In this document: piece after piece, positions 1-64,000 of the stretch | Layout: every line of letters starts with the position of its first letter | How positions within the stretch are numbered: the stretch's first letter is position 1 | Source: Argopecten irradians | Lineage: Eukaryota; Mollusca; Bivalvia; Pectinida; Pectinidae | DNA: 64,000 bases | Assembly: GCF_041381155.1 (NCBI RefSeq) | Contig: NC_091137.1 | Location: 15,681,765-15,745,764, forward strand | Direction: 5' to 3' | Position numbers and translations under genes: made by a program | Notes under the pieces: generated by a model | The model's input: only the letters and a program-made list of their open reading frames with translations | Told to the model about the DNA's origin: nothing | Databases searched by the model: none

Positions 1-760
1 GCACTAGGCACTGTCACCCTCTAATGCAAGAAGTATTTATTTTATTATACCAAAAGTCTAGAAACAAAACTAGTTTTCAAATATTTGCAATCTATTGAAA
101 CGTTTAACTGATTTTAGCAAAAGTCGAACAATCACCGTCGGGAGCAGAATAACACACAGCTTCTACTCAGTAGCGCTAACTATCATTGCATTATAAAAAA
201 GAATATTCACAATAAGCATTTAGTGAAAATTCTTGTTGTCTTGTCCCCTGCGTTTGTTAAAATCTCAACGTTTTTGTAAATCTCAATGAATTTTGGTTTC
301 GTCCTGTCGTCTGTTTACAACAACATTAGCAACGTCACAAAGACGCTTGAAATCGCATATCTGCCGTTCACCTAATCACCGACGGTTCCATAAAAACAAA
401 CATATAGCGCTTGCACGGTAAGCGAAAAGGTGTAAAAGGAGAGCGCTGTTTTTAATTTGGAAAAAAATATTGATAAACAGACTAATTTGGCAAAACTATT
501 ACTAAATAGATCCAGATAGATTTTGAAGCGTCGCTTCAAAAACAAAGATGGCGTCGAGAAAAGAAACGAGAGCGCATTTTTCGGGAGGTTAATATTTTGC
601 ACTATCAAAAATACACTATCAACCGTTGCTAGGGGGTGCTACGAACGTGTCTATTGTTCCTATTGTTCTAATGTTACCTGCCGTGTGAAAGTGTAAAATA
701 CCAAATATCTCTCGACCAATCAGAATGCAGGATTCTCACTTGAGGTATAATAAAATATTA
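1..760. repeat. Repeat shared with 62247-62570, lying in a PhyH intron
   Basis: Bases 515-745 resemble 62360-62560: both hold a GAAGCGTCG stretch, an AAATGGCGTCGA-type stretch, and then CCAATCAGAATGCAGGATTCTCA. The first 27 bases match, inverted, bases 62252-62278 (TTAGAGGGTGACAATGCCTA). The two loci are therefore copies of one dispersed element; the left copy is cut by the window edge. The family is not recognised. No coding exon was found here. Confidence 0.55.
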
Positions 761-781
761 TATATAGAATGTATGTAATAC

Positions 782-3700
782 CTGCAAACAGCCATTTTCT
801 TTGGTATTCTCGTCGACTGCGATGGACACCGTCATCATATCTGGGTAAGGAAATCCCTGTTTGTACCAGTACCTGTGTCATGGTAAAGTGGATGATAATC
901 GTAGATACCCGGTAATAGTCTGGCACGAAGGATCGTGTGTGCGCTGAGAAAGTAACTATTACTAATGCATACCAGGAGCCAACAGCAGACAATGCCTGCT
1001 CTCGAATATATATTTCTTTGTACAATGAAAATACGATAAATTAAAACAAATGCATAAAAAGTTTGTTTCTAAAGCAAGAAAATGAACTGTTTTCCTGGTT
1101 ATGTATACAAATGAAACACTGCTTCGGGCTGGTCTAAACCATAGCATTTAATGTATTTAAGTCAATTATTTGAGGAATAAATCATATTAATATAGGTTTG
1201 AATTCAAGTCACTCTAAAATTGCACATACGATATTACTGCACAACAAAAGCCAAAATAAAAAGCAAAAATTTGGATCATGATAGATATTAATAAAAAGTG
1301 TTCTACGCATGTGATTTGGTAGTTTGAAAGCAGTTATTCGTTTTGATAACATGGTTGTGGGGGAGAAAGGCATTCTTTCATCGACTGTTAATCAAAGTAA
1401 ATACGGATCTAGATTAGTTTACCCATAATCCTGATGCCACACAAACTGTCCACCGATTGATGGTTTCTTCAGTATCGCCTTCGCATGGAAATGGAATAAT
1501 TCACCACCAAGCAACTGAAATGGTCGAGGAAGAACGTGAAGTAAAGATATCTCACACCGTATTGGTACGTTTTACATATTTACAACTAAATACTGCATTT
1601 TCTAAACATAGAAATACATTGATTACGTGTTCACAGATGTTGACGATTTTTTCGCTGCGGGCTACCATTCCTGTGACGTCATTTCCGGGGTTGTTCCACA
1701 GACTTAAAATGATGTCCCGACCGTCACCGGATGGAATCTATGTGGAAAAAAAGAACATTCTATTGCAACAAATGTCAATAAAGAACCGAGCGAATAAACT
1801 TATCACAATGACATTATGAGCTAGGAGTGTTTTTATTGCAGCAAACATCACCATACATGCCATTAACACACGAATTTTAATACTGTAGCAACAGACTTAG
1901 ACCAATCAATATTGTCAACATTTCCATAGGGAAATATTATACAACACTATAAAATGTGCAAGTCATCTACTAAACTATACCTAATAGTAAACAAAATCCC
2001 AGATGGAATATACAGGTGCTTAATCATGTATTTCTAACGGATCAAGTTAGCTTTGCATTACAGACGAACGATACTACAACGTGTCTACAACAATAAGAAT
2101 GGTATGAGAAAATCAACAGAAAACCTACATTGTATTGATGTTTCATCACACCATTAGGGTTTTCAAAAGCGCTTCTTATCCTTGTTATTTCCTCCTTATT
2201 GAAAATGTTTCTGTTGATATAAAACAATTATACAAAGTCAGTACGATTATAATAATCATATGATTCGATATGAGACCACTTACCACGCTGCATTTGTATA
2301 AGTACACGGTAATTGTTACTGCATCATTGTCGGAAACGAACGAGTCATCGCTCTCTTCTGATGTGTTTCCGACGATGCATATTCATGTTAATTTTTTCTT
2401 TCATTGCACATGTCTGCATTGTAAAGAATATGTGTTAAAACAAATCGTTGATACGGCTGTTGTAAGTTGTTAGTTGCGTTACATCATTGCTGATATAATA
2501 TATTACAGTTGAAACAATAATATTAGATATCGAGCATGACGAGAAGGATAAATATAGGGGTCAAATTTTGGTATAAGTAACTCATGATCACTCACCTCAT
2601 AATGATATACCCAAAGTCGTCATATTTTTCTTTGATAACATCTAAGTCAACGCCGTTTAGGAAGTCAAATTCTGCAAAAGTGATAATGATTTTTTTTCGA
2701 ATCACTTGTATATTTCGTTTAAACAACATCAAGGTACAAGTAGGAAATCCGTTTCATGATTTCTTTATATTTTCTGAATACAACTAATGTGGTACATTCA
2801 TTTCTGTCCTGTATTTGTCTATTACAGAGGTATCCGCCCTTCTGAATATGTATTGATTTTGACGTCATATTTTTGTGAGCAGAATGTCATACTTTTCGTG
2901 AATTTCACTCGTAAAATAAAACATTATACATTAATAATTCAATGTTGCTTGTTACGAGCATTTCCATTGGCTTAAAAATTTACTTTATCAGCCCATAAAG
3001 GAAAAAATGGCGTCGCACTTTGTAACGTCGCTTCTGATTGGCTGAGAAGACGGCGTAATAATTTCATAGACAAAAGAGTCCCAAATGAATTTTAAATGTT
3101 GAAGAGATTATCTTTAGTAAATTGAATTATAAGGATTAATTTGAATAGATTTTTTATGTAATGGAGATATAACACAAAAATCTGAGTGTACTCTCATCAT
3201 AAACCGCTTCGCGGTTTATTTAGAGTACACTCAGATTTTTGTGTTATATCTCCATAACATAAAAAATCTATTCAAGTTAATCCTTAAATATAATCATGTA
3301 TTTTTGCACTCACATGGAAATAAAACATTATACATTACTATCTTCGTGAATTTCACTCGTAAAATAATAACATTATACATAACTATCCGCATGAGAGGTA
3401 TGGGACTATTTCACGTACCACGTGATACCCGACAACGTGTGTGCGGAACTAGTTTCTCCAGATGGAACGTAACTATTTGTAATCTTCCAGCTAAAATGAC
3501 GTTAGCGCGGTATACCATCTTTTGACGTCATTCCATCACCAACAGAATCAAAAGTCCCGCACAAACATTATCGGATACAAGGTACGTAAAATATTTCCAT
3601 TAACGATATGCTTTTCTAAATTTTCAGATTACAGGTATCTATTCTCGTGATTAGGTATTGATTATGAAGTCATATAATTGTGAGTGTAACGTCATTTTTT

Positions 3701-4614
3701 TCAGAGAAAATGACGTAATTTGTACTGTAAAGAAATGAAGTCACGAAAGATACATGTACCTGTCCATAAGAAGATAACTAAATAATATGCAAAGATGGTT
3801 TAGTAATGCTGTGGCATTTTCGTGATGTATGTGATAAAAAATCTTTCCACTTTGTAGTATTATCTAATTGAAACATACTGCCAAAGGCAGCGCTATTCAG
3901 TTCCTCTCTGTACGCAGACTTTCCACTTGAAAGTGTTATTTAAGTGAGAAATACTGCTGATCTTAAGGTTATTAAAAATATGTACTTAGTAAGGCATTGC
4001 GAGATTCAGGTAGTAACAACAATCTAAAAAAAACATGTACACAACATTGAACCTGTTTTATAATTTTAACCGTTTGTTTGTATAAATCTTTCATGGATAG
4101 TCAGAAGGGTTTAACGCATGAAATACGCAATCATCTATTAAACGGTACTCTAAGTAATCATTTAAAGTCTACAGTGTTTATATGTTTCGATTATTGTATT
4201 TCATATGATTAAATTAATCTAGGGCAAAGGCAAACAAGTTTCTTTATCATGATAACTGACTTCACACATTAAACATTTAAACAAATCTGGTGGAATGGTG
4301 AAGCCTGTTGAATGTTGTAGTTGTAACGAGATAACACCAGTAACATAACACATTATTCATGGAAATCAGCATTGCCTAATATTATACATTTTATTTGTTT
4401 AATGCAATTGAATTAAACAAATATCTAAATATTGGACGAATTCACCACAGCAATATTTACAAGACCAAAGTGATGATTCATGTAATTGTAATCTTCATGT
4501 AACGCCCCTGTGAATCAAGCGATATTACCGAACTACGTATCAATAAGAAACATCAATTGATAAAATATGTATTTACTATTATGTATATCTTTGTAAACAA
4601 CGCTTACCTGCCAT
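782..4614 (-). CDS. Phytanoyl-CoA dioxygenase (PhyH) family protein, 5' part, runs off left edge
   Basis: Likely non-haem Fe(II)/2-oxoglutarate-dependent oxygenase. Six coding exons read right to left: 4614-4608, 2671-2596, 2210-2129, 1737-1627, 1514-1423, 872-782. All junctions use GT/AG and phases agree. The 7-nt first exon (ATG GCA G) gives MAEFDFLNGVDLD when joined to exon 2; it is the least certain part, but its GTAAGC donor and phase fit. Family hallmarks seen: NIFNKEEITRIRSAFENP, LWNNPGNDVTGMVARSEK, LLGGELFHFHAKA, and WHQDYGYWYKQGFPYPDMM, whose HQD is the first half of the iron-binding His-x-Asp site. The last exon seen ends at ENGCLQ with donor GTATTA. The remaining exons, with the distal His and the 2-oxoglutarate Arg, must lie left of base 1. 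The substrate cannot be read from this; mollusc genomes hold many PhyH-like genes. The 3' half is absent because the window ends, not because of visible damage. Confidence 0.9.
3131..3285. repeat. Palindromic fold-back element (155 bp)
   Basis: Two nearly perfect arms, 3131-3205 and 3212-3285, meet at CCGCTTCGCGG. Each arm carries ATCTGAGTGTACTCT and GGAGATATAACACAAAAA in opposite orientation. Lone repeats of a TTTCACTCGTAAAATAA motif flank it at about 2905 and 3352. It lies in PhyH intron 1. It is typical of non-autonomous palindromic elements in mollusc introns. Confidence 0.8.
3286..4607. other. PhyH intron 1, remainder
   Basis: Non-coding. Bases 3637-3720 look like half of the palindromic element seen whole at 61750-61925 (TAGGTATTGAT...GACGTCA motifs), and 2820-2920 may be another relic. 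The rest is AT-rich with no gene signal. Confidence 0.5.
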
Positions 4615-5820
4615 AGTTATTCTTGCTGACTAGACCATCAATAATATATAGACCTTTTAATAGCTCAGCAGACGAAATGCCTGGGGTAGATATCTTACAC
4701 ATATGATAACTGTATATATATATATATATAGGTAAACAAAGATATATAAAGGTATCGTAGGGAAGGTCAGGTCATACTTAAGAGATACACAATTTAGACT
4801 GTCCAGCGGTGATGTCAACGACATAAACAGTACTAGATATAACCCAAATACGAAGCGACTTTCTATACAATGGTCGAGGGTTAGATAAACTTCCTAAATA
4901 TACTAAAAACGTGTTAAACTAAACACTTAGCACAAATTCTCAGTGTGTTACTTATTCTATTTATTCATTCATTTTGCTGTAATATCCATGTATATTTATT
5001 ATGGTAAATAAGCGGCTACACTTATTCTCAGACTATTAGTCTGACTATAAGTATCCTGCAAATATTTTTTTTAATTAAAAAAAATTCAATTCATTTTTGT
5101 GAGGTGCGTTGTCACGGGATATTATACAATTTTGACCCTCTCTGGAGGGATACATCAAGAAATGGCTCCTGGGAAAGTAATTTTTCAAGGGCGAAGCTTG
5201 AAATAAAATAATTCGTCCCAGGAAGACAATTTTAGATATATTCAGACACTAAGGTACATGTTTTCTTATAAAGGTTATACGGCATTACGTTATATTCAAC
5301 ATCACCGAGAGTATAAATATCCATTTCATGTTATGATGTTATAAGTTGCTAAATACGTCGGACTGCAGTAAATGAATGTAACACCAGGCACTGACTCCAT
5401 GATATAAGGTAATTAATGTATTCAGTTACATTTTTCATAGTTAGAGCAAGAAAATGGAATACTCGATCTTTGAGCAGAAGGCGTTTTTTGGTACCTTTTC
5501 ATGTTTAACCAATTTAAATAACCTCATTTGTATTCAATCAGTGATCCTATGGTTATCTTGTAGAATTGTTTTTATCAAGTCCTGGTTCAAAGGGAGACTA
5601 CCTTCATAGAACGCTGTGTAGACTTTGGTATCTATTAACAGAAATCATTTCATGTTCGTGCTATATAACAGCGTCGAATAGTATTTTCTAAGTGTTTGTT
5701 TCATTTTGGTTTCTGCTAGGACATTTCATAAATATTGTCCCCGAATAATTTTTGATAGGAACATCTGTACGGTCAACGATTTTCCCTTTTATTTTTGTTT
5801 CCCTAAACTGATCCTACTGG
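4615..5820. other. Intergenic, upstream of PhyH
   Basis: Lies between the PhyH start and the 3' end of the SMYD gene; both genes are on the minus strand. It should hold the PhyH promoter and 5' UTR, but no TATA box or other site could be supported. A (TA)n run sits at about 4708-4731. Confidence 0.4.
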
Positions 5821-5821
5821 T

Positions 5822-6075
5822 TGGGACACACTGAATTCTATAACAGTGGTAGTTTCTGCTACTATTTAGCTGCCCATTGTCAGCATTATGTGACCGGGTC
5901 GGTATTCTTTAGTGAGATAGCACTATAAAATGGACAATTTTCCACTATCTGAAAGGGACACAACACGAACACAGAACCCGAACATACCGACATCAACACA
6001 CAGCAACACATTGCGAGGCCGTCCATAAACGACCCTGGTAATTAATAGGACGTTAGTAAACCAAACCAAATCTTG
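5822..6075 (-). repeat. Dispersed SINE-like element, inverted copy
   Basis: The reverse complement matches 36038-36360 in order: GGTTTGGTTT, a CCAGGGTCRT-type box, TTCGTGTTGTGTC, CATTTTATAGTGCTAT, then a CTACCAC-TTATAG box. It is probably a non-autonomous retroelement common in this genome. No internal promoter boxes were identified with confidence. Confidence 0.6.
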
Positions 6076-6860
6076 CGATTTCCTGTAAGATCCAAACCAC
6101 TTATCTCTTTGTACATTTTAACACTACAGCCCTTTTCGATGAGTTTCATTTTAGCCATTTTTGTTCATTAACGCAATGATATTACTTAGATACAGATTAC
6201 AGCAAGTATAGTTCATAACCCACCAAAATCACGCCAAACGCAAATAACTTAAAAGCACAAAATGAACCTATACATTTGTATCTACAAAGTTTAAAAACTT
6301 ACTATTATATATTATAAACGAAAAGCTCAATATATTTAAGACGGATCATAGCTTAAGCATAAACATATTTAACACAATATGCCCCATGTCAGACATTAAA
6401 TAAAGAGATAGGAACGCAATCTTAAAAATAAAGCATACAAATATGTATATAAGTTCATTTATTTCTCAAAATACACATAAAGATCATAATTCCAATGTTT
6501 CATGAGAATAGGCCTAATGCGCACACCACAAGGGTTTTAAATTACAGGAATTCATCATACATATAAGCATCTCAGCTTACAAACGTTCCTACATGGACAT
6601 TCCTTATACACATTTTGTTTTCATTTGGGAACATAGCAAATTAAAGAAAAATCAAAAAAAATCATAGTTTTAAAAGATGCATCATTCCTTTCTCTTGAGT
6701 ACTTTTAATTGAAAAAAAGAAGAATATTTGAAGACAACAAGAGTGCTTAGACATCATCCAAATCATAAATATACGTAGTACATAGATGTCCCAAACCAGA
6801 CAAAAGACCTTGACATTACATCACATAGGTCTATGAAGGCTAAACAGAAATAATCTAACG
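6076..6860. other. 3' flank of SMYD gene
   Basis: AT-rich with no ORF of interest. On the minus strand an AATAAA occurs at 6463-6458, about 400 nt beyond the SMYD stop codon. It is a plausible but unproven poly(A) signal. Confidence 0.35.
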
Positions 6861-6864
6861 TATG

Positions 6865-9800
6865 CTAGTCCTGTATAGACATCCTGACCCTCATTTCCTC
6901 TGTACACTGGTGTATAAGTTCAGCCAAATCATCATACACAGGATGAGATCTGCCGTGAGTTATCAATAGGATTTTCTCTGCCTACAAGAAAAAAGTCTAA
7001 CATAAATGTATTTCATTTTCATATCATAAATAAATATCTTCTCTTCAGTAACAAATGATATTTCCCCCCATCATACCTTCCTTAATTACATCAATTTAAA
7101 ACAGTTGTGGTAAAACTGATAAAAGTTTATACTAGACATAACTGTAGAGGCATTTCAAGTGAAATCGTTACAGGGTTATCAGGAGTCACACTAAATGGCC
7201 AGCCCTACGCTTTTCCATGACATACCTGTAGAGGCATTTCAAGTGAAATCGTAACAGGGTTATCAGGAGTCACACTAAATGGCCAGCCCTACGCTTTTCC
7301 AAGACATAACTGTAGAGGCATTTCAAGTGAAATCGTAACAGGGTTATCAGGAGTCCCACTAAATGGCCAGCCCTACGCTTTTCCAAGACATAACTGTAGA
7401 GGCATTTCAAGTGAAATCGTAACAGGGTTATCAGGAGTCACACTAAATGGCCAGCCCTACGCTTTTCCATGACATACCTGTAGAGGCATTTCAAGTGAAA
7501 TCGTAACAGGGTTATCAGGAGTCACACTAAATGGCCAGCCCTACGCTTTTCCATGACATACCTGTAGAGGCATTTCAAGTGAAATCGTAACAGGGTTATC
7601 AGGAGTCCCACTAAATGGCCAGCCCTACGCTTTTCCATGACATAACTGTAGAGGCATTTCAAGTGAAATCGTAACAGGGTTATCAGGAGTCCCACTAAAT
7701 GGCCAGCCCTACGCTTTTCCATGACATAACCAGAGATAGCTGTCAGGTGAAGGTAATACCAGTAATAGAAATAAACCTCTGAAACATCGCCTACCTGTTG
7801 TAGTGTCATCAAGGCCTGTGGGCACTGCTCCAGATATAACTGAATCTTCCCGACCTTCATGAGTTCTATCCCGACATGAGGACTATTGGGTGGGTAGAAC
7901 TTCCTGTGGAACATTGTGTTTTAGTAATATAGAAATAACATCATATGTCAAATAAGGCACTTCCGTTTGAAGTTATAGACAATTGTCCTGCTTTAAAAGA
8001 ATACAAAAAAAACCAATATTTAAGGTGGTATAATTGTTTATATCAATTAAATGATTAATCAATACCATTGAAAAGATAATTTGAATGGTCGATAATAATA
8101 ATTATATAAGAAAAAGCGAAACCAGCATTAGGTTCCCAAAGCTTTAATATTACCATCATTTACCTGTAAGATTGTTGAACACGTAAACCATGCTGCAGTG
8201 CTGTCGTCCATTGACCACTATCAATCCCGGCGTCAAAAGCCTTAACCAGTAACTGGGTGCAATGAACATTATGGTCAGTGAAAAATTTATTCTGTTTTTC
8301 TTCACATTGCTTGCACATTTGAAGTACTTCCGCGGGATCTGATGACAAACAAAGCGTTAATTTCATAATACATAAAAGAATGATGTATTATTAAGCAGTT
8401 GGAGAGGGCTTTATATAAGTTTAATAAGTTATGCTCACTCCTCTATAAAATATGTTTAAACTAAGTATAGTTATTGATAAGGTATAATAATAGTACGTTT
8501 CAAATTATAAATAAATACCAAATATTGAAGTCAAACTGATAAACACGTGGGGAAACCTGTGATGCTTATTAGCATTTAAAATGAGTATAATATATAATTT
8601 AATGATATGTTTATCAGCACACGGTGACATTGTCCAGCTATAGGAAGGTGCATTTGTTGTTTACCAGTTTTACTTGCTTCCTTTATTTTCCTCAGGCATT
8701 CCAGACATGCTTCATAAAACTGCTCCACATCTTCATTCCTGATGTTTTTACCGCCATAACCACACTCTTTACAATTTCCAAAATGGTTATCTGCAATCAA
8801 CATTGTATACGCATCATATATTTTTGATGATGTTATTTTTCATAGTTTGATCGGGGTATCAAAATAATTGTTTGCAAATTCCGTAGCAGATTCTCACAAA
8901 AGTTTGCAAACAATATGAAAACAAAAGAAAATCGATAATATTTTTATCGTTACATGTTTACCTTCCCGTCTGCTGTGGTAACCCTGGCAACCACCACTCT
9001 GGCACTTCACACCTAACATCTCTCTGTCCTGGAAATATATACGATCATTAGGATGTGTGTAATATAGGATAAAGGTACCATACCAGAAAAGTTAAGTGTG
9101 CAGCAATATTGCTTCAATATAGCAGCTTTATTGCAGCACAGCCATCTGTATGCAGCAAGTTACTACAGTTATTGAACAGGTTAGTGCGGCTAGCCGCACC
9201 ATTCTGGCACTATTGCCGCACAAATATTTTGTTGTGGCTATATTGCCGCCTTCGTTCAAGAAAACTTTTGTGTAAAAATAGTGCCGAAAATTGTACTAGA
9301 AGCCTCCTACACAAAAATACTGAAGGATGTTGCAGTTGCAGCCAATATTGCCCTAGTATAACATAGAATCATGGCTATTCAAATGAACCTTTGCTAAAAT
9401 AGGTTACAATTAGTTGACCTTAAATTATAACAGTGACTCACGAGGTTGTGGTGTATGAAGGACACAGGTGAAGTAAACTTTTTTCCGTTGGATTTATAAG
9501 GTAGCATTCGATTTTCAAGTGGATGTAGTGAGTATTAGTGTCATTGGTTTCGATTCGTTTTGTTGATTAAGTTTAAACAATGATTTTTATTGGTCATTTA
9601 TGTCACAAATACTCAAATGTTCAGTTTTCTAAAAATCATGTATCCCGGCCTACTAATTTTTCATTTCACGCTAACAAGGTAATTCATTATCAATAAAAAC
9701 CAATTTTATCGCCAAATAAATCCAAAAGGTCTTTGCATATTAAGCCAATACCTGTAAAAAGAGTGATTTTTACATCTCTTATATTAATACCTTACGTGTT

Positions 9801-12800
9801 TATATATAGACCAGGAAGAGTAGCGGCGGCAGGTGTGGGCGGCTATGATGCGGTAAGTGTGTGTGGCAAACTTATTTCGTACGAAAAGTATGTATTGCAG
9901 GCATATTGCTGCTATACATCTGTAATATTGCTGCAACTATGTGCGGCTTTGGTGAGGCAAGTATATATAGCTATGTTGTGGCAAGTGAGTGCGGCTGTAG
10001 TGCGGCAAGGGTACACAATTGTTTTGAGATCATTTATAGTATCATCTCAAAGTTCAGTAAAAGAAACTTCATATTCATGTAGAAAGTATGTAATTATAGT
10101 ATTGCTTGTTCGTAAGAGGCGAGTCTGTTAAATTTTGGAATATGACCGGTTTTGTAAACTTCTTTCCGAGAAGTCTATAACTATTTGTTATGTAACCTCT
10201 TACAGTTATAATACTTTCACGCCGTTGTTACAGTTGTTAATCATATGGCATTAGAAAGGTCTTCATAAAAAAGAACAATCAGTAAGGAACAGAAGATTGG
10301 AGATAAAATTATGGGCTATAAAAGTTCGCCAACGTATGGCTGTTAGTTATCATGTTTATCTAAATTTTTATTAGTTAACCTAAAGCTCGTGTCTTTTCAA
10401 AATTTGAAAACTAACTGATTCGAGTTTGATAGAGATGATATAACAACAGTCACCTGTTAGGGAACCATTATTAAAGACATTTTTGTATATCCTAAGGTAC
10501 ACTATTTCCCTACACTTGTTTTTGCATAATCAAACTACTATAATATCCCAGAGGTAAAATACTTTAACACACTGGTTTATTGTATGTAGTAATAAATAAT
10601 GTAAAGTCAACGTGGCAAGTATTGATCAATATATACCAGCTGGAACACAGACTAGGGCTTCGACTTACAAGGTGACAGCTGCATTCATTAAGCACATATC
10701 TGGTTACAATCTTGTATTCAATATCTCCAACTGATGGATATATTGGAACTACGGCTTCGACGTGTACAACAGCCATAAGATTATCATAAGAACTTCTTAT
10801 TCGCTCGTAAGGCATTTATTGTGTGAATTAAATTGTGCTGGTCGTTTTAGCTCACTTGGTCAAAACGGAAATTAATCGCGATTGTAGTAAAAAAATTAAG
10901 ATTTTTTTTAACCAAACAGAACCAAAGTTTGTATAAATATTGGCTCTAGCCCCATGGGGTAGAGTTAGGAGGAGTGGGGTCCAATACAGAAATTAGAGGT
11001 AAATATTTTAAAACCTTAAGGGAATAAAATTTAACCTGTATTCAAAACAAATCAGGTGAACAATAAGTCCCTCTGGGCCTCTTGTTTCAGTTTCATTCTC
11101 CCATATACACCCATGTTAAAGGCCACCGAGTACATCTGAAGTAACATGAATGTTTCATAAGAACCATCCATACAGGTAAATTTCGTTCAAGCTCTTCATT
11201 AGAGAACAATTCGGTTTGTCCTATAATATTTTATGGACACATTCACACGAAAAACGAAATTTAGAAGAAAAAAAGAAAAGAATTATTTCTTATAATCGAT
11301 CTATTTAAGAAGTGTTCCATTTACATATCCTAATACGGGGGTTTCGAGATCCAAAAACGACGTTGGTAAAGTACAATTTACCGTCGATTAGTCCCATCTT
11401 CCGGTGATTATGACGTCACGAAACTCACGTCAAATGATGACGTCATAATTACCGGATGGTGGGACTAATCGACGGTAAATTGTACTTTACTCACGTCGTT
11501 TTGGGACCTCGAAACAGACGTATTGGTCTGATATTTCGCTCTAGATAAAATCTATGTATGTACATGTGATGCTGGACATCTGTCGACTTAACACGACAAA
11601 CTGTATATATACCTGATTAATACTAGTAAAATGTCCCAGCTGTATATATAATGTACTCGATATACTGCAGTCCAAACTGTCACTCAGAACCACGACCACA
11701 TCGATAACAAACTCTCTACTTCTTTAAAGGCATGTCGACCGACATTTCACAAATCACAATCAGGGATACGATATAGCGTATATTTATTCGTTATAACAAT
11801 ATCCAGTCTGATGGAATCCTGCTCAAATAATCTTAGAAGACTTAGAAGCAATCTTAGCGCAACAATCCATTAATTCATAACGAAAATGTTGATATAATTG
11901 TGATGTCATAACTTCAATCAGTATTCTCAAATAACAAGGTGCCCAAGAGGCCTTGACGGTCACCTGAGTGCTGATATAGAAAGAGCATTGCAAAGTTATT
12001 TCAAATCTGTAAAAAGTGTTTACAAATTAGAATAAACTTTAAAGTTGAACCTTCGTATTAGAATTTTTATTTTTTGTTTTTCATTTTGATACTTAGTGTA
12101 TTATGTTACCAAACCTTATGCTTAAAATTCCAATTTGCTTTGCCAACGTTAAACAACAAAACCAAACTAGAAGTCAGTCAGTGTCAATGATTTTATAAAT
12201 TTCACTTTTTAATCTATGAAGATTATTAGGTTCTATCAAACCTGTGAATTCAGAAGAAGATTTTTGAAATTTTAACCATTTTGATCAATTTTGGCCCCGC
12301 ACCTCTGGTCCCAGGGGGTCAGCCAGGACCAATATGGATATGGTGTTAAAATGATATTTCAGGTTAATAATTCTAACCCAGTTTGACTAATTTCCTATTA
12401 AAAATAAGCAAATAATGTCCATAAATGTGTTTTCCTATATAAACTATAGTAAACTTGAACCACCTCCCCAGGCGGAAACACGAGACCCCAGGGCCATATA
12501 ATTCACATCTTTTGTAAAGGACCTTAAGACCTTTCCATCTATGAAGAGTATTTCATTCTACCAGTTCCAGAATTTCAGAAGAAGATTTTTGAAGTTTTGG
12601 CCTATTTGACCCCTTTTGGCCCCGCCCCTAAGGCCCCTGGGGGTCAGTCATATAAAATTTGTTAATAGGATTCAATAGCCATTTCATAGGGATATTTCTG
12701 ACAACAATTGACTAATTTCCTATTATAAATGACCAAATAATGCTCCAAAATGTGTTTTCCCAATATAAACTATAGTAAACTTAACCCTCTCCCCAGGGGG

Positions 12801-15800
12801 AAACCTGAGACCCATTGGTCATATAATTCACAATTTTTGTAGATGGCCTTGAGACCATACTATCTATGAAGAGTATTTGATTCTACCACATCTGTGAGTG
12901 GAGAAGAAGATTTTTGAAGTTTTAGCCTATTTGACCCCTTTTGGTCCCACTTCTAGGGCTCCTGGGGGTGAGTCTTTGAAAAATTGTAAATAGAATTCAA
13001 TAGCCATCTCATACTGATAATTCTGACAACATTTGACTTGTTTCCTATTACAAATGACCAAATAATGCTCAAAAATGTCTTTTCCTTATATAAACTATAG
13101 TAAACTTGACCCCCTCCCCAGGCGGGAGGGGGGGGAACGTGAGACCCCAGGGTCATATAATTCACAATTTTTGTAAAGTACCTCAAGACCTTTCAATCTA
13201 TGAAAAGTATTTGATTCTACCATTTCTGGAATTTCAGAAGAAGATTTTTGAAGTTTTAGCCTATTTAACCCCTTTTGGCCCCACCCCTCAGGCCCCTGAG
13301 GGCTGGGACCATATAATTCACAGTTTTTGTTGATCTTTGGCTATGGAAGGTTTCTGCAAAATTTCAACTCATTTGGTTCAGTGCTCTTGGAGAAGAAGTC
13401 GAAAAAGTAAATTGTTTATCGCCATACGACGCACGACGGACGACGACAGACAAAAGGCGATTATAATAGGTCACTTGAGACTTCGTCTCAGGTGACCTAA
13501 AAAGATAGAGAATAGGAGAATTCAACATTACATTTGAAACTATTAGATATAAAATTTTATTCGCGAAATCAGACTTATTGAATTGAAGCTATAAGCCGTG
13601 ATTTAAAACAAATAGCGGTATTAATTGTACATACAATGAAACCTCGCCTATATCCAATATACATGTATCATTAACTTAACATGTACGTTCTCCCATTAAC
13701 TATTTACATGAGATTGTTCTTCTTAACTCGTAAATAGGTTGAACATCTAAGCCTTATAACTTATCTTACCTTATGATTTCTTACAAAAACTATTGGTACA
13801 AATTAGCCTGCTTCAGTGATCCTCCTCCTTATCAATATTCCACGTGTATGTAGAGACCATCTGTTGTTTGAGGGTCTACACAGGAGTATAGTTACTGACA
13901 AGACTTATTGATTACCAATATTAGGAATACATCATTAATGTTTAAGGTTATCATCACCACGAAAAGCTATTTACTAATTAATTCATTAAATAACTACATG
14001 ATATGCACAATGCCTCTTCCATAATCAATATCAATCATGATGCTTTACGTGTACTTTGGGTAATGAAGGGGCGTCCTTTGAGGGCATCCAAACTAAGAAA
14101 ACCAGGTGCATTCATGGACATAATATGGTAGATACGTCTTTTCCTTTACTATACAGATCGTTACTTCGTCATTCTATATATCAATTTGGTTTAGATATGT
14201 GATTTTTTGTCCAATACCGAAAATTTGCAATTTATCTCAATTTGCAGACACAATTTCAGGTGGCAATCAGCGAATTAACTTGGTAAGAAGACTTAATGAA
14301 AAGAAAGCGCGTCAATGACAAGAAGTAAAATTATTTTCGCTGCGTTAACGTAACCTATAACTATAATACTAGGTATCTGATATTTCACAAAACGACCAAT
14401 TGTAATATTGTTCATTTAATTGACACGATTTTAACGCAGATAGTTAAATACATTTTAATCATATTTGAATCAGTGATATACAGTATATGTGATCGACTAG
14501 TGTAATATTCTAAACAAATTCCATCCGTAACAGATAAATAAAGGACGGCTTAAATATCTCAAAAACTTCAATGAAAACTCCACACATGCGCTCACTCCTC
14601 TGGTCCAACGTCCCTGAACACGTCTGTGTAATAGATTCCGTACACGTGTCTATCAGGGATACGTCCCCATATCATAAATTGGAAATCAAACGACATAACA
14701 GTAACACCACATCTTGCACGTCCCGTACATTAAGTCCAACAACAGAGCAACAGTACCATATATGTAGATACAGCTGCAGCGACAACATATGCTGGAGGCC
14801 TCTGTAGACTTGTAGGTAAATTCATATGAATCCAGACTTTATTACACATACGGGAAAACGTGGACGTAATTCAAAAACAGGAGTTTTAAATTTTATTTTC
14901 CAATCTGATCATCTGAATTTGGACGTGTACACCATAGCAATATTGACTAATTTTGAATGGATATTTACTTTGCTTTTTGAACCGAACTTTTATTTTTCAT
15001 TTGAAGAAGCAGTTTGTGATGTTAAATAACCTAAAACTAATATGGAGATGAAAGACTAGTGAGTAAAGAGTCCGTAATATGAAACAGTAAACGGTAAATT
15101 GGTAGCGGACGTATATTATACTTACGAGAGCCACATTTATTACGTAAGAAAGTGAAGTCAATCTCAATAAAACAGCAATCGGTATCATTGCTTCGATCAA
15201 TGAAGACTTAATGCACAGAAGCGTTCCACAATTGTTCCGCTAAATAATATCTTTCACTATCAATTATTCACACCAAGGGATCCTAATTATTGGCAAAGTC
15301 ATTATCTCCGGCGATGGCCAGTCGTACTCCGTCAGACCTAACGCGCTGTGCAATCTGTCTTGGAGATCAGATGTCGCCTAGAGCTTTACCTTGTCTTCAT
15401 TCCTTCTGTGAGACCTGCCTAGAGAAGCACGTACAGACTTCACATATCTCTATTGGCCAGCAGAGCTTAACCTTCCGCGGTCAACAATACCAAAAGTCGT
15501 TTCCTTGTCCAACCTGTAGAACATCTACAGCTATGCCGTCGAGTGGAGTGCAAGGATTTCCGAAGGATTTCCGGATTATTGAGTTCAAAGAAGCGTGGCG
15601 ATCCACCAAGGAAAGTAAAGTTGGGAATGCTCCAACGTGTGATGTATGTGGGGAGAAAGTGCCCCTCAAGACAGCAGAATCATTCTGTGTGGACTGCTGT
15701 AAATACTTTTGTGTCAATTGTAGCTCCCGTCACAATAAGAACACTGTGTTACGATCACACATTATGGTCCCCATCACCAAAGACCTCACTTTGGACTGTT

Positions 15801-18800
15801 CTAAGACGGCTTGTTGCAAACATCATAAAACGGAGGCTGTGAAATTCTTTTGCGAAAACTGTAAATATGGAATATGTGTCAAGTGTCTCCTTGGTGCTCA
15901 TGGTGACCACAACGTTACTGATGTCACAACAACACTCAACTCAAAACGAAATGATTTAAAACAATGCATCCACCATATCCACGATCAAATATGGATTTTA
16001 CAAGACATACTCTTTAATCTTACTTGTTTGGAAGGTAAAATAAAGGGCAAGTACGAGGAAACAAAACTGCAGATGAAAAAGAGCTCCCGAAAACTCGTAA
16101 ACAAAATATTTGGTGCAGAAGTGAAACTTTTATGTGAACTAGATGAAGCATACCAGCGACAATCAGATGATGTTTACAGACGTAAAGAGCAGTGCAGGAC
16201 ACATCTGGAACAGTTCAAAAGCCTACAGTCACGGCTGGACGGCATTTTGAATGTCGAAGATGTTGACAAAGTTCTTGAGAACTACACTGACATTCTGAGT
16301 GAAGTTCACGAAATCAACATAACTAAGCAATACAAATCAAAATTTCTGAAGTTTCCGGAATCTATGGAATTTGTTCCCAATGGAAGCGTCTCCATAGGCA
16401 AACTCAGCTTAGAGCCTAATGATATACAGGTGCGTAAAAGAGCATCATCACAACACAGACTACTATCGCGATCAACAAGTAGACCGGTGAAACAAACAGA
16501 GCAGTCAGGGAAATCCTTCTCTGCTCAAGGAACGAAACACAGACTGGCGTCCCCTGCCAGTCAAAATAGAAATACTGGACGGTCGAGAAATTCTCTTCAC
16601 AAAAGTCAGCCAATACTGTTTGATCAGCACAGCGAAGATTCTATTAGCCCCGATCTCCCGCATGCATCAATCACGTATGATCCACAGAGGTATCGTGAAG
16701 AGATGTCCTCAAACTCTGAATGTGTCCCTGCTGTGAAACTCGTGTATAAAGTAAACACTTCTGGTGCTGGACGCGGGCAGCTCAGTCTTCCATTTAGTGC
16801 TACCTTCGACAAAGAAAACCGCCTGCTTGTTGCTGAGAATGGCAACAAACGATTGCAATTGTTCGGAAACTATGGTCACACGGTCAAGGTCATTGGATTA
16901 TCAGGTTGTGTGCCGAGGTGTGTCACCACAACGTCTCATGGTGATGCATTCGCACTCACAGACGAGGAATCAAAGTGTGTGAAAATATTTTCAGAGGAAG
17001 GAACTCTCATCAAGGAATTGTACACTGCTGGAGACGCTTTTCCTTTTGGAATCACCACACTAGCCGATGATAAATTTGCCATATCCGATATCATATATGA
17101 AAGTGTTTCTATTATTTCAACAAATGGGGAAAAAGACATACGGTTTGGTTCACATGGAAATGTGTCAGCCATATTAGAAAATCCTTCCTACCTTACCACA
17201 AACCTGTACGGCAACATCTTGGTGTCAGATTCAGGCCATCATGAGGTCAAAGTCTTTGATGGACTGGGGAATTATCTCTACAAGTTTGGAGGGTATGGCA
17301 CAGGTAGGGGACAACTGAGGTACCCTAAGGGTATCGCTTGTGACAGGAATGGTCTAGTGTATGTAGCAGACTCTGGTAATGATAGAGTGGCGGTTTTCTC
17401 TGAGGTAGGCCTGTATTGTGGGGTACTCGTTGGTCGGGAGAGTGGGATAAAACGGCCAACAGGTTTAGCGTACAGTCCCAGTGGCCTAGTGGCCATAACA
17501 ATGCCAGACAATGACGAGGTCTGTGTGTACGAACTGACACGGCCAATGCCGCGATCTATCACACAGTAAGATCAAAAGCTTGTGAAGCGTTCACTTACAA
17601 ATTCAAAACAACATTTTTCCAAAATATTAAATTCATTTTTTTTCATTGAAATATTTTATCAACCACCTCCATCTCATTGTATTTAGTTTACAAATCTTAC
17701 GATCCACAAATATATTCAAACGATGAGCTACCATGTTGATTTTTTCTGTCAATTTTTGTAGCATATGGTTGCCTTTATGAACTAGGTCTACAGAACACAT
17801 ATTGGTACTAAGTTTGATTTGATTATAACTATTTTTCATTTTACATCACTTAAATATTTAATCATTCAGTGACCTATTTAAATGTTTACATGTAAGCACA
17901 CTGTAACACAAAGATACTATCGACATTGCCATTAAATGTTTGCCTTGGCCACAGACCAAGTACAATATTTCTAATTGTGTTAAAGAGAACAAACCGTAAT
18001 GTGCGTGATCTAACAGGCCAAACTTGATGGCATGAAATGCTGCTTATCAAGTTCAATATTAATTCTGTTATTTTGTAGATAACAGTAGCATGTAGACAAA
18101 GGACACAACATTAACTTATCATCTGTGAACTGATAGGAATTTAGTTATATAAGCTATTAATTAGAAACTAAGTTTATATAAGATCCAAGTCAATAAGAAA
18201 TTTGATAAATGTAATCTCTGAGTAAGAAAATTAGCTTTTATAGCCTCTAAAACATAAAATAAGTTTCTATGAGTATGAATCAAGAATTTAGTTTATATAA
18301 GCCTAGAGTCAGGATTTAGTTATGAATAATATTTGTTTTATGCAGAAATTTCGTTTGTATAAGCTAAGAATAAAAAATTTAGATTGGATAATCCCTGAAT
18401 CAGAAATTTAAGGTTTTAAGCTCTGAATAAGAAAATAAGTTTTACCAAGGTATGAATCAGGAATTAAGTTTCGACAGTGTTTAAGCTCTGTTACTGGAAA
18501 AACGTCTTCATATAAACTATAAAACAATATTACAGAAAGACTTATCCTAGTCATAGATTTTACAAAGCTGTAAAATCTTATTGATATTACAATGTGTTAC
18601 TCACGAGACTATTGTCATTACACCTGCTACACTGACATGTGAAGTAATACTGCTCCGACAGCTGTCTTTGTCTCTCGGCTTTGGTAGCCAGCTGGTCCAC
18701 ATAGCTTATAGATATCTACAAACAGGTCACACATCAGTACAACTTAAATTACCGAGAACACTCATTACTACATCAGACCAAAACATATAATTATTTATAA

Positions 18801-21800
18801 AGCTCAATACTGTGAACCAACTTTCTTTTGTGCTTATTGAATTTCGCAATTTTCATTTCAAAACAAGTTGGCAGCCATTAAAATTCGTGAATTATAAAAA
18901 ATCAATGGAAATTCCAATCAATAAATATGATCTAGATAGTAATTATTGATAGTTGAGATAAACTTTAAATTAGCAAATTTACCTGGATTGCAAAATTTGC
19001 AAAAATAATTTGCACACAAAAGAAAGTTTATTTACAGTACTTGATGTTAATATTCACACATCAAAGTGATCCGAGAGTAATTAACAGGTAGAATTATCCT
19101 AAACCTTCACTATGGTTAATTAAAAAGGTACTGTTGTTCTATAACTCACATTAGCTGGCGATGGGTCTGGTATATCCTTAATGGCCCTAACTGTCAGTTT
19201 GGTGCCTTGGAATGTAACTACAGCATTAGGCTCACAACTGTGATCAAGCAATGAGGGACTGGAAATGAGTCAAACATTAAAATATAAAAGATGCTTGTCA
19301 ATCCTTTTAATATCCTCTCACTCAATATATGAAGTTTGTTCAGATGTTAATTTTGACTAATTCAATATTTGAACTTAATTGATAAACAAAGATTTGCTAT
19401 AGCCTATACGACCAATTCTGAATACGTTCACAAAAACATTGTATATTAAAGTTATAAATTTTTCAATTATATAGAGTAAATTTTGAACAATATTATAGAC
19501 AATGAGTCCTATATAGGGCCTGTACCAATCATGGTATATTAACCTAAGAAATTGGCATGGCACTTTCTATGGCCTCCAGGCCAATCCATATCAGTGACAA
19601 TTAGTGAACATTTCAAACAGGATATTTCTGACCTAATTACAAAATATTTATGTTCTTTTTCCCACCAGGATTTTTGGGTTTTGACTAGATGAGCTTAAAA
19701 AGGGCTATTGAAATATAACATGAACTTAAAAGTTTGTAACTTTTTAGAATATTTACATATATAATCCCTTTGCAAGGATGTCTGACTCAAGATTGAACTC
19801 ATTGAGAACATTTAAATTTGTTTTTATTTATTTCTTCTTATACAATATACATTAGCTTAGTAAAAAGAATGTTTTCACCATATTGTGCAACGGTAAGTAA
19901 CTTTATAGATCATTGATTGTTATGGTGACATTATAAGTACATATGCAATATGTTTCTGGGTACATCAGGCAGCATTCAAATTTGTTTTAAGCATATATAT
20001 AGCTTTTTAAAAACATGCATATCCAATTATTTTCTACATAATCTACATATTTTATGCTAGTAATCAATTTACGGTACTGTCAAGTCTTCATTTATTCATG
20101 CAGTGGTGCTTAATTTATATTTTACATCAAATTGATGGGAACCTCTGTACGGTGTAACTTGTTCAAACAAAATGTCTTTGTGACCAGCATATCCAGCCGG
20201 TATAGAAAGATTTCTGTATTACACAGGTTTTAATTACTCTATATTACAAAGGGCAATGTCCTGTATTCAAGGTGGAATATAAAAGGATTCAGATTAAGCA
20301 AGGGCTGGTTACACTGTGGTATGATTGGTGTGTGTTTTTGGTTTCTTTTTTAAAGTAAATTAAAATTTCTTAAATTGTATTCAGTTTTGCTTTGTATTTC
20401 AACCATCAAATTGTATCAAATTTTGTTTTTGAATTTAATAAAGAGTCCTGATATGGTTTGATGATGTTTTATTGTTTTTTGGTACCTTGTTGTTGATACA
20501 TGCAACATACATGTACATGTACATGTATATGTCATTTCATTAACACAACTCCAAAATATGAAAAAAAACATAATTATATGTCTTAAGATTTTAACTAAAA
20601 TAAAAAAAAATTCAAAAATAGAACCCACGTTGCTCAACAATTTTTAATGTAAACAGTGATTTATATTGCATGCGAAAACATAAAATAACAATGGCATTTT
20701 TCAGTCACCCACACTAAATGTTCTCTCTGAAGAATGATAATTTGAACACTAAATAGTTTTTAACTTATTATCATTAATTTTACAAAAGGCAAATATAATG
20801 ACAAAGCAATACTTGTAGAAGATAATAACAGTATATACTTGATAAATAAGATGGGAATAACTTCACACATGTGAAGAAAAACTTTTTTGCTTATAGTCAG
20901 TATGAGGCTTGATGAACCCTGACAAACCAGATGTTTTCACTTGGGTCGATGTAACTTACTATCTTCTAACAGACTGATATTTGATTATATTTCTGTAATT
21001 AAAAGCCAATCGATAAATCATTGTATTTTAAAAGAAATTTCACTTTATCATCACCAAAAAACTGGTATAGTATGAACCATATATCAAAGCTGATGTTCAC
21101 AATTTACAACTTATTCTGATGTCAGTTATGTGAGCTATCAAACTCCCTCTAATGTCGTGTAAAACTTAAGTTGCTATTCATTATTAATATAACTCTACTT
21201 TATTTATGCTATATAAAAGTTACTTTCTTAAATTCACTAACTCCCTACTTTTTTCCAAAACCCTCCCCTCAGCTGTGTGTTAGTCCTTTCGAACTAACAC
21301 ACACCTGGAAGCTAGCACACAACTCGGCTATTTTATGTTTAACACAATCAGATTCGAGGTGGGCGGGACTCACGCCATCAGTGCCAGGTGGGCAGAGTTA
21401 GTTTCTGATCACGCCATCTTTCATTTAGTATCGATCGGAAATTCTTACCGAACACGTCGTCATGTTTATCTCATAAGAACTGAAAAATGTAATGGGGTCA
21501 AAGGACAATACCTTATATATGTACATGTACGTCAGTTGTACACTATCCCTATAATCCCTCTACTTCATACTTTAAACTGTATGAGATGTCATGAATGGTG
21601 AATCTGTACAAATTCATGGGAATTTTTTTTGTGGAAATACATGTAAGCCATTATTCTGAATATATCTTTGATTTGCTGTATCAAACAGCAGACTACCTAC
21701 CTGAGGTAAATAGCCACTCCTATAGGCTGCAATTCCCCATCACAAACAGTAAAGCTGTTTATCAACATCTGTAAATCATTAGTTAACGAGAAGGTACACT

Positions 21801-24541
21801 TTAAAGTCATCATTAATTTAATTAGAGACTAATATTATAGTAGCATTATATAAAACAGCTCGATTAATATAAAAATAATTGTAACAAAGTTTTGTAATAC
21901 TATTCTTTGTTATCATGTGTTTATACCACTATTAAAAATAAGTGCAAACTGACAGTATGGATGGACAGTAACAATAGCAACTGATAAAAACATTATTCAA
22001 CACCAGGCACTTACCTTCCCAAACGTTTCCATTAACTTGTCTCCGGGAGGAAGGCTGGAGTCTCCGAGCAGTTTCCTCAACGTGAAAACAATCTTAGATA
22101 GTTGTTCTGTCCTGTTTTGGTCACATTTGATTTCTTCAGAATCTGCAAGGTAAAACGTAAATGGAAACTTATTCAAAAACTACAAGTAAAAGTCATTTTT
22201 GAAGTAAAAGTTACTGACCTTGTACAGGTAATATGTAGACAAACATAGATACAGCATATAAGAGTTACTTCCCTTACACATACATCCACATAGAGGAAAT
22301 GTTTAAGAGATACACAGCTCAGATCAAATTATACAGTGAAACTGAATCATGGAATGATACCTTTTAGAACAATAAAAATTATTTAACTGCAGTAAGATTT
22401 ACTCACGGGATTTGAAATCAGAGAAATTTCTCCACCCAATATCATTTTTGACAGATTGTCCATTGTCACCTGCCTAATGAAGAAAAACAAACAGATCCAA
22501 TCAAAATCACATTTTCTTGACACACCTACCAAATTTTTTGTATTCTTTTACACTACAAAAGCTTAATATCACTTTTACCAACCTACTTTCATGTTTAAAA
22601 CACAGGTAAAGCAATTACATTGAATATGTATGTGGTTGTAACAGTTATATATTTTGTCTACAGCAAATACTATCTTCTGTAAACTAATGGAAAGAGAGAG
22701 AATTATTCATAAAATTAACAGCAAATATCTATGTAATTAATTTCAAACAACTTTTGATGACATATCATGGTACCATCACCTGTTTTGAAGCACTAAAATG
22801 ACCAATAAATGCTTCCAAGTGTTAATGTTACATTCCTCTTAATATCATATTTTGTAAGACAAATGAAATATGACATTAAGAGGATTCCACAGTAATAGAA
22901 TAACATGTTAACTCTTTAACTTATCAAACTCAGTTGGTTTGTCCTACCTTTTGTTTGAGGACGAGTTTTAACATCAACCGTACACTGTCCAGAGGAACAT
23001 CAGGAAAAACTCTCTTCAGACAAGGACATTCCCCCTTGTGGGAAGTCCAATCCTCTTTCTGTAATCAGTTAAAAGAAAGGTGGTTAAGGTGCTTTTGTTT
23101 AGCTGGTTTATCATATCGGACAATCTATACAGAAAATTGTACAAACATCATCGTATAATGCCATCAGCTTGTGTAGCATGAGGTTTTGTGTGTTAATATC
23201 GCTGCTTCCCATCCCCTCTATATTATTATTCACTTTTTCAATTTTAGTTACGAACATGTACCATCAATACATTATATTCAAACATTATAATCACTTATAT
23301 GTACATGTCATTTGTAGTTTTTTTAAATAAACTTAATTTTAACTCAGAAATAATTGATTCATCATAAGTTTTACCTACCTGGCACATGGCATTGCAATAG
23401 CGCACTACCTTACACATGGTACATCTCTTGAGATTCTCACCACTGGAAACAAATGGTACTGATTACCTATACTGGAGTGTTCACATTAATTGTAACTTGT
23501 ATGTATCATTAAAATATATCTATTGAACATTAAGGTACTGCATGTCTTATCTTTTAAAGTATTAAGTATAAAAATACTATTTCATCTTACACACGTAACA
23601 TATATTTACATGTATGTAACATCATATGTAAAGATGCATGTATGACAGGAAGAGTTGTTGCCCTTGGTTAGTCGAGATTGTTTTTGAAATGTGCATTCTG
23701 GAGGTTATTGAGGATTCTTTTAAGTCTAAGGCACAGGTGCTACCACCATTTTTAAGGACAAGTGTATTGGCCGAACTTTCAAATCTTTTATTCTGAGTTA
23801 CATGAACTATAGCCTACACAGGCTGTGGTCAAAGGTAATTATTAGCCAACTGATTATTTAAACTATTTGGTACGGAATAACCACTTTACGTACAATGCAC
23901 ATGTATGTATGTGATTACAGTAGCTGTATACTGTTATACTGTACTATTTGTTGTAAAACCTCGTGCAATGCCACACATGAAACTACACGGTCACTGATAA
24001 TAAAAGTATACTCACCAGGAACTGTGGCTCTTGGCGAGTACAGGCATAAACATACATATCATCTACAGTCAATACAAGTCATAGTCAATGTCAATACTAA
24101 ATAGATATGTAATTAACGTGTTTACTGGCTGGTGCTGGATTCAAGACTGGCGAGATTTGTCAACTACCTATCGGACGCACACAGATACTCGAGGTATCCC
24201 GAATACCAGCGGCATTCCGATAATTGAGACAACTCGACCAAACCCTGTTTCACTACATATTTCACTGTATAAGACATACAAATGTATGTATGCACATGAC
24301 ACATATATACAATGTACATGTACATATACATTCAAGTACAAATACCACAGGCGTCTGCGTCTGGTGTTGGAAAAATAAAATATCCTAACCCTACTATATG
24401 AACTTTATTTTTCCAAAACCAGACGCAGACGCCTGTGCATATACATGTACATTCTTCTTTGGTGAGTCACCAGCCGTCAATAGTGGCGATTTTAGGTGAG
24501 TGATTGGCTCAGTGGCGTGGGGGAAGGGGTTATATACAGTG

Positions 24542-24574
<33 letters not shown>

Positions 24575-26212
24575 TGCTGGAATAGATAAAAGTAGATAGG
24601 TTAAAATCATGATAAAAAATGAGGTGTTTATTTGTGAGTGGGGGCTTCAAGGGCTACGTGGTTTATGTTTGCCTTGAAGCCCTCCAGTGTAGTGTTTTGT
24701 ACTGTTGCCACAGGGAGGAGATTCCAGTATGTGATGGTGTGTGGGAAAAAGGAGTACTTAAATGTATCCTTTGTGGCGGCGATGTGTCTGTATGCATAGG
24801 GATGTGTGTGTCTAGTGCGGGTGTCTACAGGTGTTAGGTATTGTTCTGGGTTGATGGCAACGAGATGGTGTGTGATTTTGTATAGGAGGATGAGTCGTGA
24901 TTGTAGACGGCGTGTTTGTAGTGTTGGCCATTGGAGTGTGTATAACATGTCTGAGACTGAAGAAGTGTTATGATACCTGTTTTGTACATATCTTGCTGCT
25001 CTGCGTTGAGTTTTTTCTATTTGTTGTATTTGGCCAGTATTGTGTGGGTCCCAGATAGAGGAGCAGTACTCAAGTTTGGGTCTAACAAGTGCTTTATATG
25101 CGTGTTCTTTAATGTGTGGTGAATTGATTGTGAGGTTTCGTTTTAGGAAACCTAGTGTTCTGTTTGCATTTGCGGTGATGTTGTTTATGTGTTTGTCCCA
25201 TTGGAGGTTGTTTTGCAGTGTGAGGCCTAAGTATTTACTGTGTTTGACGTGTTCAAGTGAGTGGTTATGGAGAGTGTAGTTGTGGTGGATTTTGTTGCGT
25301 TTGGTGGTAGTGGAGATGACGTTGCACTTGTCGGGGTGAAATTGCATTAGCCAGTCGTGTTCCCATTGTCCTGCATTGTCAAGGTCTTGTTGTAGTTTCT
25401 GTGTGTCTTCTTGTTTGTGTATGGTCTTGTAAATGATACTATCGTCTGCGAAAAGTCTAAGGGTGCTGTGTTTCATGTATTCATGTAGGTCGTTGATATA
25501 TATTAAGAAAAGTATGGGGCCCAGACAGGTTCCTTGAGGGACTCCGGATGTTACTGGGTATTTTGTGTGAGTGTTTGCCCTCGAGTATTACTGTCTGGGT
25601 GCGATGTGAAAGAAAATCTGTTATCCATGCATGTGTGTTACCTGTGATGCCGTAGTATTTGAGTTTGTACTGAAGGCGTTTGTGTGGTACTTTGTCAAAG
25701 GCTTTTGCAAAGTCCATGATTATGATGTCTGTCTGCGTGTTGTTGTTGTGGTTTTGTGTGAGGTCGTGTATGAACGTGGCCAGTTGGGTTTCGCACGATC
25801 TGGAAGGTCTAAAGCTGTGTTGTTTGTCGTAAAGTATGTTGTTGTTTTTCCAGATGTGACATGGTGGCGCTGGTGATTATATGTTCCATTAATTTGCATG
25901 TGATGCATGTGAGTGATATTGGTCTGTAGTTTGCGGGATTGTATTTGTCGCCTTTTTTGTAAATGGGATTGACATTTGCGTGTTTCCAGTCGTGGGGAAG
26001 TGTTCCTGTGGTGAGTGAGCATGTAAATATTTTTGTAAGGATTGGAGCTGTGATGTCTTTGAGTTCTTTCAATATTCTGCCATGGATGTTGTCGGGGCCA
26101 TTGAATGCACCTACCTTTTGAAGCATGAATCACACCTTCTGCCTCTCTGTTTATGTGACAATACGTGTACAAATGGTTCTGACTGTAACAGTATGTCGCC
26201 TTTTCTCTTCAT
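6865..26212 (-). CDS. SMYD3-like SET and MYND domain protein lysine methyltransferase
   Basis: Transfers methyl groups from S-adenosylmethionine to lysines of histones or other proteins; the actual substrate is unknown. Coding exons: 26212-26115, 23442-23379, 23058-22948, 22473-22407, 22142-22015, 21768-21701, 19258-19150, 18715-18605, 9028-8962, 8790-8665, 8338-8164, 7903-7795, 6981-6865. They sum to 1350 nt (449 aa plus stop), with GT/AG and matching phase at every junction. The MYND zinc finger is complete: C27, C30, C40, C43, C49, C53, H61, C65. SET core: NSFTVCDGELQPIGVAIYLS, then DHSCEPN at 184-190 and ISYVDQL near 218. Post-SET cysteines: TCQCSRC at 241-247, then a further cysteine cluster. 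The C-terminal helical region includes MKVGKIQLYLEQCPQALMTL and ends RVRMSIQD. Human SMYD3 is 428 aa. Oddities: Asp replaces Asn of the usual NHSC, and the first ATG starts about 25 residues later than in SMYD3. An upstream exon carrying the N-terminal SET strand is likely (frame open as VTTEEM, AG at about 26227) but was not found. Confidence 0.93.
7137..7731. repeat. 84-bp minisatellite, about 7 copies, in last SMYD intron
   Basis: TGTAGAGGCATTTCAAG recurs at 7143, 7227, 7311, 7395, 7479, 7563 and 7647, exactly 84 bp apart, with few changes. Variants mix between copies: CATACCTG or CATAACTG, GTCACACTA or GTCCCACTA, CCATGACAT or CCAAGACAT. Because 84 is a multiple of three, the minus strand stays in frame as a 28-residue unit (YVMEKRRAGHLVGLL...), except in copies with GTCACACTA, which read TGA. 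The unit next to exon 12 is open. Confidence 0.95.
9031..10842. other. SMYD intron 8, left part, with degenerate GCGGC/TATTGC repeats
   Basis: Bases 9105-9360 and 9820-10010 are filled with imperfect copies of short motifs such as TATTGCCGCAC and its complement GTGCGGC, including a perfect 16-bp palindrome GTGCGGCTAGCCGCAC at 9186-9201. Bases 9360-9820 and 10010-10842 show nothing definite. The ORF at 10564-10815 resembles no known family. Confidence 0.5.
10845..11088 (+). mobile_element. Short pearl-like element copy
   Basis: Begins TTTTAGCTCACTTGG and ends GGGCCTCTTGTTT, the two ends that also bound larger elements at 45655-46757 and 50606-51968. The core is reduced to about 240 bp, so this copy is deleted or is a minimal form. 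Confidence 0.55.
11341..11515. repeat. Palindromic fold-back element (175 bp)
   Basis: Long inverted arms: 11341-11425 (GTTTCGAGATCC, GTAAAGTACAATTTACCGTC, GATTATGACGTCA) mirror 11435-11515 almost base for base. The arms contain GACGTCA, a sequence resembling a cyclic-AMP response element. It lies in SMYD intron 8. No ORF; probably a non-autonomous DNA element. Confidence 0.85.
11934..13502 (-). mobile_element. Pearl-like element with 330-bp tandem core, copy A
   Basis: An inverted counterpart of 45655-46757. Reading minus, it starts with TTTTAGGTCACCTGAGAC as one arm of a short hairpin, passes a CGTC/GTCG-rich stretch (TCGTCGTCCGTCGTGCGTC), then about four diverged units of roughly 330 bp marked by TTTTGGCCCC (about 12290, 12617, 12943, 13275). 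It ends at AAGAGGCCTTG...AAGGTGCCC-type sequence near 11937. No transposase was seen. Short ORFs inside are translations of the repeat. It sits in SMYD intron 8. Confidence 0.75.
13503..15289. other. SMYD intron 8 and 5' flank of the nested TRIM gene
   Basis: No repeat or exon was recognised with confidence. This stretch should contain the TRIM promoter. A possible 5' UTR donor (TTGTAG|GTAAAT) lies at about 14815, but no matching acceptor could be fixed. Confidence 0.35.
15290..17569 (+). CDS. TRIM-NHL protein (RING, two B-boxes, coiled coil, NHL propeller), single exon
   Basis: Probable E3 ubiquitin ligase, 759 aa in one uninterrupted exon. The RING finger is complete: C20, C23, C35, H37, C40, C43, C73, C76. 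B-box 1 spans about 117-158 (TCDVCGEKV...CCKYFCVNC). B-box 2 spans about 175-207 (CKHHKTEAVKFFCENCKYGI...HGDH). A helical, probably coiled-coil region follows at 215-345, then a serine/arginine-rich linker to about 490. NHL repeats fill about 490-755, with clear units such as LLVAENGNKRLQLF and LVYVADSGNDRVAVF. The start is the ATG in ATTATTATGGCAAAG. The gene lies on the strand opposite SMYD inside its intron 8. Intronless TRIM-NHL genes are numerous in bivalves and often linked to innate immunity; that role is inference here. Closest vertebrate relatives would be TRIM2/3/56/71-type proteins, but orthology cannot be assigned. Confidence 0.97.
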   Translation: MAKSLSPAMASRTPSDLTRCAICLGDQMSPRALPCLHSFCETCLEKHVQTSHISIGQQSLTFRGQQYQKSFPCPTCRTSTAMPSSGVQGFPKDFRIIEFKEAWRSTKESKVGNAPTCDVCGEKVPLKTAESFCVDCCKYFCVNCSSRHNKNTVLRSHIMVPITKDLTLDCSKTACCKHHKTEAVKFFCENCKYGICVKCLLGAHGDHNVTDVTTTLNSKRNDLKQCIHHIHDQIWILQDILFNLTCLEGKIKGKYEETKLQMKKSSRKLVNKIFGAEVKLLCELDEAYQRQSDDVYRRKEQCRTHLEQFKSLQSRLDGILNVEDVDKVLENYTDILSEVHEINITKQYKSKFLKFPESMEFVPNGSVSIGKLSLEPNDIQVRKRASSQHRLLSRSTSRPVKQTEQSGKSFSAQGTKHRLASPASQNRNTGRSRNSLHKSQPILFDQHSEDSISPDLPHASITYDPQRYREEMSSNSECVPAVKLVYKVNTSGAGRGQLSLPFSATFDKENRLLVAENGNKRLQLFGNYGHTVKVIGLSGCVPRCVTTTSHGDAFALTDEESKCVKIFSEEGTLIKELYTAGDAFPFGITTLADDKFAISDIIYESVSIISTNGEKDIRFGSHGNVSAILENPSYLTTNLYGNILVSDSGHHEVKVFDGLGNYLYKFGGYGTGRGQLRYPKGIACDRNGLVYVADSGNDRVAVFSEVGLYCGVLVGRESGIKRPTGLAYSPSGLVAITMPDNDEVCVYELTRPMPRSITQ
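17570..18604. other. SMYD intron 8, right part, and TRIM 3' flank
   Basis: AT-rich. Bases 18120-18480 show a loose repetition of AAGTTTATATAAGCTCTGAATAAGAAATTTAG-like stretches about 45-60 bp long, an old degenerate tandem array. An ATTAAA at about 17626 may serve TRIM polyadenylation. No other gene was seen. Confidence 0.4.
19259..21700. other. SMYD intron 6
   Basis: No exon or full element recognised. An ACATGT/TACATG simple run lies at about 20507-20530. The small ORFs at 21171-21601 look random. Confidence 0.45.
24345..24438. repeat. Hairpin element with GCGTCTGCGTCTGG arms
   Basis: The arm CACAGGCGTCTGCGTCTGGT followed by GGAAAAATAAA is mirrored by TTTATTTTTCC and ACCAGACGCAGACGCCTGTG; the spacer is about 27 bp. 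TACATGTACAT tracts flank both sides and extend the symmetry. It lies in SMYD intron 1. A small palindromic element, with no ORF. Confidence 0.8.
24542..26108 (-). mobile_element. 5'-truncated non-LTR retrotransposon (LINE), reverse transcriptase fragment
   Basis: Reverse transcriptase motifs appear in order on the minus strand: NGPDNIHGRILKEL, PIYKKGDKYNPANYRPISL, MDFAKAFDKVPHKRL, VTSGVPQGTCLGPILFLIY, RLFADDSIIYK, SKYLGLTLQNNLQWDKHI, and a C-terminal region with LVRPKLEYCSSIWDP and IEKTQRRAARYV. The style is that of the Jockey/CR1 group; the exact clade is not certain. The ORF ends at 24628, followed by a short 3' UTR and a poly(A) tail of about 32 (poly-T at 24542-24573 on plus). Two frameshifts were noted, near 25855 and near 25570. 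The 5' end stops just before the GPDN motif, within about 15 bp of the SMYD exon 1 donor. The poly(A) tail and few breaks suggest a fairly recent, dead-on-arrival insertion. It has the same orientation as the host gene. No clear target duplication was found. Confidence 0.93.
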
Positions 26213-26702
26213 TTCTTCTGTAGTCACTCTAGTGGTCAGTTATTATATAGTTAATACAAACACACGTGATGAACGCAGCTATAACGAAAGTAGACGGAAG
26301 TTGAAAGGGTTCATTCGGAAATCCTCTAGTCTTTTTAATACAAACGTACAATATATATATTTCAATAAACCAGTTTCGGTTTTGGTTTATGATTTTATAC
26401 TGGTGCACAAACTTGTTCGTAAATTAGGGCCGTGTATCGTTTGTAAAATTATTCATGATTTTAAAGGCCCGCTAGATCTAACTTTCCGCCAAAAATAGAA
26501 ATAAAAGTTTCTTAAACTTAACAAGAAAATAAGAAAAATTCTATCGATAGTAACAGTGAAGATTCATGTCGCTGTTCAATACGTTATCGCCTGGTGCAGT
26601 GGGTGGTAATTCGACTGACTTATTTGAATTAAATTGTCCAGAAGATGATGATACATGTACACGTAACGCAAATCTAATAACTTTGACAACTCAGCAGAAT
26701 TA

Positions 26703-27920
26703 TCAAAGTGAACAGTCGGGCAAGGATGGCTAAAGTCGGTAAAAATGGTGTGAATGTATCCAGTATAATTTCTTATGAAATAAAAAAATAAAATCTCTCG
26801 CCAAAATCTGTCTGCGTACGAAGAAATTAATTTAAAGTATAGGAATCCTAAAACGTCCTCTCGGCTGACTATGTCCGTGGTTACATTTACACGCAGCCTC
26901 GAGCTCGCTTTCAATGCTTTCAACTTTCCTTTACTTTAAAGTTGTATTTCTGATAATTTTCATTGTAACGATATGTCGCTTTAATATTTGATGTTTGAAC
27001 ATGGACATGTAACTTAATGATTAAGCTCCCCAAAACCATATGTCAGCCTGTAAGAGAGCCGAAATCTAGGGATCATATATTCATGGTTTTGAATAAAACG
27101 CCTTCAATCACCGCCATGTTCAGTACCTTCGGGTTTTGTCGGAATTCCAAATCGTATCACGTGACTGACGTCCACACGTCCTGCACGTGGTGATCAAGGT
27201 AACTAGCGTAAGCGCACATGTGTTTGTTTACGTTTTCCTTCTGGCTAAAATTAATCATGTGGTACATGTACATGTCCACAGAGCGAGTATTTGAAACAAT
27301 TTTGTGTGTATCAAATATTGTAATGAGCGAGAATTAATTTCTTTGTAAATCCAGTTTGCTGAGGTCGACCACATATTTTGTTTATGAAAAATTGTTGACA
27401 TTTTCTCTTGGTTTTACAACTCTCGTGTTACTTCGAGATTGTCGCGACGACGTTCGGAAGAGTTCGGAATGATTCGGCATCTTTCGAGCCTATTTTCCAC
27501 TAGTTCCGCAACTCCTGCCTATATTTATTAGGCTTTTTTTTTTTTTTTTTCCTATATTAGGCAAAAAAAATAAAAAAAAGCCTAATAATATAGGCAGGTT
27601 TAACGGACTAATTTTCCACGTGTACACGTTAAAAAGATTTTTTACATTTATAATTAAAAATACTTCCAGTGCTGTAACTTTTAAAAAGTGGTAAAATTAG
27701 AAAGTTTTAAACTCAGACAGACGGCGAAAAATATGTGTAACACTTAAACTGTTTTCATTACGACAAAAAGAGCGAAAGTGATAGATCATACAACTTTAAT
27801 GGTCAGAACTGGGAAACGTATTTGTAAGCAGAACTTGGCCGTCGTATTAATATGTGAGAACATTTGGAAGGCCAATGAACGCATTTAGACTGGTTTCCTC
27901 GCCCGACTATTCACTTTAAT
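26703..27920. mobile_element. Non-autonomous TTAA-type DNA element, copy 1, split by a nested insertion
   Basis: Terminal inverted repeats AAGTGAACAGTCGGGCAAGG (left) and CGCCCGACTATTCACTTTAA (right). The outer parts, 26703-26935 and 27800-27920, match 31893-32238 in reverse, so the parent element is about 345 bp. The element lies upstream of the first SMYD coding exon found. The ORF here is not protein-like. TTAA flanks suggest piggyBac-type mobilisation. Confidence 0.8.
26940..27795. mobile_element. Nested 856-bp element flanked by TTAA
   Basis: Interrupts copy 1 exactly. TTAA at 26936-26939 and 27796-27799 is the likely target duplication, and the ends AGTTGTAT and ATACAACT are inverted repeats. 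Inside, 27511-27600 is another hairpin whose arms are GCCTATATTTATTAGGC and GCCTAATAATATAGGC around A/T tracts. No transposase is present. Confidence 0.75.
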
Positions 27921-28755
27921 ATCGTTTTACATTTTCATTTCAAAGAAAGAAAAAATAAATAAAAAGCCATCTGGGAAAGGTATAGAATCTATTTATTTTA
28001 TACATTGTAGCTAAGCATTGATACATTTGTACTTATTCAGTAAGCCTCTAGGTAAATTACATTGTACATACTGTGAATTATGTATGTGTAATCTAACAAG
28101 GATTTTTTCCGTCAGTGCTATATATTGACAGGGTTCACACCAGCATTTGGAATTCTGGCGCCAAAATTTTCGCCAACATAAATATTTATTCGCCAAATTA
28201 TTTATTTTGGAGCCAATATTTTTTAACACTTTTCAGGTTTCTTGGATGATCGGACGAAACATATAATCCGTCGATGAGATGCTGAATTTACAACATTACA
28301 TTGTGTATACATGTATATATATATATATATAAATCAACACCGAATATAGTTCCATTTTATTTTATTAATTTGACATATGTTTCAACAGCAACAACAACAA
28401 CAATAAGTTAAAAAACATCAACATCCTTTTAAAGAAATTTACCTATCATTGTAGTTCATGTTCAGTTGTTATTAATGAATTTTAAATGCAGATCCTATAA
28501 GATTATAAAAAACACTCAATGCACTACAAAGTTCATAAATAGATACTTGAGTAAGAAACTGTTTTTAATCAGAATCACTATAAATAATGCTTCTGTTCAA
28601 CAGTACATCATGAAATACTTAGTTCATTGATAAAATAATAACCACAGATTTTATGCACTACAGAGTCCTTCAATGTACAGCACAACTATTTTCCTTTTGC
28701 ATTATCAATCATCACATAGTTCAACAACACTATTTTCACCAATTCAATTATCACA
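27921..28755. other. Spacer with (TA)n run
   Basis: Holds a (TA)n run at about 28313-28332 and a CAACAG-type triplet run at about 28384-28404. It also holds a curious GCGCCAAAATTTTCGCCAAC...TTCGCCAAATT stretch at 28155-28200. No gene was recognised; it is the 3' side of the hAT-like gene. Confidence 0.4.
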
Positions 28756-28756
28756 G

Positions 28757-30833
28757 TCACTCACTGAGAATCCTCCTAGCTTTTACTGTGGCCCAGTGCC
28801 TGAATGCTGCATTGTAGTCCATTTCTCCTTCCTTTCCATCAATGCTGAGACGGAGAAGGTGGTCCAGTGATCTGGCACTAAGTCTGTTCCTCAGGCAAGA
28901 CTTGATCAGGTTCTGTCTAGAGAATCCTCTCTCGCAGTCGACGGTTGATACCGGAAGTACCAGAAATCTCCTACACATAGCTGCTACAACTGGGAAAATG
29001 TCATTGCACCTAATGTTTAGCTGTGCCACATCAAAAACTAACTTGACTCCCTGACTGCCTCTAACTACCTGTGCATTGACGTAAGCCTCAAATCCTATCA
29101 ACTCCTGTTCTAAACAACTTGCATCTCCTAAAACACACTTTCCAAAATACTCAACCACAGTACTTAAAACCTCACAGTCAACTTTCTTCTCTGCAACTGG
29201 ACTCAAAACCTGAGAAATAGCAGTCATGACCCTAGAATCAGCCCTATCGCTAAACCTCTCCCTCAAACTACTAACAGTGTGAGTGACAAAACTGGTCACA
29301 AGCAGAGACAGCCCCATTCCTCTGACCTACACTATCCCTAATTGTATGTCCCTTGAACTCAAACTGGCAAGTGTCATCATCACCTAGAACAGGCTCACTA
29401 GGAACAGCTGCGAGAAACTCCTTCAAAACTGGGCCAGACTTTGAATCACGAAGATCCTCTAAGACAGAAATGGTGGATGTTAAGAGTGGTTCAACCTCAG
29501 AAAACTCAACCCAGACTTCTGAAAACACTTACTAAGGACAGAGAGATGTTTCAGAACATCAGACAAGAAGTGGGCACAGTACAGAAACTTGTAGTTAGAA
29601 ACTGGCTTATGGAGACTGAGAGACTTGGCAGAATTTTCCTCAAGGAACACTGACAGCATAGCAGAGTAATTCCTAACTAAAGCATGGACACTTCCCTCAA
29701 AACTGAGCCACCTAGTATGAAACACCTGTTTAAACCTACTATGACCAACACCATCTAACACTGTCTGAATTCTTTCAAGAGATGCCATGTGCTTAGGAGA
29801 GAAATGAAAGTATTTGAATATAGAATTCGAAATTTCCTAAATTTCACTAAGTAGCGTACCTTGTCTGTCCCAAAACCACAACCAAGAGCCAACCTGTGAG
29901 CATTACAGTGAACTGAAAGTAGGCCTGGACACACTTCCTTAAGTCTAGTGACAACACCTGACCTACAACCAACAATTACTGCAGCACCATCTGTAGCCAT
30001 ACCAACAAACTTACTAGTATCTAAGCCTTTCTCCCTAAGCACCTGAAGAACCTCACCAGTGATTGCATCAGCATTAGCCTGAGACATTTGCCTAACCGCA
30101 AGAAAGTATGACTTTGGGATCCACCTACCACTATTCTCCTCCAATATGCGTATATATACCAAAAGATTCTGATGCACAGAGATATCTGTAGATTCATCTA
30201 TCATAATACTGAACAACTCTGACTTCCTAATCCTATCAACTAACCTATCCTCTAAGACCTTAGCAAGGGAAGGCTGAAACTCCTCTACAGACTGGTTGTG
30301 AGTGTAAGATGCATGGTTGTTCCGGTGCAAATCTCGTAACTGCTCAACGCCCTGTGAAATTCAAATAATGAATTTAATCAGTTACATAATTATGATTATC
30401 ATAATCACTTAAATGTACATGTATGTTATATTGCAGTCTACACAATCCATGGTTATCTTTAGATCAGGACATTGAAAGCAATGTTTCAAATTTTTATACC
30501 TAGGCCTGATTATAATCATTTTGATAAACATGTATGTAGAATTAAAGAATCTTAGATCTTACTATATATATTTAATGATATTTTTTTAAATTTTATTTCA
30601 ATTTGCATTAAAAAAAACCATTTCCTATTTCAATGAAATACCTACCTGTTCAATGCAAAGTCCATTTAATTTCACTGCTGTGGAGTTGGGTAAGTCGTTG
30701 ACAGCAGCAAAGAATACATTCCGAAGGGCAGCAATAACAGCATTTTTGTTTTTGCTGACAGCAGCCGCTCTGGCAGTATCTAAATCCTTACCAAGGTTGA
30801 TAATCTCCAGTGCACGGACATGACTGTTGTTGC
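28757..30833 (-). pseudogene. hAT-superfamily transposase-like gene, decayed
   Basis: Two exons were seen on the minus strand: 30833-30646, joined in phase to 30351 onward. The reading shows DESTDISVHQNLLVYIRI and GMATDGAAVIVGCRSGV (transposase catalytic core), SVHCNAHRLALGC, RIQTVLDGV...FHTRWLSFEGSV, and finally the hAT C-terminal dimerisation region with LPVSTVDCERGFSRQNLIKS and LRNRLSARSLDHLLRLSI. The type resembles ZNF862/C17orf113-like proteins. The frame is broken about three times, near 29835, 29500 and 29305, so this copy is probably inactive. An upstream zinc-finger exon may lie beyond 30833 but was not found, nor were terminal inverted repeats. It could be either a dead transposon or a pseudogene of a domesticated transposase. 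Confidence 0.85.
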
Positions 30834-31892
30834 CTAAAAATATTTTATAATCCTAATCAAAATTCATTTATACTTATTTATATTTGTACTATTTTTTTCC
30901 TTTTTTATCACGCATAAGATTAGATTATATCATTCTATTAAAAATAATAACTAGAATAAAGTTGAGTTATTGTATGATTCAATTCATTAAAATTTTTTTT
31001 AAACAATTTTATTTATAGAAATATCAAATATTTGTATATATATATATATATATCAAAATGTCCCATAGCATGACAAAGGGTTACATTGTGTGTTCAGTTC
31101 ATTTCAAAATATTTTAGAAATAATTTAGATAATAATATAATTAAATTTCAATAGTAGGAGGACAAAGTGATAGAAATTACTTAAACATTGATCTATTATC
31201 AATAATTGTAATGAAATCATAGCTTCTTGAGTCGGCTATTATAAATATATCAGAGATATAAAGGTACGTACACTATACTTTGATCATCTTACAATATTTC
31301 CCCTGATTCTTCTTTCAAATTGTCTTTGGTTTGCTCTTAAGAAATAAAGGGAATATTTAAAGTAGACCGTCCCTTCTGGTTTCCTCTCATGGATTTCGTT
31401 CATTTTTTGATATTTTGATTTTATGTATACCCTGATCACAAAAACCACATAAAAATCATCTGTCAACGGGTTAATTTTTCTTCCAGGGTTGCTTAAAGAT
31501 ATGTACTAATGACATAAAATTCCGGATTTTAAGGACTTTTGAATAAATAATATTTCCTCTGTGTAACATCCCTTAACATATACAGAATATGCACGTAACA
31601 TGTTCATACCTTCGGTAGGTGATATAGAATTCATAAATATATCAAATAAGCTGGGTTTTTCACAATTAAACGAAATATCATTATTAAAAATTAAATCCGG
31701 ACCCAATTTTTGTGAAAAATTGCATTTTTTTCTTAATTGATCTCAAGAAAAATCGATTTTTTTTTTATAATTTCAATGAAGATTGACTTATTTGCAGTAA
31801 GAAAAACCAATAAAAAGTATACCTCACAACATTATTTTACAAAATATCACGGATTTGCTGTCTAATGCCCCTTAACTTTTCGCCTGAAAATG
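30834..31892. other. AT-rich spacer upstream of hAT-like gene
   Basis: (TA)n at about 31036-31053. No exon could be supported; small ORFs at 31284-31706 have no family resemblance. Confidence 0.4.
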
Positions 31893-32238
31893 TTAAAGTG
31901 AATAGTCGGGCAAAGAAAACCAGTCTAAATGCGTTCATTGGCCTTCCAAAAGTTCTCACATATTAATACAACGGTCAAGTTCTGCCTACGTTTCCAAGTT
32001 CTGACCATTGAAATAAAGAAAAGTTGAAAGCATTGAAAGCGAGGCTGCGTGGAAATGTAACCACGGACTTAGTCAGCCGGGAGGACATTTTAGCATTCGT
32101 ATACTTTAAATTAATTTCTACTTACGTAGACAGACTTTGACGAGAAAGTTTATTTTTCTATTCCATAAGAAATTATACTGGATACATTCACACCATTTTT
32201 ACCGACTTTAGTCATCCTTGCCCGACTGTTCACTTTAA
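31893..32238. mobile_element. Non-autonomous TTAA-type DNA element, copy 2 (intact, about 345 bp)
   Basis: TTAAAGTGAATAGTCGGGCA at the left and GCCCGACTGTTCACTTTAA at the right form inverted ends with TTAA on both sides. The inside matches copy 1 (26703-27920) in reverse without the nested insertion, which fixes where that insertion happened. No ORF. Confidence 0.85.
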
Positions 32239-35200
32239 GAATAGGCGAATCCGTAGCACTTTTCAACGTTTTATGTTATTCATTTATCCATGTTAATTTT
32301 CTATATTTATTACATTATTGGAGCATACAAGATAACACAATTACATATATTAATGATTTTATTTTTTTATTATATAAAATATAACAAACCAGTTTTCAAG
32401 CTATATGTTGGCCTTACTTCAAACTTCCAAAAAGAGTCTAATTCAGCAGAAAATACATCAGCTTTTTCTGAGACAAATATTTGCTCTGTGTGATACTGTA
32501 TTAAAATGGACTATTTTCCGTAATGGCATCTTTCAAATTATAAGTAAAGGTTTTAATACAAAATAAAATGAAAAAAATTTCCAGCAATTTTATTTCTGTA
32601 TTTTGTTTGTCCGTTTCCGGACGAAAATTAGTATAGCGGTATCGAAACTCGAATGTTTCATTCAAAAACACCATTAACTTCCTTCGGCATCCATATACAG
32701 TGTAAATTTATTTCTGTTCTGCAAAAAGATAGATATACAATTATAACGATAATGGTCATTCATTTGTCACTACTGACGTGAAAGTTTCAATTCAATTCTT
32801 TATGGGTATTTTACAATTACATACACGTAGTTCTTCAACAGCAATATAAACAACAGAACAGAAGCAACAGCATGAACGAATATAAGGTGGTCCACTCTCC
32901 TCAGTTCAAGGGACTGTTTTATGAACAGGCACAACTGCTGTATAAATTTTAAATTACCGATCGTTAGCTAACTTATCCAAGTCCGATAGATCTCCATTAG
33001 CAATACGCAATCTCCGAAGAGGTGGCATATTGTTTCTGGTGCTTCACTAATAAAAAAGATGTTGAGCAGTGATTTTGAATTCAATTGTCACTATCAAAAA
33101 TGAAATATCTATCTAACTTCTTGCTCCTATTTTTCTTTTCCTCCTTCTTTCTCTCTTCTTCTTTTTTTCTTTTTTCTTTACTCATGTTTTCATTGGGTTT
33201 TCATTATTTTTCATATAAGAATATACATTGTATCTACATTTAATTCTTATTCTTCTCAATCTCTTCTTTCTATTTCATCCCATTATCCCTTCTTTCCTGC
33301 CCAATGCTTTGTTCTTTATTTTATTTTTCCCTCCCTCCTCCCTCTCTATCAAAAAACCCAAACAATGTAATTATACTGATGAATGAAATAATGACAGAGT
33401 GAAAGATGTGCATGAAAGATAACTGTATTAATATATTTCATGATTATGTGATTAATGTAAAATCGATATATTGTTTGATAAAAAAATATACCGTCTTGAC
33501 AGAGTTGCATGAAGAATGTCGATTTTCTCTCAAGTTTTATCATATTAGTTGATTCATAAGGGCTGAGATGGAGTACATCATACAAAAGGGATAAAATTGA
33601 CTAAAATTTCAAAAATCTTCTGCTCTACTCACAGATGTGGAAGAATCAAATACTCTTCCTAGATAGTGTAAATGGTGCTGCGGGGAGGTTTTCATTTAGA
33701 AATTTAAATCATTTCGAAAATTTCTGCCCCAACTATCTTTATTACGCTTCTTTTCAAAAAGACCATTTTTGGCTGGAAAAGAACTATAACTATACGTTAC
33801 TTGAAACAAATGAGGCTTTTTTGTGAAATGTATATTGGCATTAAAAGTGAACGTCTAAAGTTTATCTCCATCAAAACTTGCTCTATATCATCGATAAGAA
33901 GTTTTTACAATGTGCTTTAGCTAATTAAATGCACTTTTCTAATAATGTGAAAGCAGGTTCGGAAAGTAGTATACTCAAGAAGATTTTTTAAACGAATTCA
34001 CTACAATGTCAGAAAAGATTTCACCGTTTACATGAAATAAAAAAAAAATATCGTTATAAGGCCTTTCTGTGTATGTTTTGTGCCACGGTTATGCCCCTTT
34101 AACCGAGTTCACCAGAACTACACTCATGTTTACGTTTTATGCGGTGGTGTAGTTATCCCCCTTTGACGCCTCATACATGTAATGTAAACATATGTACACG
34201 ACTACATGCTGAAGTACACGGACTACGAGTTAACCATGCTGTAACAACGGTTGACACAAACGACAGGTGCTATATTTCACGTGAATCAGTTTCAGCAAGC
34301 AGGTAAATACGATTAGGTCCATTCGTTGACTACTGGTCTGCATGGACGTCGACATACACATACACTTTAATAAACATATAGGCCTATCCACATGTATCAG
34401 TGCATTGTGACCTAAATAAATACATGTGTGGAAGGCCTGTACTGTGTACAGTTGTACTTTAGTCGTTTAGACCACCCACGACCTTTTCAATTAACATGTC
34501 TTTCTAATATTACATTAATTTGTTAAGTTAATTATCAGCATCCTAAATACTGACCTGCGCGAACTACATGTACATTTGTATGTTACGTACACGTACACAT
34601 CATTGATATCAGATCTACATTGTATGCTTCTGGGTCAAATCAATCGAAGGCTGTATTTGATGGAAAATAACCAGGCTGCTAATTCACTGTTATGTTTACT
34701 GGTATTGAAAAACCGTTACCTTTCCCGTGATTTCAGAAATTATTGTCACAGATCTGCATTTGAATGCCTACAATTGACAAAATGTACATGTAATATATTT
34801 TATGAAGACTTTGACATTTAAAGCCTTCCGATCGTCTTTGTGTATTCCTCAGATTATGTTATATTAAACTATCGCTGTAACACCACAGCATTGTTGATTT
34901 TTTTGAGAAATAATATTTGAAAACTTTTATTATGAATCATCACAGTTCAATGATGAGTGGAGAATGTTAAGATCACTGATTACGATGTTGAGATAATGAC
35001 ATATTTACCTTTACGGGTGATAGGCCTAGTCCTAAATGTCAATGTCATTTATATTGTGACGTCACGTTTTCGCACAATACATGTATTAGATCCGATGTAA
35101 ATAAAAGTGATATCAATTAATGCTTATAACTATTTTTTCAGACTACTTGACAAAAGAGAATATGTTTAAACGTACAAATTCCACCGATTTCCAAGGGGAT

Positions 35201-35690
35201 TTTCCAACACCATACGCAAAGTCGATGTTTCTATTGTAATGTCACGATAACGTTGAGTTTTCGCGTCATTCTTGGATGTTTTTTTCTTCGTAGAGGTACG
35301 AAGAAACATAAAAGGTCAATCAGACAGTCTGATTTACAATAAAAGTATGAAAAAAAAAAAAAAAAGAAAATGATTATTGACAAATGAAAAACAAAAGTCG
35401 AAATTCTCTTGGTGACATTTTTTCAGTATTCAACATACAAATATTGACTTTTTGTAGGGAAATACGAGGGGATTGTTAAACCTGAGAAAGGTGATATTAC
35501 TGGAGGCCGAACCTTTCAAACAATCCTCGTATTCACTTACAAAAAGTCATTAATTGTTTTTGTTATATGAAACGATACAAGTTTTGCTATTTGAAACAAT
35601 TTTGAAGCAAGGACAGCGCAATAACCATAATTGAAAAAAATCAAAATCTTCATCCACGTATCATCTGAAGGTATTTGTACCTAACTTTAA
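32239..35690. other. Intergenic region before FMO-A
   Basis: Mostly featureless AT-rich DNA. Bases 33120-33350 form a pyrimidine-rich tract. Bases 33597-33670 are a relic of the 330-bp core of the pearl-like element (CTAAAATTTCAAAAATCTTCT...ATACTCTTCCTAGATAG). A poly(A) run lies at about 35346-35365. FMO-A 5' UTR and promoter should lie near the right end. Confidence 0.45.
35446..35549. repeat. Palindromic fold-back element (104 bp)
   Basis: GACTTTTTGTAGGGAAATAC and GAGGGGATTGTT are mirrored by AACAATCCTCGTATTC and ACTTACAAAAAGTC. It lies about 350 bp before the FMO-A start codon. No ORF. Confidence 0.75.
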
Positions 35691-35693
35691 CTT

Positions 35694-35904
35694 GGCCCTT
35701 TTCAGACCAGTAACAGTTTAACCTCAGAAACTGCCTAACTTTAGGCCTTTTTCAGACCAGTAACAGTTTGACCTCAGAAGACTGCCTAAATTTAACTAGA
35801 TCCTTTTTTTTCAGATAAGTAATAGTTTGACTTCAGAAGACTGCCTAACTTTAACCAGGCCTTTTTTCAGATCTGGAACAATTTTACCTTAGTAGACTGT
35901 GACA
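35694..35904 (+). repeat. Four degenerate 50-60-bp repeats with acceptor-like T-tract plus CAG, abutting the FMO-A start
   Basis: Units start near 35694, 35743, 35800 and 35858. Each carries a T-rich run ending in TTTTCAG, then GTAACAGTTTGACCTCAG-like sequence and GACTGCCTAAC-like sequence. In the last unit the final part reads CTTAGTAGACTGTGACA and is followed directly by the ATG. The pattern looks like tandem copies of an intron-end region. Confidence 0.7.
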
Positions 35905-38900
35905 ATGAAGGAAGTGGCCGTTATAGGGGCAGGGGCCAGTGGTCTCACTGCCATCAAGTGTTGTTTGGACGAAGGGCTGGTACCCACGTGCTTCGAAAGA
36001 ACCAGTGACATAGGTAAGCACATTGTATTACATGGGTGTTTGTTTGTTTGTTTGGTTTGCTTTATTATATTTAACAGCCAGGGTCATGTAAGGACATGGT
36101 GTATTGCGGGTATGAAGTGCGAGGTGCGTGTTTTGGGAGTTCAGCATATTCGTGTTGTGTCTTCTTGTAATGTGGAACAATTGCCTTTTCATAGTGCTAT
36201 ATCACTGAAGCATGCTGCAAAAAAAAAAAAAAAAAAAAAAACACCAAGCAACCCGATCTACCATGTCACATTATACTGTCTGACAACGGGCAAACGAGTC
36301 GTTCAACCTCCTTACTGCTGAACGCTAAGCAGGAGCAGACACTACCACTTTTATAGATTATGGCATGTGTTTGCCAGAGGACAGAACCCAGAGCCTACCT
36401 TTCATGGGCGAGCGCTCAACTGAAGGCCAAAAAAGAGGCATTGTCAAGGGAGACGTTAGGAAGAAAAAAGTTTGTTAACAATAAGAGAAGATATCAATCA
36501 AATTCACATTCAAATCACGCTCCATCATTTTGGTGAATGCAAAGGTATAATAATTAATTTGTATATTTGCAGGCGGGCTGTGGAACTACACGGATGATAT
36601 AAGAGATGACCAGGCGTGTGTGATGAAGTCGACAGTCATTAACACCAGTAAAGAGATGATGTGTTATAGTGACTTCCCAATCCCAGAGGAATTTCCTATG
36701 TATATGCACAACAAGTATGTCAAGCGGTACTTCCAAATGTACGCGGACAACTTCAAACTGGCCAAGTACATTCAGTTACACACCGAGGTAAGTTCTGTTT
36801 GAGCTGGTTCTCATTATCATGATATTTGTGATGAAGGTCTATTAATGAAAGAGAAATCAAAGACACTGTTGATCAGGAGTTGGATGGAGATTCTGTTTTA
36901 GTTCTGATCTTGCCTGATCGTTCCCTTGTTGCCATCAGGTTCTTATTTGAGATGATTGTAACAAGAGTTGCCATTATAATCAAAACGTTTGTTTCTTACT
37001 TTTGAATAGTTTTGTTATTTGTCAGAATATGAATACAAAGCTTTTTCAGGCAAATGTGGTAACCTTTCTTGTCGGACTTGGTATAATATTATGGACTCAA
37101 ATGTTTACTGTAGATAAAAAAACTAAGTTTACAATTTTTTTAGGTATTTATGTATTGTTTTTCCGAATGGCCAGCAAAACGGCAATAGAGTGGGTCAAAA
37201 GTTCGCATCGTTTTCCATTGTTTTCATTGATTGATTCAAAAGTCGAATTTGAAATATAATAGTTTAGGGACAAAAACAGAATGCTTAAAGTTGGGCATGG
37301 AGATACTTACCTACATGATACGGTGGGCTGCGGATTTTAACTCAACACGAAACTCTTTTTCTGAAGGTATTGTCCATAAAACAAGCCGAGGATTTCGACA
37401 GTAATGGACAATGGATCATTACAACTCGCGACAAAAAGACAAAAAACGAAGTCACCAAGACTTTTGACGCTGTGTTGGTGTGCACAGGCCACCATGCCAG
37501 TACGAACAAACCGGATTTCCCGGGACTTTCTAAATTTAAAGGCAAGGTTCTGCACTCGCACGACTATAAGACGCCTCATGATTACCTGGATCAAAGGGTT
37601 GTCATCATAGGGATTGGGAATTCTGGAGGTGACGCAGCCGTGGAACTTAGTCACGTGACTTCTCAGGTAAGCTTCTCTAATTAAAGAATAAAGATAAAAA
37701 TAGAATTTAATTTTTAATTAGATCACGCAAAGGTAACATATAGTGATGCAGCTTTCATTCATTCATTAGATTAATTGATATTGGTAAATATATCCTATAA
37801 ATATAATTAGTTATATAAGCCTTATACGCTCTACTAATCCATGCTTTATGGATACATCTTTCGCCTTTACCGTTATGAAGTATGGTCTATGTGTGAAAAT
37901 TCGTATTAGCAATAAGGATAACTACAATCATAGTATAATGTATAATATAAAGAATAATTTGGTTTGTTAGTTGTAACTCCTAAAATAAATGGAATTGAAG
38001 AATGCTGTCAAAGTGCATATTTAGTCGATCCTGAGCATATGTTCGGCTAGATACCAAATATATTTAAAGACAGGATTTGTCAATATTTTCCAATGTATTC
38101 TGCATGTTATGTATACGCGTGAGGATATTTGGTGTGAGCATATTTTCTTTTTTTCATTAATATTCTATGCCATGAAAATGGGATGGTGCTGCACCCTCTA
38201 GTTATATACTTGACTAAATAAGTATATTTATTGTGCATGTATTTGCAGGTTTTCCTCAGCACAAGACGGGGTAGTTGGGTACTGAACCGTATAGGTCCAA
38301 ACGGTCTACCTGTTGACATGGCATTTTCCTCCAGGTTGATGACGTCTATGTTGAAAATCATCCCGATGTCTATCCTAGAATCGATGGCACGTTCTCAGGT
38401 GAACAAAAGATTCGACCATGCAGCCTATTCATTACAGCCAGAGCATTCCTTCTTTAGCCAGCATCCTATGGTCAACGACGAACTGCCTAATCGTATTGCC
38501 AGTGGCTCGGTCAGAATCAAAACAGATATCAAATGTTTCACGGAGAATGGCGTGGAATTCACAGATGGAACAAAAGAAAATAATATTGACGCTGTGATTC
38601 TTGCTACTGGCTATGTGTTCGGGTTCCCTTTCATTGATAAGTCCGTCATTGATGTTCAGGACAACCGCATAGAACTATTCAAATACATGTTTCCACCAAA
38701 CCTTAAAAAGTCCACCATTGCCATCGTCGGTTGTGTACAGCCAATTGGTGCATTGATGCCAATATCCGAACTTCAATGTCGACTTGCAACCAGGGTGTTC
38801 AAGGTAATGTAAAACCAACAGAATTCGATCATGCAATTACTGGTAAAATAACTGATGGAGACGTACTGATTAAGTTATTTTCTTGTATTCTGTACTTTAG

Positions 38901-41433
38901 CAGGATAATAGTGACTGAACAATGAACATTCTTTTATATGTGCAGCTTTCCAGTGGATGGCAAATTTAATCAGATAAAACCAATAGTTTCTTGATCTTTA
39001 TATAAAAGACAAATGGAAAATTTGTAGAAGAATCTTACACCTTTGATTGTAATATATTTAAATATGTTACTGTCCAGGGATGAGTGTTTAAATATAAATA
39101 TATTGTGTAGGGCGATGTGGTGTTACCATCTAGGGATGAGATGTGGGCCGACATTCGAGGGAAGGAAGAGATGATGAGACGGAGATATGTGAAATCTAAA
39201 CGCCACACCATACAAGTAGACTGGATTCCTTTTATGGACGAGCTCGCCACATTGAATGGCTGTAAACCAGACCTTAGTAAGTATACACTTTATTGATACC
39301 ATCACTTACGATAAAATACCATTAAATAAAATGGCTGTAAACCAGACCTTAGTAAGTATACACTCTTATTGATACATACCATCACTTACGATAAAATACC
39401 ATTAAATAAAATGGCTGTAAACAGACCTTAGTAAGTATACACTTTATTGATACCATCACTTACGATAATGAATACCATTAAATAAAATGGCTGTAAACCA
39501 GACCTTAGTAAGTATACACTTTATTGATACCATCACTTACGATAAAATACCATTAAATAAAATGGCTGTAAACCAGACCTTAGTAAGTATACACTTTATT
39601 GATACCATCACTTACGATAAAATACCATAAATAAAATGGCTGTAAACCAGACCTTAGTAAGTATACACTTTATTGATACCATCACTTACGATAAAATACC
39701 ATTAAATAAAATGGCTGTAAACCAGACCTTAGTAAGTATACACTTTATTGATTCCATCACTTACGATAAAATACCATAAATAAAATGGCGGTAAACCAGA
39801 CCTTATTAAATATACACTTTATTGATACCATCACTTACGATAAGTATAACTTCTCAAGTTCTACCAGTCCGATTTAGCTGAAACTTACATGAAATGATCC
39901 TGACATGGTACCGACAAAGTGTTGTTATTTTTTGAGTCGATCCGAAATCCAAGATGGCAGCCACAGCCGTCATCTTGAAAAAACATTTTGAACTTCTCAA
40001 GTTCTACCAATTCGATTTGGCTGAAACTTGCATGAAATAATCCTGACATGGTACCGACAAAGTGTTGTTATTTTTCGTGTCGATCCGAAATCCAAGATGG
40101 TCGCCACAGCCGCCATCTTGAAAACACATTTTGAACTTCTTCTGAAGTTTTACCGTTACTATTTGGCTGAAACTTGTATGAAATGATCCTGACATGGTCC
40201 CGAAAAAGTGTTGTTATTTTTCGTGTCGATCCAAAATCCAATATGGTCGCCACAGCCGCCATCTTGAAAACACATTTTGAACTTCTTCTCAAGTTCTACC
40301 GGAACTATTTGGCTGAAACTTGCATGAAATGATTCTGACATGGTCCCGACAAAGTGTTGTTACATCTCTGGTTGATCCCAAATCGAAGATGGCTACCATG
40401 ACACTACATCTAATTAATTTCCTATGTGATTATTGCCAAGGTAGTCAGATGTCCGTTAAGGCCCTTGGGCCTCTCGTTTTTTACGTGACAACAAATACAA
40501 ACATCAAATAAGACATATGACATGGGTTTTCCACATTTAGCCCTCTTAAAATATTAAACTAGAATGATATATTATGTATCCACTGCCTATTATATTAATG
40601 GTTGACATATTTTACACCCCCCTTATATTGTTGTTTGTTTTCACCTGTCTTTGTCATTCCGTTCAACCGTGTATCGAATACCAAACTATAATCTCAATAA
40701 TGGTATCAGATTTTGGATGTTTGAAATGTCATTGCCACATTCGACAGTTTTTAATTCTCCAAAGCCACATTCAGCATCCGGCCATGCATAATGGTCCATA
40801 AGGAATTTTGAAAGTGTTTTGGAGTTCCACGGTCTTAATTTTTGGAATCTGTTTCTATTAAAAATATTAAATCAGATTCTTTGCTTAGAACGTTGTTTTG
40901 ATTTGCGACTCCGTTGTGTCATTCGAACTCATTGGATATTACGTTGACCCCGAATCCAATCTAGCAATCGTATGTTAGGTGTTTTCACAAAGAACACTTA
41001 CTCTAACAGTAAACACCAGGGTTTTATTCTCCGTGTCCTTTCTTAGGAATAAAATATATTTTTATCCATTTATCCTATCCAGTCTTTGTGTATTTGTTTT
41101 CTATTTAATGATCGGCATAAGTAATGTTTTAAAATAATCTTGAACAATAAACAATTTTTGTTCTAAACTTATCATCCACTTACAGAGCTGTTGCTTCGGC
41201 ATGATCCACAGCTTGCGATGAAGTGTATGTTCGGACCGTGTACCCCTTACCAGTTCAGACTGGAGGGACCGGGGAAATGGAGCGGTGCTAGAAACGCGAT
41301 CTTCACGCAGTTTGACCGTACCATGAGCTGCCTGAAGACGAGACCGTTAGGATTTGAGCCGAAAAAGTCTCGAGGAATATTGCTGTTCTTTCTAGTCGTA
41401 CTGCTTGCTGTTATGTATAAACTGTTCTTCTAA
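35905..41433 (+). CDS. Flavin-containing monooxygenase (FMO-A)
   Basis: FAD- and NADPH-dependent enzyme that oxygenates soft nucleophiles such as amines and sulfides; expected on the ER membrane. Exons: 35905-36013, 36573-36787, 37367-37666, 38249-38803, 39111-39276, 41186-41433; total 1593 nt, 530 aa, all phases consistent. FAD site GAGASG at 8-13. FMO identifying motif F165-x-G-x3-H-x3-Y175 ([11 protein letters not shown]). NADPH site GIGNSG at 190-195. [16 protein letters not shown] near 277-290, ATGY at 327-330, [16 protein letters not shown] near the end, and a hydrophobic C-terminal anchor ([14 protein letters not shown]) with a short tail. The length matches the family (about 530-535 aa). 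An upstream in-frame GTG exists, but the ATG at 35905 matches FMO-B. Intron 1 holds a SINE-like repeat, and intron 5 a tandem array copied from the end of exon 5. Its tandem partner is FMO-B, 12.6 kb downstream. Orthology to a given vertebrate FMO cannot be assigned. Confidence 0.96.
36038..36480 (+). repeat. Dispersed SINE-like element in FMO-A intron 1
   Basis: Starts after TGTTTGTTTGTTTGG, holds TTTAACAGCCAGGGTCATGT, TTCGTGTTGTGTC and a poly(A) run at 36219-36241, and ends with GGCGAGCGCTCAACTGAAGG. The head matches 5822-6075 (inverted) and the tail matches 43540-43660. It is probably two repeat modules or one long non-autonomous element. Confidence 0.65.
39255..39835 (+). repeat. Minisatellite (74-80 bp, 8 units) copied from the end of FMO-A exon 5 and its splice donor
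   Basis: CTGTAAACCAGACCTTAGTAAG begins in exon 5 at 39260 and recurs at 39335, 39415, 39491, 39565, 39640, 39715 and about 39789. Each unit carries the last 17 coding bases of the exon, the donor GTAAGTATAC and about 57 bp of intron start. Six extra units keep a perfect donor; the last reads TTAAAT and has lost it. The array is nearly uniform, so it is probably young. Confidence 0.95.
39838..40482 (+). mobile_element. Pearl-like element with about 145-bp tandem core, partial
   Basis: Follows the exon-derived array directly. Units start with AACTTCTCAAGTTCTACC and carry CCATCTTGAAAACACATTTTG (about 39967, 40108, 40255). It ends AAGGCCCTTGGGCCTCTCGTTTT, the 3' signature of the family. No TTTTAG hairpin end was seen, so this copy is 5'-deleted. 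Lies in FMO-A intron 5. Confidence 0.7.
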
Positions 41434-44400
41434 GTTTCAGAAGGGCTTGAAATAGTCTTTAACTAGATAATGATAATGTGTGCCGGTTGATGAGTGTGAC
41501 GGTAACATACATAGACATAAACGACATTGGATAAATAATAGTTGTTGAAAATATTATATAGATGTGTTCATTTGACTATTGTTGTATCAGTATTTTGATC
41601 TAAATTATGTTTAGATTAAGTACGGGTCTGTTGTTGGATGGATATTTACTTGTTGTCATTTAATTTTTTAATTGTTAGAAATAGACTGTTACTTTATGTT
41701 TATCAAAATATATGTTTTTATTGTTTTAACTTTACATTAATTTTGCTAATTAAGTGAATGATTGTATTATTTGAAATATAAATTTTCCAAGTATGCTAAT
41801 GAACAAAATGTGGAAATCTGCTTTATTCTTGGTAATCTATACGTTTCTATTTCCGGTATATTTATTATTAGCATTACTCCACCGGGCCCAATTTCATCAG
41901 TATAACTTCGAGTAAGCAAAGGTCTTAACTTCATATTATCTGAAGGGGAACATTACGATAGCTGACCTTTTAAAATCAGAAATTTCTCTAACTCCAGGTA
42001 CGATAAATGTCTCTAAATGGATTTTTTTTCTCAGTAAATGAATTTTCTCATGTTAAGGAAATGTATAAAATGTATTCAGGGATATCAATTATTAACCTAT
42101 TGTGTTTGTATACCCCGGTTTACTGAGGACTTGTATCATAATAATAGATCGGGGGCTATTGTTTTCGTTCGTGGTATTATGACAATCAGTCGATCTATTA
42201 TAAAACATATTTAACATGTAGTTTATTTACACAATGTTAATGATATAATGGATGATAATAATGAGAAATGTTATTTTGAAGCAACTCTTGCCGAAATGTA
42301 CAAATACCAATCTTCTGATGTAACAGAATGACATGTGTTAATGGATGTGTACCATTATTATTTAGTACTTCAAGTCAACGACTTTATTTAATGATGTTTG
42401 CATAATTGGTGGATTGAAATTAACCAGAGATACACGGAATATCAGTTTGTAGAATATCATAAACAACAATCTATTCCAATACAAAACAACTGTTAACCAG
42501 CTTATCTTTGCCTGTAGGGGTAGAAGTCTTCATCATGACTTAAATCGTCGTAAAAGTAGTTATAAAAGCGCGAAATATGTTTCGTTTACACTATATTTGT
42601 GCTGTCTGACTCATAACTCATTTATTTTTAAATGAACAGTGATTTCTGAGAATAAATAATTAAGAATTAATTTATAAAATAATGCTGCTTATACTTTGAA
42701 ACGATACATGTATCTGCTGTTACCTAGCAGTGATTAATCTTAAAACAATTTGCTGAAGAACGAATGTGACTATTGGTATGATGTATGCATTTTAAGACAA
42801 TGAATTCTTCCATTAAATCCTCTTTGTAATGGTGCTACCAAATCAATTATCATTTTATTGAATTGATCTCGTGATGCATTGTTTTAATTACATTGAAAAA
42901 AAATAATAATTGTGATTATGTATATAATTTCTATTGTTTATAATATTGGATGTTTACATTAGAGCAGGGATAGATCAAGCATAACTTTTCACCTCTGTGA
43001 ATAACTTAGTAGTTGTTATGACATTTACTGCTTTGTCAGATATGAAATATTCTATACGTTATCCTTTCCGTATTCAATAGAACAAATTCCTAAATAGTAA
43101 AACACTATTGTTTTTATATATGTTTGTTTATCGCAGATTACAATAACCATATACCTTACTTTACCAATGTATTTGACACTGTGGTGAAAATATCTATTAC
43201 AGACGAAATATAGATTTTTAAATACATTTACCTGTCATTATAGTAAATAGACCTGTCATTAGAAGATAAAACGGCGTAGAAGGAAAATATCTACATATTC
43301 TTTGAACTGTCATAATGTTTTGTAAACTTAATGATTAAAGATAATTCCCTACAATATTGCGCTTAATATTCGTTTTCTTGTATTATATTTGTTACTTTAT
43401 TTGTAGCGGTTTGAATAAGTTATGAACATTTTGTTAATACTTAAACGAATTTGTAACTCGACGCAAAAGTAGTATGAACACATACATTTATTTTGAGAAA
43501 TCGGTGTGCCAGATTTAGAAACGCTATTTATATTTCTTTATAGACTGGTGTGACTCGGCCAGGGCATATAACCTAGAGCCTTAATTCCTCGCAGGGGCGA
43601 GCGCTCAACCGAAGGCTAAAGGTGAGGCCGTGTCGAAGGAGATGTTATGAAGACGGAAGTCAGATAGGAAAAGTATAACAAATAATGTTTGTCTCATTTC
43701 TTTATATGACATATAGACCGACCAGTCCAGTGTAATAAACATTTGCATAGTACATGTTTAGGGTACAAGCACCTGAGTAAATAAATAATAAAAAAAACAG
43801 TTGTGAAAGCACATTGACTTTTCATGCATTATGACGTCGGACCTGGGGATGAAAATCTAATGTTTAAATTTTTATGGAATATGTACATTAAGTATATATG
43901 GGTCTTCTAAGGGTTTCTGAAGGAATGAGTCCTCGCAAACGCAACATGCTAATGGAACTATCGATCATTTTTACTATCGTAATGCTTCACTTTAAAGTGA
44001 TGTAATAATATAAATGTCACACTGTGACCTAGTTAGCTAATCACACGTGTATATTTGGAGTGTCCTATATAGAACCGCGATGTTTTATGTACCCTGCACT
44101 TTAACACTGGTTTTCCAAGGTGAAGGTCGAGAGGACATATCTTCTATTTGTTTTGATAAGAACATATCAATCCGCTGTTACTAAATCTGTATAACACATT
44201 GTGTTCCGCTTGACCTTTTATGGTTATGTAATTTATATATATATAAATAGTTTGTGTTTATATATTTGCGAAATGAACAAGAAAGTATAAACATTTGTAT
44301 GATTTCTCACCTATTAAGATGTGAATGGTGTTCTGATCATTAAATGATTATGCAACCAGTTAACCTCTCTATCCTTGAAGGTATTTGCTTTCAGTCTATT

Positions 44401-45654
44401 TTCAGAATTAATCAAGATATAAGATGGTGTGACCTTGGAAGGGGGATGGTTTTAAAGGTCAAATATATAGTTGCCGACACCCTTTTTAACCCAAACAACA
44501 TTTAAGAATGAATTAAAAAAAGCTGCAATGTTTATCATGTGGAGAACACGAACAGGGAACATGACCTTCAGATCAAATTTCTACAACACATTAGATATAA
44601 ATGGACACTTAAATTGGGTTGCAGTACACTGGCCCCAGTATCTCGTAAACAAAAGTGCAGACTTTAGTAAGTTTTTCTCCTTATGTAACTAATTTAAATA
44701 TTTATGACTTAAGTAAGTTTTTTGAAATTGGACTCTGGTAAGATATATAGTCTTGATTTTTAACAGGTTTTAAGTTTAGATAGAGGAAATAGAAGTTTAC
44801 ATGAATTGGCCGAATTTAAATTACAAGTTATAATAGACACAACCATAACTTAACTAAAACATTATTTTTGCAGAATTTGGTAACTGTACACTAAATGGTA
44901 TACTGCTGTGATTACATGGACCGTAACTGCTTCTGCAGTTTTCAAACTGTACATAACACTAGAGATTCCTATCGGAAATAAGAAAGTTATATTGTAATAT
45001 ATTATAAAGATGTTTATGATTATCTGAACATTAACAATTTTGTAATGGAAACTGGTATTGATCTGTAAGATATTAATTAATATCATAAAATATATATGTA
45101 AATAACGGTGATTTAGCGGTACTAACGACTTGCCGATCGTTGACTAACATTGTGATAGTATATTAATTTTAGTACGCTGCTGTAATATTTATTTGTCAAT
45201 GAAAGGTTAAATTTACTTATGGATGTTGATAAGCTTATAGAAACAGATTACATTTGCATAAGGTCATGTGACGGATAGCTATATATCATTTATGTATTTT
45301 GCTGTTAGAGAATCATAAGATCTATTGTAGATACTGGTTTTGTATCGGTGCTGAATCGAACTAGACTGGGCACCAGTCTCTAGAATATTGAAAATATCAC
45401 TAAATGTTGGCTTTAATATTTTGTCTCGTCTACATTTCTGATTCAAGCTTAGGGAAGATAATCTAGTACAGAACTCTGGTTAGAAAATAACTTATGGTCA
45501 GGATAGTACCACGACAGTTATGGGTACCCCAAATTCCATAATATCCATAATGCAATTTCGGATATTTGAAAATGAAACATGCATATCCGTACTGAGCAAT
45601 GCCTCCTTTTATGAATATTCATAAATTAATTATGAATATTCTAACATTGTAACT
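41434..45654. other. Intergenic after FMO-A
   Basis: 3' UTR of FMO-A, then AT-rich DNA. Bases 43540-43660 are a copy of the tail of the SINE-like element (GGCGAGCGCTCAACCGAAGG). The ORF at 44471-44692 has no recognised relative. Nothing else is supportable. Confidence 0.45.
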
Positions 45655-46757
45655 TTTTAGGTCACCTGAGACGCAGGTGACCTATTCTAATCGCCTTTTG
45701 TCTGTCGTCGTCCGTCGTGCGTCGTGCGTCGTATGGCGATAAACAATTTAGTTTTTCGACTTCTTCTCCAAAACTATTGAACCAAATTTGTTGAAATTTT
45801 GCAGAAACCTTTCATAGCCAAAGGTGAACCAAAATTGTGAATTATATGGTCCTAGCCTCTCGGGGGCCTGAGGGGTGGGGCCAAAAGGGGTCAAATAGGC
45901 TAAAACTTCAAAAATCTTCTTCTGAAATTCCAGAAATGGTAAAATCCAATACTCTTCATAGATTGAAAGGTCTTGAGGTCCTTTACAAAAATTGTGAATT
46001 ATATGACCCTGGGGTCTCACGTTCCTCCCTGGGGAGGGGGTCAAGGTTACTATAGTTTAAATTTGGAAAAATATATTTTTGAGCATTATTTGGTCATTTA
46101 TAATAGGAAATGAGTCAAACTTTGTTAGAATTATTAGCCTGAGATAGTGTTTTAACATCATATTCATATTGGTCCTGGCCGACCCCCAGGGACCAGAGGG
46201 CGGGGCCAAAATTGGTCAAAGTGGCTAAAATCTCAAAAGTCTCCTTCTGAATTCACAAATTTGATGGAACCAAATACTCTTCATAGATTGGAAGGTCTTT
46301 TTAAGGCCCTTTTCAAAAATTGTGAATTTCATGGCCCAAGCATCTCGGACTTTCCCCTGAGTAGGGGGTCAAATCTATTATAGTTTATATTGGAAAAACA
46401 TATTTATGAGCATTATTTGTTTAATTTTCATAGGAAACAGTCAAACTTGGTTAGAATTATTACCCTGCGATAGCATTTCAGCATCTTATCCATATTGGTA
46501 ATGGCCAACCCCCAGGGGTAAATGGGCCGGGCCAAAAGGGGTCAAAATGACTAAAATTAGAAAAAAAACTATTCTGAATTCACAGATTTGATGGAACCAG
46601 ATACTCTTCATAGATTGAAAAGTCGGTTATAAAATCACTGACTGGTTTCAAGGGCCTGATGGGTCAATATATATATATATATATATAGTGTTTATATGTC
46701 TTTTTTCATTCTGCATCCGAACTCAGGTGATCGCTAAGGCCCATGGGCCTCTTGTTT
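45655..46757 (+). mobile_element. Pearl-like element with 330-bp tandem core, copy B
   Basis: Opens with TTTTTAGGTCACCTGAG, ACG, CAGGTGACC (a short hairpin), then CTATTCTAATCGCCTTTTG, a GTCGTC/CGTCGTGCGTCG run, about three 325-bp units marked by GGGGCCAAAAGGGGTC (about 45877, 46199, 46527), a (TA)n run at 46669-46688, and the end GGCCCATGGGCCTCTTGTTT. It is the same family as 11934-13502, in the opposite orientation. No ORF. Confidence 0.78.
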
Positions 46758-49700
46758 ACTTTCTGACTTACCATAAAATACACATATTGGTTCGAATGGA
46801 ACGTAGATAATACATATACTAATGGAAATTAACCGAATCAATAATACTGGCGAGGCCAGACAGTGATGTCGACGCCAAAAATTATATATAGTGTATATAC
46901 TGGTCAAAGTGACCTCACTGAGAACCTTATATATATGAACTAAGCTTTATCCTCGTAGCCTTAATTAATCTGTAAATATTTTATTTCTTGTATTAAGATT
47001 AGTGGCTTGGCAACACGAGGACCCGTTTTAGGACATGACCTAGTGACCTTGCAGTGCATACATTCCTCGCATACCTTTACTGGGTATATACAGTACCAAT
47101 GGTCAGTTGAAAAAGGTATGCGGAACACAAGATTTAAAAAAAATATTTTGCTTTGAAATCCCCTGTTAATCATTCGCGCGTTATGCATCACAGATGATCA
47201 CTAGAAAGACACATTTACAGAAATAATTATGGATATAAAATTAAATTAAAATTATTTTTTGATTTTGTCGGTTGTGCTCCATATCTTATTACATACTCCT
47301 GGGTGTTTCACAACACTCAACTAATCAATTAAAAATATAATAAATTGTTATATCGCTGTCTATGTTGATATTACTAAGTAAAACATCGGCATTCATTATA
47401 TAGGATAAACACTTACTGTGATATCTTTTAATGAAACTACAGAGTTTAAATCAGATTCAAATCAGAATAACATATATTTTCAAACAGACGTTAGTCTAAG
47501 GGAAGCTTACCAATCAAGTAAACAATTTGACAATATCTGTCATTGTTTTATAGCCATTTAGGTTTTTCTATTCAGAAACTTTACATTAGCGGCAATATTT
47601 CAAACATTTTATGGTTGACTACCAACCTGATAAAAGTGTTTATAAATATAGTTGGCACTGTAGTTTAACACAAATGGATCGATCAAATTTGATTTTTTTT
47701 TCTGTCTAAAATCAATTGTATTCTTTAATCAGGATGATTTACATTTCTTTAAAAATGTTTTGTGTTAGGAAGAAAATGGTTTGTATATAAAACTTCAAAC
47801 TCTGCATAAAGATGTAATTTTAGTATGACAAAGAAGTAATTTACTGGCTTCATAAAGAAAAAAAATAGGATTTAATAACATAAGTGGAAGGATTAAATAT
47901 CAGACATACTATGAATACCAGGGTCAACAATCGGCATCAATTAAAGAAAATCATGATTTGATAGTTTACGTTTCCATTAGATATGTGAATTAAAAATTAT
48001 ATTGCATCACTATGATAAAACTAGTGTTGTTTAGATAATGACATTGTACATGTAGGTGTATTAATTAGTAATGGCATCATCATATCCACACAAAAATATA
48101 TAATCATCATTTTTGAACATGTGAAATTAAATTGGATTTTCTTTGAGAAATTAATTTTTTTTGCTGCTGGTTAAGCTGCATGTTTATGACTGTTATGACC
48201 TGCGCCTAAGTGCACTTATTAAGTGGTCCCAGACTTCGTAATCTCGCCATAGTGTATCACGAGGTCACTGCGTGTACATAGGTTTGAGACACTATTCCCC
48301 TCAGTAATACACACGTATATATATATGTAGCTTCTGTTATTGGGGCAAAAGTCATTGCTAAATCTTTAGGATTCTATATTAAAAATATTTTGTAATTGAC
48401 CTACGTACTAAGTGTTACATGTTACATGGTTTATATTTTTGGAAGAGCAGTGATTGAGATAATGACCATATGTGACCTTGGGTCTGGAATATAACCGTGC
48501 GCTACAAAAGTTAACCAGTGACATTGTACGATGTTCACAGCTGACTAGTCAGACTCTCTAGGAGCCATTATTCCACTCGGCAGGCAGCAGTGACGGACCA
48601 TCCTCCTCGTGTTAGCTAGTTTCTTTGTTTGCCCAGAGGATTCAGGTAGGGTTCATATTTTACTGATACTTAAATTATACATACTTTGTGATTATAAAAA
48701 TCAGACAAAATACGTTGCTAAAATGTGCTTCGGTGTCTTGTAGTCTCAGATGGTAAGACATCATTATCAAAACATTCCTATGACGTCATCCATTATGTAC
48801 AACATATGTTTCACTATCCAACGGTGGTCAGTTTGATAGTTTACTAGTCGTCAAATATCCAAAAGTGCTAATCTAGTGATAATTATGCATGGTTTTTAAG
48901 CATTTATAAAAAATAAAAGACTTTGAAACGGCCCTCGATAGGTGTGTTTTCTCTGGCCTTTTCTGCACCAACGAGTTGTTTATCAAACCTATCAATAAAA
49001 AAAAAAACAATCGGTGATGGCCTTAACACTCTGAAACTGAATGTGGCACATATGTAATTACGTATTATGATTTTTTAATGATATCAATGATTCATAAAGC
49101 AATTAAAATGTACATGTGTTGCTATACAATCCATATATATGTGTTTACATTCTGAGACTTGATGTTTGGTGACTGAGTATTTTGAGACATAACTAAAATG
49201 ACGTTGTTGGGTTCAGTATCATTCAAATTGTGGTGACATAGAACACATGCTACTAGCTAATTAAAGTTATATGTGCTGTGTTAAGGTTTTAAACGTGCAT
49301 GCTTTGAGTCGATAACAAACACTACTAAACTTAGGTATACGATGTAAAGCAGTGTGTCTGGCGTCATTTATTGTAAATCGTGCGGATGAATAAACTTGTC
49401 CAATGAATTCAACTCCATTGAATCAAGCATAAAACTTGTATAGGAAGGTATACTCTCAAACAATGGTGCGCAAAAATGTGTGTAGTGGGCGTATCGTTCT
49501 GGTATAAATTTAAAGATCGGATTACTTTTCTGTATTTCAATGATGTTTCAATGGTTTCTGTATACTACATAACAATAAAGACTTTACCGCAATGCTAAAT
49601 AGTCCTATCGATGCCAATAATGTATAATAATTGTCTTCTCGTCCCCTAACAACATAATATCCTTTTTATGAACGCTATCAATTGATACTGTATAATACAC

Positions 49701-50380
49701 ATACTAACAATAGTTCTAAAAATAAAATAATTTTCGCGATCCCTGTTTGCCATGTGCTCTCCGATAAAATACTCACAATTGTTTTTCGATAGACAGATTA
49801 CAGGTATGATTGACGGATTTTTTAAAATACAAAATGAGGGAAATCAAGATTTTTCTCCCCTTTCCTCCTCTACTTCGGACGAAGTTCTCGAGCACATGTG
49901 AGTTTATATGCATTGTAATTCCTATTGGAGAATAAAACAATTGATGGTTTTAATGCTTTCCTTATATATCGGTAATCATTGAATACCCGAATCTTTACTT
50001 TAGTATAGCAATTAAGTACTATTTGATATTGTTTATTATCACTAGTAAATATGAAATAATATGTGTCCACAATATTAAACACCCAGCACAGCTTTAAATA
50101 ACAGTTGATATAATTATCATTAAATAGAGAGGGTTGCATTGGGGGTTTACTCAAATCTAAAAAAGCCTATTGTAAATATCCTTACTAAATAATTAATACA
50201 ATACTGACATGATCACTTAATGTTCGATATGAGATATATCAACTTGTCGAAACTGTATTATAGTCATAAATCAGTTCATAGTTACATGCACAAGATACAT
50301 TACTGGCCATTTTGCTTGATACACCATGGCCAGGTGCCACCTGACCTATCTAGTGTTTCCATAGATACATAATACCTCTT
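46758..50380. other. Intergenic, upstream of FMO-B
   Basis: AT-rich with no recognised gene. A possible FMO-B 5' UTR exon ends at about 48646 (GAGGATTCAG|GTAGGG), preceded by a less AT-rich stretch from about 48540. The FMO-B start lies just after an acceptor-like TTTTTTTTTTACAG, so a 5' UTR intron of about 5.4 kb is possible. This is inference. Confidence 0.35.
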
Positions 50381-50394
50381 TTGCATAATAATAG

Positions 50395-50605
50395 AAATGC
50401 TTTTTGAATGTGAATATGTAGGAATTGTAATATTATATTTTTACAGAAAACTCATCGGAATGATACATTTATAAGTCAATAAGCGATGAATGGAATGGTA
50501 AAATATATGCTTGTAATAATGACAGTGGCTATCAGGGCTCGACTGTCTTGATGAGTAATGATATTAAACATTGTGTTATGAGTATTGAAGGATTGGGTGT
50601 CAGTT
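50395..50605 (+). mobile_element. Decayed LINE endonuclease, N-terminal part
   Basis: Reads NIIFLQKTHRNDTF (compare the LQETH motif of apurinic-like endonucleases), then, in another frame, EWNGKIYACNNDSGYQGSTV, continuing LMSNDIKHCVMSIEGLG. That order (LQETH, W-x-G, S-x-G-x-ILL-like) is the first third of an L1/Tx1-type LINE endonuclease. It continues on the other side of a minisatellite and a pearl-like insertion at 52930-53745. Stops and shifts show it is dead. Confidence 0.75.
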
Positions 50606-51968
50606 TTTAGCCCACCATCAACAGATGGTGGGCTATTCAAATCGCTTTTTGTCCGTGGTCCGTGGTCCGTCTGTCCGTCCGTCCTTCCGTCCTTCCGTCC
50701 GTTAACAATTCTTGTTACCGCTATTTCTCAGAAAGTACTGAAGGGATGTTTCTCAAATTTCATATGGAGGTTCCCCCTAGGGCCCTAGTTGTGCATATTG
50801 TATTTTGGGACCAATCGGTTAACAAAATGGCCGCCAGGCAGCCATCTTGGATTTTGATAGTTAAAGTTTGTTACCGCTATTTCTCATAATGTATTGGAGG
50901 GATCTTTCTCAAATTTCACATGTAAGTTCCCCTAGGGGCCTAGTTGTGCATATTGCATTTTGAGACCAATCGGTTAACAAGATGGCCGACAGGCCGCCAT
51001 CTTGGATTTTGATAGTCTAAAGTTTGTTACCGCTATTTCTCAGAAAGTACCGAAAGAATTCTTCTCAAATTGCATGTGCAGGTTCCTCTAGGGGCTTAGT
51101 TGTGCATATTGCATTTTCGGACTGATTGATGAGCAAGATGGCCGACAGGCCGCCATCTTGGGGATTTTGAGAATTAAAGTTTGTTACAGCTCTTTCTCAG
51201 AAAGTACTGAAGGGATCTGTCTCAAATTGCATGTGCAGGTTCCCCTAGGTCCCTGGTTATGCATATTGCATTTTGGGACCGATTGATGAACAAGATGGCC
51301 GACAGGCCGCCATCTTGGATTTTGATAGTTAAAGCTTGTTTCCACTATTTCTCAGAAAGTACTCAAGGGATCTGTATCAAATTGCATGTGCAGGTTTTCA
51401 TAGGGGTCTAGTTGTGCATATTGCATTTTCGGACTGATCGTTGAACAAGATGGCCGACAGGACGCCATCTTGGATTTTGATAGTTGAAGCTTGTTACCAC
51501 TATTTCTTAGAAAGTACAGAACGGATATGTCTCAAATTTCATGTGCAGGTTCTCCCCTAGGTCCCTGGTTATGCATATTGCATTTTGGTATCGATCAGTG
51601 AACAAGATGGCCGACAGGACGCCATCTTGGATTTTGATAATTGAAGGTTTTTTTCCGCTATATCTAAGAATGTTCTGAAGGGATCTGTCTCAAATTGTAT
51701 GTGCAGGTTCTTCTAGGGGTCTAGTTGTGCATTTTGCATTTTAGGACCGATCGGTGAACAAGATGGCCGACAGGTAGCCATCTTGGATTTTGATAATTGA
51801 AGTTTGTTACTGTTATATATCTCAGAAAGTAGTCAAAGGATCTTTCTCAAATTTCATGTGTAGTAATATGTAGTAAAAGCTTGAAAAGTAGAGAAAATAT
51901 CCCTCTTTCCTTTGTCAGACAAAGATCGTTCTTAGGTGGGCGCCAAGATCCCTCTGGGACCTCTTGTT
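50606..51968 (+). mobile_element. Pearl-like element with 156-bp tandem core and CCGT run, copy C
   Basis: Opens TTTTTAG then CCCACCATC...GATGGTGGG (hairpin), CTATTCAAATCGCTTTTTG, and a GTCCGT/CCGT run at 50650-50702. About seven units of 156 bp follow, each carrying AGATGGCCGACAGGCCGCC and ATCTTGGATTTTGATA (at about 50840, 50996, 51152, 51310, 51466, 51622, 51778). Ends CCTCTGGGACCTCTTGTT. The tandem core plus ACGG-type microsatellite recalls the bivalve pearl family. It is inserted inside the 78-bp minisatellite array. Confidence 0.82.
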
Positions 51969-52930
51969 ACATGTTAAATTAGTAATGATAAGTAATGATA
52001 GTAAACATTGTGTTATGAGTAGTGAAGGATTGGGTGTCGGTTTTTACATGTTAAATAAGTAATGATAAGTAATGATATTAAAAATTGTGTTATGAGTAAT
52101 GAAGGATTGGGTGGTCGGTTTTTACATGTTAAATTAGTAATGATAAGTAATGATATTAAACATTGTGTTATGAGTAGTGAAGGATTGGGTGGTCGGTTTT
52201 TACATGTTAAATTAGTAATGATAAGTAATGATAGTAAACATTGTGTTATGAGTAGTGAAGGATTGAGGGGTCGGTTTTTACATGTTAAATTAGAAATGAT
52301 AAGTAATGATATTAAAAATTGTGTTATGAGTAGTGAAGGATTGGGTGGTCGGTTTTTACATGTTAAATTGGTAATGATAAGTAATGATATTAAAAAATGT
52401 GTTATGAGTAATGAAGGATTGGGTGGTCGGTTTTTTACATGTTAAATGAGTAATGATAAGTAATGATAGTAAACATTGTGTTATGAGTAGTGAAGGATTG
52501 AGGGGTCGGTTTTTACATGCTAAATTAGTAATGATAAGTAATGATAGTAAACATTGTGTTATGAGTAGTGAAGGATTGGGTGGTCGGTTTTTACATGTTA
52601 AATTAGAAATGATAAGTAATGATACTAAACATTGTGTTATGAGTAGTGAAGGATTGGGTGGTCGGTTTTTACATGTTAAATTAGAATGAATGATACTAAA
52701 CATTGTGTTATGAGTAGTGAAGGATTGGGTGGTCGGTTTTTACATGTTAAATTAGAAATGATAAGTAATGATACTAAACATTGTGTTATGAGTAGTGAAG
52801 GATTGAGGGGTCGGTTTTTACATGTTAAATTAGTAATGATAAGTAATGATAGTAAACATTGTGTTATGAGTAGTGAAGGATTGAGGGGTCGGTTTTTACA
52901 TGTTAAATTAGTAATGATAGCAAAGCATTA
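51969..52930 (+). repeat. 78-bp minisatellite (12 units here, one more at 50540-50605) derived from LINE endonuclease codons
   Basis: The unit contains AGTAATGATAGTAAACATTG, TGTTATGAGTAGTGAAGG and GGTCGGTTTTTACATG, with small indels. At 78 bp it is 26 codons and reads MISNDIKHCVMSSEGLGGR followed by FLHVKLV in an open frame over several units. The GRFLHVKL part matches the conserved GRFL-x-V-x-L stretch of LINE endonucleases that precedes the N-x-YAPN motif, which follows the array at about 52940. Confidence 0.9.
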
Positions 52931-53745
52931 CATGTAGGTAACTTTTATGCACCTAATGTATTGAATGATATGCTAGATTTATTTTCGCTTAGTTAATTCA
53001 AGGTTGGAAGGTTTGGGCGGTTATATTTTAATGGGTGGTGGTTATAACACTTCTCTTTGTTCTTTTGATAGAAGTGGAAAACTTACCATGTAGAAAACAA
53101 ATTTGTTAAAATGATAAAAGATTTAATTGACACACACATAATTTGGCTGATTTGTGGAGGAGTAGAAATAAACAATGTTCTTTTTTTCCACGTAAACAAA
53201 TTAGAGTGATGTCTCAAAGCAGGATAAATTATTTTATTGTTTCTCGTGACCTTTTTTAATCATAACCAATTTGTGTATGACAATGACTCTTCTTTAAGTG
53301 ATCATGGTATGATATCACTAAAAGTTGAATTTGATGACGTAGATAATAGTCCGGGACTTTGCGTTCTTGATTATAATTTTCGTTTTGAATAAATGTATGT
53401 CCTAAAAATCAAAGGATAATTTCTGTTAGGAAACAGGATAAAATATATAATACATCTACTTTAATTTGGTTCGATAATCTAAAGTATGAGATTAAGTATG
53501 TATCGCAACTGTACGGTAAATCTAGGCGGAAAAAAATCTATTCTGACTACAATGAAATTCAGAATGAATCGAGTTATTTATCTGCAAAACTTGTGGATGG
53601 TCAGAATGAGTGGTTTCATTAAAAAAGCAGAGAAATAAAATCGGATCTGGAGAAATTTGAAACTGAGAAATGTCAAGGGGTTATCTTAAGTTTATTTTCT
53701 TCTCAATGAACCTTTAAAAAAAGATTTTCACCGAAAATTAACTTG
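52931..53745 (+). mobile_element. Decayed LINE endonuclease, C-terminal part and linker
   Basis: Order seen on plus, across frames: VGNFYAPNVLNDML, DLIDTHIIWLICGGVEINN-type remnant of DLWR-x-x-N, SQSRINYFIVSRDLF, SDHGMISLKVEF, then a linker with WFDNLKYEIKYVSQLYGKSR and KSDLEKFETEKCQGVIL. This is the pattern of an L1/Tx1-clade LINE between endonuclease and reverse transcriptase. No reverse transcriptase follows before FMO-B (54069). Multiple stops; an old copy. Confidence 0.8.
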
Positions 53746-54068
53746 ATATAGCTAAACTGTTGAATTAAAAAAGAGTGAAATTTACCTCTCTAACAATTTT
53801 CTTCAAAAACTGTACTAATTTAGGTAGCGTCATGTTACAGTTTTACCATATACATTTAAAGTACCACTATGTTGAGTTTATGTTAATTTTATGAAAGTAG
53901 ATTGTGCATTTTGAAAATATGTAAGTACATATATTTTGTTTTTATTATAAGCTAAAACACACAATTGTTAATGCATTTCCTTTTCAGTCGAAAATATTTG
54001 AAATCATTGTTCATGATCAAAATTTACCGATAGAATGTGATAAATATACTTCTGTTTTTTTTTACAGT

Positions 54069-57000
54069 ATGAAGCGAGTAGCGATAATTGGAGCAGGTGC
54101 TAGTGGTCTGCCTGCAATAAAGTCGTGTATAGAAGAAGGATTAGAACCCATCTGTTACGAAAAAGCAGATCAACTCGGTAAAATTCGATTTGTATTTTAC
54201 AATACAGTTATCATCTCTGTCATCTATTGTCTCAAAAATTTCTTAACTATTTATATAAAACAGTGTTTTGGTTCCATTGTTAGATTGGAATTTGGTAATT
54301 AAGTTTAGTCAATTACTTCAAGTTATCATCGCATTAAACCACTGGCACAGTCCATTTTCAATCATATAATTTTAGCACGTTAAGTATTTGTCATTTAATA
54401 AATAAAACAAAATGATAATATCAGTGTATTCCCTTAGATAAACATTTTACTACATGTATTCCCCTTATATCTTTAATGTACTAAATGTAAAAAAAAACAA
54501 CGTCTATTCAGGTGGGCTGTGGAATTATACTGATGAGGTGAACGAAGACCAACCGTGTGTTATGAAATCCACTGTAATCAACACGAGTAAGGAGATGCTA
54601 AGCTACAGTGACTTCCCTGTACCTAAGGACTATGCCATGTTTATGCAGCATACATACGTTCTCAAATATCTTCACCTGTACGCTGAAAAGTTCGACCTAG
54701 CCAAATACATCCACCTAAAAACCGAGGTAATCAACATTGTATAATTTAAGTTTTCATAACACATTTTTTTTACATGTATTTGTCTTCTGAATAACGATTA
54801 GGCTTTTTCTTCATTAACTGATAATAGGAATAGTTGTCGATTCTTGGACATACATATTAAAAATGAGATTTATTGTTGTCAAGCATTCGAAAATACAATA
54901 ATATGATTTTTTTTAAACAATATCTAAAGACAGCTATTGTCTTCAGGAACCAGCTTTATGTTCGATTTATTTGGTTTCTACGACGAGATTACAAAAATAG
55001 TACATCTACTTGTAATCAACCTCCTTCATTATATTAAAGACTATGTGATAGTGACCTTGTATCTGTCGAGAGAAGTAGCTGAGACGATATCTGGTGTTAT
55101 ATCTAGGTGCAGTCTGTAGTGATGGCTAACGATTTTGAAACATCCGGTAGATGGGACGTTACAGTCAAAGATATACCAAGCGGTGAAATAAGTACGAACA
55201 CTTATGACGCAGTTATGGTCTGCACTGGTCAACACACATACAAGTACAGCCCAGAGTTCGCTGGAGCCGATGAATTCAGCGGTAAAATACTGCATTCCCA
55301 TGACTACCGCGACTCTCGAGGTTATGAAGACAAGAATGTAATCGTGGTCGGTGTTGGAAACTCCGGGGTAGACACCGCTGTGGATCTATGTAAAACAACC
55401 AAAAAGGTAGACTAATTAGTATAGCTCGCCTCTTATTAGTATCAGGCATAGTGCTCATATATGACTAGGTAGTACTATGGGAGATAACTCGTTCAATACA
55501 TAGCCAAAATCATTCTTGATATCAGTTATGAAATCAAATGACATGGTTCTAGCATTCACATGCCCCGAACTGAATTACTTTACTTAAGCTATTGGTTATA
55601 AGCTTTCACTCCTTATGTTTTATTTCTTATGAAATGTCATTATAATCATATAAACCCGATAATTAAAGTCTTTTTGATCTCTCACAGGTGTATCTTAGTA
55701 CTAGACGTGGTTGTTGGGTATCAAAGAGGATAACAGGAAAGGGTCTACCTAATGACATGGAAGCCTACAGGCGGTATCTGTTGCTCATCAAAAAACATCT
55801 TCCAAAGAGTATCCTGGATTGGGGAATGATTCGGAAAAGTAACCAACAGTTCGACCACAAGGCTTACTCCTTAAAACCTGATCATGGCTTCTTTTCTCAG
55901 CATCCGACTATAAACGACGATCTGCCTAATCGAATCGCAAGTGGTACGATCGTAGTGAAACCAAACATCAAACGTTTCCATGCCAACAGAGTGGAATTTG
56001 ATGACGGGACGACTTTAAATGACATCGACGCCGTAATACTGGCCACTGGGTATAAGTACAAGTTCCCATTCCTTGATTCGTCACTGATAGAGGTGAAAGG
56101 GAATAGAGTGGACCTGTACAAGCATCTGTTCCCGCCGAATCTGAAACACAACACCCTTGCACTTGTTGGTATTATGCAGCAGATTGGAGCTGTGTTCCCT
56201 ATATCTGAACTACAATGTCGCCTGTCAGCAAGAGTTTTCAAGGTGTGTAACAATGTCTTTTTACTTTAATTATGATTTCTCACGTTTATTATTTTTTAAA
56301 ATGTTAATTTCATTTTTTGAAAACGTTTATTTCATTTTTTGAAATTTCTAAATTGCATTTTGTATCCACATGACAAAGTGTGATTTTTTATATTTAATTA
56401 TAGATATCTGTCAATCTCACTGGGCTATCTATAACATATTTATATATATATAATCGGTGCCTTGTGAGTTTTCTTTGTTAATGCGTCTGGTCCGAGTTTT
56501 ATTTCATTGGTAAGTTGTTTCTTGTGATCATTTTGTATACACGATCATATATCGATCTATTGACCGCTATGAAATATGAACCTTTGTGTTTGCTATGCTC
56601 AGTTCAGACTCTCTTCAGGTTTTTCTACTTGCACACGACGGTCTCTTGGTAACGCCGGTAATGTTTGGTATATATCTGTGAAATTTGAAATGTATTTCAC
56701 TACATGTTTTTTTTTCTTACTAGTGTATTTACACCATGTAATATATTACTGTAAAATATACTGTTGCATGTTGTTTAGAATATAAAAAGGTTTTTTTTTT
56801 TCAAATGTACATTATGTTGGGAGTAAACTCCACTTAATTTAAAGTTATTTTATTTTCGTTTTTATTTGTCTCTTTTTTGTTGACTTGTGCATAAATTTGA
56901 CCTCTCTTTCATCTTGTGGAGTTTCATTTTACTTTGCAGTGACACACACTTACCACATTTTCAGGGGGATATCCAACTGCCCTCTAGTTCTGAAATGTGG

Positions 57001-57824
57001 GATGACATCAACCAGAAAAGGATGGTTATGACCAAGCGATTTGTCCAATCAAATCGGTACACTATGAAGGTAGATAGTGTACCATATATGGATGAGCTTG
57101 CAGAGCTTCATGGATCAAAGCCAGATTTATGTAAGTTTTGAACCTTTATAAACCTCCTATACCCGCGACCTGTAAAGTAAGACTTGGTAAGTCAATGATA
57201 TGGGTTATGGATCCCGGAAACGTAGCCATGAATCTATCATGGTGGTTTAATAAACGATTGATTTCTTTCCAGCATAATCCACAAAATAATTATATATTCC
57301 GTTGACGCCATGCATCTACAACACAGCTATCGCAGCATAGCATCTGGTTGTGCTCAGCTAATAAGAATTTTAATTTCAGTATTGTCGACAGCCTCTTGAT
57401 CGTTAAGTATATTTCCGTAACACTGTAATCAAACATAACAGAAACTTTCTTTCTAGTGAAAAGCCAAAAAGAAATTTTGCTCACTCAACCCAGTGGTTGG
57501 ATTGAAATTATATTTATAATTCTGGACTTAAATGTAAAAGTGTTAAAGTCCTATTTTTTGCCTTTCGCAGATCGCCTTGCCATGTCCGACCCGAGTCTGG
57601 CGTTCAATTGTTTTTTCGGTCCATGCACACCCTACCAGTTCCGGTTGGAAGGTCCCTGTCCGTGGGACGGTGCCCGTGACGCCATACTGACCCAGTGGGA
57701 TCGTACGTGGCACCCAATGAAGACGAGGCCAACAGGTCCCTGTTCCTGGACGGAGTCGGCAGACACCTTCGTGTACACTATAGTGTGCCTACTGATGGCA
57801 TACATAGTCTTTGTAATGTTTTGA
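54069..57824 (+). CDS. Flavin-containing monooxygenase (FMO-B)
   Basis: Tandem paralogue of FMO-A with the same expected chemistry (FAD/NADPH N- or S-oxygenation at the ER). Exons: 54069-54177, 54512-54726, 55107-55406, 55688-56242, 56965-57130, 57571-57824; total 1599 nt, 532 aa, all in phase. The first five exon lengths equal those of FMO-A exactly. FAD site GAGASG at 8-13. FMO motif F-x-G-x3-H-x3-Y ([11 protein letters not shown]). NADPH site [51 protein letters not shown], and a hydrophobic C-terminal segment ([18 protein letters not shown]) that ends the protein with no charged tail. The start ATG lies 2 nt after TTTTTTTTTTACAG, so a 5' UTR intron is likely. Introns are short and largely free of the arrays seen in FMO-A. 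Both copies look functional. Confidence 0.96.
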
Positions 57825-59275
57825 TGACGAGCTTATACGGGACTACGATACTCTGCTGAACGATTCTTAAGGATGAATATAGTCAGGTGAAAGACTTCCA
57901 TAGGAAAAATTTTATCTGATTAACCACCTTCTTGTGAATTGACCAATCAAGCCATTGATACTGTCTTGAGGGACTTCCTAAATCATACAAATTGCGAAGA
58001 AGAACTTCACTATGGAATTGATAATTAAGATGGCAAACTTCCCATACATATATATGTGAAACAGAACATTGTATTTGGAATCTGTGTGCTGTTAAGGAAG
58101 AGTATAGTTTTGTTTACTCAGTTATGGTTGAAGGGAGAGAAATCTCGTATATAATAACGTCAAACAACTAACTTATACAATATGTATTAACTTTAGTACT
58201 TAATTGGTGTCCTGTGATACAGCACGGACGGTTTGTTTGGTGAAGAATGCATAATGTACATATGGATTATAATTACAAAACAGAAAGCTGTTAAGATTGT
58301 ATATTATTATAACTCTTGACACGTTCGTTTTGTATTATGAAGATCAAATTTTAATCACATTAAAACTGAACATTAACTGAATTTGAAAACAATGTGTGAT
58401 TAGTGTAAAACTGATATTCGTCTGATTTATTTTTCTAAATCAGACTTCAGGTAACTGCAGCCTACAAAGACAAAAATAAAATATCTTAAATATGTTGTCT
58501 ACACTCATTTAGGTAATTGACTTAAACGTTATCACAACATGAAATAGAAGTATTACGAATTAAAATTTCTTTATCTACTGGAAATCACAGAAAGAATATA
58601 GGAAGAGACTAATATACACCGTTTGATACAATGTATCCATGCATACATATTTACTGATTTGTTAATGTCTATGTAGTCTGTATATTAAAAAAAATACATA
58701 AGACTACAGTACCCTGAATCGGATCAGTACTCAAAACGGACCACTTTTTGTTTATATAATACTGGCGGATGCATTAATTAACAGTGATTTATTATAATTA
58801 TGAATACTTTTGTTTTTGTGTTATGTCAACTCACACTAGGGAAAAGTAACTTTGAAATGTTAGGGATTATAGTACGTTGTTGACTGTATCAAAAAATATC
58901 CAATGCGATGTATAGTTTCTATCAGCTGTTAGGAAAACTGTGCCTATAGAAAACAATGTGTCATTATCAATAATTATATATTACATGGATTGATATGTAC
59001 ATTTTACGAGTCCATTAATCTAACACTCTTTTCGGGATCCGGTTTGGGTATTCCGATAAACCACATGTCCCAAATAGTGATTTTAGAACGTTATACAGCT
59101 AATTCATTCGGGTATTCGATTTCACTACACTCTCCGATACTGTATTTAAGCTAGATATAATTAAAAGCAATAAAGAGGGACGTCTTGTTTGATGATCTGA
59201 TATGGGTACTTTCACCTAAAAAGAAAGTTTGATGTGAATTCAGATTTATATCTCACGGCTTACCGAACACTGACT
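57825..59275. other. Convergent intergenic region between FMO-B and the EF-hand gene
   Basis: Both genes end here. An AATAAA at 58475-58480 on plus, 650 nt after the FMO-B stop, is a candidate poly(A) signal. No repeat or gene recognised. Confidence 0.4.
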
Positions 59276-62200
59276 TTATGATTGTTGAAATGGTGGTAAT
59301 CCGATCAAGAAGCCGTATTTATTGATGGCGTCAATCATGACCTACAAAAGAACAAAGGAAGGTATCGTTTGTTATTGTATCAATGAATGAAGCTAACTTT
59401 AGAGTTTCCTAAAAAAGATGTCGTAACAAATTACAATTTAAAAACTGTTTCGAAAATAACACTTCTAGGTTGAAAGGTCGTAGTCATTATTTCAGTACGT
59501 TTTGTATGTAATCAAACACCTCAGTAAAAATGCAAACAACTGTTTAGACCCCTAGCGTAAGGTGGCAAACTAGTACTATATGTACAGTAGGCGGCATATA
59601 GGACCATTCAATTGTCCCTCAATCATAACCGCAGTTGGACAATTACTTAAAGCACCACTCAATCTTCCGCAGAATTTGATAAAAGTTCATTTTGACATAT
59701 CAGTTTCTTCTTGTTTGCTACCATAGTAATAAGCGGTTTCGAGTCGGTCTGAAATCCAAGATCACGGTATTCACCTGTAAAACACATTTGTAACTTCACG
59801 TGTTCCATGGGACTGTCAATTAGTTAGCATGAACAGGAAGGACATACATGTACTTGCGCAATCACAATTTTCCAATACAGGACCTATTTCAATTTTCCCT
59901 CAATATTCATGAGTGGGATTGAATAAAAACTGCCTTGAATGATCCTGAGATGGTCCTGATTAAAGGTTGAAAATTCTTGGGTTAGTCATATACCAAAGAT
60001 GGCCTCCACAACCGCCCTCTCAAAAAAACAATGCATTTTAGTGTCACCATAGTGATTCAGCTCAATATTGCATGAAATATTTCGTACTAATTGCTACTCA
60101 TACGTTCCCAAAAGTCTTTTATAAAATCAATATCATGGTCAGTCTTAATATAAAGTGGAACTTGGTTGATACGAACTCGGATAATTCGACAACCCGGCTT
60201 AATACGAAGTACTTTGACGGTCCCGGCCGAATTTCCTCTTTATATTTTTTTTTTTAAAAACTCAAATATTCGGATAATACGAAGTACATTTTGGGTCTGA
60301 ATGACAAAAATCACACATAAAAAGTTCGTATAACTAGAAATGAGATTTTTTGGACAACGAGATCGCCGAAAATACCGATTTCTTTTTCATAAATCTGCCG
60401 TAGAACGGCATTTCAAAATATACATATATGTTTTCTTGTTATAATTTTGCAACTACCATCGGTGATTTTGACATTTCTCTTCTTCGTATCGTTTTACGAC
60501 ATGGAACTAGTTTATTTATACCAAGTAAAGAGATAGTCAGTAGACATTAGAACTCGCTTAATTCGAACACTCGGATAACTCAAAGTTTTATCTCGGTCCC
60601 ATCGAGTTATTAGTAACAGAGTTCCACTGTAGTTTATATGAACTATTTTGTTGTTGCAAGATAGAGTCAAATGACCTTTGGGGGCCTCTTATTCATTCAT
60701 CAATGGGTTATAGAGAAGCTGAGATGTTTGTGTGCATCTTTGATAACTTCAAATCAATTTCAATAGAAATCCATTCATTGAACTCCATTAATGGCCATTA
60801 TCTTCAATCGGCGTAGGATTAAAAAGAAGTCTTAAAATCGAAAAAAATGCGCATTCAATGATTTTTTTTGAAAAGTCAAGAAGTAGTTTTAATGTTCTGC
60901 GCAGACAAATGAATACTTGGATTATAGTTGACTATTATTTTTCTCGGATTATCAAATTGATATGTAATGTTATGACTATGGTGTAAGCTGGCACTTACTT
61001 GGGTGTAAAAGGTGTCAAATTCCCTGCGGCTCACTATGTTATCTCCTGGAAATAAAACATTAATAAAGACAAATCAGATACATATATGTTAGTAGTGAAG
61101 ACTATGACGGTGTAGATACTATTTTGACTGTCTAGCTGACACTGACTGTAATTGTTATATTTCGTATTTCGGCATATTACAGAGAAGCCTCCCTTGTGGG
61201 TAGGTTTCCATTATGACATTAATTTTTTGTCAGCGAAATATACGACGTTTCTTCTGGAAAATAAATAACGTTAGGGTTGCTAACACATGACGTCACTATC
61301 AATACCAACCACAAAGGCAGGGAAATTGTAAGGTTCAATGCTCATAAGCATAAATAATATTAGTGTAGACGTTTACATTTTGGACCTCTCCGCTATAAAT
61401 CGCCAGATATGACTAAAACATGGGATTTTTGGCGAACATTTTGAAAAACCAAAAAATGGTGTTCGCCAGGATTGTAATTATTTCTTAAACCATACGTCCT
61501 AAATTATCTTCGATACTCCAGGGGTTACTACCACTGACGTTATATCACTAATATTGCAATAAAGAACGGCAATATAATATCTTAACTTAGTATTAAGACT
61601 TGTTAACATGTATATTTAATGGAGTTTTAAAGTAAACAGCATTTATAAATATGGGAAAATATAGTAACGCTACTCTGTAGCAGAACCGTTTTGATTTAAA
61701 TATACTGTCAACATTACATGGTGGTTTCCCAATACGCCTATTCAATCTTTACATATTACAGAGTAAGCTCCCTTGCGTGTAGGTATTGATTGTGACGTCA
61801 TTATTTTGTTATCGCAATTCACGTCGTTTTCTCCGAAAATTATGACGTTACGCTCGCAAACACATAACGTCACAATTAATACCTTCCCGCAAGTGCAGAT
61901 AACTCTGTAACTTGTAATATGTAAATACAGAATTTGTACGTACCGTTAGAATCCATAACAGCATACTGTCCGTACACAGAGGAGTCGTCAAGGAAACCAT
62001 CATCGTCATGGTCGAGTTCTAAGAACACTATCCTGGTGTAGGTATGGTTTGTGGAGCGTGACTCGAATTCATTCTCGCTTATTTTTCCATCCTCTTTTGG
62101 AGTAAAGATAGAACAGAGAATTCAGAAATAATATAGATATATCAATGGAGTAAAGATAGAACCGATTATTCAGAAATAATATAGGTATAACATATATAAC

Positions 62201-63361
62201 AATCGACTAATGGTAGAACATGGCACTCAGAAATAATAATTATTACCTGTATTAGAGGGTGACAATGCCTAGTGTCATCGCTAGTTTTGACGGTTTTAAA
62301 GGGATAACCGGCAAGGTCCGGACTTGATAAACCAATCAATTTGCAAATAGATAGCTTCAAACAAAATTTCGAAGCGTCGTTTCAAATATACAAAAATGGC
62401 GTCGAAAAAGAAACTAATACGTGTATCGCGCGGTTTTCGCAGTCAAAAATACGCTATCATCCATTGCATGGGTATTTTGGGATTGCTGCTGTGTGATATT
62501 GTGAAATTTCAAATATCTCTTGACCAATCAGAATGCAGGATTCTCATTTTAAGTTAAGTTATAATAATTTAGATATTCTTAAAAATAAACTGTTTGGTTC
62601 TCTATGGTAATATTTATATCAAACGAATTGAAACCTTGATGTCAGGTCGGATTTTAGTTACACATCTAAATATTGAGAACACACCTACACATAATAGCTC
62701 ACCCCCACACATACACACAAACAAACAAGAAAGAAAGGCAAAGAAGAAAACTGGTACCGGGGAAGCGAAAGTGTTCGCATATTGCGACAACTATATCCGT
62801 CAATAACAAACGGCATGCTAAAATAAAAATATAAAAGAAATTGTTACAGAATGGGAATAAATACTCGTTAAGGCAAATAAATCCCGTGTTCGGGATTGCC
62901 ATTCAAAATGTAAGTACAACAGTACGTTACAGACGTACATGAATCAACCACTCACTGTTAAAATCGATATGGTGGTAGGATTCTAATAGTTCGTCAAGCG
63001 CTAACAGGCCATCTTGGTTGGTATCGACTGCAACGAACGAGTGGTCGACGGCCATCAGTATACTGGCCATGGTGTCGAGAGCCCTGTGGACAGAAAACCA
63101 TCAATGTTATTTCCTTTTGAAGTCATACACAGTGATTCAGATATCCTGAGGAGCGCATGTACAAATGATACATTGCTAGAATGTTCCAGCATCTTTACAT
63201 TTAAATGGAAATCTGAGATCGCTTTAAAGTCGCTAATGTCGAGTAACAACATACATATCCGAAATCACAAATCAACAATGGTCTAATCTCAGATAGAAAC
63301 AATGAACATATACTTACGCGAAAGCAGAGCATATTCCAAGAATGAAAATAAACAATTGCAT
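59276..63361 (-). CDS. Secreted small EF-hand calcium-binding protein
   Basis: Five coding exons on minus: 63361-63318, 63083-62956, 62093-61944, 61045-60999, 59341-59276; 435 nt, 144 aa plus stop, all in phase. Residues 1-15 (MQLFIFILGICSAFA) are a signal peptide, so the protein is probably secreted or lumenal. Four EF-hand loops: DTNQDGLLALDE (35-46), DFNKDGKISENE (55-66, formed exactly across the exon 2/3 junction, which supports the model), DHDDDGFLDDSS (85-96, Ser at the last position where Glu is usual), and DSNGDNIVSRRE (105-116, Asn for Gly at position 6). Loops 1, 2 and 4 keep the terminal Glu. The tail is KYGFLIGLPPFQQS. Molluscs have many secreted EF-hand proteins, some tied to shell or mantle, but tissue and role cannot be read here. 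The first and last exons are short and the least certain. Confidence 0.87.
59640..60690 (+). mobile_element. Degenerate pearl-like element in last EF-hand gene intron
   Basis: Contains GTCTGAAATCCAAGAT and AAAACACATTTGTAACTTC, then AAGATGGCCTCCACAACCGC, the same core as 39838-40482, and ends ACCTTTGGGGGCCTCTTATT. Interrupted by a separate inverted-repeat element at 60151-60631. The 5' boundary is uncertain. Confidence 0.55.
60151..60631. mobile_element. Non-autonomous pogo/Tigger-like element (about 480 bp)
   Basis: Left end AAAGTGGAACTTGGTTGAT and right end (complement) ACAGTGGAACTCTGTTACT are imperfect inverted repeats. Internally both halves carry CTCGGATAA-type and TTCGAAC/TACGAAG-type boxes. 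TA lies on both sides (TATAAAGTGG, CCACTGTAGT), fitting a TA target. No transposase. Confidence 0.65.
61172..61333. repeat. Palindromic fold-back element, diverged copy
   Basis: Left arm CATATTACAGAGAAGCCTCCC, GGGTAGGTTTCCATTATGAC; right arm GACGTCACTATCAATACCAA, then GGCAGGGAAATTGTAAGG. The same family as 61750-61925, more decayed. Both lie in intron 3 of the EF-hand gene. Confidence 0.7.
61750..61925. repeat. Palindromic fold-back element, well-kept copy
   Basis: Arms: ACATATTACAGAGTAAGC, GTGTAGGTATTGATTGTGAC, GTCATTATTTTG mirrored by CATAACGTCACAATTAATAC, CTTCCCGCAAGTGCAG, CTGTAACTTGTAATATGT. Ends 19 bp short of an EF-hand gene exon, so it sits next to that exon's donor. GACGTCA is repeated in the arms. 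Confidence 0.82.
62247..62570. repeat. Dispersed repeat shared with 1-760
   Basis: Holds TTAGAGGGTGACAATGCCTA, GAAGCGTCGTTTC, AAAATGGCGTCGAAAAAGAAA and CCAATCAGAATGCAGGATTC, the same blocks as the left-edge repeat. Lies in EF-hand gene intron 2. Family unknown. Confidence 0.55.
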
Positions 63362-63433
63362 TGTGTCTTTAATCTGGAAAAATGCAGAAAAAGATGTTAA
63401 AAATTTTACTTTATCGTCAACTTTAAGTCCACG

Positions 63434-64000
63434 ATTTCCAACCAGATTTAGAAGAGTGACGACGTCCTCGATTACTAACCGGGTTTGGCAGGCTGACGAC
63501 GTCCTCCATTACTTACAAGGTTTAGAAAGGTGACGACGTCCTCGATTACTAACCAGGTTTAGAAGGGTGACGACGTTTTCGATTACAAACCAGGTTAAGA
63601 AAGGTAACGACGTCTTCGATTACTAACAAGGTTTAGAAGGGTGACGATTTCCTCAATTACTAAAAAGGCTTAGAAGGGTGACGACGTTCTCGATAACTAA
63701 CTAGGTGTGGAAGGGTGACAACGTTCTCGACTACTAGCCAGGTTTGGAAGGGTGACGACGTTCTCGATCACTATCCAGGTTTAGAACGGTGATGACGTTC
63801 CCGAATACTGACCAAGTTTAGAAGGGTGACGACGTCCTCGACCACTAACCAGGTTTAGAATGATGACGACGTCCTCAATTGCTACCCAGGTTTAGTAAGG
63901 TGGCGACGTCCACGATTACTAACCAGGTTTAGAAGGGTGTCGACGTCCTCGATTACTAACCAGGTTTAGAAAGGTGACGACGTCCTAAATTGCTAACCAG
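63434..64000. repeat. 37-bp CpG-rich minisatellite, 15 or more units, runs off right edge
   Basis: Unit GGTTTAGAAGGGTGACGACG, TCCTCGATTACTAACCA, repeated every 37 bp with 5-15% changes. The array starts about 73 bp upstream of the EF-hand gene start codon, so it overlaps the likely promoter or 5' UTR. Many units carry GACGACGTC, containing the palindrome GACGTC. The right end lies outside the window. Confidence 0.93.

Follow-up and report, generated by a model that had tools for sequence, protein, structure and literature searches.

The window, that is, the whole 64,000-nucleotide stretch of Argopecten irradians DNA analysed here, contains two related genes of the flavin-containing monooxygenase (FMO) type, referred to as FMO-A and FMO-B (Table 1). 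The FMO-A model is a prediction, with splice sites that were placed by hand and aided by a tblastx comparison with FMO-B. The encoded protein matches PF00743 (FMO-like) over residues 2-525 (E 1e-211), and its best PDB matches are ancestral animal FMOs (6sek, E 6.3e-190). With a full-length domain and relatedness to solved FMOs, the predicted product is an animal flavin-containing monooxygenase. The intact frame and the Pfam match suggest that exon 6 is, or recently was, joined from the native exon 5 donor. The acceptor of this intron was found where the original prediction had placed it, with the AG ending at 41185 and exon 6 beginning at 41186. The intron between exons 5 and 6 occupies the same place and phase in the two genes; in FMO-B, it spans 57131-57570 (440 nt) and has a GTAAGT donor, and its FMO-A counterpart is 1909 nt long. 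At a tblastn threshold of E 0.01, neither exon 5 nor exon 6 had a third copy in the window. Elsewhere in the window, a long single ORF of the TRIM/NHL type (RING, B-box, NHL repeats) lies at 15308-17566.

Table 1. Features of the FMO-A locus and its surroundings (positions are those of the window).
Feature	Position	Strand	Remarks
Four-copy array of ~59-bp units	35680-35899	+	Putative acceptor repeat just before the FMO-A start codon
FMO-A gene model	35905-41433	+	Six coding exons, 530 aa, intact frame; exons joined: 35905-36013, 36573-36787, 37367-37666, 38249-38803, 39111-39276, 41186-41433
FMO-A exon 5	39111-39276	+	166 nt; last 22 bases belong to array unit 1
Donor-spanning minisatellite	39255-39843	+	TRF period 75, 7.8 copies, 95% matches, score 1066
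Native exon 5 donor	GT at 39277	+	Inside array unit 1
Six extra GTAAGT donors	39352, 39431, 39508, 39583, 39657, 39732	+	Span 39352-39737
Copy 8	39784-39843	+	Shortened edge copy of the array
Right part of Helentron/HINE-like element	39848-40474	+	3.7-copy 146-bp array and right flank
FMO-A exon 6	41186-41433	+	Last coding exon; carries the hydrophobic C-terminal tail
HINE-like element, apparently complete	45659-46757		Hairpin 45659, GTC-type microsatellite 45700, palindrome 46736
HINE-like element, apparently complete	50609-51970		Hairpin 50609, GTCC microsatellite 50665
FMO-B, partial model	54069-57824	+	Paralogue; exon 3 start unplaced; starts 18 kb downstream

In FMO-A, exon 5 ends inside a minisatellite that also takes in its splice donor. 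Its eight units start at 39255, 39330, 39410, 39486, 39561, 39635, 39710, and 39784, with spacings of 75, 80, 76, 75, 74, 75, and 74 bp, which, like the TRF result, bears out the eight repeats at 74-80 bp that had been described from the sequence. The repeated exon part consists of the 22 terminal bases of exon 5 (39255-39276), rather than the 17 first counted, and the intron part of 53 bases, rather than about 57, comprising the GTAAGT donor and ~47 more intron bases. The shared segment begins with AATGGCTG. At the donor, TTA is followed by GTAAGTAT in seven of the eight copies, giving six donors beyond the native one, and the equality of all seven donors is borne out over the cores of copies 1-7. 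The description of these donors as perfect holds for the intron side, where positions +1 to +8 pair with U1, but not for the exon side, which reads TTA and not CAG. In copy 8 the donor has been lost: of its 60 bases, three depart from copy 1, and two of these three changes turn GTAAGT into TTAAAT. The array thus has units within 10-100 bp that include the native splice donor, and a donor-like GTAAGT in every unit except copy 8. The plus strand of the 64-kb window carries 20 GTAAGT sites, 7 of which fall within the 589-bp array and together span 461 nt; at the density found outside the array, 589 bp would hold 0.12.

The relationships among the copies point to a young array. Copies 4-5 and 6-7 form a duplicated two-unit block of 149 bp (99% alike), and both blocks share a one-base deletion (in copies 5 and 7), as expected of unequal exchange; growth by slippage or unequal exchange would be the usual picture for a minisatellite. 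Private changes were found in copies 2, 3, 7, and 8, including insertions in copies 2 and 3 and the loss of one C from the exon-derived part of copy 3, while the 22 exon bases of unit 1 are identical in copies 2, 4, 5, 6, and 7. Copies 1-7 are nearly identical, with 34 mismatches in 1558 compared bases of a MAFFT alignment, a figure that is too high because indels of copies 2, 5, and 7 were misplaced. Since these copies differ so little, the conservation of their donors is uninformative on selection. Copy 8 diverges more than the others, the indel-rich stretch of copy 2 aside; no weight is placed on the location of two of its three substitutions in the donor (~3% by chance, a post hoc estimate made by hand). 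The corresponding intron of FMO-B, identical in phase, contains no array, so that of FMO-A is probably derived, as judged from the two genes compared. An exact 25-base pattern from the array unit had no match in viral contigs, and nothing recognisable as this gene or array was found in the limited literature collection searched.

A second repeat in the same gene, immediately before the start codon, may be the mirror image of the donor array, in that a putative acceptor is repeated. Each of its ~59-bp units contains a branch-like CTAAC or CTAAA, a pyrimidine tract, and a CAG; the AG ends lie at 35705, 35755, 35814, and 35870, with 10-11 pyrimidines in 14 positions and scores of 7.42, 8.41, 11.65, and 2.54 on a matrix built from the nine other FMO acceptors. 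No ATG occurs between 35680 and the start codon, so the choice among these putative acceptors would alter just the length of the 5′-UTR. In FMO-B, too, the ATG is directly preceded by an acceptor-like site (score 9.69), but the upstream regions of the two genes do not align (best E 0.15). Tandem arrays occur elsewhere in the window as well. The last intron of a SMYD3-like gene (7135-7730, minus strand) contains seven copies of an 84-bp unit, three of which carry CTCTACAG followed by GTATGT, resembling a recursive splice site, and four of which have TTATGT. A 37-bp array of 15.5 copies (63427-64000) reaches the window end.

Coverage of a splice site by an array is an expected outcome in this gene. 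With random positions in the gene, an array of 589 bp overlapped one or more coding junctions in 75% of trials, and when the three arrays of the gene were placed independently against 11 sites (a set that includes the putative 5′-UTR acceptor), sites were covered in at least two cases in 72%. The position of the array over the donor is therefore no evidence of function or selection.

A few bases past copy 8, the donor array adjoins the right half of a Helentron/HINE-like element, in which the 146-bp array is followed by a right flank with the palindrome AAGGCCCTTGGGCCT at 40458. A related palindrome follows another array at 46736. The HINEs of the Pacific oyster are described as having a left inverted repeat with a microsatellite, tandem repeats, and a right palindrome (PMC7492417). 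The order of repeats and palindrome at 39848-40474 fits the right part of these non-autonomous Helentrons of Crassostrea gigas (Cg_HINE, PMC7492417), whereas the donor array is itself made of host sequence, exonic and intronic, and no left end was found for the intron 5 element. Neither a hairpin with 8-base arms nor a run of GTC units (GTCY) was detected in 38900-39850, and the same tests were positive at both other elements of the window, which have 326-bp or 155-bp repeats and a right palindrome or similar end. A search for an inverted 12-base right end near the element gave none at up to two mismatches and one chance-level match, in exon 5, at three; this test counts for little, having also missed the left end of a control element. 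The donor array occupies the place where the left end would be expected, and a link between truncation of the element and the birth of the array is a matter of speculation. Two further mobile-element ORFs lie on the minus strand of the window, one of a reverse-transcriptase element (24628-26208, with PF00078 in 24631-25587) and one of a hAT-type transposase (28757-30360, with PF05699 in 28757-29326).

Whichever of the six extra donors is joined to 41186, the predicted product is one and the same 454-aa protein, made up of 448 FMO residues and SKYTLY and ending at a TGA. The expectation of an early stop past the native donor was thus correct, although six codons, not seven, precede it. NMD typically acts on a stop more than 50-55 nt before the last junction. 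For the extra donors, in order, the stop would lie 55, 134, 211, 286, 360, and 435 nt upstream of that junction, a layout in which donors 3-7 are predicted to give NMD-type transcripts and donor 2 (55 nt) is borderline. The proposal that such products would be truncated, perhaps soluble FMOs is weak. A related fold can end nearby, since 8z12, a solved 432-aa flavin-dependent monooxygenase, aligns just to residue 438 of FMO-A. On the other hand, exon 6 contributes 82 of the 530 residues, and the loss would exceed the C-terminal anchor, because 58 of them (449-506) lie within the stretch aligned with the ancestral animal FMO 6sek; most of the transcripts, moreover, have the NMD layout. A role of the array as a splicing decoy is plausible. 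For the suggested length-variable regulator no evidence was obtained: the array is represented by one assembled sequence, it carries no folding signal (see below), and its placement is expected by chance.

Which donor would be used was approached through U1 pairing, RNA folding, and acceptor quality. By simple U1 duplex energies, the exon 5 donor and its copies (-7.5 kcal/mol) are weaker than the other four donors of FMO-A (-7.9 to -11.0 kcal/mol). The FMO-B exon 5 donor is at -5.4 kcal/mol; 56 nt beyond it, at 57187, lies a further, unrelated GTAAGT with -9.1 kcal/mol (57131-57192). With this stronger spare site in FMO-B, the presence of a second good donor near the exon does not set the array apart. 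In folding predictions, the native donor is more open (0.033) than the six copies (0.0016-0.0103), a weak hint that would favour the native site and little leakage. Each unit also contains ACTTAC, the exact complement of GTAAGT, which pairs with it in the minimum-energy fold of the unit. A structured-RNA switch was nevertheless rejected: neither single units (z -0.33) nor a 100-nt piece (z 0.15) folded better than shuffles, the whole array gave z -0.48 with 28 of 100 shuffles folding equally well (compared with z -1.78 for the FMO-B donor region), and the openness of the native donor changes little between the full array (0.033) and a single unit (0.025).

The acceptor of exon 5 is poor in pyrimidines (6/14; the four remaining coding acceptors of FMO-A have 8-10), and its leave-one-out score of -4.66 is the lowest among nine FMO acceptors (range -4.66 to 10.07). 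Among the 19 AGs in 39330-39843, scored with a matrix from those nine acceptors, the best is at 39424 in copy 3 (1.89) and the remaining 18 score -1.01 or less; three of the nine FMO acceptors also fall below 1.89 when left out of the matrix. The array AGs have at most 7/14 pyrimidines and overlap the exon 5 acceptor in this respect. Nested or recursive removal of array units, as judged from these predicted sites, is not favoured. Duplicated strong donors can reportedly favour the downstream site, according to work of the Eperon group; if downstream donors were favoured here, FMO-A would be mostly unproductive. Multiple U1 occupancy is described as affecting site choice, with efficiency not lowered unless the sites are very close (PMC5389562).

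Donor-spanning repeats are known from human genes. The VNTR in intron 18 of ABCA7 has 25-bp units, the first of which starts with the GT of the exon 18 donor; use of the donor one unit downstream leads to a premature stop, and cycloheximide raises the level of these PTC transcripts (PMC5954066). Skipping of exon 19 grows with VNTR length, whereas retention of one unit is length-independent, and NMD was not considered by the authors to explain the lower expression (PMC5954066). Both repeats lie at an exon end, include the native donor, and have a GT donor per unit. They differ in that the units of ABCA7 are GC-rich, present in at least 12 copies, without exon bases, and in an internal intron, according to that source (PMC5954066), while those of FMO-A are AT-rich, 75 bp long, include 22 coding bases, and stand before the last coding exon. 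The human minisatellite of IFI6 (6-16/G1P3) likewise supplies several splice donors, and two of its downstream repeat units reportedly act as donors, with variants that encode IFI6 isoforms (Turri et al. 1995), in contrast to FMO-A, where every extra donor would lead to the same early stop. By these sequence features, the FMO-A array is a member of the known class of donor-spanning minisatellites or VNTRs (ABCA7, IFI6). Its own features are the 22 coding bases per unit and the site before the last coding exon.

Tandem duplication has also been connected with the birth of introns. In the model for the potato RdRp gene, the duplicates are said to supply both the donor and the acceptor of a new intron. 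Such intron gain by tandem genomic duplication, for which potato RdRp is an example (PMC4974935), resembles the present case in adding splice signals to a gene. Intron 5 of FMO-A is, however, not new, since FMO-B has it at the same place and in the same phase. Human introns have reportedly been traced to tandem arrays, with repeats linked to alternatively spliced intron ends (Zhuo et al. 2007); that work concerns new introns, whereas in FMO-A the donor of an existing intron has been multiplied.

The explanation that we favour, and that is probably though by no means certainly correct, is that the array is a young, unselected minisatellite which at most leaks some splicing into unproductive FMO-A mRNA. 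The end of exon 5 and its donor would have been duplicated in tandem, and the duplicate would have grown through slippage or unequal exchange into an array without selected function. The native donor would still make FMO-A, while a fraction of transcripts would be spliced from downstream copies and read into the TGA past SKYTLY; those from donors 3-7 would be removed by NMD, and those from donor 2 would partly escape. The net effect would be a modest loss of productive mRNA, perhaps varying with copy number. Such leakage has its closest studied analogue in the ABCA7 VNTR, although it does not show copy-number-dependent leakage, because one-unit retention is length-independent there. The explanation and its rivals overlap in part, and not all of them are mutually exclusive. 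The closest rival, which we consider rather unlikely, holds that the native donor is chosen every time through exon definition, leaving the mRNA unaffected. The intact gene model, the greater predicted openness of the native donor, the young appearance of the array, and the stronger unrelated GTAAGT past the FMO-B donor all agree with such silence, whereas the seven donors are equal over their cores, usage of a repeat donor is detectable in ABCA7 (PMC5954066), and two downstream units of IFI6 reportedly serve as donors (Turri et al. 1995).

The other alternatives have a much smaller share of the probability. Intronic U1 sites can aid exon inclusion, and seven of them within 461 nt, next to an exon with the most pyrimidine-poor and lowest-scoring acceptor of FMO-A, might strengthen the recognition of exon 5 and raise correct splicing; this is distinctly improbable, and in the FMO-B model the equivalent exon is joined with no array present. 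Fainter still is the chance of a regulated switch, in which U1 and cleavage would compete along the array to yield a stable 454-aa isoform, whether by a switch to a truncated soluble FMO or to intronic polyadenylation. Each full repeat does contain an AATAAA (39325, 39405, 39481, 39556, 39630, 39705, and 39779), mRNAs that end in an intron with no downstream junction would escape EJC-dependent NMD, and the alignment of 8z12 shows how early a monooxygenase can end, but AATAAA is common (92 on the plus strand of the 64-kb window) and part of the aligned animal FMO fold is encoded by exon 6. An assembly artefact, with the copy number inflated or the array missing from raw reads, is given the same very slight chance: identical stretches longer than one unit could be mis-assembled, but the changes private to four copies, the one shared by copies 5 and 7, and the unique right junction of copy 8 argue against it.

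A bolder reading, which we regard as very unlikely, would have FMO-A carry two splice-site minisatellites, a fourfold acceptor at the 5′ end and an eightfold donor at the last coding intron, with the latter grown where a Helentron-like left end was lost; rolling-circle or one-ended events of such elements might multiply host exon boundaries, and copy number would set the productive share of the mRNA. If this were true, exon ends would evolve in concert with intronic repeats. If the extra donors of the leaky minisatellite favoured here are used, FMO-A would offer, beyond the human cases, a naturally occurring row of equal donors within a single gene, on which spliceosomal choice between many identical 5′ splice sites could be tested directly. 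In either event, coding bases of FMO-A have become part of a minisatellite. Gene conversion could carry the intronic copies, of which copy 3 already lacks one exon-derived base, back into the exon.
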